NCBI GenBank assembly: GCA_001414345.1
Contig: LLCB01000176.1
Location: forward strand, 1-64,000
Direction: 5' to 3'
DNA from: Hymenoscyphus infarciens
Taxonomy: Eukaryota > Ascomycota > Leotiomycetes > Helotiales > Helotiaceae
DNA length: 64,000 bases
Both the position numbers and the translations under genes were made by a program. Under the pieces are notes generated by a model. The model had not been told where the DNA came from. It did no database searches and saw only the letters and a list, made by a program, of their open reading frames with translations. Shown piece by piece: positions 1-64,000 of the stretch. The number at the start of each line of letters is the position of its first letter. The stretch's first letter is position 1.

Positions 1-1290
1 CTAATCTAAGAAGTCTATAACTAAGTATCTAGTACTTACCTAAGTATAAAAAAGATATACTAGTTATTAGTATAATACTACTACTAGGCTAGAATGTTTT
101 TAGACTATAGAAGGTATATAGGGAATTATTAAGCTTATAAATACTCTTATCCTTAATAAACTAAGTAATAAGGCTTTCTTTACCTCTTACTTATACTTAA
201 CTATCTTATATAATATTTATATATAGACTTTAAATTATTCTTAAAAGATAAACATAGATTTAATACTATATTAGTATTTATTAACTAACTTAGAAAGGAT
301 TTAGTATTAATACCTTATTACTTAACTATAGATACTAAAAGACTAGCTAAACTTTTTATTTAATAGATTTACTATTTTAGCTACTACTTTAAATTAATTA
401 TGTCTAATTAAGAACCTTAATTTATATTATTATTTTAGACTAAATTTTATTAAATAATTAATATTAAGCTTAAGCTTAGTACTACCTACTATAAATAGAT
501 AGACAAATAGATAGAGATAATAAACTAATATATTAATTAGAGACTAAGGCTCTTTATAATCTACTATTAAGATAACTAGAGCGAATTAATCCCTTTAATA
601 GACAGAGTATAAATAACACTTCTATACTTATCTATTAATATAACCCCTTATTAGCTTAAGTTTAGACTTAACCTAAAGACTTTATAAGACTAGAATATAC
701 TAAAGACTTCTATTTTCTAGGAACGACTTAACTATAATAAGGTAGTAAAAGTAGCTTAATATATATACTCTATTTAAGAGATAGCTAAAAATAATATAAG
801 TAAGGCTTAGAAAAAGATAGAAGATAGTATAAATTAATACTAAAGAGCTATTAACTAAAATATTAGAGATAAAGTCTACTTATCTACTAAGAATCTTAAG
901 ATAAATCGTCCTAGCTAAAAGCTTATTAAATAGTAGATAGAACCTTTTAAAATACTAGAACGTATAAGACACTCTTATAAGCTAAAACTTTCTAAAGGCT
1001 TATTAATTTATAATATTTTTACCTCTAATATACTTTTAAAGGATTTAAACACCTCTCTACTAAGATAAGAGGCTCTAGAGCCTTTACTAGATATTATTAA
1101 AGGTATATAAGAATAGAAGGTATAAGAAATACTTAGTAGTAGACTTTTTAGAAGATAGCTATAGTATTAAGTAAAATAGGTTAGATACGATTTAGATCCT
1201 GCTTAGTATTTTATAGATAATTTTTAGGGTTTACTATATTATTTAAGAGACTTTTATACTAAATATCTAGAAGAGCTAGAACTACTCTAA
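1..1290 (+). mobile_element. Ty3/Gypsy retrotransposon, 3' part of pol (integrase to chromodomain), RIP-degraded
   Basis: The plus strand still reads as the end of a Gypsy polyprotein despite many stops. Around 380-700 there is an integrase-core-like stretch. Around 880-1000 comes the segment with residues YLSTKNLKINRPS, and around 1150-1260 a chromodomain-like stretch with VRYDLDPA and YLRDFYTKY. These are the usual C-terminal landmarks of fungal chromoviruses. The 5' part lies outside the window and no flanking LTR was identified. Nearly every CA and TG is gone: the first 300 bases hold one of each. The element is dead. Confidence 0.75.
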
Positions 1291-2770
1291 CACCTCTCTA
1301 AATAGCTTAACATATAGGAATTAGATAAGAATTAGATAAAAGAGTTAATTTATAAAACTCTATTAAATACTCTCTAATTCTAGTTACTCTTAATAAAGAA
1401 CTTATAATAAAAACCTAAGATAAAACACTAACTAGTAAGAATATTCAAAGTTAATAAAGTAAAGAACTAAGACTAAGTTACTACTAAAATAAGGCCTACT
1501 AACCCTCTCTAGGCTATAGCCTCTCCTTTCTCTAACTTATTATCCTCCTCTCTACCCTCTTAAGCGTAAGGAGCCTAAATTAGCTCTTCCTCTACTACCT
1601 CCTCCTTATAAGGACGCTTCTTACCTTAGTAACCTCTTATAACCGGCTTTAGAGAGGACGCTCGTAAACTCTTTAAGTAAGCCTTAAAGAGGACTTAAAC
1701 CTAGGTTTAGATAGAGGTCTTACCCTCTATAGTATAGTATAAGGACTATTAAATATTAGTAACTAAAACCCCTCTAATAAGTAAGAAGTACTTATAATAA
1801 CCTTAACATAAAGTGTCTAAGTCTCCTCTAAGAGAGCGAACTATATCTTTAAACTATTCTTTAGTACCTTTATACTAGTAACAACTAACACCTTATCTAA
1901 GGCCTTAGTAGCCTTCTTAACCTCTCTCTTCTCCTCCTTACTCTAAAGCTTACTAAACTCCTTCTTAATAAACTATAGTAACTACCTAAGTTAGAACAGA
2001 TTTAGTATATATTTAGGATTAAACTTACTAAGATATATATAGTATTCTACTTTATATAGTACTTATACTTCTTCGACTTCGGCTTCTTAAAAGCGTATAT
2101 GTAATCTTTATTCTAAGATTTTACCTAAAGGTACTAAACGTAGTAGACTCGGTAGATAGCTAGAAGTGTACTAAGAGGACATAGAAGAGGTATTTTACTA
2201 TATTAGATTAGCCTTAAATTAGGTCTAATTAAGGAGGGAAGAACTTACTTTTATATATATATATATATAATATATATATTCTAAGAGATAAGTTAGTATA
2301 TAAGAATATACCTAATTAGAAGGTATTCTTACTGTTTATATTATTTAGATAAAAAGAAAAGAAGAAGAGAAGTTAGAATTAGGGAAAAGTCGCCTACTAA
2401 TATACTACTTATAATAATAGCTATTACTTTATAATTATTATTTATTACTTAATAATTACTATTATAATATATAATAATAATAAGAATATAATAACTCTAT
2501 AGTAGTATACTACTTTCTACTTACCAGCTAATCATTAGCTTCTCTTCTATTTACATCCTATTATTATATAGTATATAGTAGTAAATAAAGAGCGATTAGC
2601 TCTTAAATAATAATACTACTAGCTACTAACTCTACTCTAACTACTAGATATTATAATAGTAAGACTTTTATATTCTTTATAATAAAAAGATAAATAATAC
2701 TCTAATCGACTCGATACTATGCTAATTACTAACCAAAGACTTAGGACAAGTCTTTTTAAAGAAGAGGGGA
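1291..2770. other. AT-rich RIP-mutated sequence, no intact gene
   Basis: Shredded sequence with slightly more C+G in 1490-1960, where a plus-strand frame looks formerly coding but is not recognisable. A short TA microsatellite lies at 2251-2277. The bases just left of 2771 (about 2720-2770) match, in reverse complement, the internal sequence next to the LTR at 27300. They therefore probably belong to the element whose LTR is at 2771-3266. Confidence 0.5.
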
Positions 2771-3266
2771 TATAATAGTATACTATCCTAGATTATTATA
2801 TAATAGCTAGATTATTATATAATAGTATTATCTTAAATTGTCAGCATTTATAAAACTATCGATACCCCTAAGCAGTGCTAATACTCTTAATACCTCTAAG
2901 GCCGAGATTACGAATAACTAATACTTATATAAGCGAAGTGCCGAAGGTATTAATATCTAACATTTATATACAGAAGGGATTAAGGTTCAGATATTATATA
3001 TTTAGCTTTTCAAAGGATCAGAGGTTATATATTTAGCTTTTCGGCTCTTATTATTTAGTATTAGCTATATCAGACAGGGCTCGGTTATTATTATTATTAG
3101 AACTTAGAAGCTTCTAACCTTCTTATATATAGACGTTTATATTCGATATAGTAGAGAGACAGTTATTGTTTTCTTCCGTATTAGTACCTAGTATCTATAT
3201 ACGTTATTCTACCATACGCACTCCTATATGCCTCTACTATAGTTATATGTATTTCGTGCTATTATA
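2771..3266 (-). repeat. LTR, minus orientation, same family as the LTRs at 26989-29825
   Basis: The reverse complement begins TATAATAGCACGAAATA and ends AGTATACTATTATA, matching both ends of the 311-bp LTRs at 26989 and 29515. It is longer (496 bp) because of extra sequence in its middle. The adjacent sequence to the left matches, in reverse complement, the primer-binding side of the element at 27300. It is therefore read as the 5' LTR of a minus-strand element running towards position 1. No target-site duplication is visible, as expected for one LTR of a larger element. Confidence 0.6.
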
Positions 3267-5833
3267 AGTTCTATTAGAGCTAGAAATTATAAAATTAGAA
3301 CCGCGTTCTACTAAATCACGTAGACTATAAGAATAACTAAAGAGATAACTAGTATTATAATAATATACTTAAATCTTAAATATAGTAGATATATTAAGTA
3401 TACTAATAGTATATCTAGTATCTAAAAGTTTCTTATAATATAGTATCTTTTTATATTTCTTCTTTCTAAATACTAGTAGAGTAATAATATAATAGCGCTT
3501 CTTTATATAAAAATATTAATAATTATCTTCTAATATACTATTTTATATAAAACTATTCTCTAATATATTTTTAATCTAAATCTTTTAATTCTATCTTCTA
3601 TTTTTATTCTTTAATAGTTCTATATCTTCTAAAAGAGATTTCTACTACTTTATTTAATAACTACTAAATATATTTTCAATATCTACTTACGCTGATTATA
3701 AGTAGTTTATTAATATTACTTTTATATAAAGAAACTATATAAGTCTTTATTATTATATATAGTATTATAGCTTCTCTATTAAAGATTAAGATTAGTAGAA
3801 ACTCTAATAGTTATAAAAGAGAGTTATTACTATATTATTAACTTAAACTTAGTTTTATAGATAGTTCTAAAGTTAGAATAAAACTATTAAAAGTTTATCG
3901 AATATATTATATATAAGTTTTAAATCTTTATATCTCTTTAGTAAATTCTATATCTACTTCTATAATAAAAGTAATAAACTAGTAAATCTATTAATTACTA
4001 AAACCTCTTTTCTAATTCGAACTACTATACTATACTATACTTATAAATCCTATATCTATAAATCCTATACTATATTAGAAAATACTATTCTATTCTAACG
4101 CTTATCTAGATACTATACTAGTATAGAAAATTAGTAAAAGTTTAATATATTTACTTTTACTAGAAAACGATTACTACTACTATCTTTCTAAAAAGAATTT
4201 ATAATATAAGTTTATAGATATATAAAATTCAATAAAAAGAGTAAATAATAATAAATTAATAAACTATTTATAATTAAGTAAAGCGCTTAAAAAGTTAATT
4301 TAAAGCTTAAAAAGCTTAAATCTAAGAACTTTTCTTAATCGTTTACTAATTATCTATTAAGGCTAGTACTTTCTCTTTACTTTTACGTTAAATATAGATT
4401 CTTCTAATATACTCTCTTACTAATTTTCATAAAATACTAAACTAAGGTCTATAGTAATCTACTTATCGACTTCTATCTATTATTCTATAGTATCTAGTAT
4501 CTAATTTAGATATATTCTATAGAATATACTTCTTTCTAGTAAATAGATATAGAATAGTATCTCTGCTACTAGAGAGTCTAAGAGACTAGCTCTCTAGAGA
4601 AAAGATATAAGTCTTATACTAATAGTATAGAAATATATCTAAAAGTTAGAAGATACTCTAAGAAAGTGAAATATAAGATTATTTCTTTTTTTTTAAAGAA
4701 GTTAATAGTTTTATTAGTTCTATTAGTTTAATTATTTAAGTATATATTTAGATATTTTAATAAGTATTAGACACTTTTAAGCAACTATTTAAGTTATATC
4801 TATAGGTTTAAGAGTATTAGTAATTAGAAATATAATATAATATATATATATATAATATAAAAGAATTTTAAAACACTTCTAGTAGAGTAAATAGAAGAAT
4901 AAGAGAGTGATTTATATAGTAGCGCTCTTAGTATACTAGGCCTCTACTAGCGTTGAGATAGAATAGCGTAATCTACTATATTATATATTATAAGAGTAAA
5001 TAGTCTCTTATATACTAGTTATATCTCTACTCGCTTAGCTAGCGTTCTTAGCTATAAGTAGCTAGCTTAGATAGCTTTTTAAATATTAAGCTCTTTATAC
5101 TTTTATATATTTATAATATTATACTATACTATACTATACTTATAAATTCTATAATATATCTATAAAGCCTATATCTAACTTATAAATCTTATAAATTCTC
5201 TAAATTATATAAATTCTACTCTTAGAAATTCTATAAATTCTATACTCTATCTTATTATACTAAATCTATAAATCTATAAATTCTATAAACTAAAATAGAA
5301 AAGACTTATAAAATCCTAAAATCACTTTATTATAGTCTTATAGCTTTATAATTCTATAATTCTATAATCTTATACTTCTAAAGTCTTAGTCTAAGAAGAA
5401 AGTAATAAGAATTTATTATACTTTTAAAATTTATTTAAATTACTATTTTTTCAACTCTACTATCTACTTATCTCTCTACTCGTCTCTCTATAATTCTAAG
5501 ATCTATTTATATACTATAGTACTACTACTACTAAAAAGAGAGAGAGAGAGAGAGAAAGAAAGAAAGAATAAACAGATATAGAAAAGAGTATCTCTAAAAA
5601 AAGAAGAAAGGAAAAAAGAAATAAAAAATAAAAAATAAATAGATAACTAAAATAAGACTACTCTTATAATAAAACTATATAATAAGTTATAAATTAAGTT
5701 TAACTTAATATTCTTTGTTTTAAATAATCTAATCTTTTATTTTTTTATACTAAAGTCTTCTCTCTCTTCTCTAAAAGATTAAAAAAAAAAAAAGAGTACT
5801 CTAAAAGAAATAACAAAGCTTAGTAAGACATAG
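3267..5833. other. AT-rich RIP-mutated sequence with short tandem repeats, no gene
   Basis: No frame survives. Short tandem repeats include TATAC-type units near 4020-4080 and 5110-5150, CTATAAATT-type minisatellite units at 5150-5300, and a GA/GAAA tract at 5530-5570. Most of the sequence is probably eroded transposon, but no family could be named. Confidence 0.5.
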
Positions 5834-8800
5834 TATTCTAAATATACTAAAAAGTTGGATTAATAAATAGTAAATCGTAAATCGATAATCGTAAATCGTA
5901 AAGCTTAAATTAATACGTATATAGCTCTTTAGAGCTAAATCGTAAATCGATAAACGTAGATTTTTTAAGAGCTATTTAGATATAAATCAAAAAGCTTAAA
6001 TTACAAAATTCAAGTATAAGTAAGAGTAGAAAGTAGAAGGTAATATAGTATATATACGTCTATTAAATATATATATATTATAATTACTTAATACTTACTT
6101 TCTATTAATATATACTATCTAGTACTATATTAAATATAAGTATAATATAACTTTAAATCTATTATCTAAAACATTATAAATTATTTAGTTTAAATAATAA
6201 CGTTATATAAGTATCTAATAAATAAGAGAGAAAAAGAGATAATTAAGACTTTTAATACTATAACTATAGCTATAGTTTAACCTAAAAGCAAGAGACGCTA
6301 AGCCTAATTAGGTAATTAGTATATAATTAACAAAGTAGTACTTAAAGTAAAGAGAGTAAAAGAAGAAGTAAAGATAGTAAAAAGTAACTATAAAGTAGTA
6401 ATAAAATTAAAGTATTATAGATAATTCTCCTAGTATCTATATCTAAAGTATCTACTACTATATATACTTACTTCTTATCTCTCTTCTTATTATACTTATT
6501 ATATATAATCCTAACCTTTTTAGTAGTATAAGAGAGTTAATTAGTAAGAGTTATTTAAAAGAGAGTATCTCTACTCTTTCTCTTTAAATTAAAGCTATTT
6601 ATAGAAGTAATCGTAGTAGTAGATATTATTTTACTTACTAGCGTATTTATAAGTATAAGAGAAGTAGATAAGAACGAATTAGAGACTCTCTTATTAAGCT
6701 CTTAATTAAGTTTTAATTACTCTTTCTTATTAATTAATTTAAGCCTATCTTTAGTAATAGTAGTTTAAATATCTATATATAATTAAGTATTAAAATCTCT
6801 TATAATTTACTCGTCTATATCTATCTATTATTATACTATCTTATCTACTCTCTCTAGTATATTTAACTTAGTAGATACTATTAAGCTCTTCTTCTTCTTA
6901 TTCTCTATAAGAGATAATAGTAAGTATAAGTCTAGATTTAATATTTCTTTACTATTAGTATTCTCTCTTATATCTATATCTATATTCTTACTTCTTATAT
7001 TACTATCTCTAGAATTATTATCTCTATTATTCTCCTCTTTTAAATAAGTAGTAATAATTATAAAGTAGTCTTCTAAGTATATAGTAATAATTATAGATAT
7101 CTCTAGAAGATTATCTAATTCTAAATCGTCTACTAATATTATACTTACTCTAGTACTAGTACTATCTCCTAGTAATAGTATAGGCCTAGTATTCTCTTCT
7201 CTATTCTAAGCGTTATCTTTAAGTATAATAAGCTTATTATTAAGTATCTTAATAAGTATTAAGAGTTAAATTAGAATTAATAGCTCTAAGATATTCTATA
7301 AAAGTATAATAGATTATCTCTTTTTAGAAGATTAAGACTTATTATTAATATAGCTATTAAATACTATATATACTTTATAGTACTTTTTATTAATAAGACC
7401 TTTTAGTAAGTTAAAGTATTATATAAGAGCTTATATATTATTTACCTCCTTATAATCTATAGTACTTAATTAATTAGCCTTTCTCTTTCTAATAGTAACG
7501 TTTATAGCTAGAAAGACGTCTTCTATCTTATTAGTAAGAAGTAGTATATTAATAGAATCCTATCTACTAGAAGTAGACATTATATAGTAGATACTCTCTA
7601 AGAGCTTAATAGTAAACCTTTTAGCTTATATATTCTAGAGTACTAATTTAAAGTTAAATAGATCTTTAAAGTTACTAGTAAGTAAGTAAGATATCTAAAA
7701 TAGAAAGTTATTATTAATTTATACTTTAACTATCTTACTACGTTATACTATAGAAGTATATATAATTATAGAGTTACTCTTAGTAGTAGAGAAGTTCTTA
7801 GTACTTATTATATATATATAGATATATAGAGCTACTTAGATATAGAGTTTAATAATAGAGATAGACTTTAGTACTCTATAGATTAGAGAAGAAGAAGCTA
7901 GAGAACTTATACTAATTAGTAGTATATACTAAATTTAAGAGTACTACTTACTTTTAGCCTTTTTCTTATTAGAGATAAATCTCTTCTTATATACTTTTAC
8001 TCTAATTATTTTAGTCTTATTAGAAGTCTTTATAAAGAAGGATTATCTAGCTCTAGCCTTTTTCTCTTAGATAGCTCGCTCTCTAGCTATAGCTAATTTA
8101 TTCTTCTTTTACTTAATAATAAGAGTAAAGTAGTTAGTAGTAGAACGTTTTATAGTAGCCTCTTACTTCCTCTTAGACTTTATAATTAACTGTTATTTCT
8201 TCTCTTAGCTATCGAAGCTTTATATTATAGCTTTTATAGAGTAGTTTTTTACTTTTTATTAATAGTTCTTAATCTTATTATTAAAGAGCCTCTAAGGAAG
8301 CATAGATACGTGATTTTCTAGAGTACTTACTAGGTTTACTAAGAAGTAATAAGAGTATACTTTAAGCTTTAAACTCTTAGAATAAGAAGCCTAGACTTCT
8401 AAGTATTTAAAAGACTAATATTAAAGTATCTTAGTATATTTTTAGTATTATAGAGTAGCAAATATAAGGCTTTTAAAAGTATAAGTAAAAGTAATAGAAT
8501 AAAAGTAGGAAAATTAGAAAACTGTCTTACTTAAACTATATAACCTCTTATACCTTACTTCTTACTTTTAGTACTATTTATAAGGTCTTAATATACTATT
8601 CTAGTTTATATTAAATAATTACTAGTTATATAGTATATTATCTTCTATAAAGGCTAGGACTTTGTTTACTATTCTATAAGTATTTATAAAAGTAGATATA
8701 AGTAAGACTAGATTAAAAGATATTCTAATTCAAGTAACTACTTAAGAGCTAGCTTAGAAACCTCTTCTAAGAACCGAGAAGGTTCTAAAAGTAAGTAATC

Positions 8801-11608
8801 GATACTAAGCCTAATTCGTAAATTATTTACTACTACTAATAAAAGTTAGTAATCTATATACTTAAAATAGCCTAAAAACATAATATTCTAAATTAATTCT
8901 TTTACCTTTTATTTAAGTATAGAATAGTATTATTTATGTTTATAAAGCTAACTAGAACTTAATAGACGTAGAACCTATAATATTACGATTTTTTAAAGAT
9001 TTAAGAGTCTAAGATTACTAACTTTTATTAATAGTAGTAAGTAATTTATAAATTAGACTTAGTACTAATAGTTGTAGTTAGTAGGTTTACTCTACTAAAA
9101 TCCCTCTCTAGATACTTAGAGAATTACATATCTATAACTATATCTATAACCTTATATAAATCACTTCTAATTTTAATTAAAAGTTAATAAACATGTCTAT
9201 TCCTCTCTAGAGTTATATTAAGCCTTTTTTTATACTTAAAATATATGAATTTTAAGCTTAGAGCTCGGCTTATATTTAGTATAGGTTTATTCTTAGTTTA
9301 GTATATCTGTTTACTTATTAATTATAGATAGTAAAAGCAACGCTACTAGCTAACTCTCTATACCTTTTATAGATAGTAATATATACTTCCTTTGTTATAT
9401 TACTCTCTATTAACGTTCTATTTACCTTAGCTAGTAGGTAATTATAATTATAGACTATTATAGAGTCTATAGTTAGTTAGTAGATTATAATATTATAATC
9501 CTAGAGTTACTATTATAGCTAGAGATATATATTAAGTATAAGGTTACTAATAAGAAGAGAGAGGATTAAGGATTTAAGACCTTACTCTTTAAATAGACTT
9601 AAAAGACTATCTTTTAGTAGATAACCTAGGATTAGAATTATTAAAGCCCTCTACTATAACAACGACGTTTAATACTATCTATTAGTAGAAGAGCTCTATA
9701 AAGGAGGAGGCCTAATCCTAAGAATAAATTAGTAGCCTCTAAGGTAGATTAATTAAATATAAATTTATCTACTAATATCTATCTCTAAATCTCCTTCTAA
9801 ATTATCTTTAACTAGTAAGGTATACCTATTAGTTATATACTCTCTTAAATCCTTATCTAATTCTACTAAACTATTATTATCTAACTCTTCTAATTCCTTA
9901 TCTAAGAAGTTACTATTATATAGATAATCTAGTACTACGTTCGTTACTTAATCGCTTCTATCTTCGTTATTAAAGTATATATTAAATTTATCTTAATTAA
10001 CTTCTTTAGCTTTCTTTAATTCTTAAGCTACTTTAAAGTATAACTTCTACTTATATACTCTCTCTAGCTTATCTAAAAAGCCTAATCCTACTAAATTACT
10101 CTCTTAGATATACGCTAATAATTCTACTCTTAAATCTAAGTACGCTATAGTATAAGTTTCCTCTTCTTTAGTATATATTATCTTATTAATTAGTAGCATA
10201 TATCTATATACTAATAATTTTATTTTATACTACTCTAGAGTTATCTAAGGCAAATATATATTAATATCCTAATTCTTATATAATTCCTAAAGCTTAGTAA
10301 GCTTCTTAGTAGACACCTTAATACTATAATCGTCTATTAGATACACTTTACTCCTAGAATAGTAAAAGTTAGTCGATAGTACTCTTAGTACTCTATACTC
10401 TTAATTAGTATTAGTATAAATATAATAGCGATTTTATATATATATAAACGTTTAAAGCTCCTTTTAGATAATTAGAATATATATATATATAATATAGCGA
10501 TTATATTAAAGAGGCTCTTTTTAGAAAAATAACCTCTTTTTATAGATACTCTAGAAGTATATCTTCTACTTATTTAAAGACTCTTTTATAAGCTATTCTT
10601 ACTAAGCCTTAATATATTAGTTAGCTATAGAAGTACTAAACTAATATAGGTCTAAAAATTAGTATAGCTCTCTACTACTTTCTATAGCTTATTATTAATA
10701 AAGTATATAGTAAGCGTCTACTACTATTAGAGATTCCGATTCTTAATCTAATTATATATAATATAGTATCTTTCTAAGGCTACTTATAGTATCGTTATAT
10801 TACTATAGAGTAAATACTACTATATTATTCAAGATATCGTAATAGCTTTAAAAGAGAAATTAAGTATAGGTATTAATACTAGTATATATCTTAATACTAA
10901 TAAACCTTAATTTATAATATCTATTAATACTCTATATAAAATTAGACTCTAGTATAATATATTCACTATAAGTATTCTTAATCTCTTATAACCTATGATT
11001 ATACCTCTTCTTATTAATCTTTAATAGCGCCTTTTAAATCTTATTCTAGCTCTATCTTTTATCTCTATCTCTATTAATACTATAAGTATTAAGATACGTA
11101 TAGAGGAACCTAAGGTCGAAGCTCCTTATAGTACTAAAGTAGCTATATTCGTAGATCTTATACTAAAGAATAGCCTCTAGCTCTTTACGCTCTTCCTATA
11201 TAAGGAACTTTCAACGTCGAAGGCCTATCTTAAATCGTAACCTTTAAAGCCTTTAAAGCTTAATTATAAAGCTCTTATAATTTAACATATATACTATACT
11301 TAAATTAGACAATCCTATATCTTTAAAGAGATATACTACTCGTATATATAAGGTAGAAGTAGTTTTACTTTTTTTATACTAGCGAAGGTTCTACCTTATA
11401 TTAATTTAGAGCTTAAAAGTAGTATTAGAGATATTAATATTATACTTACTTTTAAGAATATCGTATATCTCTTAAGTAAGAACTTCCTTTTAATATAACT
11501 CCTCTATAAATACTCTATATAGCTCTAAATCGATAAACTAACGTAGTATATTTAGGCTTCTATTATACGCTTAAAATCGCTCTTTTTACACTTTCTACTA
11601 TATAGAGT

Positions 11609-11957
11609 CGCTACTAGAGCTTATCCTCTTCCTTCTCCTATCGTCGTTAATATTCGAATTCAAGAAAGAAGAGAGAGTATATATAGTAGTAGGATAATAC
11701 TTTTAAAGAAAGGAATAATATAGAGTAGTATTTAAAGGAAGAAGCAACTAATTCAATTTATCTTAAGAGGTTCTACTACTAAGAATATTACACTTTAATA
11801 GATATCTAAAGCTACTACTAGAGCTTATTCTCTTCTTTCTTCTATTGTTATTAGTACTCGAATTTAAGAGAGGAGAGAGAGTATATATAGTAGTAGAATA
11901 ACACTTTTAAAGGAAGGAATAATAGAGAGTAGTATATAGTATTTAAAAGAAGAAGTA
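11609..11957. repeat. Imperfect direct duplication, about 140 bp per copy
   Basis: 11609-11745 and 11814-11957 share the order CTACTAGAGCTTAT, TCTTC-rich stretch, TTCGAAT/CTCGAAT, GAGAGAGTATATATAGTAGTAG, AGGAATAATA and a final GAAGAAG. The copies differ mainly by transitions. The function is unknown, and the duplication lies inside the family B element. Confidence 0.6.
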
Positions 11958-12427
11958 ATATAAGAAGGTTAGTATATAGAGTAAGTACACTTTTTAGCTT
12001 ATAAAATAAATAGCGCTAACTCTAATTAAGAAATTAGTATATAATTAAGAAAAGTAGCTAAAAGTGCTTAAATAATCTTAAAGTAAGATTATTTAAGCTT
12101 TTAAAGTAAGCTAATTACTTCGATATTAAGTAATCTAGAGTAATTAGTTTAAAAAAGGCCTAGTTTTAAGATATAATTTAAGAACTTATTATAGTAATAA
12201 AAGTCGATTTATATAGTCTTTTTATATTATATATATATATCTTTTACTCTAATATGTTTTAATTTAATATTTAATACCTTTTATAATTATTTATTAATTA
12301 TATAACTTTTATAATTTATAATTTACGATTTACGATTTAGCCTCTAAAAAATCTACGTTTATTAATTTATAATTTATAATTTGCGATTTAGCTTTAAAGA
12401 GCTATATACTTAGAAATCTAAGCTTTA

Positions 12428-12497
12428 TGATTTACGATTTACGATTTACGATTTACGATTTACGATTTACGATTTACGATTTACGATTTGCGATTTA
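12428..12497. repeat. TTTACGA heptamer array
   Basis: About nine head-to-tail copies of the 7-bp unit TTTACGA, the last ones varying to TTTGCGA. It sits just inside the right end of the family B element. Shorter runs of the same unit (as TCGTAAA) occur near 5868-5905, 14395-14420 and 56275-56300, always just inside a transposon tip. The array is subterminal, so it may be a transposase-binding repeat. Confidence 0.85.
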
Positions 12498-12547
12498 GTC
12501 GTCGTTTCCGACTTTTAGTATATACGAGACGTCTTATATATACGAGA

Positions 12548-14458
12548 CGCTCTACTTTTACTATAAGTAAACTCTTAATCTCTAAGAGTTAAAATTTTTT
12601 TACTTAGTTATAGTAGCGTTTCTAGTTAAAGAACTAGTAATTAGAGTTTATAGACCTTAATTTAGTTTAAATAAGCGTGTTCTAGTATTCTATATATACT
12701 ATATCTTCTACGCTTTCTAATATTAGTACTAGATTATTTTTAAGCTTTTAAAGTAGATCTTAGAAAGCGAATTTCCTAGTATATCTAAGTAAGAATTAAG
12801 CTTTTAAGAATATACACTTGTTTATAATACTCTTTATCTAGAAGCTAACTTTATAAATCTTATCTTATATAGTATAAAGCTTATTAATTTTAAAAGTATA
12901 TCTTTTAATATTAATTCTAAAGTCCTCTTTAATATTATTAACTATTACTAGAAGTAGTTATTCTAGTTAATCTTTTCTTATATATTAAGCTACTAAGAGT
13001 ATATCTTAGGCTTTATTTACTATAACTTAGGCTTTTTTAAGTCTTATATTCTTATTAAGTATCGCTTATTTAATTATAGAATAAGGTCTTTTAAGCTTAT
13101 TAGCGTTCTTAGTATTAAGGCTATTTAGATTAAAGTATTCTTAGACTCTTTCTTAATAGATAATATAAAAGAAGTAGTTATATTATATAAGCTATAAGTT
13201 TTAGTTAGTAAGAAGGACTTTTTTAGTTAAGAGTAAGCTTACTATTATAAAAGTAGTACTTTTAAGAAGAAAATAAGAATAGATAAAAAGAAGATAAAGC
13301 TAATATAACTAGCGTAGTAGAAGTAGTATTCTATCTACTAACTAAGCTTATAACTATAGCAATTATAAAAGCTATATTAAGAGTATAGAATAAGTAAAGT
13401 AAAGTTAAAGTAGATGCTTAATTCTCTAGAACTATAGAGAAGAGTATAAGACTTTAAATACTATACTTCTTACTTAAAAAGTAGAGATTATTAGATAATT
13501 CTTTATCTAATCTATCTTTGTCTTATAATAGTAAGTTTCTAGAATAAAAAGATAAAATAATTCTTAAAATACTCTCTTTTCTTAAAAAAAAAAAAGGGAT
13601 TTTTAAAACATTTTTTAAAACATTTTTTAAATTTTTTTTTTTTCTTTCTTCCTACTACTCTTAGGAGATTATAAATAGACAGACTATATACTAGCTATAC
13701 TAAGACTTTTATAAAAAAATATACTCAGACTTTTATAAAAAATATACTAAGACTTTTATAAAAATAAAAAATAAAAGATAAAAAATAGATGTAAAAGTGT
13801 TTTCTTTTTCTTTTATAAAGTTTATAGAGGTAGAGCGTAATCGTAAATTATAAATTACAAAGTTAAGCTAAAGTAGAACTTAATAATTATACTTGCTACT
13901 TCTTAGTCTCTCTCTCTTACTACTCTTTTCTTCTTTAATATATTATATAAAGATAAAAGTATAGAAGAGAGAGAGAGAGGGAGAGAGGGAGAGAGAGAGA
14001 GAGAGAGAGAGTAAGCAAACATTTTAGTAGAAAGTTTTTCCTAGCATAGGTAAGAGGAGTTTAGCAAAAGTAGTAAATAATCCTCTCTCTTTCTTTTTCT
14101 CTCTCCCTCTCTCTCTCTCTCTCTTATTTATCTAGAAACAATAGAAAGAATACAATATAATAATAAGAAGACGATAGTAAGGGGGCAATAGTAAGAGAGT
14201 AATATCCCTACTATATACTATATACTATATACGTAATATATGTTTTATTTTCCCTCTCTATTCTCTAATTAGCTAGTTACTATATATAGTTAAGACTATC
14301 TAACCTAAAGATAGAGAGGAGGAAGGAGAGAGACGGAATTTATATTACAAATTAGAAATTATTCTCTTTTATACTTATAGAAAGTAACGATTTACAATTT
14401 GCGATTTCCTATTTACGATTTAGTTAATCCGACTTTTTAGTGTATTCAGGATGCCGTA
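12548..14458. mobile_element. Right end of a TIR transposon (family A), RIP-degraded
   Basis: The right tip reads, inward from 14458, TACGGCATCCTGAATACAC then AAAAAGTCGGATTAACTAAATCG. The identical tip occurs at 56228 in the other direction. 12548-12900 matches 63690-64000 and 13340-13530 matches 56840-57000, both in direct orientation. The left part of the element is either beyond position 1 or was cut off where family B ends. No protein was recognised. Confidence 0.55.
13895..14458 (+). repeat. Left arm of a 0.56-kb inverted repeat (partner at 56228-56823)
   Basis: Reading inward from 14458, the arm carries the tip, ACTTTCTATAAGTATAAAAGAG, two CT/GA microsatellites (about 14095-14130 and 13965-14010) and TAAGAGAGAGAGACTAAGAAG. 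The same blocks occur in the same order from 56228 to 56823. This is the long terminal inverted repeat of family A. The two arms face away from the gene-bearing 41.8 kb between them. Confidence 0.75.
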
Positions 14459-15100
14459 AGAGGAGAAGAGGAGGAGATATAAACCTCTTCTTTTACTCTT
14501 CTTTTCCTCTTCTTATTAAATAGTATATTATATGTTATTATTAATTCAAAGAGAAGAGAGTAGCTAAAACGACGCGTAAAAAGAGACTATCTAAAAAGAC
14601 GCGTATAAAGAGAGAAAGTAAAAAGCTCGGATTATGAAAAGAGAAGGCAAATTTAAGCTTAACTCGCAACTCACTATAACATAGAATACGAAACTGTGAC
14701 GAAAAAGGAACTTTAGAGAACCAAAAACAAGAAAGACAGATTAAACCATAATTTCATATTTCCTTCATTTCTCTTTTCATTCCATTCTTTCTTTATACAT
14801 TACTCCCACCCGGGACATCTCGCTCCTCCATTTTATCTACTTCTCTCCATCTCTCCCTCTCTCCATCTGACTTACACAAACTACTCTCAGAAAAAGCAGA
14901 AGAAAAAAGGATTCGCTATCTCCCAAACGCCCTCGGAATCTCGCGACAAGGTACGCGCGCGAAAAATAAGAAAAACGGTCTAGTCCCATCCACTCACTAC
15001 TTCCACCTCACCACGACCGTCGTCATAGCCTCTGCCACCAGCCACCATTCAACCACACCACACACCACACACCACACACACTATAGACACCCTCACCCAT
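14459..15100. other. Transition from RIP block to gene island; erdS 3' flank
   Basis: AT-rich until about 14640, then normal composition with CA and TG restored. A CACACCA-type repeat lies at 15045-15085 just past the erdS stop. No gene is visible. Confidence 0.6.
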
Positions 15101-18100
15101 CTACTCCTCCTCCAAGAACCCCATAATCGCTCTAATACCACCCGCACCCAGTCCCCCCCTCGGATAACAAACATAAACAGGCTCCTCCCAACACCCCATC
15201 TTGGCGCGAAACTCGGACTTGTTAGTCAACTTGAATTGTTTATTGATAGCCTCATACGCCTTCCTCAACGCCTTGACCTTGTGTTTACCCAGGTTCCTAC
15301 CGCCCTCAAGTGTATTACTCGCCCCGGTTCCAAAAGTTACTTGTCTAGTATCTGGTTCCGCAGCGGAGAGAGATTTAAACGAAAAGAGGATGAGGGACTC
15401 GATTGTGCCCGAAGGAGCGTGGGGGAATTCGAGGGAGAATTTAACTTGGTAGCCGTTCTTGGGGCTCAGTTGATGCAGGACAACGAGGGCGAGAACCTCA
15501 TCTTTTGAGCCGGTTGCGTAGTAGTACCTACGATGTTCTTGGTCGATCCATGGTCTAATCTGGGTAAGGTGGATTTGTGTTCCTTTACGTCCAGATTGCC
15601 AGGCTGCGATCCCAGCGTCGATTTTAGCCTTCACATCTTCGGGAACGGGTTGCGCGAATGGAAGCTCAACATTCTTGACCCCCTCTTTCTCAGCATGTCG
15701 TACCTTCCTCGCAAGATCAGCGTCTTTAAGCGCAGGATTATCTTTAGGATTCGCTCGTTCCTCGGCCGTACATGCCAAAGTTCGCCAGAGGAATTTCTCG
15801 CCCACGTATTCTTCTACTTCCTTACCCGCGATCATCCAAAGGGGTTTGAGTTCTTTGTATTCGGCGTGGTGTTTGTGTTCCTTGTTGTCCTTGAGGAATT
15901 GTAGGTATGCGGAGATGACTTGGGGATATTGAGATTTGGCGCAAAGAGGGTCACCAACTGCGATGGCGTAGCCGTTATGTACGATGTAGCCCTGTGCTGC
16001 GCCGGTGGAGGGATGACGATAGACGTGGTAACGTTGATCGAGCCACGATGTATTTCCTGCATCCCCGTAGTTGGCGATGAGTTTTTCGAGGGGTTGGAGG
16101 TGTGATGTGCCATCGAGGTTGTTGGAGGAGATGATGGGCGTGTCGATGTCTTCTCTCTCCCAGGGTGGGTTGGTGGTACTTGCTTCTTCGTGCCTCAGTG
16201 CAAGGACTGGTGGTTTTGCAGGGAGGGATTTTGGATCTCGAGGGAAGAGGGAGGCGAGACGGATGTTTCCGAGGTTGAGGAAGAGGTAGGTTAATCTTTC
16301 GAGACCAATACCGCAGCCTGCGTGTGGTGGCGCTCCCCAGCGGAACCCTTCGAGGTATTCGATCATGGAGTCTGGTTTGATGCCTTGTTTCTTGATTTTC
16401 GTTTCGAGGAATTTGGCATCGTGGATACGTTGCCCGCCACTCAGAATCTCTTGTCCTCTCATGAAGATATCGAACGAGTTTGTGAATCGGTCATCTTCTG
16501 GATCGGGCATCGTATAGAACGGTCGAGCTGAAGCAGGGAATTTGTCAAGAATGTAGTAATCAGTCTTGTACTTTTCCTTGACCAAAGCACCTAACCGAAT
16601 CTCCGCTCTGGTCGCAAGATCCTCTGTGACTGAAGGTGGATTGCCATCATCATCAACCCATCCATCGTCAATCAACATCTGAACACCATCCTTGAAGGCA
16701 ATTCTTGGAGTAACCTCGAGCCACTGTACCTTCTCGTGAGGATAAAAGTGTGAGATGAGCTCAATCTCATTCTCATATCGATCGTAGATTCCTTGCCACA
16801 AATTCTTAAACATTCCATCAATAATATCCAATGCCTCGTGATAATGCTCCTCCAAGGCCATTTCAAGATCCAGCCCGGTATACTCGGTCAAATGACGAGG
16901 GGTATTACTATCTTCGGCTCGGAAAACTGGACCAATCTCGTAAACTCTCTCGAAATCAGCTGCTATACACATCTGCTTTGCCAATTGAGGGGATTGTGCG
17001 AGGAAAGCTGGGCGACCGAAATAATTCAATTCGAAGACGGTCGCTCCCGACTCGGTAGCACCACCTTGCAATTTGGGTGTGTGAATCTCGATAAAGCCCT
17101 TGGTATCAAGGTACGAACGGAAGAGATTGCATATGCCAGATTGAATACGGAATATAGATTGCGCAGGACCAGTTCTGAGATCCACGATTCGGTTGTTGAG
17201 TCGTACTCGTTGGGGGAGGGATCGATTTTGTCGGAAGACGTCCATGCTTGCTATTTTTTGTTAGCTCTGTAAGTCCACGGCATCAAGAAAATACTTACTT
17301 CGACTGTTGAGTTTGTCCGCCAATCTATCAATCGAACTCCTGGATACATCCTGAGATTTCCTACCAAGATCCGTGGACCTCCGACTTGGAGGAGTGGTAT
17401 TCTTGCTGGTGGGATCTTGAGAATCATCTTCCTCGTCATCATCCGCATCCTCCTTGTCTCGGTTTATATTTTCGGCATCGTAGACAGTAAATGGGACATT
17501 CTCTGTCAGATCCCCTACTTTGTGTATCTCCAGCACATCCAATTCCCAATCGTGAATTGTCGCGTTCTTGACTCGCTTCTGGGATTTACGGACCCTGGCA
17601 TGGCAGACGACGATGGTTTCGCTGGGGTAACGTTCTATACTTCGAACCATGTAGTCGGAAATCCCCTCGGGGTTGTATTCTCCTTCTGGGAGGGGGTGTT
17701 AGTTTATGCTGTATATGATATGGTTGGAGAGAAAAAAAGCTAGAAAAATGCATACCCGTGATTTCCTCCAAGGGCTGGAAACTTTGTAGTACACCTTGAA
17801 TTGTAACCGTCTGCTGTCGAAATACGATGAATACCAATTTGGCACTCATTCGGCGCAGGGTATGTATGCGGGCTCGAAACGAAACAACTCGCCCATCTGC
17901 TTCTATAACATTGTCAGATTGAGTGAGTACAAACGGGGTAGCACCAGGGCACATACTCTCGAAATCCAAGTCCTTGAACAAAACGCGCGTCTCGTGGTTC
18001 CATCTCTTGCTCATATTCATACTGTATGGTCGGTAGAGTTTCGTGAGTGCAGGAGGTCCCGTCGCCAGAAATTTCTCATCCTCGATTTTTGCCAACGATT

Positions 18101-18383
18101 GCCGCTTCTTGTTTTCTGCTTTCGATTTCAACTTGTCGAGACTCTTTCGCTGTCTCTCTGCCAAAATAATTTCGGAACTCTGGCGTTTTTGGTTCGAATC
18201 TAGGGAGACGCCCCGATTTCCATTGGCGACTCCATTCGCATTTCCGTTTGCAGTGCCATTATTACCATTGAGAGAGACCGGGGTCGAGGTACCACTATTT
18301 GTTTTGTTGGGGACAGAATCGGTGGAAGGGTTGGAACTCCCGAGAGCCTTAATCTTCCGCAAGTTCTTCTTGATGAACGACAT
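15101..18383 (-). CDS. erdS: ErdS: aspartyl-tRNA synthetase fused to DUF2156 aminoacyl-tRNA transferase (ergosteryl-aspartate synthase)
   Basis: The model has four exons on the minus strand: 18383-17957, 17902-17756, 17685-17299 and 17250-15101. It gives 1036 aa. Introns are 54, 70 and 48 nt with donors GTATGT, GTATGC and GTAAGT, and all joins keep frame. Residues 1-130 are polar and Lys-rich. The anticodon-binding OB fold follows (about 143-260). An acidic, Ser-rich insert (about 262-320) precedes the class II catalytic core (about 330-660). The core shows the Asp-pocket residues QSPQLAKQM, motif 2 FRAEDSNTPRHLTE near 430, and motif 3 GIGLERLTYL near 635. From about 690 to the end is a DUF2156/GNAT-like domain (GYIVHNGYAIAVGDPLC near 742-757). 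This architecture is that of fungal ErdS, which forms Asp-tRNA and transfers Asp to the ergosterol 3-beta-OH. ATG 18383 is the first in-frame ATG, with A at -3. It is divergent from the hydrolase at 20897. The family call is strong; activity is inferred. Confidence 0.93.
17903..17956 (-). other. Predicted 54-nt intron in erdS that keeps the frame open if retained
   Basis: Donor GTATGT, acceptor TTATAG, length divisible by three and no stop inside. Removal joins residues FES to KADGRVVSF in the OB fold. Retention would add 18 residues there. The ideal donor and typical length favour splicing. Confidence 0.65.
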
Positions 18384-20896
18384 GTTGGAATTTTGTCGAT
18401 TGCTGGATGTGAAGGTGAGAAGGTCGCGTTGGGCCCCAGGGCTGATATAAATGGGTTGGCGCGGGCAGAATGCAACTGGCTGAATAATGCGGGTAGGGTA
18501 GCACCTGCAAGCAACCGTGGAGCTGTTGAGGAGCTGACGGCGAATCAATAGTGCTGGAAGGCGGGGGATGACTGGCTCGCGATCTTTTTTAACTTTGAAT
18601 TTGATTATGATATCGCGCGGAAGCTTCGGAATGTGTGATTCACACCTGATCCTGATTCTGATTTACTTGAAGGCGAAAATCACGCAGGCGATAGTCAGAA
18701 CCGCGAAGTGCAGAGTCGCGATTGGTAAGAGAGTGAGGTGTTGGAAGAGTGAGGAAGACGGAGAGAAGGGCAGGAAGGGAGAGAAGAGGTAGGTAGGTAG
18801 CAAAGGGGAGGGGGAAGGAGGGAAGGAGGGAAGGAGGCTGATGGGGGGAAATGACGGGAGAAGGGAGTGAGGACAAACGGTACTGGTACAGCAGCTACAA
18901 GTATGTACTGGTACTGTACTCACTTTCACTCCCTTTCGTCACAGCCATTGAATGTACTGTAACTCTGAATCAGGGAGGTTTAGAAGAGGATGGAAGGGTC
19001 CAGCCAGCCCGATATTATTTCCTATTATTTTCTTTCCACCTGCAGCCTCTGCCTTGCCAGTGAGTCGCACGGCACGGCATTGGGTGGCCGGCAGTGGAGA
19101 CGAATGACATCAGGGACCCACCCAGCACGCACGCAATTGGAAGTGGAATAGTGGAACATGCAAAAGCGAAAAGAAGCTCATGGGAAAAGCTTGTCCATCA
19201 GCCATAATCCCACCAGCCAGCGGAGCCGCCACTTCTCTGGCTATGCAAATTCGAACATTTCTCAAGGTTCGTGTATACGGAACTGTACCTAGACCTTGGT
19301 GAAATCCTGGCTTGTCCAACACGGTTGCTGTGCGAGAATCAAGTAACGTCATACCGACACCGAACAACGAGGGTCTCGATGCTACCTTACTACCTTACTA
19401 CCTTACCTAGGGAAGAAGAACCCGGAGCTTCCCTCCGTCCCAGCCCGCCAAGTTTTCCATCGTGGGGCGAGTCAGCCGCCAGATCCGGCGTTTATTTGTG
19501 TTTAACTTTCAGCAGCAAGCAAGTTTGGGCGAGTACAGTCATGAGAAATATCTCAACACCTGCATCATTTCAGTTTGGAAATATCTCATGACCTGATTAG
19601 TGATTACGTCGTAATGGAGTATTATATTCCGCTCAATTCGCCGTCTCTTCGTCGGGTCTCAGTTCATCCTCGGGTCTCAGTTCAGTTGCTCTCCTTTTTC
19701 TGATGAAACGGCACTGCAGTTGCTGCGTTTGGTACGCCAAAGACTGTAGGGAAATCTGATGTTCTTGGATATGTATCGTTTTGAGGAAAATTAAGATCCA
19801 ACTCTATAAGATGGCGGCTAGCAACCAAAGCGAAGAAGATGCCATGACGGGTGATTTCAACTCGGAAAGTCAACAATTTCACAGAGATCAAACTGCAAAG
19901 TCATTATGGGCTTCTTCAAATATACCAACGACAGAATCTCTAGATGCACGTCAGTCTTGAGCTATGCTGTTCCTGTCACAGAAAGCGATTGTTGGTGCAG
20001 TATATCCTTACGAAAACCCAATTGAGAAACCAAGACCAAAACGTGCGATGTATGAAGAGGCGAGAGCCAATGGAATAGATAACTTATGTTGGTACATAGG
20101 ACAATGTTGTCAAGACAGGTCAATTAGACTGTCGAATAAAGTTATTCAAGGGATTCGCACATGTTGGCACATGGCAACATATATTGGAAGATAGTATCAC
20201 ATGTTCTAGGCACTTGCCTCTTCGTAACTGTGATTGCATGCGAAGATTCTTTCGTGGTGTTTGGTGCTATTTTCTTCCGCCAGTTTTTCCGAATGATGGA
20301 ACAACTTTCACCCGTCTTGAAGCCTCGGATTCTAGGCATTAATGACGTACCTAGCCTTCAACCCCTTCACGCCTCAACACTCACAACGCTTTATTTTTGC
20401 TACCGATCAACCGACTCAACTGGCACATGGAGTATCCTGACCTCTAATAATATCGGGTTTCGAGAAGCATTCATGGAAGATTTCTGATGTCCCAATCATC
20501 AACAGTATCATTCCGAAACTCTGTGATTGGACCAGCTGCAAATGGATTACTGAGCGGCTGAGCCACGCAAACCACGAGTCAAAAGGCAACGGAAAAGGTA
20601 ACCACCTACTAACTAGAACCGCGATTGTAACCACTTGGCCAGCCATTGATAGTATACGAACTGGGGCCTCCTCATACCTTGATCCTATCTATCTCCTGCT
20701 TCCCAACCTAATCCCACCACAAACAGGCCACACTCCACTTGCCAGGAATCCCAGGGTTCGGCATCGCACCCCACCAATATCACAACCCCGAACTACGAGT
20801 AGATTTTTACAACCACCTCCCTCCCAATCCATTCCACCTCTCTTCTATCCTCTAAACACTCTTTATTTGTCGAATATTTCCAAAATCCATACACAC
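18384..20896. promoter_or_regulatory. Shared 2.5-kb region between divergent erdS and the candidate erdH
   Basis: Normal composition and no convincing gene. Contents, from left to right: an ATG-less frame in phase with erdS up to about 18598; a G-rich tract with GGAAGGAGG-type repeats (18790-18850); GTACTGGTAC palindromic units (18880-18920); TACTACCT repeats (19380-19410); an 11-nt direct repeat GAAATATCTCA (near 19548 and 19580); and a repeated CGGGTCTCAGTTCA (19650-19685). Short open frames at 19964-20487 look spurious. Promoters for both genes must lie here, but no specific binding site is assigned. Confidence 0.6.
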
Positions 20897-22318
20897 ATGA
20901 GCATTGACTCTGTTCGCTGGACCCCCATGGTGAAGGCCGTAATATGGAGGGCCTTGATGGCCATTGGCATGAAGTTCCACCACTTCGCCGACCCCAAACC
21001 TCCCAGACCTCATTTCAAGATCGTCATCCCCTCGAGATTATCAGATAAAGGTGGCACATTCACGCTGGTTTTCTACGTCCCGGAATCATACTTCGAAGCG
21101 CCCGAGGGTCATCGATATCCAGTGGTGGTCAACTTCCACGGTGGGGGGTTCACACTGGGCACAGGAACAGATGATGCAAGATGGGCGGCAACGGTGACAG
21201 GTATAGTGGAAGCCGTTCTCGTTTCCGTCGAATACAGGCTGGCACCAGAATACCCGTTCAGCGTGGGCGTGGAGGATGGGACGGATGCGGTGATATATTT
21301 GGCATCCCATGCGGAAGAGCTACAACTCGATCCGCATCGAATGGCATTATCGGGCTTCTCTGCAGGAGGGAATTTCGCATTTACAGTTCCCCTGATGCTC
21401 CACGATTTACAAAACGAGGCGGGAAGACGATATCTGGCGGAAGCCAACGTGAGCAAAAAACAGAAGCAAAAGTCATCAGACACATTATCACCACCCAACG
21501 GCGTGGGATCATCGTCCTCGGCCGCCTCCTCCACGCTTTCCCTCCCTCGATCAAATCCAGTAGCCGGCCAATCCTTCGGCTCTGTCTACAAACTCACAGA
21601 CCTTGAACCAACCGCTCTAGAAATCGAACAATCGGTTCCAGATCTCACTATTCGCGCCATAGTCTCCTTCTACCCACCCACCGATTTTCGCCAAAACCGT
21701 GAAGAGAAACGAGCCACGAACCCACATCCGGAAAAGAATCTTCCCCCAATGCTCACCAAACTCTTTGATGAATCGTACATGCACCCACCGGAATCTATTG
21801 ATCTCACCGACCCATACCTTTCGCCAGCAGCTGCTTCGGATGCTGTCTTGAAAGCCGCATACCCTCAGGATATTGTGTTGTATACTTGTGAATACGACAT
21901 GTTGAATGCAGAGGGTGTAGCTTTTGGGGAACGGCTGTCGGGTCCAGAAGTAGGAAAGACGGTACATGGCGGCCTAGTAAAAGCAGTCGTCCACGCATTC
22001 GATAAGAAACCGAATCCCCTCAAATTCCCCGCTTCCGCAGATAAATGTTATTCCGAAGCCTGTTCGGAGTTAAAGAGAGTCTTTGGTGGCAGAACGAATC
22101 TACAAGATAGGAGACAATTGGACGAGGCAAAGACTGTTGAGAGATTCGAGGATGGGGATGTACATGATGGGACTGCTAAAGCGGAGGGTTTGGTTGGGGG
22201 AATGAGAATTGTGAATGATGACCAAAGATTAAATGAGGTAGAGAGTGGTTCTGGGGCGTCGAGTTCTAGAAGGGGAAGTGATCAGAAAGGGCCGGGGCCT
22301 GATCATTTACATTATTAG
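20897..22318 (+). CDS. HSL-family alpha/beta hydrolase, candidate ErdH (ergosteryl-aspartate hydrolase)
   Basis: An uninterrupted 473-aa frame starting at ATG 20897, in a CA-rich context with A at -3. It is an alpha/beta-hydrolase fold-3 (hormone-sensitive-lipase-like) enzyme. Visible landmarks are the oxyanion box HGGG at 81-84, the nucleophile elbow GFSAGG with Ser155, acid Asp334 in CEYD, and His366 in VVHAF. RLAPEYPF at 114-121 is a family hallmark. Residues 187-228 form a Lys/Ser-rich low-complexity insert, and the last 70 residues are an acidic, Ser/Gly-rich tail. There is no signal peptide; residues 11-25 are mildly hydrophobic and could touch a membrane. Fungal ErdH, which removes Asp from ergosteryl-aspartate, is a hydrolase of this broad type. 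The head-to-head position with erdS makes that role likely, but sequence alone cannot exclude another ester substrate. No symbol is given because orthology is untested. Confidence 0.8.
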   Translation: MSIDSVRWTPMVKAVIWRALMAIGMKFHHFADPKPPRPHFKIVIPSRLSDKGGTFTLVFYVPESYFEAPEGHRYPVVVNFHGGGFTLGTGTDDARWAATVTGIVEAVLVSVEYRLAPEYPFSVGVEDGTDAVIYLASHAEELQLDPHRMALSGFSAGGNFAFTVPLMLHDLQNEAGRRYLAEANVSKKQKQKSSDTLSPPNGVGSSSSAASSTLSLPRSNPVAGQSFGSVYKLTDLEPTALEIEQSVPDLTIRAIVSFYPPTDFRQNREEKRATNPHPEKNLPPMLTKLFDESYMHPPESIDLTDPYLSPAAASDAVLKAAYPQDIVLYTCEYDMLNAEGVAFGERLSGPEVGKTVHGGLVKAVVHAFDKKPNPLKFPASADKCYSEACSELKRVFGGRTNLQDRRQLDEAKTVERFEDGDVHDGTAKAEGLVGGMRIVNDDQRLNEVESGSGASSSRRGSDQKGPGPDHLHY

Positions 22319-22799
22319 AGGAGTTGGATATTTGGATGTCGAATGAATAGATGACTTTTATGTATTTTATGGTGTATTTTCTATGCTTTGTGTATTCGGA
22401 CTTGGGAATTGCTCGTGTCAATGTGCTATTGGAACGATGGCAATATATATCCGTACTAGATAAGCGAGGATATTCCCACTCGTCGACCGATATATCGCGA
22501 TACCTTGAATATCGCATCGATGCTACTAGCCTTGAACGTGTTTTAGTAGCTCGTTTATTAGACTACTAGTACGATGAAATAGTCTATAAACTTAGATAAC
22601 TTATCTATAAAACAGCGACACTATAATTCTAAAAAGTATATATACTAATATAATATTTTATACTAACCTTTATATTATTTTAAGTTATCTCAAAATTAAC
22701 CTTTTAGGCTAATATCACTCTTATGTATATAACTTCTAGATATCTAATCGATATATATAGATATATCAATTGAATTATTTATTAGATTAGATAACTATA
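22319..22799. other. Downstream flank of the hydrolase passing into an AT-rich RIP block
   Basis: Normal composition to about 22550, then AT-rich with CA and TG lost. No gene is seen. Confidence 0.6.
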
Positions 22800-22804
22800 G
22801 ATAG

Positions 22805-22974
22805 TATTAGTATAACTTATAGTTATAAAAGTAATATAAAAAGAGTTATATATTCGTTCGTATATACTAAGTAAAGCTAGCTACGATGTCTACTTAAGTA
22901 GTTCTTAAGTAAGAAGTATATATACTTACGTATACTAATCTAAATCGCTATTTACTCTTAAATATATACTAATA
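22805..22974. repeat. LTR, left copy of the 22805-30825 element
   Basis: 170 bp. It pairs with 30656-30825 base for base apart from transitions, and is preceded by target duplication GATAG. Confidence 0.9.
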
Positions 22975-23258
22975 CTAGTACTTCTTTAAAATAATAGAAG
23001 TTAGTATCTTAAAAATTATTAAAAATCTCTTATCTAGTCTAACTAATCATAGCCTTCTATTCACTTCCCTCGACTAATAAGAAGGTCTTATTTTATAGCT
23101 ATATTATCTTATATTCTACTCTAACCTAGATCGAAGTATATACACTTTTATACTAGTAGTCCTTCGCTAGAATCGTTCTATCGCCGATTATGCTTTAGAC
23201 GTTCGACGGGAATATCGAAGTCGTTATTACTATTGTCGCTTAAATTAAGAATAGTATA

Positions 23259-26200
23259 ATGATTTATATCTTAAATATCCCTTGATTAATAAATAATACC
23301 TAGAATACCTCTTGTTTTTATATCTCTTATTTTTAGAGAGTAAAACTATTAAAATAGAGGTATTCTAGTTAGTAAAGATATTTTCCTTATTTATTATTTT
23401 CTCTATACTAATATACTAAAAATTTAATAAATATAGTAAATTAACCTACTACTATACTATCTATCTACTTCTTAATATATAAACTTTTATAAGTACTCTC
23501 TAGTAGTATAATACTCTAATTCTTATACTTTTACTTATCTCTTAAATCGACGGCTTTTTAGCTCTTCTAAGTACTTAGATTAATCTTAATTCTAATTCCT
23601 TCTTATATAGTAGGATTAATTCTTAGCTTAGTACTATCTATACTAATTTCGCTCTAAACGTCTATATTCTCCTACTTTTACTTCTACTTCTACTTCTGCT
23701 TCTGCTTCTACTTCTACTCTACTACCTTTACTCTATATAATTAATCTAATATTAATAGCGTAAGACGATGTCTATTAATATCTACTATATACTCTTAATC
23801 TATATAGTAATAATACTTATCGATTATACTTTAACTATTACCTAATTATTACTTTTTCTTCTTATCTTAAGTACTTAAAACTTTAGAATATACTCTTAGC
23901 TTAATAAATCGCTTATTAATTCCTCTTCTACTAGTAATATTATATTAATATTATATACTCTTTATAGCTTACTTAGTTTTGCTATTATTACTTATACTTA
24001 TAATTAAGAGTTTGTTAAGCTTAAATAGCTTCTCTAATAGTAGCTTAGATAATAGGAAAAAGTTCTCTAAGCTATTAGAAAAGCTATTAAATTCCTCTTT
24101 ATATTCCTCTCTACTATCTCTATCTCTATTCTTATCTTTATTTTTAAGAGATTCTAAAACTTGGTTTTAATAATAGAAGGTAATTTGTACTTTATTAGTA
24201 GTAGTAAGATTGAATTAGTAAAGAGGATTATTATTAATATCTTTAAGAAAGACTTCTTAGTTTTTAAACTTATTATTACTTAATTAGTTACTATCTTCTC
24301 TAAAAACTACCTCTTTTACCTTTTATATACGCTTATAAGCTAATAGTATACCTGTATATGTTCTTGAATTATAGCTAACTTCTTAGTAATTATAATACTT
24401 ATAATTTAATAGTTAATACTTTTAAAGAATATATGTCTTTTTTAGTTATTCTATATAGCGCTTAATTAGTAGTAGTAAAATACTAAGAGTAGAACGAAGC
24501 TTATTAATTATAAGGAAAAGCTTAAAAGTAGAATAGTATATTATATAATAATTTAAGAGTAAATAGCTATAGTAGAAGAATTATATAACGTTAATAGTAA
24601 GATATTAGTAATAGGTAATTACGTATAAGTAAGGTGATTAATAATCCTAGAAAGAGAGGTATAAGTAAGTATACTCTTTAAGGTTAACTTAGTAATAATG
24701 TTTTTTAAAAGTATTAACTTAGTAGACGTCTCTACTAATAAGAATAACTTTATACTTTTTAGTATACTCTAGCCTTTTAAGATAGAGCTTTTATAGCTTA
24801 TTTTAGACCTTAGTATTATTAAATTTAGTAGGCGAATTATAATATAAATAAAACTTCTTTATTACTTAATCCTATATACTATTAAGTAGTTATATTAGTA
24901 GACGATTCTAAATCTCGCTTTATACTAAGTTAATACTCTTAATAATATTTAATATATTATAGCTATATTATAAAAGTCTCTTAATAGAGATAACCTTATA
25001 TATAGAATAAATATCGATTAGAATAGTAGCGATGTATTTAGAGAGAGTTTTATTACTATACTTCTTCTTAAACTTTACTATTTATAATAGAGTTTCCTAG
25101 TAAGTATCTCTATCTTTTATATAGTAAAGTCTCTATTAAAGTTATCTTAATTTCTTATTATAGTAAAAGGCGATATTATTTATAATATACTAATAATATA
25201 TAAGAGTATAAGCTTTTAGAAAGGCTATTAGAAGTTACTTTTATAGGCTCTTTTAGTAGTTATTAATTAGTATCTATTTATTACTATCCTTATATATTAC
25301 TTAAAGAGTTTAAAAGGTATATACTATATTTATAAAATACTACTTCTACGACTTCTCGTCCTCTTTTAGTAATAACGTCTAGTAAATTAGTAATATCTTA
25401 TTATTAGTATTAATTATAATAGTAATTACTAGTACTATCTTAAACTTTAATTAAGTATATATAGTATTAACTCTAGTAAAGTAGTAGATATATTTAGTAG
25501 TATTATAAAGAGGTTCTAGAGTAATAAATACGCTCTTAAATTCTATAGTTTCCTAGTTAATTTAAAGACGTATATAGTAAGTAGGATCTAAATCTTAGAG
25601 CGCCTTTATATAATTTAGTATAAGTATAAATAAATTCTTTTCCTTCTTAAGACTCTTCTTATATTGTTTTTAGATAGTATAATATACTTAATAATTTAGT
25701 ATAGTATTACCTTAGCTAAGTAACTTCTTATTATTTACTAAATTCTTTATTTTAAGATTAGGATCTTAATTAATAGATTTAGTATAGGTATTAAGAATAT
25801 ATTATATACTATTCTTACTATAGTAATTAAGATATATATTAGTTAGATAAGAGTAAGAGGTATATACTTAAAAGATTATATACTAAGTCTTCTTAGAAAG
25901 GATAATATATAGATAGAATTCATATATCTCTTTTATCTTATACTTAAGAATAAACTAACCTTTATCTAACTTTATAATCTTATAAGATTCGTCTTAATTA
26001 ATTAGATAAACAATTATAGCCTCTTTTACCTCTTTAAAAGTAGGCTACTTTTAACTAATTTATATAATATTCTTTAAAGTATTAGTATCTACTAGTATAG
26101 AATCATCTATTAATTTATTTATAATAGCTTTATCTTATTATTCTTATTAATTAAGCTCTTTTAATATTATATAATAAGGCTTTATACACTACTTATACTC

Positions 26201-26482
26201 TATCTTATTCTTATACTTAAAGGCTAGTATATTAGTAGTAGTAGTAATAGTAGAAGAAGATAGAGAGAGAATAGATTTTAGTACTTAAATATTATAAGGT
26301 ATCCTAGTATATAGTTTTAATTTACTTAAAAACAGATATAGATATATAGTAAAAGTAGTAAATATTTACTAACTAGAATACCTCTATTTTAATAGTTTTA
26401 CTCTCTAAAAATAAGAGATATAAAAACAAGAGGTATTCTAGGTATTATTTATTAATTAAGGGATATTTAAGGTATAAATCAT
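23259..26482. mobile_element. TIR element with about 118-bp inverted repeats and probable TA target duplication
   Basis: Left TIR 23259-23376 starts ATGATTTATATCTTAAATATC. The reverse complement of 26365-26482 starts ATGATTTATACCTTAAATATC and stays alignable for about 118 bp with only a few transitions. TA flanks both sides (23257-23258 and 26483-26484), which fits Tc1/mariner-type insertion. The 3.0-kb interior is RIP-degraded. One minus-strand frame around 25900-26200 looks formerly coding but was not identified. The element is nested in the LTR element 22805-30825. Confidence 0.75.
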
Positions 26483-26988
26483 TATTTAGAGAGTAAAATA
26501 GATAATTACCGTTTAAGAATAAAGGTTTCGACATCTTTAAGAGTAATAAAAGTGTCTAACTCTTAGAACAATACTTCGAAGTTGCTTAGAAGCTCTAGAA
26601 GCGCGTCTGATAGTAGTTCTAGGATATCGGCATTCTAACGAATCCGAAGTCGATATTAGAGAGAGAGTGAATAACGAAGTCGATATCGAGAGAGAGTCTA
26701 TTATTTAATATCTTACCTACTCTACTCTACTTCTTACCTACTCTATTGCTTAAAAGTTCTCTCTTTTTTATAAGATTATAGTATTAGATTATTTATTAGA
26801 TTATTCGATAGTACTATCCTAGAAATTCCTCTATCTACTAGTGCTATTCTAAAAGTTTAAGAAGTTTTAATAAAGTATAGCTTTATAACTATAGGTTGAA
26901 ACTTTATAGAACTACCTAGTAGTAATATAATATAGAGTTTAAGCAGTATATAATAGACTAAGGTTAGTAGAACTATCGAAGTTATTAC

Positions 26989-27299
26989 TATAATAGCACG
27001 AAATATATACTACTATAAAAGAGGTATATAGGAGTGCGTTTAGCAGAATAATATACGTAGATACTAGGCTCTAATATAGAAGAAAAGGAAAAACTATCTC
27101 TCTTCTACTCTAGAAGTAGGCTACTATATATAAGAGGTTTAGACTAAAAGGTCTAAAACCAACTAACGTTATACGTTAGCTAATATAAAAGCTTAAACTT
27201 ATATAACCTTCTTAAAATAGATAATATAAGATAATAACTACTAAAACCCTATATATAGTAGGTACTTCTAGCTATCTAGGATAATAGTATACTATTATA
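26989..27299. repeat. LTR, left copy of the 26989-29825 element
   Basis: 311 bp, preceded by ATTAC. Confidence 0.9.
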
Positions 27300-29514
27300 T
27301 CTCTCTCTCTTAAAAAAGACTTATCTTAAGTCTTTTATCTCTTATTATTTAAAGTTAAATTAAAGTAGTATAAGTATTATAATATTTATTATATTTTATT
27401 ATTTTTATTATAAGTAAGAAGTTAAGATATTAGTACTAAATTATATTTATTAATACTTATAAAGAGACTTTATTTTTAATTCTTTAATATTAAAAGTAAG
27501 TATTTATATTAGCTAAAAGAGTATAGTTTAATCTATTTAGTAGGTTAGAGAAAGTTTAAAGTTTAAAGTAAAAGTTTAAAGTAGAGATAGAAGTAAATTT
27601 AGAATTAAGTTAAAAGTAAATATTAAGAAGTAATATTATAAATAATAGTAATATCTTAGCTAAGAGTTTATTTTAAGAGTATACTAATTTATATTTAATT
27701 TAAAGAATTTAAAAAAAGAGTATAAGTTTAAAAAAAGTTTAGAATAGTTAAAAGCGAATTTAGAGTAGAGTTAGAGGTTATTTAGTTAAGAGGTAGTAAT
27801 AACTTAGTTAAGAGCTTACTTTAAGAATATACTAATTTATATTTAATTTAAAGAATAAAAAAAGTAAAAAAGGACTTCTAGTCTAGCTAGAAGTAAAAGA
27901 AAGTAAGACTTTTATTAAAGTTAGTAGAGTTTTAGCTAGTTAAAAGAGTTTATTACTAAAGTTATTAGAGTTTTATTATTTAAAGTTTAAGATAATAAAA
28001 GAAGTAGTTTTAGCTAGTTAAAGATAAAGTTATTATTAAATATTAAAAATACTATTTAAAGTTTAAAATAATAAAAAAAGAAATATAGTTTTAAGTATAA
28101 TAGTATCTAAGTTTAAATATAGATATATAGTTATATAACTATATTACTTAGGCTTATAAGCTACCTTATTCCTTTTAGTAATTTAAGTTTAAATTAGAGT
28201 ATTTAAAGACTTAATTATTATCTTTTAATTTTAAAGAAGAGTTATTATTAGATCATAAGGAGTTTAGAGCTAAACTAAATAAGAATAGAGAGGTATTTTA
28301 AATTAAAGTACTTTAGTTTTACTCTTTATTTATAGCTAAAAGATTATTTACTATTTTAGTAAAGTTATAATTCTAGTATCTCTTAAAAGTAGTAGATAGG
28401 TTTTAAAGCTAAGATAAAATCTTATTTTATATATAAAAGGACCTTTCTAATTCTAGTATCTTCTAAGTATAGCTATACTTAAAAAGTAACCTTTTAAAAT
28501 TAGTAAAAGTTTCTTTAGTATATTCTTCTTCTAATTCTACTTCTATCTCTTTTATAACCTTTATACTAGTAGCTAGAACTTAGTTTATAACTATAGTCTT
28601 TTAAATATTTATTAGTAGAGGTATTTTTAAAGGAAAAGTTTAGAGTTAGATAATATTTAGTTAAGATTAATAGTAATAACTTAGCTAAGAGCTTACTTCT
28701 AAGTTTTATCTTAATAGAAAGTATATTTTAACTAATTTATATTTAATTTAAGAGTTAGGAAGTAGTAGAAAGGTATTAGAAGTAGTAGTATCTCTTAAAT
28801 AAAAGAGGTCTAAATTAAAGCTTTTAAAAGTAAAGAAGGGTTTAAATAAAGATTAGATTAGTAAGAGTTTAAAAGTAGGATTTAGTTATTAACTTTAAAG
28901 TTTACTTATAATTTTATTCTCTATCTTTTAACTAACTAATTATTTTATCTTTTATATTTATACTATTATCTTATTTATATATTATCTATATTTAAAAAGT
29001 CTTTTTAAAGAGCTAAGCTTTTATTATTTTAGTATATAGTTATAAATTAAAGAAGGTTTAGAGAGTTATTTTTTAAAAAGAGAAGTAGTTTTAGAAGGTT
29101 ATTTAACACTTTATAGTAGAACTAGGTTTAATATTTTAAAGATATTAGTAAGAGAGAGAGAGGTAAGAGTAGATTTAAAAGCCTTTATAATAACTTTTAG
29201 TAATAGTTAACTTATTTACTAAACCTATATATAATAGTTCTCATATAAAGAGAGTTATTAGAAGCCTTTAAAGTACTTAGTATATTCCTACTTCTTTAAC
29301 GTATAAAACACGCTTTTTACTAGCTATTTAAAACTAATATTAAACTCTAATATTACTAGCTATCTAGGTAGTCTTTAATTATCTAGTTATTTAAGAATAT
29401 TATTATCTTAGTCTAAATCTAGGCTAAGTTATATTTAAAATAAAAGAAGCGACGATAAGCTTAAAAGAGATATTATAAATACTATTACTAGTAAAGTAGA
29501 GTTTTTCCTTTTTA

Positions 29515-29825
29515 TATAATAGTACGAAATATATACTACTATAAAAGAGGTATATAAGAGTATATTTAGTAGAATAATATATATAGATACTAGGCTCTAA
29601 TATAGAAGAAAAGGAAAAACTATCCCTTTTCTACTCTAGGAGTAAGCTGCTATATATAAGAGGTTTAGACTAAAAGGTCTGAAACCGACTAACGTTATAC
29701 GTCGGCTAATATAAAAGCCTGAACCTACGTAACCTTCTTAAAATAGATAATATAAGATAATAACTACTGAAACTCTATATATAACAGGTACTCCTAGCTA
29801 TTTAGAATAACGGTATACTGTTATA
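29515..29825. repeat. LTR, right copy of the 26989-29825 element
   Basis: 311 bp, followed by ATTAC. It contains the CTGAAACC/CCGACTAACG bases that are mutated in the left copy. Confidence 0.9.
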
Positions 29826-30655
29826 ATTACTAGTAATATCTAAGAAGACTAGATGTTATTATTAGAGTTGTTATTACTATTACCTTTATTATCTTTTAGT
29901 AGATTCTTCTATATGTTTATAATAGGATCTAAAGACTTTAGTACTAGCTTCTTCTAATACTATAGCTTTTAATTCTTCGTCCGACTACTTAGTTTAGTTA
30001 ACCTTAGTAGCGGTACTATATAATACTTAAGATATATTTTTTCTATCTATCTTAACCTATACTCCTCTAGTATAAAGTATCTGTTATAACTTAGTAGTAG
30101 TAGATTAGTAAACTTCAGCGAAGTTATCTTAGTTCTATCTCTTAAAGTCTACTTAAAACTCGTTCTAAAGAAGGAGGTCTTTATTCTCTTCTTTAGTATA
30201 CTTCTCCTCTTATTCAGTAGTATACTACGTCTCCTCTATTAGTATATTCACTATATTATAATATATATTATTATTCGAAGTAGTAGATATTAATATAAAT
30301 TGTCTTAGAGAGAGGTAGGAGATTAGAAGTAGTAATTAGCGCTTTCTATCTTAAGAAGCGTTTATAGTTTATTAAATCGAAAGTATTAGTATTAACGATT
30401 TTATATATAGTAGGCGTTTAAGAGGTTACTTAGAACAGTTGTAATATTCTTAGCTTTTAGTAGTAGTAATAGTAATCGGCGCTTCTTGTCTTAAGAAGCG
30501 TTTATAGTATATTATCGAAGTTATTAAATAGTTGAAGGAACTACGATCTAAGAAGAGGAGTCTACTAGTAATATCGAGTTTACTTTTATATAAGTATATC
30601 TATAGTAGAAATATACGAAGTAACTAAGTATCTAATCTATACGTCTACTAATTAG

Positions 30656-30825
30656 TGTTAGTATAACTTATAGTTATAAAAGCAATATAAAAAGAGTTAT
30701 ATATTCGTTCGTATATACTAAGTAAAGCTAGCTACGATGCCTACTTAAGTAGTTCTTGTGTAAGAAGCACGTGTACCTACGTGTACTAATCCGAATCGCT
30801 ATTTACTCTTAAATATATACCGACA
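30656..30825. repeat. LTR, right copy of the 22805-30825 element
   Basis: 170 bp, followed by target duplication GATAG. Bases 30755-30800 keep several GTG and CACG words lost from the left copy, so this LTR is less mutated. Confidence 0.9.
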
Positions 30826-30830
30826 GATAG

Positions 30831-31478
30831 TTTAAAACGATATAACCATAGATTAACCATTGGATAACTATCTATCGAGGGCACTGTTCTTCTTTCTTGT
30901 TACGATCTTGGCTTCTTATGCTGAAGAAAGCTAGATAGGAAGGCACGTTCTTGTTTTTAGACCTTCTTCCCCGCCTCGAGGGAACCTTGGGTCGCTCTTT
31001 CTTCCTGATTTCGACAAGTTGGTTTTTTTCCCTTATGTGGGCAACGCGTGGGAAAACGAAAAGTTAATATAGAAAGGTCTACTACTATTCCACAACACAG
31101 CCTAGACCTTTTACCAACAATGAAGTGAGAGCTTTAGTGAGGACTTGCCTCATTCCACTTTCTTTCCCCTTTTATTTTTCACGTTGTTGACAGTAGATAT
31201 GATGGTCCTATGTAGTGTAACCTACCCGAGTGCCAAGTCCGCGTAAATGCACTCCCTTCCCCCATACCTGGGAATGGAAATAGCCAGCGCGGGATATCCA
31301 ACGAAAACTTGCGCAATTCTTCTCAATACCCAGTCTTTGTCGCCGATTTCACATCACCACTGGCGACAGTAGGCTGAAGGTAAAAAGATTTCAATTGCTT
31401 TAACATGGACTGGTCCCACTTGATTCTAGATTTCTCTTGCAAAAGTATCAAAGTTTTCCAAATTCTGTACTCTTCACG
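30831..31478. promoter_or_regulatory. Upstream region of the first ferric reductase gene
   Basis: Normal-composition sequence begins immediately at the transposon target duplication, so the insertion lies about 650 bp before the start codon. No other gene is visible. No iron-responsive GATA motif was assigned. Confidence 0.5.
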
Positions 31479-33993
31479 ATGAGGAAGCTTCTCATCACAG
31501 CTACGGCCTTTCTTGGCCAAACCCAAGCAAAAGATTTCTACGGCCGAATCGCCAGTCATGGAACCGTCGGTCTGGGTCTCGAAATATATGCACCAGTTAC
31601 ATGTGCATACGCTTGTCGCGCAACTATGGGGTCTTGGATGTTGGATTGCACTTCCACTTCCACTTCTGCTCCCACTGATCACTCTGGGATGGATATGCCC
31701 ATGAACAAAAGAGATATGATGGACATGGCACCACCAACACCTGCCTGCTATGCAACCAACGATCCGTTTCTCACTTCGGTAGCTTGGTGTATATACACCC
31801 ATTGTCCGGTTGATACCTCGATTTATGCGCTTGAGAAGTATTGGGAGGAGAATATTCCGGGAAGGATGAAAAATCAACCAAAGCCGAAATATTCTTACCA
31901 GCACGCTCTTGGGATGATTACAGTGGAGTGTGTATTCTCCGTGTTTCCTCATAACCCTCGTCTGTCACATTCTTTCAAGGGGGGTTGAGACCTCTTCCAC
32001 TCCAGACTACTCGGTTTCCTCTTCAGAACACCCAGTTTCGTCTTAATCCTCCACAAACATACTTCTTGAAATTGCAATACTAACTCCGAGATTTTCCACA
32101 GCCCACAAACGGTTCATAACTCTAGTTTGATGCTAAATCAGACCGAGTTGGTGAGCGGACATATGTACCATATGAACATGGGAGCTCTGGAGGGGATTGA
32201 GATTAATATTGGGCTGGATAATCAGTATGCGTAAGTGAGAGTTTCCTGTTCCTCGTCTCTATACATCATCAAAAAGTGGTTCCGCTAGCTAATTACTTTA
32301 ACCATGACAGACTTGCTGTACTGCTCAGTTGCAGCCTAGCTCCGATATTCTTTTCGCTCATCCGTTTTCTGCCATTCCCACACGGTTGGGTTAGCAAATT
32401 CTACGCACACATGATTGACCCCCCTTTCATCGGCTCCAATCATGCTGTTCCTGTTCTTTTCGGGTTGGGGATCATGCCTACCAGAGGACAGGCACTGTTC
32501 ATATTTTACCTGTGGGGGCTAAATATCATATTATGCGCGGTGGGGTATCAGGTTACATGGCCCAATCTTTGGTTCACATCTGTTTCAAATGAGATGGTGG
32601 AATGGATTGCCAATCGCACTGGCATGTTGAGTTTTGCCAACCTCAGTTTGGCAATTTTGTACTCGAGGTATGTTTTATTCATAGTTCTAGCTTGAACTGC
32701 GCTGACTTCTCTTACGATGATAGTCGCAACAGCCTACTTTTATATCTAACAAGTTGGTCGCGAAACACCTTCGTTCTTATCCATCGCTGGATAGCAGTTA
32801 TCTGCATCCTTCAAGCATGCCTCCACTCAGCCCTTTACCTCCAATTCTACAACTACAGTTCCGAGGCATTAAAAGAGGAAAGCGCATACCCGTACTGGTA
32901 CTGGGGAATTATCGCCACCCTCTCCCTCGTCTTCATCCTCCCTGGCTCCCTCCTCCCAATTCGGCGAAAAGCCTACGAGGTCTTCCTAGCCTGGCATTTC
33001 ATATGGGTTCTCCTCGCTCTTATCGGTTGTTTCCTCCATATGTACCTACGATATCATTGGCAATGGGGCTACGAATTATGGGTTGCTATCGCCTTTGCTA
33101 TTTGGGCTGCGGATTGGCTCCTCGCAAGACCTTTTAGGATTGCAAAAAATGGCTTTGGCAATAAAGCCTATATCTCTGTAATCGACGAGGATTATATCAA
33201 GGTTGATGTTCCGGGGGTGGAGGCCCAAGGGCAAGCACATTTGTATTTCCCCGCCTTATCTTGGAGGATCTGGGAGAATCATCCGTTTTCTGTGGTTCCT
33301 GTGTCCGGTGTTCCGCTCACTTCCACCTCTAGAAATGGTTCTCTCCCTTCGGAGGACTTGGAGTCTGGTGATGGGAAGGAATCAGCAAAAGCGGTTGCAC
33401 GTCATGTCCATCCAACTCACCACGCGCAAAGACCGGGCATTACTTTTTTCGTTCGGAAGAGAGGGGGATTGACTGCACAACTCGCGAGTCGTGCTGGGAC
33501 AGAAGGAAAGGGTATACCTGTACTTGTTGAATCTTCTTACGGGAATTCAACCATGAGTCTCTTACCTTCACCCAGCCTTCGTCCTTCCCATCAGTACCCG
33601 AACCTCATTATTCTCGCTGGGGGTGTGGGAATCACGGCCGTTCTACCTCTTATTGATCGTCCACTCTTTGCGGCCCATGGACAGGTAAAGCTTTACTGGG
33701 GTGTGAGGAGTCAACCGCTGGTCACGGCTGTGGAAAAGTTGCTTGGGGAAGTTGTATCAACGGTTGATGGGAGGACAACCTGGGGTAATGCGGAGCTTTT
33801 TACCAAGGTTGGGGAGAGGTTTAATTTTAGGGATGTTTTGGAAAGTGAACTAAGAAATGGAGGGGTTTTGGGTGGGACGACCGTCGTTGTTTGTGGTCCT
33901 CCTGGTATGTCGGATGAAGTGAGAGGTGCTGTGGGAAAGTTAGCGAGGAAGGGGGTTAGTGTTAGGTTCTCAGAGGAGAGATTTAGTTGGTAG
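31479..33993 (+). CDS. FRE-family ferric/cupric reductase (flavocytochrome), secretory N-terminus
   Basis: The model has exons 31479-31927, 32102-32230, 32311-32667 and 32724-33993, giving 734 aa. It reduces extracellular Fe(III) or Cu(II) with NADPH through FAD and two hemes at the plasma membrane. Residues 1-17 look like a signal peptide. The next 150 residues are a Cys-rich extracellular part (six Cys) with a Met/His patch (HSGMDMPM). Heme ligands are His332/His346 and His403/His417, each pair 14 apart, in the ferric reductase membrane domain. Downstream are HPFSVVPV (FAD), LAGGVGITAVLPLI (nucleotide loop) and VVCGPPGMSDEVR near the end. Introns 2 and 3 have GTAAGT and GTATGT donors and end in CAG and TAG. 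Intron 1 (174 nt, donor GTGTGT, branch TACTAAC) is the least certain join. An hAT MITE lies 200 bp downstream. Confidence 0.85.
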
Positions 33994-34191
33994 TTTTTTG
34001 GGTTATCTTTTTTTAGGGGAGTTGGTGTGTTGATACCGTGGCGCGAAGATTTTGTTCTCAGTCACGCTAGTTTTACCACCAGCAGTTGCTTGGTCTAGTC
34101 GCAATCCAATTATCTCCATCATTCCATTCAGTAGTCAGATTTGCCCGCTAGTCCTCGAACTTACGAAGATCCTTTTTTTTCCCACTTGGAC

Positions 34192-34960
34192 CAGTGTGGT
34201 CGATAGTATTATCGTGATAAAATACTGTAGTATTTTAGATTAATATATTATTATGATATCCTAGTAGTACGTATCCAAATACGTTATAATACGATCGTAA
34301 TATTGTGATATCATACGGTATATCTTTTAATGACTCGTAAGCGCTAAAACCTACTTTTTCTCAAAATGAGGCTATTCACACTTTTTCTATATACTCTTTT
34401 ATTACTTACTTATTAGACTAAAATAATTTTTATTTATCGATTTGGTTAATATTTGCCTGTAATTAAAGGGTAAAACTTAGTAGAATTTAATGTACTAGTT
34501 TATTATATTCTAGCTAGTAATCTAACGTTGTTGTCGAATTAGTACTTGGTGTTGAGAGATTTCTAGACATGTTTTCATCTCGCACGGGCCACCTTTTTAA
34601 CCTTATAATATTTAGGTTAATTTAAGAGCTATTTATATGATTCTTTTTTTGAAATACTCTATTTAAATAGATCTATAATTCTAGCTATTTAGCTGTATAT
34701 TTTTTGTATTATACGTTGTGTTATATAAAGCTAAAATAAAAGGCTGAAAAGAAGTGGGGTAAAATCCGGGGTAAAAAGCTTAAATATTGTGGCTTGGCAA
34801 TACCACGATATTATCATGATATCGATTAAAATACTAACAATATAAAGGATAATATTGTTGGATATCGTGGCATTTAAATGGTATAAATAGTACGTATTAA
34901 AGTGGGTTTCTAACAATATATCGTGGTGGTATAATATTCTAAATACTATCCACCACACTG
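34192..34960. mobile_element. hAT-type MITE, 769 bp, with 8-bp target duplication
   Basis: The terminal inverted repeats are CAGTGTGGTCGATAGTATT at 34192 and, in reverse complement from 34960, CAGTGTGGTGGATAGTATT, one mismatch in 19. The flanking 8-mer ACTTGGAC is present on both sides (34184-34191 and 34961-34968). An 8-bp duplication plus CAGTG-type tips indicate the hAT superfamily. There is no transposase frame, so it is non-autonomous. The interior is AT-rich with dyads such as TATCGTGATA. It sits inside a gene island and kept more CA/TG than the flanking RIP blocks. Confidence 0.88.
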
Positions 34961-34968
34961 ACTTGGAC

Positions 34969-35649
34969 TCAGTAGATCACATCGGTCAATTTTGCTATGG
35001 ACTTATCAGCCATGTACAACATGACCAGACTATGCGCCAATGTTTGGCCCCTACGTACCAAGGAAAGCCAAGTCTGCAATTCTGCATGTAAGCTTCTCTA
35101 ATTGCCTCCATCACATTATGTGGCTTATGGGTTCATCAATTTGCTCATAATCGCTCAAAGGAACCGTGTCTAGCATGCCCGCATCGATCTTACCCTCCTA
35201 TGAGCGGGCTGTAAGAAGTTTTGTCGCAAAGCAATTTTGTTGGTAATTGAGCGGGTTTCGTGGGGTTGACCACGCGGGAAACGCCACGAGCTCAGGGGGC
35301 TTAAGCGAGTGAGGATGGCGGGTTTAATGGACTTCAAATCCTTGAACGGAATTTCCCAGTTGGAAAAATATGCACTTGAGCTAGATTGTTTTGGTTCACG
35401 TTTGGATTGAATGAGTGGTGTCAACTGATTGCATTTGCATTCTGGCTGCTCCTCTCCCCGCCCCATTCATTTCCATCCTCCCCTTCACACATACCCCAAA
35501 CAGACTGAAAAGTCCTGAAATCCAAAAGAGTGAGTTCCCCCAAAGCCTGACAGTGAGATCCTGTACCGTTGAGCTCCCACGGAGTTCAATCCTATTTTCA
35601 TTAATGACCTTTTCGAGACTTACTTGCATTGATCAAACTTACACTTCTT
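34969..35649. other. Intergenic region, no gene
   Basis: Normal composition, with several short frames on both strands that lack any recognisable feature. It probably holds the 3' untranslated region of the minus-strand gene ending at 35650. A GTAAGT donor in that minus-strand transcript lies downstream of the stop. Confidence 0.45.
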
Positions 35650-35844
35650 CTAGTTCACCTTCTTCTTCTCAATGTGAACGATGCGTCCCTTGCTGTTGGA
35701 GGCGTGGGTGCCGTAAGCGCGTTTGTTGGTGAGTTCTTCCTCGGAGAGATCTTTGGGCATGGTGGTAGTTTGGTTGGTGGTGCTCTCTTCGGCTGGCCAG
35801 ACAGACTTCCATGGTTGCGATGTGGATTCTTGGGTGGAGGGCAT
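35650..35844 (-). CDS. Small hydrophilic protein, 64 aa, unknown function
   Basis: Frame from ATG 35844 (context AAAACAATGCC, A at -3) to stop 35650. A TATAAAA box lies on the same strand about 130 bp upstream (near 35970), and a pyrimidine/CA-rich leader follows it. The protein is polar with no signal peptide or membrane segment. The N-half is Ser/Thr/Gln-rich, and the C-half has KDLSEEELTNKRAYG and ends in Lys-rich EKKKVN. I do not recognise the family. The frame is also open upstream but contains no ATG there. It is divergent from the oxygenase gene at 36477, so the two could share control elements. Confidence 0.5.
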   Translation of the reverse strand: MPSTQESTSQPWKSVWPAEESTTNQTTTMPKDLSEEELTNKRAYGTHASNSKGRIVHIEKKKVN

Positions 35845-36476
35845 TGTTTTGGATGGTTGGGAATGAAATTTTGTTGGAGAAGGGTTTGTTTGGTAGTATG
35901 ATGTCGATGAGGTTCGATTAGAGATGTGGTTGAGAAATGAAGGCTTTTGTGGGGAGAAGCAGGGCTTTTTATACACAGGTCGTCTGGTAGAGATTCCATA
36001 TAAGAGACTTTGAAAGTTACCAAGCTATCCGCCCTTCAGTTCAAATTTCATTTATGTTTTGCGTGCTAGCTAGGCGACGAAAGAAGATGATATCAGGCTG
36101 ATCTCATTCTGCATACGTTATATTGTTTATTGACTTGTGACCACCGGCCATCAAGTCCAGGACACCATAGCATGTTCCAGGACTCTCTTCAGCGGCTCAG
36201 GGAGCTTATCAACGTGGGGTAATCCACTCAAATATACTCAAGCCCCAGAATTCTTCCCCATGAAAACTTGCTCCCCGTGTTGCCTCTCATACAGACACCA
36301 GGACTTCGGCTTTCGGTGTACGACCTCATATTCCCTCCACCACAGTTTTTTTTCGCATGGGGATTTGACCAAAGAAGGAAGACAGCCTTTCCAGCCACAC
36401 ACGTTCTTCAAGTTGTCTCATTTCTCACAAGTGTTAGAATCAAACTCCATTTCCTCTTCAACTAAGTTCAACAACC
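35845..36476. promoter_or_regulatory. Shared upstream region of the small gene and the oxygenase gene
   Basis: A 632-bp divergent intergenic region. It has the TATAAAA element for the minus-strand gene near 35970 and, before 36477, a CT/CA-rich leader ending ACAACCATG. No operator is assigned. Confidence 0.45.
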
Positions 36477-37420
36477 ATGTCGGATACAATAACTGCCACT
36501 GTCAGATACGTCCACAGGGGTAACAAAAGACCAGAAAACGAAAAACCATATATCCTTCAATATCCCACCTCAACCGGTCTCCCAGCTAACAATTTCGAAA
36601 TCCACCCCGTCCCCGGTATCAAAATACGCAATTTTCGAACAGCACATCTGACATATGAAGAGCATGGCATAAAGGTCGCATCGATAGACAGCAGCAAGAT
36701 GCCACCAGAGAATTTTGATGACGATGATTGGATTGAGAAAGAATATCTTCCAGAGCTACATCAATGTGTATGTGATGCACTAGGTGCGAATGATGTCACA
36801 ATTTTCGACTGGTTATTAAGGAAAAGGTCTCCTTCTTTTCCACAGAGGGAAACTGGGGAGAAGAATGAGGAGGCTATTCAACCATCACTTTCAGCACATA
36901 TTGGTATGTCAACTTTTGACCTTTGACTGATTAGAAGACTTGACGATTTCATAGATTATACGGCCGCCGAGCTCAATTCAAGAGCGGATCGGTATTTCGG
37001 AAATGAAAAAGACGCATTGCTAAATCGAAGATATCAAGTCATCAAGTAAGTAGTATCGTATTACACGGCCATCGTGATTAACTAACACTTCCAAGTATCT
37101 GGAAGCCCCTCACCGGTCCCTGCAGAGACTTTCCCATGGCATATCTCGACCCCAAAAGTGTGAACCGAGAGACCGATCTTCTAGCCGTCGATGAAGTCTT
37201 CCCTAAAGTCGCAAATGAGGTCTTTCAAGTATATCATAACCCAAATCACATGTGGTATTATGTTCCCGATCAATTGGATTCCGAGGTCACGATTTTCAAT
37301 GCTTTTGATTCGGAAAAAGGGCAGAGTCTTGCTGTACCGCACTGTTCTTTTGATTTGGGGGATGATGGGAGTGGGGTGTTGAGGCAGAGTATTGAGGTTA
37401 GAGCTTTTGTGTTCTATTGA
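36477..37420 (+). CDS. CmcJ/AsaB/GA4-desaturase-like iron oxygenase
   Basis: The model has exons 36477-36903, 36955-37045 and 37096-37420, giving 280 aa. Introns are 51 and 50 nt with donors GTATGT and GTAAGT. The protein matches the fungal family named after 7-alpha-cephem-methoxylase P8 and GA4 desaturase, which includes AsaB and the Fe(II)/2-oxoglutarate enzyme NvfI. Visible landmarks are VPGIKIRNFR near 43-52, the AHID segment with His141 and Asp143, WKPLTGPCRDFPMAYLD at 175-191, the HxWYY-like NHMWYYVP, PHCSF with His255, and the family-typical C-terminus SIEVRAFVFY. His141/Asp143/His255 would be the iron ligands. These proteins are usually 280-320 aa, so it is full length. The substrate is unknown. 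It is convergent with a SAM methyltransferase 593 bp away. Confidence 0.85.
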
Positions 37421-38013
37421 GAACCACGCCGGAGGCTGTAGACAATATAACAAGCTGGATGATACTAAGAGTCCTTCTGTAAATAATTAACTAGTGTATA
37501 AGATTATGTTATAGCTATTTTGTACCTCTTTACCGCAAATTATCCCGCGAATTCTAACTAGCTTGAATTCCTCCTCAACTAACCTGAATCTTCACTAACT
37601 TGGGAAACTTGACTTCTCCACTCTTGATACTATGGAGGAGGTTATCTACCTAAGCCATTCCAATCTCAATTTTGGCATTTCCAAACTTCTTTGCCATAGT
37701 CTGGCGTCAGACATTCTCTGGGAAAAGTGCAGAGGGTGGCGGTGGTTTGAGCAAGTTTCATGCAGTTCGCCAAGAACAAAGCCAAAAGCAGAATCGCAGT
37801 GGTTCGTTATTGGCAAAACAATCCCATTATGTAACCGAAGGTTGTAATTTACGTAAAAGATTATGTGTATTGGGGGGAGGAGGGGAGGGCAGTTCTCGAG
37901 GTGATGTCCAGGTTTCCCCCACTATGCGGTAGTAGCTGGAACGATTCGACGATGTACATCAATCTTTGTAACTGTATCACTTGAAAAAAAGGAATGCTAT
38001 TTCCTACTCAATA
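37421..38013. other. Convergent intergenic region
   Basis: 3' flanks of the oxygenase and methyltransferase genes. Open frames of 60-90 codons at 37632-37932 overlap in two phases and show no known motif, so I do not call them. A G-rich run GGGGGGAGGAGGGGAGG lies near 37872. Confidence 0.5.
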
Positions 38014-38784
38014 TCATGTCTTCCGAGCAGTAACAACAGCCAAACAAGGTCTTTCCAAAAAATCCTTCCAAAACTCCGGATCAATCCTCACCACTTCCGC
38101 CTTCTCATACGGCACCACCGCCACATCACCGAGTCCAAACTTGTCATGTAATTCCGTCGACCCAGAATATATAACTTCAAGCGAAGAACCTTCAAATTCA
38201 ATCGGAGGCATCGAATGGAGAACACACAAATATTTCACTCCTCCAGGAATTTCATCAATCCATTTGCATGAAGCACCATACTTGGCAGTCTTCAAAATAG
38301 GACTCAGAGGATCCGCATCCCGCACACCAATAAATCTACCACCCTTGAGAAACCCCTCAATATTCCGGAACATTCCCTCCAGCAAATACAAAGAATCCGC
38401 AAAGCTGAAAATCCAATTTCCCATAACGATATCGTAACCATCTCTGCGTAACGGGAGGTGGGATAACGACTTTGAAACGTCTGCTTCGTAATAATTGATT
38501 TTTCTGTCGTCACCACGGAGATATGTTTCGATGTTCTGACCGATCTCGAGCATCGCGGGGGATATATTAACGACGTTGACAATGGCTGCTCCATGGTCTA
38601 TCGCTTGTTGAGCGTGAATGCCGGTGCCCCTGCCGAGGTCGAGAATTGAGAGGCTGTTGCAGTCTGCAAGTGTATGTTGGATGAGTTTAAATTCGATTTG
38701 GCTGGAGGGAAGGAAAACGTAGTCATTGTAGAGGGTGGCAGATGTATTATAATCTTGTTTCGCTTGTTCGGTAGTGGAGGCCAT
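38014..38784 (-). CDS. Class I SAM-dependent methyltransferase
   Basis: An intronless frame of 256 aa from ATG 38784 to TGA at 38014. It is a Rossmann-fold methyltransferase. The SAM loop is LDLGRGTG at residues 48-55, where the usual Cys/Ser before the second Gly is Arg. VVNISPAMLEIGQ (about 71-83) is motif II-like, EADVSKSL (about 99-106) binds the adenine side, and DIVMGNWIFSF (about 119-129) is motif IV. GFLKGGRFIGV (about 143-153) is the post-motif strand. There is no signal peptide. The substrate cannot be inferred; small-molecule O- or C-methylation is usual for this length. It is convergent with the oxygenase gene. The Arg in the glycine loop is unusual but does not by itself imply loss of function. 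Confidence 0.85.
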   Translation of the reverse strand: MASTTEQAKQDYNTSATLYNDYVFLPSSQIEFKLIQHTLADCNSLSILDLGRGTGIHAQQAIDHGAAIVNVVNISPAMLEIGQNIETYLRGDDRKINYYEADVSKSLSHLPLRRDGYDIVMGNWIFSFADSLYLLEGMFRNIEGFLKGGRFIGVRDADPLSPILKTAKYGASCKWIDEIPGGVKYLCVLHSMPPIEFEGSSLEVIYSGSTELHDKFGLGDVAVVPYEKAEVVRIDPEFWKDFLERPCLAVVTARKT

Positions 38785-40270
38785 TTCAGTCTTAGTAATA
38801 CAAAGTTCGATGTGTTTTGTCTCAATCTAGGTAGAAAATTTGGCAATCGCAAGAATATATCACGACAGAATGAAGGAAACCAGGCTTATATAACGGGTTG
38901 AACTACTGCCTAATGTCTAAAAAGCGATGACATGCCCTGCATGCCAAGAATAGCCATCTATAGAGAACTGCATGCCGTTCTCATCCATGGTGGACGTGTC
39001 AAGAAAAAAGATAACAATGAGCAATATCCTCTTCAGGAGGCCTGAATATTTCCTAGACGAGGAGCTCAACTGCCATTGGAATAAAAGGAAAACCATGCCC
39101 CTCGGCGCGGATCCGCAGGATATTTCTCGGTTCCTTAGGATTGCAATAAAGGGTCGCGATGCATGCCTCCTTTTCAGCGAGCTAATGAAAACTTCAGCAA
39201 ATCTACTCGCTGAATCATGGCACATTTAATTACTCACCTTTCGCTGACAATACTGACAAGTAGAGCGATGTTGGTGTTCAAGTGAGATAAAAAAACCAAG
39301 GTAAGTGAGAGTTTCCGAGTGACGCTCCCGAGTGGGGAAACTGCATAGCGGCAGCGCCTTGTTGATGCTTGGCTTGTTGTTCGGGCGTCACCGTACTCAT
39401 TTGCTTGCTCACCACTCAAATTGATACAGACCAAAACGGACCAAATATTCGCAGTAAGATAGGAGAACTTAGCAGTTCAGAATAATAAGCCACAGGCATT
39501 CCAGCCTCCAGCTACTAAATATACTAGCTTTTTTTTTTAGCTATAGTCGACACCCAGTAGAAAGAGAAAGTAGTAGTAAATATTAGGTTTTTACGAGCCT
39601 ATCTTACTTATTGTTCTAACTTTTTGAAACAATTTAGCTTGATTATTCTAAAACCCTTCGTACAAGATTCTAAGTTGTTCAAAGTATCTACGGTAATTAC
39701 TTTAAACTACCTATGTAGTTGGAACGACGAGGTATGTAAGCAAGTGCGAATTGCATTGCTTTTCTGTCCACTCCTCGGTTAAGTGACTTTGAGTAATAGA
39801 TACATATTACTCTGCTCTGCACTCCTTAAGAGTACCGCTGTGATACTTTAAATAATTGAGTAATTTATTGTTACGCGGCCCAAAATTTCGCAATATCATT
39901 CCTTTCTACATTCTTTCAGTCCGGCGTCAAAAGCTATTTGTTTCAAACATGGCATGAGTTCACGATATATCTGCTTGTTTTGGGAATTCCAGTCATGACA
40001 CTTCTCTTTTGAAATCTGTTTTTCGTCAAAGGTTTGACCAGCCCAGTGGATAGTAAATAGTGAATGGTCATGTGACCTACTTCTACCTAGCTACTCCTTG
40101 AAATTGTTTCTTATATCTTGACAACACTTATTGTCTCTAACATACCGTCTCCTTCAACATACTGTCTCGTAAATACTACACATCACGATGAGTGATAACA
40201 AACTACCAACATCAATGTATCTAATAAGGTAGTCAAAAAACGTATCTACGCTTGCTATCAGTATTACTAG
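38785..40270. other. Intergenic region, island 2 right side
   Basis: Holds the methyltransferase promoter. Between 38917 and 39229 both strands are open for 85-102 codons with no recognisable motif. From about 39500 the base composition is mixed, with patches of RIP-like sequence. 39870-40190 resembles a normal fungal promoter and CT-rich leader in front of the short frame at 40188. Confidence 0.4.
40188..40232 (+). pseudogene. Possible 5' remnant of a gene cut by the adjacent insertion
   Basis: A promoter-like stretch with a CT/CA-rich leader ends at an ATG in good context (CACGATGAG). The frame gives only 14 codons (MSDNKLPTSM...) to a TAG, which overlaps a possible GTAGTC donor. A MITE-like insertion begins 40 bp later and RIP-mutated DNA follows. 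The reading as a truncated gene is speculative. Confidence 0.2.
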
Positions 40271-40272
40271 TA

Positions 40273-40514
40273 GCACCAGGGGGTGTCAGAACTCGTAGGC
40301 CGGCGATTTCCTACCAAATTAGATACTAAGAATGTTATAAAGAACAATTTTAAAAAAATAAACTAGGTAGGCTTAGAGAGTAGAGTATATTTAAAGACAC
40401 TATTGCTTTAGAATTCTAATACTAAGTTATAGTGTTATAGAAAGTAAGTTATAACTCGTTGATTTTTAGTAGGCTTTTAGCGACTAGCTTACGAGTTCAG
40501 ACACTCTCTAATAA
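40273..40514. mobile_element. MITE-like element, 242 bp, with imperfect TIRs and TA flanks
   Basis: The left end reads GCACCAGGGGGTGTCAGAAC then TCGTA. The reverse complement of the right end reads TTATTAGAGAGTGTCTGAAC then TCGTA. Most mismatches are transitions, as RIP gives. TA occurs at 40271-40272 and 40515-40516. The left end is well preserved and the right end is mutated. The family is unknown. It sits exactly where island 2 passes into AT-rich DNA. Confidence 0.5.
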
Positions 40515-40516
40515 TA

Positions 40517-41044
40517 GTGTCTAGAATCTTATACTACTACGATATCGTTGAAAATAGAGTTTAAGATATACTATTTATACTATATAATTCTAATAATATT
40601 TAACTATATTACTATTAATATTATTAGTATTTTTTTAATATTATAATAATACTATATTATTTCTACTAAGCTTATTAGATTTAAGCTTTTTAATTTAGAG
40701 TTTAGACCTACTTATTTTTAGCTTTAAGCTTTAGAATTATATAATAAAATATATAGATAATATAAAAAGTATAAATCTAAATAGCTAGAGTTATAGATCT
40801 AATTAAATAAAGTACTTTAAAAAAAGAATTATATAAATAGCTTTTAAAAAGTTCTTATATAGCTTATATTAATAAAGGTAGCTTATATAAGATATTAAAC
40901 TTTAATAATACTATAAATAAATCTAATAATAGTTAATAGCTAGAATCTTAGTTATAGCTTACTATAGTAATTATATATATAAAAAAGTATATTAAAGGTT
41001 TTTTAATTAGCTTTCTAATTTCTAGTTTTATTTTTAAATTATTA
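40517..41044. other. AT-rich RIP-mutated sequence
   Basis: No gene and no repeat end recognised. Confidence 0.5.
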
Positions 41045-41049
41045 TAAAG

Positions 41050-41239
41050 TGTTAGTGTAACTAGGTTATAAATAGGGTCTTCCTATCCCTCTTTGAGAGA
41101 TTAAAAGGTAACGTAAAAAGTGGTTATTCATTTATACGTGTCTATCTATAAGTATAAAGGTCTGAGTATAAATAGGCCTTATTCCACTATCTAATTAGGT
41201 AACTGGAACCGACATATTTACTCTATAATTGTCTTAATA
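41050..41239 (-). repeat. Copia LTR, 3' copy
   Basis: 190 bp. Matches 47657-47846 apart from transitions, and is preceded by TAAAG. Confidence 0.9.
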
Positions 41240-44200
41240 CTAGAGCAACTTAGAAGTAAGATATATTAGTAAAAAACTATTAAAAATATAATTAAAAGAG
41301 ATTAATAAAATCTATTAATAAGAGCTCTCTATTCTATCTATCTAGCTAATTAGAATACTCTATTCTACTTATCTATTCTCGCTTATTCGTCTATGTTTCT
41401 TATATACTTATCTTCTCTACGTTCTACCTATTCTATTACTTTTACCTTTAACCTATTAGTATTAATAAGATCTTTTAAAGCGTTATAAAGCTTAGATTTA
41501 GTTATAGTATTTATAAGATTACTTATACTATTAATCTATTTAATATTATAGATCTCTTAACGTTTATATACTTATTAAAGTCCTATAATATTAATTATTA
41601 GTCTCTTTTCCTTAGTAGTACTAAGTCTTATAAGATAGTTATAAATTAACTTAGAATCGGTATAAATTATAAGTAGAACTAATTAATTAAGAATAAGCTT
41701 AATTATTAATTTAATAGTACTAGTAATATTAAATCCTCTACTTAAAGTATATAACTTAGAGGCTAAAATACTATAAGTAACTCTCTTATACTTTATAGAT
41801 AACTAGTATAAGATATTAGCTTTATTGTCTTTATCTACTAGTATAAGAACGTATCTGATTTATAAAGTATAATCCTTATTATTAGTAAAAGAGGAATTAG
41901 TAAATAGAATTAATTTAAGACTTTCTTAATTTAATTCTATATAAGTAAGTCCTCTATTAGGATTGTTAATTTACTATTAAAGTCTCTTATTAAAGGCGTT
42001 AATATCTTTCTTTTAGGAGTTGACTATTTAAGTAGTAGTTAATAAATCGAAAGCAGCTTCTAGTTATAATACTATAGCTATATAGGCTCTATAAGTACGT
42101 TATATAACGTATTACTCTTTTATAGAAGCCTTTAATTAAATTATGTTATAAGAGTTTTTAAGATTAATAAGCTTAATACTTACTAATTCGATATTCTTAG
42201 AATAATCCTAAGTAAGTATAATCTTAGAATTAAGTAAGTTTAAGGAATTAATTATAATTTTACCTTTATTGAATTTAAGTAGATAGTCTTTAGTTAATTC
42301 CTTATAGTTCTTAGTAGCGAATTTAGCTTCTTTAAGCTTTAATTCCTTATTATCGACGAATCCTTTATTAGTAAGGATAAGAGTATTGTTAGTTTAGAGA
42401 CTTATAATACTAAAGTATCGTTCTTTATTAATATATAAAAGGTAAGGATTATATATTAATTCTTTTATTTGAAGTGCTTTTAGGTAATGCTTTTAATAGG
42501 TGTTAAACTAATAGTTTCTAGCTTCTATAATACTATAAAGAGGTCTTATTACTTCTTAGATAATTCCCTTCTACTATCCTTTGTCTTTTAGTAGATAGGT
42601 AAAAATTTATTATCTTAATTAGATAATAGACTATATATAAGCCTAGGAAATGTCTCTTAAAAAGAGGCTAAATTATTAGTAGAATATAATAAAAAGGATA
42701 ATAATAAGTCTTTAGCTTATACGTTAGATTATAGGTGATTAGGTAAGGATAACCTTTTTACTATTATTATTAAATCCTTAGATTACTAATCTTAACTTTT
42801 CTATAGCTTATATTATACTAGGGAATTTAATAGTATCGACGAATTTAGATCTAAATATTCTAGCTTCTTTTAGAAGTTAGTTATAGGTAATTATTTTAAG
42901 TATATCTTTATTAGTAAGGCTCTTAAATTTAGATTAACGTATACTAATATGTATACCTTCTTATATACTATTTAATTTAGTAGGACGTAGAGTCTTAAAG
43001 ACATTCTTATTATATTAGATAAAACGTTCCTTTCTATTAACCTTACTTTAGACAAAGATCTTAGATATACTAGTCTTAAATATATAGGTATTAATAAGAT
43101 TAAGGTATTCTAGGAATTAGAAAGGGACTTTTAGATTCTTTAATAGTCGTTCTCTCTTTCGTTTTAGTAGTATAGTTAATAGAATTAGTTTAGGAATTAG
43201 AACTAGTATTAATTAAAAGCATGTTATTATAAGAGATAGTAGTAGAGTATCGAGGTCTATTTCTAATTCTAGGTCCTTGAATTATTATACTTCTTAATTA
43301 GTATCCTCGGCTAGCTAATCCTTATCTAGAATAGGATCTCTATACTATAAGAGAGAGGAATAATAAGGCTTTATAACTATAGATCTAAATTTAATAGGTC
43401 TATTAGGTAATTTAATAATATACTTCTTATTATTAATACTAATTAATTTAAAAGATCTAGTCTATTCACTCTTTTCTTGCTAAATAAGGATATTAGAATT
43501 TAAAGGTAAATTATATAGGTGATTCTTATTAGAACTGTTCTAAGTATTTAGGGTATTATTAACTTATCTTTTTGCTTATATCTTTTATACCTTGTCTTAA
43601 GCTTTATTATATATTATAGTTCTTTAGGCTATTCTAGGAGATAGAGTATTATTATCTAATATATAAGTATATACTCTAAAAATAAGAAGTATAGGGATAA
43701 GGCTGTCTAGGCTAGTAGTATTATTAATTACCTTAAAAGCTATTTATAAAAGTATATTCTTAGTAAGGTCTAGATAGGCTTCTTTAAATATTTAGTAGGC
43801 TCGACGAATTGGTCTATAATATTATTTAATAATTCTAATTAAATTATATACTTTTATAAGTATAAACGTAATAGTTATTCTTATAACTCTTACTTATTAG
43901 ATAAATTACTTACTTATAAGATTCTTACTAGTATTAGTAACGATTATTACTAGGGGTTCTAAGTAAGTGTTAATCTAATATTTGAGGAACTTCTTAAATA
44001 TATACTTTAAAGTTATATTTCTTAACTAATAGCTAGCTTAGAAGCGGGTAGCTAGGTTAATAATATATAATAATAGGCTTCTTTTAATATATATAATGTC
44101 TATAATAACTATAAAGTTGAAGTCTATCTTATTATTATATATAGTAAATTTAAATTAACTAGAGGACTTCTTATACTTCTAATAAAATTCGTAGAATTTA

Positions 44201-47200
44201 GTTAGATAGTTAAGTACTTTAAAATTAAAGTCTTTTCTAATATACTCTAAAAGCGTTAATAATCTAATAATAGATAGATAGCTGAATCGTCGATAGAGAT
44301 ATATAAGCTTAATATTTATAAGCGAGCTTAGGAATTATTATACGTAAGTAGTAATAATCCTATAATAGAAAGAGATAGCTAAATCGATAGATTACTAAGA
44401 AAACTTCCTTTTTACTTTTACGTTTTCTAATAAGGAGGTCCTTAATATTATTATAGAATACTTCTAGTTAGTCTATATCTTTAATAGAAAGTAAAAATAA
44501 GGTATTAGACTAGTATATATAGAAGTTAATAATACTAATAGGAGTTGTTATTTTTACCTTCTTAATAGATCGAGTATTACTAATTTTAAAGGTAACTATA
44601 AAGCTACTATTTAGTAATAGTAGTAATTTATATATAAGGTTATTATATACTAGGAATTAGTTATATTCGACGGTAGAGTATTTAGCAGCACTAGTATTGA
44701 TTATAATACTAAAGAATTTAGTCTTCTTATATCTTTTAGTACTATGTTATATAAGAGTCTTATATTCCTTATTCTTATAGTTCTTTTAAATATCTCTAGT
44801 TATTAAATAGATAAAAGAAGCGTTAGCTAATTTAGAAATAATCTATTTAGTATTAATAGTATTAATAATACTATAAGAGGTGACGAATTATTAAATATTA
44901 TTATCTAGCTTAATATTAAGAGATAGAAGGTTGTTGATAATAAATATCTCTTCTAATTAGTTAATATTTAAATTATTATAGGGCTTTTCTACGTTTAAAA
45001 CATATTATCAGACGTTATAGTTAAAGCTCTTTTCTTTAAAGGTATTCTTATACTTTTTCTTAAGTTATTAATAATATTATTCTATATATTAATCCTACTT
45101 GTTTTTAAGGTAATCTTAGAACTAATAATTTAGCTTCTTATAAATCTAATATACTCTCTTAAATCTTAGAGAATTTATAAGGTAATTAGATATACGGTTA
45201 CTATAAAATTTATAGTTAGTAGTATACTATTCTACTTCTAATTCTTCTATAATGTATACTTATTAACTTACTATTCTTATACTACTTTTATAAAAGTTCT
45301 TATAATTATTAATAGATTAGCGTAGAGTATTAATAGTAGATTAGAGGTTCCTATTTAGAGGAGCTCCTCTAAGAATAGTATAGAATTCTACTATATTTTA
45401 ACATTCTATTATAATTTTATTTATAAAGGTATACTTATTCTAAAGCTTAAGATATAGACTATAAAAGAGTTTATTAAGTTTGTCTAGGTATAACTTAAGA
45501 TATTAGAATATTAATTTATTAGTGTTATTAGTCTTAAATTATTTATATTAAAGAGTGTTCTATTTAGAAAGGACGTTTTAGTAATAGGAATTATCTTTAA
45601 AGTAATCCTAGATGTTTTTATATATATCTATAAACGAGAGTTTACTTTTATATATAATATTAGTATAATAATAGGTAAGTATAAGTCTCTTAAGTATTAT
45701 AGAAAAGGCTAAATAATAGTATATAATTAATATACTATTATAAAGATAAATATTATAAAATATATTAAGCTTAAGGTTAAAGTTATCCTCCTTCCTACTA
45801 TATTACATTTCCTCTATATACACCTTAGAGACGTTAGCGATTTCTCTAGAAAATAAGTTATATAGTATCTTACTATACTATAGATTTTAACTAGGAATAT
45901 CTAGCTAGTAGGGATAGAGGGGAGAACGAATAGAATCTGAGTCTATTATATAGTATTTAAAGCTACTATTTAGATATTATAGCTTTAATAGATATATAAA
46001 ACCTTAGGGTCGAGGGTGTTAAGAAGGTTAATTTAATATGTTAATATATCTAGGCTAGGATTATTAATAGGTTAGTTATTAGGGATATTAGTACTTCTAA
46101 CGTTCTAAGACATAGAGGTACTTTATTAGTGATCGAGAAGGTCTTAGAGGGGGTAGATTACTATTTAGAGGGGGTAGATATATAGAGGAACGAATAAGAG
46201 GAGGGAATCCTAGTTAGAGCTTCTTAAGTTATTAACTTAAATTACTAAAATAAGCGAGTTTTAGTAACTTTAAAGTTAAATTTAGAGGAGGAATTATACT
46301 AGTAGCTATATTTAACGAAGTTATATTAAAGAAGAGAACGTTCTTATCTAGAGTAGGCTAGGTATAACGCTAAGTAGGCTAATTATAGGTAGATAGATAG
46401 GCCTCCTTTTAGCTTAACTTAGAGAAATTTAACTATTTTACTTCTAAATTAGGTTATTTTAGCTCTAGGTAGGCTCTAGAGTAGGCTCCTAGGATAGCCC
46501 TCTTTTAATTTAACTTAGTAAGATTTATATAATATACCTCTAGTATAGGTGAATTCGATTTAGATAATCTTAATATTAACTTTACTATCTTTAGTATAGA
46601 TCCTCTTTAGAATAATCGATATAAAGAATTTAATAGATCTAGGATAGAATTATTAATTCTCTATTTAAGTTTATTAGAAGAAGTATTACTTAAACGAATA
46701 ATCTCTTCTAATTTCTTATAGGAGAGTCTAGATTGTTTATTCTCTTAAAGTGTTTAAAGAAGCGATTCTACTATCTTTATATCCTTATAATTTAGTATAT
46801 AATATCTATAGCGCCTAAGTATAGATTAGAGTCTTAATACTACTCTTACTTTTATAATATTAAAGTTATTAACTGTCTATTCTTAGAAGTCCTCTTAGAA
46901 AGTATATTAAAGTTCCTTATTATCTTCTTTACTAGTCTTATACTTTCTAGTAAATAGCTTAACTATATTAGTTAGGTGTTCTACTATATCTTCGTATGTT
47001 TTATTTTCGTCTAGATTATTATTAAGAGGGTTATTAGAGGAGTTACTACTATCCTTCTTCTATAGAGATTAGCTTTTACTAAGGCCTAATATAGTATTAT
47101 TTATTAACTCTTTTAGTAATTCAAGGTTAAAGAACTCGTTATTAAAGGATAAGGATGTTAAGGGAATAGAGAGCAGAATATTAGAGGGCTAGAAGCCTAG

Positions 47201-47656
47201 CTAGAGATACCTATCTTATAGTAAGATAGTCTAAAAGTATAGTAAATTAAAGATCTAAAATAAGAGGTAAATATCCTAGTAAATTTAAAGAGAGAATTTA
47301 GGTAGGAATTATATGTTTTTAGTAGTATTATAGGGTTCTTAAGAAGAGTAATAGATTAATACTTTTAAAGTGTTTATTAATAGGCTAGGGAAGTGTTAAA
47401 TTAGTCGGTTTTGTAATAATTAATCGAAGAAACGATTAGTAGATCTATAGTCCTTTTTAAGAATAAAAGAATACTAGAATAGAAACTCTTTATAGTAGTA
47501 AACGTTAATCTTCTACTAGAATAGAAAGGAGGCTTTTACTCTATAACTACTTATAATATCGTATTCCTACTAGAATAGGAAGGACGACGCTACTAGGATA
47601 GAAAGCGTCTAATATAAGTAACTAAGTAACCTAATCTACGTATATATACTAATTAG

Positions 47657-47846
47657 TATTAGTATAACTAGGTTATAAATAGGGTCTTCCTATCCCTCTT
47701 TAAGGGATTAAAAGGTAACGTAAAAAGTAGTTATTTATTTATATATACTTATCTATAAGTATAAAGGTCTAAGTATAAATAGGTTTTATTCTACCACCTG
47801 ATTAGGTAACCGGAACCGACATATTCACTCTGTAATTGTCCCGACA
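47657..47846 (-). repeat. Copia LTR, 5' copy
   Basis: 190 bp, followed by TAAAG. Its right half (47800-47846) retains CCGGAACCGACA-type bases, while its left half is heavily mutated. Confidence 0.9.
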
Positions 47847-47851
47847 TAAAG

Positions 47852-48895
47852 TAATAAGAGAGTATATATAGAAAGTAAGAATAGCTTTATTTTTAGGTTT
47901 TAGTACGTAAGTTCTTAAATAGTATATAATTAATACTATTATATTATTAAATAAGTAGTATAATATAGTAATAATATTAGATTCGTAAATAAATATATAT
48001 TATATATTTACTTAAAATACTATAGTATTTTACTATAATAATACTACTAGTAATACTACTTACTATAATTCGCGATATATACTATTCTAAAGATATATTA
48101 TATTCTAATAGTATCTACTATATATTCAACGCTATATATATTATAATTAATAAGATAAGCTTAAATTATAGAAAATAGTTTAGCTACGTAAAATAGAATA
48201 TCTAATTTTCGATTATATAAACCTTTTATAAGATCTGAATTTCTATTATCTCTAATTATCTCGCTTATCTATAATAGTTAATAACTACTATTATACTTTT
48301 ACTATAATTAGTTATCTACTCTCTATTTTAGACTTTAAAACACTTTAAACTTAGTAAGTATTAAATAGCTAAGCTCTCTCTATAAGTCTTAGACTTATTA
48401 TATCTAATATAATATAATACTAAATATATAAATAGTATATTTAGTACTTCTAATATACTTAATATACTTAGTACTAAGTATACTAGCTAATATCTCTATT
48501 ATAGATAATATACTACTATTATATTTAAAAGAAAAGGTTTTTATAATATATTACTCTCTCTATTATACTCTTTATTCTTTTTTTCTAAACTAATTATATA
48601 TAAGTCTAATAGTTTATCTTCTATAGTCTTTTTATTATATAGATTTTATCTCTTTTCTAGTTTTAAAAATTATCTTATTACTTTATATTATATATTTCTA
48701 TATATATAACTTATTTTTATCTTAATTACTTTATAGTCTACTTTTACTAACTAAGAGTCTCTAGTAAGTAATATATTATTAGTATTTATATAAATATAAA
48801 GTCTTTTTAATTATTATTAAAATCTAGAGTTAGACTCTTTTAAGTTCTAGAATTAATTATTATATTTAAATCAATTTAATATAAATTATAAAAAA
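47852..48895. other. AT-rich RIP-mutated sequence
   Basis: No frame or repeat end recognised. Composition changes abruptly to normal at about 48900 (GACGAGGGCGGGGCCC). Confidence 0.6.
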
Positions 48896-49254
48896 GCTAA
48901 AGACGAGGGCGGGGCCCACTACTGAAACGAGAAAGGAAGGCACGAATAAACACAACCGCCTCATATACAATTTCTTGTCCTTGAAAACGTATCGGGGGTG
49001 GGGGAGGTTTGAAACCACGGTTCACCAGGTTGAGGTGTGTAAAGCGTCTCCTCAGGCTTGAACTCTAACCTCAAATTTCACCCCACCACACGACCACTCT
49101 TGACCATCAACTTTTTCTCGTCCCTCGAAACGACTCCGCATGCCATTGCGGAAAGGACCTCGAATCATCAATTGAGGCACAGGGGGCGATGTCATATGGA
49201 AAAGGGCCTTCCTTCTTGCTCTATTTTGGAAACATCAGCTAACATTGGGGAGCC
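48896..49254. other. Left margin of island 3, no confident gene
   Basis: Normal composition. Short open frames exist on both strands, none convincing. Confidence 0.4.
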
Positions 49255-49566
49255 ATGGCAGACCTCGAAGCCGCAGACCGACCCTCGAGGGCGATTCTCT
49301 TGGAACCAAAATAAGAACTTCGATTTACAACCCTCCTTGCTTGGGAAATCGATACCGAACAAAAGGTGCTACGAACGCCACGAAGAACCGCGAGATTGGA
49401 GGCTCTGGGTCTACCAACAACCCAACCTAGATCGCATATTCTATACACACCGGCCGACGGGAGTTCAGGCTTGATACCGGGAGATGCACAGCATATCTGC
49501 GAGTATAGTATGCCATTTGCATCTAAAGCATGGTCTAGTGCGCTTGGACATATCATAAATCGGTGA
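49255..49566 (+). pseudogene. Possible degraded or mis-modelled small gene with one in-frame stop
   Basis: ATG 49255 (context GAGCCATGGC) opens a frame beginning MADLEAADRPSRAILLEPK. A TAA follows, then 84 more open codons to TGA at 49566, in the same phase. The opposite strand is also open from 49682 to 49239 (147 codons), which weakens the call. No family is recognised. The single TAA could be a nonsense change or part of an unrecognised intron. Confidence 0.22.
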
Positions 49567-50042
49567 CATTCTCTCGACACCCGTTTGTTAACAGTAGGTG
49601 GATGGAATTGAAGAGTTGGAATCCTTCCGGATATAGCTTGAGAGGTATTCCCCCCAAGCATATGACTCAGGTAGGGTCTCATTCTTGGTTGAAGCAGATA
49701 GTAGGACGGAAAAGTTTCCTCTTTGCCTCTTTAACATTTCTTTCGATGTGGTTAGGGTCATGCCTTCCTTCCCGCTCTCTCTGTGCGCGGAACGAGGTCG
49801 AAGTCGAAAGGAAGGAACACTGCGTCCCATCTCATGTGGTGGTCAAAGTTTGCATTGAGTCCGACAGAAACATCGGGTTATAACTGGATAGTTGTCAACA
49901 ACGAATGAATCCAAAGGTGGGAAACATAGGTCAGCTAGGTAGGTAATTGGTAAGCATCAGCTATCCCCGACGTCACAACCCCTCATGGCGCACTCATAAA
50001 AAGCCCCTAACTTCCCACAAAACCACAATCCCAAACGCAACA
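49567..50042. promoter_or_regulatory. Upstream region of the glutathione transferase gene
   Basis: 476 bp of normal composition ending in a CA-rich leader before ATG 50043. No specific site is assigned. Confidence 0.45.
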
Positions 50043-50777
50043 ATGACCGAAGAAATCATCCTCTACGACCTCCCCAGTCAGCAGGGCACTGCATGGTCTC
50101 TAAATCCATGGAAGACTCGCCTTTTCCTGAACTACAAGAAGATCCCATACGCCACTCAATGGGTCGCATATCCCGACATTGCAGCTCTTTTCCAGTCCTT
50201 CGATATCCCTCCAGCTGCTGATGCAAAGCATCCTACTACAACATATACAATCCCAGCAATTCGCACTAAAGATGGCAAATACATCATGGACTCCGCCAAT
50301 ATTGCCACCTATCTCGATGAACAATATCCAAACCCCCCATTGCCATTGAGCATTCCGGAGGATGCAGAACTTGCCGAATTGTTTGATGGGATTGTAGGCC
50401 CATCGCGGGGCATGTGGATGCCTTTGGTTCCGAAGAATGTGCTCCTTCCACGATGTGCGGAGTACTTTACACGGACCAGAGAACAAATATTCTGCAACGG
50501 AAAGTCTCTTGAGGAATACGGGGAGAGCCAAGACCATGAGAAGATATGGGCGGAGATGTTGCCGGCGATCAAAGGGTTTGGAGACGTCTTGAAACGAGAG
50601 GAAGGACCGTTTATAAAGGGAAAGGAAGTCAGTTATTGGGACTTCAAGGTGGTTGGTTATTTGCATTTCTTGAAGAGGGTTCATGTGCCACTTCATGAGA
50701 AATTGGTTGGCCTTGAACCTGCTTTGGGGAAATTGTATGAGGCTTGTGGAGAGTGGTTGGAGAGGGATTCTTTTTAA
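50043..50777 (+). CDS. Glutathione S-transferase-like protein
   Basis: Intronless, 244 aa. ATG 50043 has the strong context CGCAACAATGACC. The thioredoxin-like N-terminal domain covers about 5-92, with the segment NPWKTRLFLNYKKIPY (about 20-35), the cis-Pro strand TIPAIRTKDGKYI and the glutathione-contact turn DSANIATYLDEQYP. The helical C-terminal domain runs to 244 and includes KGKEVSYWDFKVVGYL, the usual site of the GST N-capping Asp (here SYWDF). The NPWKTR pattern is typical of fungal etherase-like or FuA-like classes; I cannot separate these by eye. The likely role is cytosolic conjugation or reduction of electrophiles using glutathione. It is convergent with the copper transporter gene 415 bp away. 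Confidence 0.85.
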   Translation: MTEEIILYDLPSQQGTAWSLNPWKTRLFLNYKKIPYATQWVAYPDIAALFQSFDIPPAADAKHPTTTYTIPAIRTKDGKYIMDSANIATYLDEQYPNPPLPLSIPEDAELAELFDGIVGPSRGMWMPLVPKNVLLPRCAEYFTRTREQIFCNGKSLEEYGESQDHEKIWAEMLPAIKGFGDVLKREEGPFIKGKEVSYWDFKVVGYLHFLKRVHVPLHEKLVGLEPALGKLYEACGEWLERDSF

Positions 50778-51192
50778 GCAGGCTTTCTTTTCGGTGGATC
50801 ATGCCTTTCGTTAGAGCACTGCCTCAGGCTTCCACTTCGGTCCCTTTCAATGCTAGTGAAACTATATTTCAATTCAACGAGCTTCTTTTTGCGTACGTGG
50901 CGATGGGTTTATCTTAATTGTTATTCCCTTTGTTGCGGCAGTGGCACTTTGGCTAGTTAGATAAAAGGAGGAATTATTCGACTTGGCCAGTGGGTTGGAG
51001 GGATGGGCTTGACGAATCCAAATTGTTCCTCAGTTCCAGTCACCCTATTCAACGAGAGCCTCAATTTCCTTCACCGACTTAGAGCAGAAGACGCAATTTG
51101 ACGAAACCTTTCGATTCTCGAATGATTATATATTGGCAGCCCTTATCTACCCTCCCGAGCAACAGTACAAAGGCACAAAAATAGTGTACATT
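50778..51192. other. Convergent intergenic region
   Basis: 3' flanks of the GST and copper transporter genes. No gene or repeat seen. Confidence 0.6.
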
Positions 51193-51791
51193 TTAGTGGG
51201 CAGCCGAATGAGCCATGAATCGAGTAAAAATGAGACTTCCCAGGAAAACACCAGCCAGAACTGAGAGGAAATAGCCAACATTCATAGTCATCACCGCAAT
51301 CATCCTGTTGCAAGGTCAGCAAGTTGTTCTAGTTCTAATTCCACAGATTCAACTAACAGCAGGTAACTGGATCCAGCCAGAACGACATCCATTGCAGCCA
51401 GTATTACTGCTTCATTTGCTCTCCAAGGCCGGGGCGCCATCTTTCCTTCGTCCGAAAAGGGATAAACCACTCCTTCTTTGCGACCGTATTTGATCACTGC
51501 GAGGACCTCGAGGAAATTTATTCGAACTGCCAACAATGCCCTGAAGATGGTTCCAAAGGCGATGAGAAAAATGCATGTTCCCGCGTATTTCCCCGCTGAG
51601 CTGGGAGTCCAGGACATAGAATAGAGAGGTGTGCTTGTCGATGTGAAGAAGGTCATGGCCATTTCGTTCATTCCCATCATAGTGGTCATCGTCATGTCGG
51701 TCGTTGAGGTAGCCATATTCATGTCGGAGGAGGAAGTCGCAGTTGCCATTGGCATTGCTGTGGAGCTCGCCATAGACATTGACATATCCAT
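51193..51791 (-). CDS. Ctr-family copper transporter
   Basis: The model has exons 51791-51358 and 51304-51193 on the minus strand, giving 181 aa. The intron is 53 nt with donor GTTAGT, branch GCTGAC and acceptor ACAG. Members trimerise to form a Cu(I) pore. The first 46 residues are Met-rich (MDMSMSM, MTMTTMMGMNEM), as in copper-binding extracellular tails. TM1 is about 68-89, with WTPSSAGKY before it. TM2 is about 127-152 and carries the MxxxM pore motif as Met146-Met150. TM3 is about 155-172 with GxxxG (Gly163, Gly167). Length is typical for fungal Ctr proteins. The C-terminus lacks Cys and ends in AHSAAH. The gene is divergent from a metalloreductase, which would supply Cu(I). Without the intron the third membrane segment would be lost, which supports the splice. 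Confidence 0.9.
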
Positions 51792-52494
51792 CTTGGAATT
51801 TTAGGTAGGTTTTTGTGATAAGCGAGTTGAAATTGGGGAGGAAAACAGCGAAGCAGACGGGAGGACTGTGTTTTTGGGCTCGCGTCGAGTGAAATGGGTG
51901 AGTTGATAGTCGAAGAGGAGGGGATTTGAGCTCGATGATAAGAGTACGATTAGTCCATTATGATTTCCAAAACATCTTGCTGACCCGCGATTGCAGGTAG
52001 GTGCGGGTATATGTTTCCGTTCTAGACAAGATTTCTGACCACTCGCGCACTTCATCGAATGAGATCTCTTTCATTACGCCAGGGTGTCGTGGAAAGTTGC
52101 TCAAATGCACTCAGGATTTCGGCTCACACCCCACTTCCGATCGCTAGCCGTAGATCCCATTGACGATTTAAGCTTTCAAAGCTCCACTATCGGGGAGTTC
52201 ATGCTTAAAACTACCAAAACTAGTCCAAATCTGCCTAAACCACGCGATAATGCTCACTATGCAAGCAAGTGCGAGGAAACGCATACGTTGTTGCTCAAAC
52301 ATGCTCAGGGTCTCCTCGCTTATTAATAGCATTGTAATGGCTCGGCCATCAACCTACTACCCCGGACCATTTCTTTCTACAATTGATCTTCTTGTATGTT
52401 CTATTCTTCTGTCATCACCGTTTGTAAATTTAATCTCATCAAGCCTTTCGAAAAGTGAGGAAGCACCTTGTGCTCCCCAAAAGACTTCAACGCA
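51792..52494. promoter_or_regulatory. Divergent promoter of copper transporter and metalloreductase, four WTGCTCA motifs
   Basis: Four copies of [A/T]TGCTCA lie on the plus strand at 52097-52103, 52250-52256, 52291-52297 and 52301-52307. The GCTCA core is shared with copper-responsive elements of Mac1-type regulators (TTTGCTCA in yeast, TGTGCTCA as I recall for Aspergillus MacA). No gene is called here; overlapping short frames are ignored. Confidence 0.55.
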
Positions 52495-54682
52495 ATGGAA
52501 ATGGCAATGAACCCCGCTTGGCTAGGGATGGTCACCTTTCATTCTAGCCGCGAATTCGATTGCGGCGAGAAAACCGTGGAAGAATGTGCCTACTATACGC
52601 AGCGATGGCACTTTTGGTATGGAGAACACCTTTAAGGCTACACTACACTAGGAGGAACTGATTTGTTATCAATAGGTACATAGCGGATTTTGTTTATGCG
52701 TTGCCGACGGTGGCATTTTTCATGACTGCTATTGGAATATTCACAATTGGACACATTATATCTTCGCAGGTGCTTGGATATCGCAGATTTCGAGGGCCCA
52801 ATGTATGGAACAAATTAACTGCAGGTATTCGATACCTGTCTTATCGTGGTTTCCATGTTAAGTCGTTACAATGGAACTCGGCTCCCCTAGGTGTATTGTT
52901 GTTGGGGCTCGCCGGTGCTGTTTTCTTTATCTGTAAGTTAGGACATCAGTTTTACTCAATTACTACTTGGACATTCTAACATTTTGGCAGGCATGGATTT
53001 AATACCTCAACCATACTACTGGCCAAGTTTGATGTGGGGAGGCTCACCACCACTTGCTACTCGCTCCGGCTGGATGGCCCTAGCCTGCATGCCTTTTATA
53101 TTGTAGGTTAGACAAAGACCATTAGATATCTGATACCTTGCTGACTCTGTCTAGTGCTACTGCGAGCAAGACGAACTGGATTACATTACTCACGGGAGTA
53201 TCGCACGAAAGACTCCAAATCTTCCATCGATGGATTTCTTACGCCTTTTTTATCCTCGCACTCCTCCATACATTTCCCTTTATCGTGTATCACATCCGGT
53301 TTCATGACATGGAGGAGACCTTTGCTTCAAGTTTGGTATTCTACTGGACAGGCATCGTAGCACTGGTTTTCCAGGCTTGGCTTACATTTGCATCTCATGG
53401 CACCATTCGGTAAGTAGAGTGGAAAGGGAGGGTTCAAAGACACCAGAACTAACTAAATGCACAGAAAGTTTGGATATGAGTTCTTTAAGGCCACACATTT
53501 ATTTGCTGTTGTCATATTTATGGTAACATTCTTTTGGCACTGTGACTACACACTCACTTCATGGTATGGAACCTAGTCTCACAATGCATCAATACGCCAG
53601 AACTAACGAGGTGCAGGGATTATTTCGTTGCTACAGCGGCTGTATATGTTCCATGTTATGCTTATCCATGGCTTCGAACTTGTTTTGAGTACGGTGTCAG
53701 GCAGAAGGCTCAAATATCCGTCGAAGATAATGGATTTATTCGCATCACAATCCCCGCAAAGTTTCATTGGGAACCCGGACACCATTGCTTCCTCCGATTT
53801 ACGGGCTTCGGACTACTTCAAGCGGTCTCGGCGCATCCATTTACAATCTGTTCTTTGCCTTCAGTCAACCCAAACGAGCCATCTGAGCTCGTGTTCTACG
53901 TTCGTCATGAGGGAGGGTTCACGAAGAAGCTATACGAATACGCCACTTCGAACCCTGGTGCCCTGGTATCTGTACTCGTCGATGGTCCCTACGGAGGAAT
54001 CAACCTACGAAAATATCACAGCGGCGACCAAGTTCTTGTCATCGCAGGTGGCTCCGGTGCCGGTTGGTGTCTGCCATTTATAGAGAAATACCTTAGATCC
54101 AGCTTGATAGCATCAGATGAAGAGCAAGGACAAATTGTTTCCGAGGACGAAAAGGAAGCACCGCCCCCGGAGAAAGTTCCCAGAGGCAGTTACTCAAGAC
54201 CTCTCTCAATGCGTGTAATTTTAACGACTCGCGACATTGCCAGCCGGATTTGGTTCCTCCAAGAGGTAGCAAAGCTGCAATCGAGATTCTCGGCTGCTGG
54301 TTCGTTTTCCGATGTTCATGTCCAAGTATGTTTAACTGGGGAAGCCGCAGAAATGGCGGATGCTTTAAACAAAGTTTTGGAACCGACGACTACCTCAAAA
54401 GGGTCTACGTCTTCGAACGAGCAGATTAGCTCTGGTGGAGAAGAACATGGCTCCGCGGTGCCAACAAAGGAATTCGAAGGTCGGCCGCAGCTGCCAATGG
54501 TAATTAAGGAGGAGGCAGCCAAAGTGGCGGAAGCTGGTCAATCGCTTAGTGTTTTCGTTTGTGGTCCTACCACGATGCAAAATGATGTCCGAAATGCTGT
54601 GGCGCAGGAGAACTTGAATATTTTGAAGGGATCTAAGGCTGGTGGAATTTATTTGCATTCTGAGCATTTTGGTTGGGCATGA
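52495..54682 (+). CDS. FRE-family metalloreductase (flavocytochrome), short N-terminus
   Basis: The model has exons 52495-52616, 52676-52932, 52991-53102, 53155-53409, 53465-53563 and 53617-54682, giving 636 aa. The five introns are 52-59 nt and all joins keep frame. There is no cleavable signal peptide, only a 40-residue outer segment with two Cys, then YIADFVYALPTVAFF as the first membrane helix. Heme His pairs are in FHRWISYAFFILALLH and THLFAVVIFMVTFFWH, 14 apart in each. HPFTICSLP binds FAD; AGGSGAGWCLPFI and VCGPTTMQNDVR bind NADPH. An acidic linker (EEQGQIVSEDEKEAPPPEK) separates the nucleotide lobes. It acts at the plasma membrane, reducing Fe(III) or Cu(II). The start could also be one of two further in-frame ATGs at 52501 and 52507. 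Its shared promoter with the Ctr gene favours copper as substrate. Confidence 0.88.
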
Positions 54683-55118
54683 TTTAGTAGCACTATTTGT
54701 TAATCAATATTAATCTTTACTTGTTCAAGTGTTGAAGTACCTCACCTGCGGGGCAGTCTATGGCGGCCATTCACTTGGAACGAAGCATGAAACTCTTACA
54801 AAAAACCGATACTTAAAATTGCGACTTGTTCTGGAAATATCACAAACCCTCGGAATATGCGACATCAATTATATAGTCATCAAGCAGAGCCCATGACCCT
54901 CCTTGGGATATTAGACATGCGTGATAAAGGAGTCACTAGGTTCAACATGTTATGCTACGTGGATTGGCACACTTCATAACCATACATGCGTCACGACAGG
55001 CACAAATTCTCAAATGTCACAATTATGATTCAAAGAACAACAGGGGGGTCTCTTCAAATAGTAATGCTAGTCAAGATCTGGCTCACAATCCTCGCAAACC
55101 TCTTTCCTCACCCTTTTA
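54683..55118. other. Convergent intergenic region
   Basis: 3' flanks of the metalloreductase and of the minus-strand gene ending at 55119. No gene seen. Confidence 0.6.
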
Positions 55119-55772
55119 TCACTGTGTCTTCTGGCTTAGGATCCCCACATTCTCTATAGTTTCTGTATCTCTTCTCGCTTCATCTACATCACCTCTCACA
55201 CTCTCTGGTGGTGTCATTGGTTTTTCCACTTCCTTCTTCAGAATAGGATCATCAGTAATTGGCTCCACCTTAGTCGCCTTCGGTTTACTTCTAGTCTCTT
55301 TTCTCAGCAACTCGACCTCCATTACTGGAATGCCAGCATCTCTCTTTGATTTTAACCCATCACCGTCTCGGTCAAAGTACAGTGCCCAGAAATCCCCCTC
55401 TTGGACAACTACGAACCTTTCCCAGCCACCAAAGTTCAATCGACGATCTTGTCGCGTGCAGTCGAATGGTCCGCTGAGTTGATGTTCTGCATAAGGCCGA
55501 GTGCCAAATTTGACTTCATAAGTGTCGCGGTCGACGTAAATCCAGTTCATCATTGGTGGTTCATCGGCACTAATACTCGATATGAGTTCTGAGTATTTGG
55601 TAACTGGGTATGTTAGGAAACTGTAGGTCTTGGTCAGGAAAGAATTTTTGAATTCATCGTCAGTGGGCTTGAGGTCTTCTTACTGGGACCCGCAGCTAAA
55701 CATTACTTCAACTTGAAAGCTTCTCAAAGGCCCTGTCGGCCCAGACGGAAAATTAAAGGACGCAGCACTCAT
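55119..55772 (-). CDS. Conserved-looking fungal protein of unknown function
   Basis: The model has exon 55772-55684 and exon 55620-55119, giving 196 aa. The N-terminus MSAASFNFPSGPTGPLRSF opens a compact domain with WIYVDRDTYEVKFG, GPFDCTRQDRRLNFGGWERF and FWALYFDRDGDGL, a pattern I associate with uncharacterised ascomycete proteins. The last 70 residues are Lys/Glu-rich and probably disordered. There is no signal peptide or membrane helix. The 63-nt intron (55621-55683) has donor GTAAGA, branch CTGAC and acceptor CTACAG. It is a multiple of three, and its only obstacle to read-through is one TAA at its start. The alternative is a nonsense mutation in a single exon. The function is not inferred. 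Confidence 0.6.
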
Positions 55773-56227
55773 GGTCGAAATCAAACGTGATTTGGAAGCT
55801 GAAGTTCACCTCACAGCCAGAATTCGTGGTGACATTCTCATTGGGCGCAACTAGCAACGACAATGAGGAGTGATTGGGAAGGGTTATGAAAATCTTCTGC
55901 ATACATAGGCTTGCATAGCATTGAGTGTTTCTGTTTATATTCTGTAGAACGGTCGGGTTTTGTTGAATCGTTGGATCTTGTTTTATTTATCTTGTTCTGG
56001 TTGTCAGTCTGAGACCCTCACTAAGTTTTGCGCTGCTTAGAGGGGGTCTGTGGCGATTAGGTTACATACTTAGGTTCTAGCACAATTGAACCCTTCTCCA
56101 ACTTCGTAGATTTTGACATTTAAAGAATTCCAATTCAGCAAGCTCACATTCTCCGTTCCCCTTCTCACACAAAATTCAAGATAAGTCAAGTAATTTGAGT
56201 TACACTTCCACTTTGACATATGGTAGG
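55773..56227. other. Right margin of island 3
   Basis: Upstream flank of the minus-strand gene, with normal composition up to the transposon tip at 56228. No gene seen. Confidence 0.55.
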
Positions 56228-56550
56228 TACGGCATCCTGAATACACCAAAAAGTCGGATTAACTAAATCGCAAATAGGAAATCGTAAATCGTAAAATGTT
56301 ACTTTCTATAAGTATAAAAGAGAATAATTTCTAATTTAAATTCCCTCTCTCTATATTTAGATTTAATAGTCTTAACTATAGTAACTAGCTAATTAGAGAA
56401 TAGAGAGGGAAATAAAAATATATATCACCTGTATAGTAGTAACATTACCCTCTTACTATCGCCCTCTTGCTATTGTCTCCTTACTATTATTTCTAGACAA
56501 ATAAGGAAGAGAGGGAGAGAGGGGGAGAGAGAGAGAGAGAGGGGGGGAGA

Positions 56551-56611
<61 letters not shown>

Positions 56612-56823
56612 GATTATTTACTACTTTTACTATACTCCTCTTACCTACGCTAGGAAAAACTTTCTACTGAAATGTTTACTCGCCCCCTCGCCCTCTCTCT
56701 CCCTCTCCCTCTCTCTCTCCCTCTCTTAGATACTTTGATATTTACATTATATACTAGATAAAGAAAGAGGAGCGAGAGAGAGAGACTAGAGTAGTAAGAG
56801 AGAGAGACTAAGAAGTAGTAAAA
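56228..56823 (-). repeat. Right arm of the 0.56-kb inverted repeat (partner at 13895-14458)
   Basis: Contains the transposon tip, TCGTAAA subterminal units, ACTTTCTATAAGTATAAAAGAG, a long GA microsatellite (about 56505-56608) and TAAGAGAGAGAGACTAAGAAG, in the same inward order as the left arm. Confidence 0.75.
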
Positions 56824-57000
56824 TGCTCTCCTACTCCTTTATAGCGATTATAGAAGCTATATCGAGAGTATAGGATAAGTAAAGTTAAAGTAAATACTTA
56901 ATTCCTAGAACTATAGAGGAGAGAATAAGGCTTTAAATACTATACTTCTTACTTAAAAGGTAGAGATTATTAAGTAATCCTTTATCTAACCTACCTTTGT
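56228..57000. mobile_element. Left end of a family A TIR transposon
   Basis: The tip TACGGCATCCTGAATACACC is followed by AAAAAGTCGGATTAACTAAATCG, the mirror of the tip at 14458. The inverted-repeat arm runs to about 56823. 56840-57000 then matches 13340-13530 in direct orientation. The right end lies beyond 64000 or is lost. Confidence 0.6.
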
Positions 57001-59299
57001 TCTATAATATACTTTTTAAATAACCTTTCTTAATTAAGAAAGCGTTATTTACTATATATATAGATTTAATAACCTAAACTCTTTCTTTTCTTTTTAAAAC
57101 TTTCTTAAAACTCTCTTATTACTACTAGACTACTATAGTATACACTGCCTAATAAAAAACTATAGTATAAAGCTTATATTTACCTTTTCTAAGCTCTTAT
57201 ATTAACTAAAATAGCCTCCTTCCTAGATCTCTTATCTTCTAGATAGTAAGACTCTTATAAATACTAGGCTTATACTTATTTATAAGTATTATAAAGCTAA
57301 AGTTATTAAAGAAAGTAAGTATTATAAAGATAAAGTTAATAAGAAAGGTATTAAATATATAATTAATAGATTAAAACCTAAGTATTATATACTTATAAGT
57401 TCTTTTAAGTATATTAATTCTTATACTATGCTTTAGCTAACTATATAAGAATATTAAATATCGAATCTCTTATATATTTCCTCTTCTAGTCTAGTTACGC
57501 TTTAAAGTATTATACTTAGTAGATTTTATACTATTAACGTCTCTAAGAATAAGCTAAAAAAGTTAGTAGTTATAAGCTCTAATTAATATTAAGCTTTTAA
57601 AGATAATTCTAAACCTAAAAAACTTCTTAAAAAGCTTCTAGCTATTAATACTAGACTCTTAAATAAACTTCCTATTAATAATATTAAGTATTTAACTATT
57701 AGTAGTAAGAGCTTACTTACTACGCCTTCTATTAAGAAAGCTTATTTTAATATTTTAAATTTTTAAGAAGCTCTTTATAAGAGCTATATTACTTCTATAG
57801 TAGCTAGTAAATCAACTAGCTACTATTATAATATAGAGTTAAAAAAAGTAATATATTATTTTAACTATACTATTAGATACTCTTATAAAACGTTATTAAG
57901 TATCTATCTCCTTTTTATAATTACTTTAACTAAAAATCTTAAGAAATATTAGACTAATATTAGTAATAAAGTTTATATAAAGCTTTATTTAGTTAATCTA
58001 CTACTTCTTATTTTATTTTCTTAGCTAATTTTATAGATTTAAAAGTAAGAGAAGTTATATAGTATAATCTATATAAGACTTAAATAGGGTTTTAAAAGCT
58101 CTTAGTTATCTTTAGTTCTAAACTATATTTATTACTATAAGAAGCTTAATAGTTTTTAAAGTCCTACTTCTAATAATAAACTAGATAGTAATACTTTTAA
58201 GGTTTTAAAGCATAGTAACCGTGTTCTTAAGAGTACTCCTTTTATAGCTTCTACCTTAAATAGTACTCTACTTATAAGAGCTAATACTTATAGTTAAACT
58301 AAGAGCTAGAGTACTCCTTATAAGAGTTCTATTATTTATAGTAAAGATAATACTTCTCTTTCTAAGTAGTAAAAGTCTACTTAAAAGCCTTTAAAAGTTC
58401 TTTTAAAGAGCTATTTTAAAAAATCTATTTTAAAGTCTATTTTAAAAAAGACTATTTTAAAGAAAACTACTCTTATAAAGTTAGTTTTTAAGAAGTTGTC
58501 TTCTAAGAAGCTTACTAATAACTATTCTAAGCGTTCTTTAAAGAGCTATAAGCGTAAGAAGGATATTTCTAAGAGTAAGGAGTTTAAGGATAATAATAGT
58601 AATAATAAGTTTAATAGTATTAATTTTAGTAATACTCTTAATAAAATGAGTATAGTATTTACTACTTTTAGTAAAACTATTTCTAAGTATTAAAAGAAGT
58701 ATTATTAGTTAGTTAGTATACTTTATATTCTTATAATAGTAGTTAGTTTCTTTAAAACTTTATATTTATATTTAATAACGCTTTCTAAAAGAGTCTTATA
58801 ATACTTAATTACTAAGTATATAATAATTAAATATATAAATAAAATCTAAAATAAGCTTATAATACTTCTTAAATAACTATAATATAAAAAAGAATAAAGC
58901 TTTTTAAAAATATATAAGTAAAATAATAAAGTAAAGTATAATAATATATAAAAATAATAAAAAGCGTTATTTACTATTCTAAAAGAGTGTTTTTAACCTA
59001 AAAATATAGTTTTAACCTAAAAGTTAGTATACTTTTACCTCTTAAGAGAGTGTTTTACTAAGTAAATAAGCGTCTTAGAGATTAAGTAAAACTTTAAAAT
59101 ATTTAAATTTATATCTAGATAAGTTTTTTATAAGTCTATTTACTAGTATATTATTTATTAGTAAATAAGTAACTTAGAAAGATCTCTTCTAATACTCTTA
59201 ATAAAGCTATATATTTTAGATATTTATATATTAAAGCTTTATAAATATTCTTTTATTTTCTCTAGTAATTAATTAAATAGTTTATTAATTATTATAAAA
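57001..59299. other. AT-rich RIP-mutated sequence with an eroded plus-strand Lys-rich frame
   Basis: From about 57300 to 58690 the plus strand reads in one phase with scattered stops and is very rich in Lys and Ser (for example KKLTNNYSKRSLKSYKRKKD near 58505). It looks like a former transposon protein, perhaps nucleic-acid-binding. The family is not recognised. Confidence 0.4.
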
Positions 59300-62200
59300 T
59301 ATATTCTATATCTTACTTAAATTAAGCTATAGTTCTTTAAAGAGATACTTTAATACTATTATTTCTATACTTAGCTACTTTACTCTTAAAAGCTTAGCTT
59401 CTATTATTAATATTATAATTATATCTTATTATAAAGCTCTCTAAGCTATAAGTCTACTAAATAATAATATTATATATTTATTAAAAGATCTTTAAGTTTC
59501 TAGATTATTAGTATATAATACGTCTAAGATAAGTACTAGTTATATACCTCTAAGCTCTCTCTTATATATAATTCCTAAGAACCTTATTCTAAATAAGTAT
59601 TAAATATACTAATTTATTATAGCTATATATTTATTATTTAGATTAGTTAAGAAGTATAAAAGTTAGAAAGTAGTAAATATAATATCTAGTTATATTATAA
59701 TTACTATATAGAGTACTAAACCTACCTTCTCTTAATAGAACTTTATAAACGTAGGTTTTACTATTTCTTAATTCTTTATTAGTTTATATATTAGAAGTAA
59801 TATACTTAAGTAATCTTTATTAATAAGCTTAAATTATTTAGTAATTTATTTAATATATATATTATAAGAGAGCTATATCTTTTTCTATATTCTATTCTTA
59901 TAGACTTTTACTCTAAGATACTATTCTATATTACTAAGTAAGTATAGTTTATATAAAAGCTTTAGTTTATCTATTATAACTCTTACTAGAGATATATTAT
60001 CTTAATAGTATATTATCTATATATTATCTATATAAAAGATTATAAAAACCTTTCTTAGAAGATCTATATAAATATAAAGCTCTTTTAAATAGAGTATTAA
60101 GCTATATTCTTAAAGAGTAGTTATAAAGTATTTAAACTATAGAGCTAGAGAATCTCTTAACTTATAAAGTACTCTATCTAATTTAATATATAGTCCTTCT
60201 TATTAATATCTATCTAGAAGTTAGTAAGCTACTAAAGGAGCTCTTATATCTCTTTTTATATTAATAAACATATTTATAATATTATATTACTTAATTTCTA
60301 AGTTAAATCTAGTAACTATTATTATAGCTATTTAGAATAATCTTATTATAAGTATAGTAATATATATTAAAAGAATAGTATCTTCTTATTAGAGATTACC
60401 TCTAATTATAAGCTAAGCTTAATATTAAATTAGATAGTTTATAAAGTTATATTTATATATAAATACCTACTTTAGAGGTAATAGTTTTATTTTAGTATTC
60501 TATCTTTTAATTATATACTAGTATTTCCTTTTCTCTAGGTTCTTAATTTTAAGCTCTAAATCGTCTTTAAAATACTTATTAAGTAGATAGCTTATAAGTT
60601 CTCTCTATAATTTTAGCTCTTTTAGTAGTTTTAACTAATAAAGGCGTAGATATTTAAGCTTTAAAGACATTTCTTCTTCTATTATTACTATTATAATAAT
60701 ATAGTAGATATCTTATAAGTCTTCTCTATTTAATACTATACTCTTTAATAAAGACTAAAAAGTACTAAAGAAATGATTTAAATATTCTAGAATAGCTTAT
60801 TAGAGCTCTATTCTAATTAATATAGCTAGTAGAGTAGAGATTATTATATCTTTAATATCCTCTTCTCTAAGTTAACCTCTTTTACTCTTTCTTAATATAA
60901 GTAGATCTACTTTTTTTATATACTCTTACTTTATCTTAGGCTTTTTTAGGTCTTTACTTTCTATATTTATTATTCTTTACTTTTTAGTTAACTTTATATT
61001 AGAAGTTTCTAGAACTAGTATATTAAAAGTTCTTTCTTATATACTACTTTATTATTAGAGAGGCCTACTCTCTCTATTTTATTAGAAGATTCTCTTTAAT
61101 ATTCTATTACTTATTCTAATTAGTAGACTACTTAGGCCTTTTATACTTTTAGTACTATTTTATAGTTAGAAGAATCTTATAAGCGCTTATTAGAAGAGTC
61201 TTATAGTTTATTAGGAGATTCTTATATTTTACTTATTTTAAGAGCTTATAACTTATCTTAGTATACTTTTAGGTTTAAGTATTACTCTAAGTAATAGAAG
61301 TCTAAACTTAAAAGAGATTATATCTCTCTTTTCTAGTCTTACCTCTAAGTTCTAGCTAATTAAAGCTTTACTTAGTATATTAGTAGCTTTAAATAAGATA
61401 TCTCTTACTAGTTTAGCTCTTAGTTTTAGTTTTCTTATACTCTTTATTTTATATATACTAATACTTTTAAGTAGAGCTTTAGCGTCTTATTACTTCTACT
61501 TAATTATATACTATACTACTATATAAGTAATTATAATAGGTTATTATTTTACCTTTTTATATTCTAGTATATAAAAGATTTCTTTATTAAATATAACGTT
61601 CTAAGTTATAATAACTTAATTAAGCTATAAAACCTAGATATAGTAGATATTTAATAAGATATACCTAACTAAATAACCTATATAAGCTCTAAGATTAACT
61701 TTAAAAGCTCTCTTCTTAACTTTTTATTCTCTCTTCTTTTTTAGTAGATAAGCTCTAGATTTATAAATATAGATTCTATTCTAATCTAGTCTAAGGTCTC
61801 TTATTACTAAGTTCTTAAACTTTAGATTATATTAGTAGAAATAATTATTAAACTATAATAAGAGTACTTTAATTAGTATCTTAAACTTATTTCTTTAGTT
61901 AGAGCTTATATTATAAAGCTAGATTCTAGCTATAGTCGACTTAGTCTAGAAGCGTTATAGTAAGTTAGTAGTAGATAATATTTTAATTAAATATATAATT
62001 ACTTCTTATTCTACTCTTTTTACTCCTTTATTTAGCTTATAAGTATAAGTTAGTATAAGCTCTAAGTCTATTCTAATTTCTATAGCTTATAAAGTATATT
62101 CTAAGGCTTTATATTATAAGATTACTAATTTATTATTATTATACTTAAGCTTATAAATTAAAAGACTATATTACTATCTAACTTATCTTTTAAAGTTTCT

Positions 62201-62500
62201 AAGCTTTTTAAATACTATTTCTTCTCTCTTATTTATTATTATAAATCTAAAAAGCTTTCTACTATACTTCTCTTTTATTAGAAGGAGCTATTTAGCTTTA
62301 TTATATCTAGTTAGAAAGTTAAATAGATCTTATAAGTACTACTAGAATAGTTATATACTCCTATTCTTAGAGATATATCTTAAAACAACTTTCTAAGTAT
62401 AAGTAATAGTATAGTATAAGTACTTTACTTATTTAATACTTATAATTTTTACGTTCTTTACTAACTAGACTAAAGCTTTAAGAGCTTCTTATCCTAGATA
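59300..62500 (-). mobile_element. Ty1/Copia pol remnant (integrase, RT, RNase H), RIP-degraded
   Basis: Minus-strand translation shows, in order of transcription, integrase-like sequence near 61.6-62.2 kb (KRAFKVNLRAYIGYLVRY, RNVIFNK). Reverse transcriptase with FIIFYIDNI, corresponding to the family YVDD box, follows near 60000-60060. Downstream RT/RNase H sequence with LYIVIITR then extends to about 59330. The order fits Copia. No LTR pair was identified and the limits are approximate. Stops are frequent, so the element is inactive. Confidence 0.75.
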
Positions 62501-63689
62501 TTCTAATCTTTTATACTATATTTCTACTAAATTACTTCTTAGTCTAATATAGTCTCTTATCTTCTTATAAAAGTGTTTATTAATCTTTTTAGAGAGTATT
62601 AGGTATATTAAAGTAAATATAGCTTAAGGGTTTTAAAGCTTAGTATAGTTATTAATAAGGTTATATTTAAATAAGACTAAGTTTATTATATAAATTAAAG
62701 ATTTAATAACTATATTATTCTTTATAAGTCTAAAGTATAGTAAATAGTTATACTTATTATACTATACTTTAGATTCTCTAATATATATTTCTAAGATAAT
62801 ATTAGAATAAAAACCCTTAATAATAACAATATTAGTAAGTATTAGATCTATAGAGTTACTTCCTCTCTTACTTCTAAGAACGTTCTTTATAACTCTTATT
62901 CCTATTCTACTAATTAGAATACTAGTTATTCTTAATTCTACTATATTATTAGAGTACTTAAAGGTTCTTAGAATAAGTATATCCTTACTATTAATAAAAT
63001 AGACTATTTTATAATTATTAAAAAGTATTAAATCTATAAAGAGATATCTAGTATATTTAGCTAAGAAAGTATAGATTCTCTATTTTAGAGCTCGGTTTAT
63101 CCTTTCTAGATTAGTTAAAAGCTTTAAAGATAAGATTATAGTACTTATATTCTTAATAAGGTATTTTAATAACCTCTAAGTACTACTAATAGAGTTTATA
63201 AATCCCTTTTTAAACTTAGATTATACTATAAAGAACTTTTTAATTAGTTTCTTTTAAAGGTCTATCTAGAATAGAGCTCTTAAGTACTATATTATCTCTT
63301 TTAACTCCTTATTATTTAGGGGATTATTAAGAGTAAGATTATACTTTCTAGTAAATACGAATTCTAAGGTTTAGTAGTTAATAGGTTTCTAAAAGTGTTC
63401 TTAACTAGTCTTATATAGATATTTCTTATTATTAGAACTCTTATTTTAAGCTCTATTCTTAGAATTAAATAGGTTATTACTTCTACTTCTAAAGATAGAG
63501 AACATTCTACTAGCCTTCTTATTAGTCTTTAATATAAGGTGTTTATATAGAAACTTTAAAAATATTTTAATAAGATTATTAAATAATATAACTCCTTTTT
63601 TAAGCTTTATATTATTAATTAACTATATCTTTTAACTTATTACCTAAGTAGGAGTAATTTAGTAAACTATATCTAAGAAGTCCTTTATT
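62501..63689. other. AT-rich RIP-mutated sequence
   Basis: Probably the upstream gag/protease part of the Copia remnant, but no motif is secure. Confidence 0.4.
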
Positions 63690-64000
63690 ATAAGTAGACT
63701 CTTAATCTCTAAGAGTTAAAAATTTTTTACTTAGTTATAGTAGTATTTCTAGTTAAAGAAATAGCAATTAAGGTTTATAGACTTCGATTTAGTTTAAGTA
63801 AGTATATTCTAGTATTCTATATATACTATATCTTCTATACTTTCTAATATTAGTACTAAGTTGCTTTTAAGCTTTTAAATTAGATTCTAGAGAGCGAATT
63901 TTCCTAGTATACCTAAGTAAGGATTAGGCTTTTAAGAGTATAAACTTATCTATAGTACTTATTACCTAGAAGCTAACTTTATATATCTTACTTTATATAA
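63690..64000 (+). repeat. Direct repeat of 12548-12900
   Basis: Shares TATAAGTARACTCTTAATCT, TTTTTTACTTAGTTATAGTAG and ATTCTATATATACTATATCT with 12548-12900 in the same orientation, with mostly transition differences. It runs off the window end. Confidence 0.75.

Follow-up and report, generated by a model that had tools for sequence, protein, structure and literature searches.

The window analyzed here, positions 1-64000 of contig C86 in a 65.6-Mb assembly of 742 contigs, probably carries the genes for making and for removing ergosteryl-aspartate (Erg-Asp), the two halves of a known fungal cycle. Two genes lie head to head and are divergently oriented: a minus-strand gene for an aspartyl-tRNA synthetase (AspRS) fused to a DUF2156 transferase domain, and a plus-strand gene for an HSL-type alpha/beta hydrolase. 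In the proposed cycle, the AspRS part of the fusion (ErdS) would charge tRNA-Asp with aspartate and the DUF2156 part would use the resulting Asp-tRNA to esterify ergosterol with aspartate at its 3beta-OH, while the divergent serine esterase would most likely cleave the aspartyl ester again, the role of ErdH. We infer that Erg-Asp is the substrate of both enzymes and that the hydrolase acts as the eraser. The proposal draws on gene structure, domains, fold matches, catalytic residues, and recurrent linkage, all observed in this analysis.

ErdS has been described as an AspRS joined to DUF2156 that carries out sterol aspartylation, and the same paper cites the Erg-Asp pathway as known since 2020 (PMC9437257). 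The erdS gene of A. fumigatus is AFUA_1G02570 (PMC11619415). The ergosterol-3beta-O-glycine synthase ErgS, encoded by AFUB_085360, is described as drawing its Gly-tRNA from a separate, unfused synthetase (PMC10449517). Our literature search found no description of ErdH or of the order of erdS and erdH, although we make no claim that such a description is unpublished. Yakobov et al. in 2020 reportedly assigned ErdH as the Erg-Asp hydrolase; the original work may have reached ErdH through its gene neighborhood or tied it to DUF2424.

Results

The spliced minus-strand gene comprises three exons extending from 18383 to 15101 and encodes 1054 amino acids in an uninterrupted frame. Exon 1 (17756..18383, with the ATG at 18383) encodes an N-terminal extension and begins the OB (anticodon-binding) region, which exon 2 (17299..17685) completes before adding an acidic linker. 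Exon 3 (15101..17250, including the stop codon) contains the AspRS core and the DUF2156 domain. Introns 1 (17686..17755) and 2 (17251..17298) have GT-AG boundaries, and the spliced model is free of internal stops. The class II AspRS catalytic core occupies residues 353-677 of 1054 (16235..17209, minus strand; PF00152, tRNA-synt_2, E 3.4e-75). The aminoacyl transferase domain, formerly DUF2156 and now LPG_synthase_C (PF09924), spans residues 744-1007 (15245..16036, minus strand) with an E value of 1e-7 and a bit score of 31.8, which exceeds the model's cut-off of 27.5. The initial annotation described a complete AspRS fused in frame to DUF2156. The domains and their fusion stand, but the 714-amino-acid open reading frame at 15101-17245 represents the third exon only, and the AspRS becomes complete when exons 1 and 2 are added.

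The PDB chains 9w9e/f/g, which are AspRS-DUF2156 proteins, align with the fusion across both enzyme domains. Chain 9w9e matches residues 347-1052 at 943 bits and residues 162-289 at 52 bits; the latter alignment defines the OB region. Compared with these solved chains, both the N-terminal extension and the acidic linker of the fusion are longer, and neither difference is decisive. The best matches of the fusion are from Helotiales, with 84% identity to a protein of Hymenoscyphus albidus. Most of the best 120 are AspRS-DUF2156 fusions from Leotiomycetes and lichens, and one of them (P0175) is named ergosteryl-3beta-O-L-aspartate synthase. In 33 aligned sequences the AspRS core is conserved, with its class II motif residues invariant, and the DUF2156 part is strongly conserved. 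A structure model of exon 3 had a mean pLDDT of 71.9 and a pTM of 0.52, with residues 52-133 of 714 below 50. Because the AspRS part of the model was weak, we restricted the fold comparison to the DUF2156 part, which matched domains of MprF, L-PGS, and A-PGS at 12-17% identity; 9w9e/f/g did not appear in the listed rows of this fold search. Unlike those proteins, the fusion has no membrane-flippase part; it likewise differs from the bacterial LysX fusion in carrying AspRS in place of LysRS. With ErgS it would share a sterol-modifying DUF2156-type aminoacyl-tRNA transferase, but its DUF2156 domain is fused to AspRS and does not rely on an independent synthetase.

A profile search of the 65.6-Mb genome found a single DUF2156 domain, that of the window fusion. 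A second one, which could have been an ErgS, was found neither with the profile nor, at E values up to 10, with the window's own domain, in a search that scores first-look candidates only and that a divergent copy could escape. The genome contains another AspRS match on contig C125, with 47% identity over residues 14-341 of exon 3, a candidate for the separate synthetase used in translation. This match holds two in-frame stops that reflect introns or decay; six further matches in the same search were weaker or were the window's own. Like ErdS, the fusion is a single chain in which the OB region is followed by a class II AspRS core and then by DUF2156. Domain order, the PDB alignment, the DUF2156 fold, the sole DUF2156 domain found, and the other AspRS match on C125 bear out the original assignment of the fusion as ErdS. 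We consider this identification near certain at the level of sequence, where the protein displays every erdS feature that can be tested, with Erg-Asp as its presumed substrate.

The hydrolase gene (20897..22318, plus strand; ATG at 20897) is intronless and encodes 473 amino acids with a match to Abhydrolase_3 (E 1.2e-36). The nucleophile Ser155 lies within a GFSAGG motif (codon 21359..21361), and the triad is completed by Asp334 (21896..21898) and His366 (21992..21994), so that the initial description of an HSL-type hydrolase with an intact triad holds in its length of 473 codons and at all three positions. These residues are invariant in 44 of 44 aligned sequences. Paralogue representatives are included among the 44, and the Ser-Asp-His triad is therefore not specific to ErdH. 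The structure model (mean pLDDT 79.4) shows an N-terminal helix (residues 3-28), which may touch the membrane, and a confident alpha/beta core. Confidence is low in a tail (residues 411-473) and in an insert (residues 184-232; 21446..21592, plus strand) that is predicted to be disordered (pLDDT <50) and that is unaligned in the paralogue-clade rows shown. Among the 50 structural matches shown, the nearest solved folds are HSL-kind esterases and lipases (TMt 0.72-0.84, 16-23% identity). The best protein matches come from Helotiales and include Hymenoscyphus fraxineus at 82% identity and another sequence at 91%, which would fit a Hymenoscyphus-like host.

Paralogues of the hydrolase occur in this genome on at least three other contigs, C213, C87, and C88. 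Since the database protein P0303 matches the window gene and all three of these contigs, the family has at least four members here; in-frame stops, again from introns or decay, interrupt some of the matches on C87 and C88. Going by database names, ErdH belongs to a family of Abhydrolase_3 serine hydrolases to which window-type proteins also belong. Of the 120 best window-type matches, 4 (P0006, P0008, P0037, and P0094) are labeled "putative ergosteryl-3beta-O-L-aspartate hydrolase", and the same name appears on 10 of the 120 best relatives of the C213 paralogue; P0303 bears it without "putative". We analyzed 238 of 242 sequences (those shorter than 270 amino acids were left out) in a midpoint-rooted tree. 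The window gene and its 120 matches form one clade with support of 0.72, joined with support of 1.0 by P0322 (Auriculariales) and P0355. A second clade of 114 members (support 1.0) includes C213, P0303, and Penicillium sequences. The ErdH name thus covers a second clade rather than a single one, and we rejected database names as proof of ErdH since both clades bear it.

This distribution of names raises the alternative that the fusion is ErdS but that the true ErdH is an unlinked paralogue of the C213, C87, or C88 type, with the linked hydrolase acting on some other ester, such as another acyl or aminoacyl sterol. The only protein named without "putative", P0303, falls outside the window clade, and Penicillium P0275 finds its best match in this genome in C213 (250 bits, versus 129 and 87 bits for the window gene, which it matches in two pieces). 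The kinship of P0303 is not clear-cut: its match to C213 is a single piece of 235 bits, its match to the window gene is split into pieces of 159 and 108 bits, and its shorter matches to C87 and C88 reach 52-54% identity. P0322 has C213 as its best single piece (228 bits, versus 181 and 124 bits for the window gene), yet in the tree it joins the window clade. Against the unlinked paralogues as ErdH stands the distribution of contigs shared with ErdS.

We assessed linkage by comparing contig sizes between the best 120 hydrolase matches and the best 120 fusion matches. Twenty-two sizes were common to the two lists; one coincidence (P0034/P0178) was left out because the sources differ. In all, 21 of the 120 hydrolase matches lie on a contig equal in size to that of an ErdS match from the same source or species; for 11 of the 21 the species is named. 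Six of these contigs exceed 1 Mb and so say little on distance, one measures 0.95 Mb, and 14 are 102 kb or shorter (4 below 15 kb). For the C213 paralogue, 119 of whose 120 relatives entered the comparison, the one size coincidence with the fusion list came from differing sources and 0 of 119 were kept, in what is a loose control, as its species mostly differ from those of the fusion list. The hydrolase and paralogue lists coincide at three sizes: 3244 (both from jgi, possibly by chance), 13140 (sources differ), and 5336071 (both Coleophoma cylindrospora, on a contig of 5.3 Mb). In Chlorociboria (B7494_g7854/g7855) and in Erysiphe pulchra (EPUL_001765/001766), the hydrolase and the fusion bear consecutive gene numbers. 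Judged from shared contigs and gene numbers, the erdS-hydrolase pairing recurs in related fungi of the Helotiales. Repeated contig sharing with ErdS was found only for the window type, and we regard an unlinked paralogue as the true ErdH as unlikely.

Both genes were found in the open reading frame list at the positions and on the strands first assigned to them. They lie inside an island of approximately 7 to 8 kb with a GC content of 0.48-0.51, flanked by AT-rich blocks (GC ~0.23) in which TpA/ApT is ~1.65-1.68 and (CpA+TpG)/(ApC+GpT) is 0.11-0.12. Dinucleotide ratios of this kind are marks of repeat-induced point mutation (RIP). The two genes show no such RIP-like marks (TpA/ApT 0.50-0.60). 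Because both are long and strongly conserved, chance does not explain the pair. The 2513 bp between the start codons (18384..20896, no strand) form a possible divergent control region, from which the two genes may be jointly regulated. Apart from reading frames that overlap the genes, two short ones (106 and 108 amino acids) are the only ones between them in a list of frames of at least 90 amino acids. No Rfam match reached the gathering score in 14000-23000, and no tRNA was found anywhere in the window.

Discussion

The initial annotation proposed a physically linked pair that writes and erases the sterol modification, with the hydrolase as ErdH. Recurrence of the pairing in relatives (21 of 120) strengthens the first part of this proposal, while the novelty of the linkage is weakened by that same recurrence in Helotiales and by citation of the pathway as known since 2020. 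The ErdH call remains plausible, is strengthened by the repeated association with erdS in relatives, and falls short of proof, given at least three paralogues and a shared name. Names cannot decide among these hydrolases; linkage to erdS favors the window gene over its paralogues. The window hydrolase is the best ErdH candidate in the genome and is likely to be ErdH, a judgment that draws on its family and its location and not on direct orthology.

It is tempting to speculate that the erdS-linked hydrolases form a dedicated eraser subfamily, separate from the characterized ErdH. Such a subfamily would be recognizable by its long disordered insert and its disordered tail, would have stayed next to erdS throughout the Leotiomycetes with a shared divergent control region, and would be used alongside several unlinked ErdH-like paralogues. 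We hold this idea tentatively, as a minority possibility. Two further explanations appear very improbable. Say1 (PF10340) is an alpha/beta hydrolase that acts on a sterol ester, and the window hydrolase, which shares this general fold and would also act on a sterol ester, might be a Say1-type steryl acetyl hydrolase, but it has no PF10340 match at E values up to 1, and the three PF10340 matches in the genome are on other contigs (C336, C348, and C425). Equally improbable is a fusion serving mainly as a second aspartyl-tRNA synthetase for translation next to an unrelated housekeeping esterase: many fusion relatives and the PDB entries are named merely aspartate--tRNA ligase, and exon 3 exceeds the cut-off of NCBIfam TIGR00458, aspartate--tRNA(Asn) ligase, yet another AspRS match is present on C125, the conserved DUF2156 part resembles known aminoacyl-tRNA transferases in its model, and sterol aspartylation by ErdS has been reported (PMC9437257).

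The pathway is already published, and the locus leaves knowledge of it unchanged. If a separate eraser subfamily did exist, more than one enzyme would remove amino acids from sterols, and their targets would differ. For the reading that we favor, in which the window probably encodes both ErdS and ErdH, the recurrent linkage of a sterol-aspartylating fusion with a hydrolase provides independent genomic support for a cycle that makes and removes Erg-Asp, and it singles out the best candidate among the several ErdH-like paralogues in these fungi.

Structural and genomic relatives of ErdS and the probable ErdH

Alignment of the window's ErdS, the fusion of AspRS to a C-terminal DUF2156 domain, with the chains of PDB entries 9w9e, 9w9f, and 9w9g suggests that these chains are ErdS-like. 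The solved chains continue through the DUF2156 domain, and the molecule in all three entries is named simply aspartate--tRNA ligase. A search of the whole H. infarciens genome found no second DUF2156 domain besides that of erdS, although a divergent copy could escape such a search. Because erdS holds the sole DUF2156 domain found, the genome may lack an ErgS-type ergosteryl-glycine synthase.

At least three further members of the ErdH-like hydrolase family are present in the genome, on contigs C213 (matches L009/L010), C87 (L011/L014), and C88 (L013). The C213 member comprises one ORF that appears intact. Some of the matches on C87 and C88 contain in-frame stops, which reflect either introns or decay.

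Organization of the window

The window contains three gene islands of balanced GC, which are separated by AT-rich blocks (1–14200, 22400–30500, 40000–48900, and 57000–64000; GC 0.21–0.24). TpA/ApT ratios of 1.54–1.71 in these four blocks indicate a strong RIP-type dinucleotide bias. Other ORFs encode class I methyltransferase-like (38014–38784, minus strand) and glutathione S-transferase-like (49947–50777, plus strand) proteins. Ferric reductase-like and Ctr copper transporter ORFs are located at 32602–33993 (plus), 51300–51791 (minus), and 53561–54682 (plus). The ferric reductase-like ORFs occur in two distinct islands, and the Ctr ORF adjoins one of them. Together, the ferric reductase-like and Ctr ORFs are suggestive of metal uptake genes.
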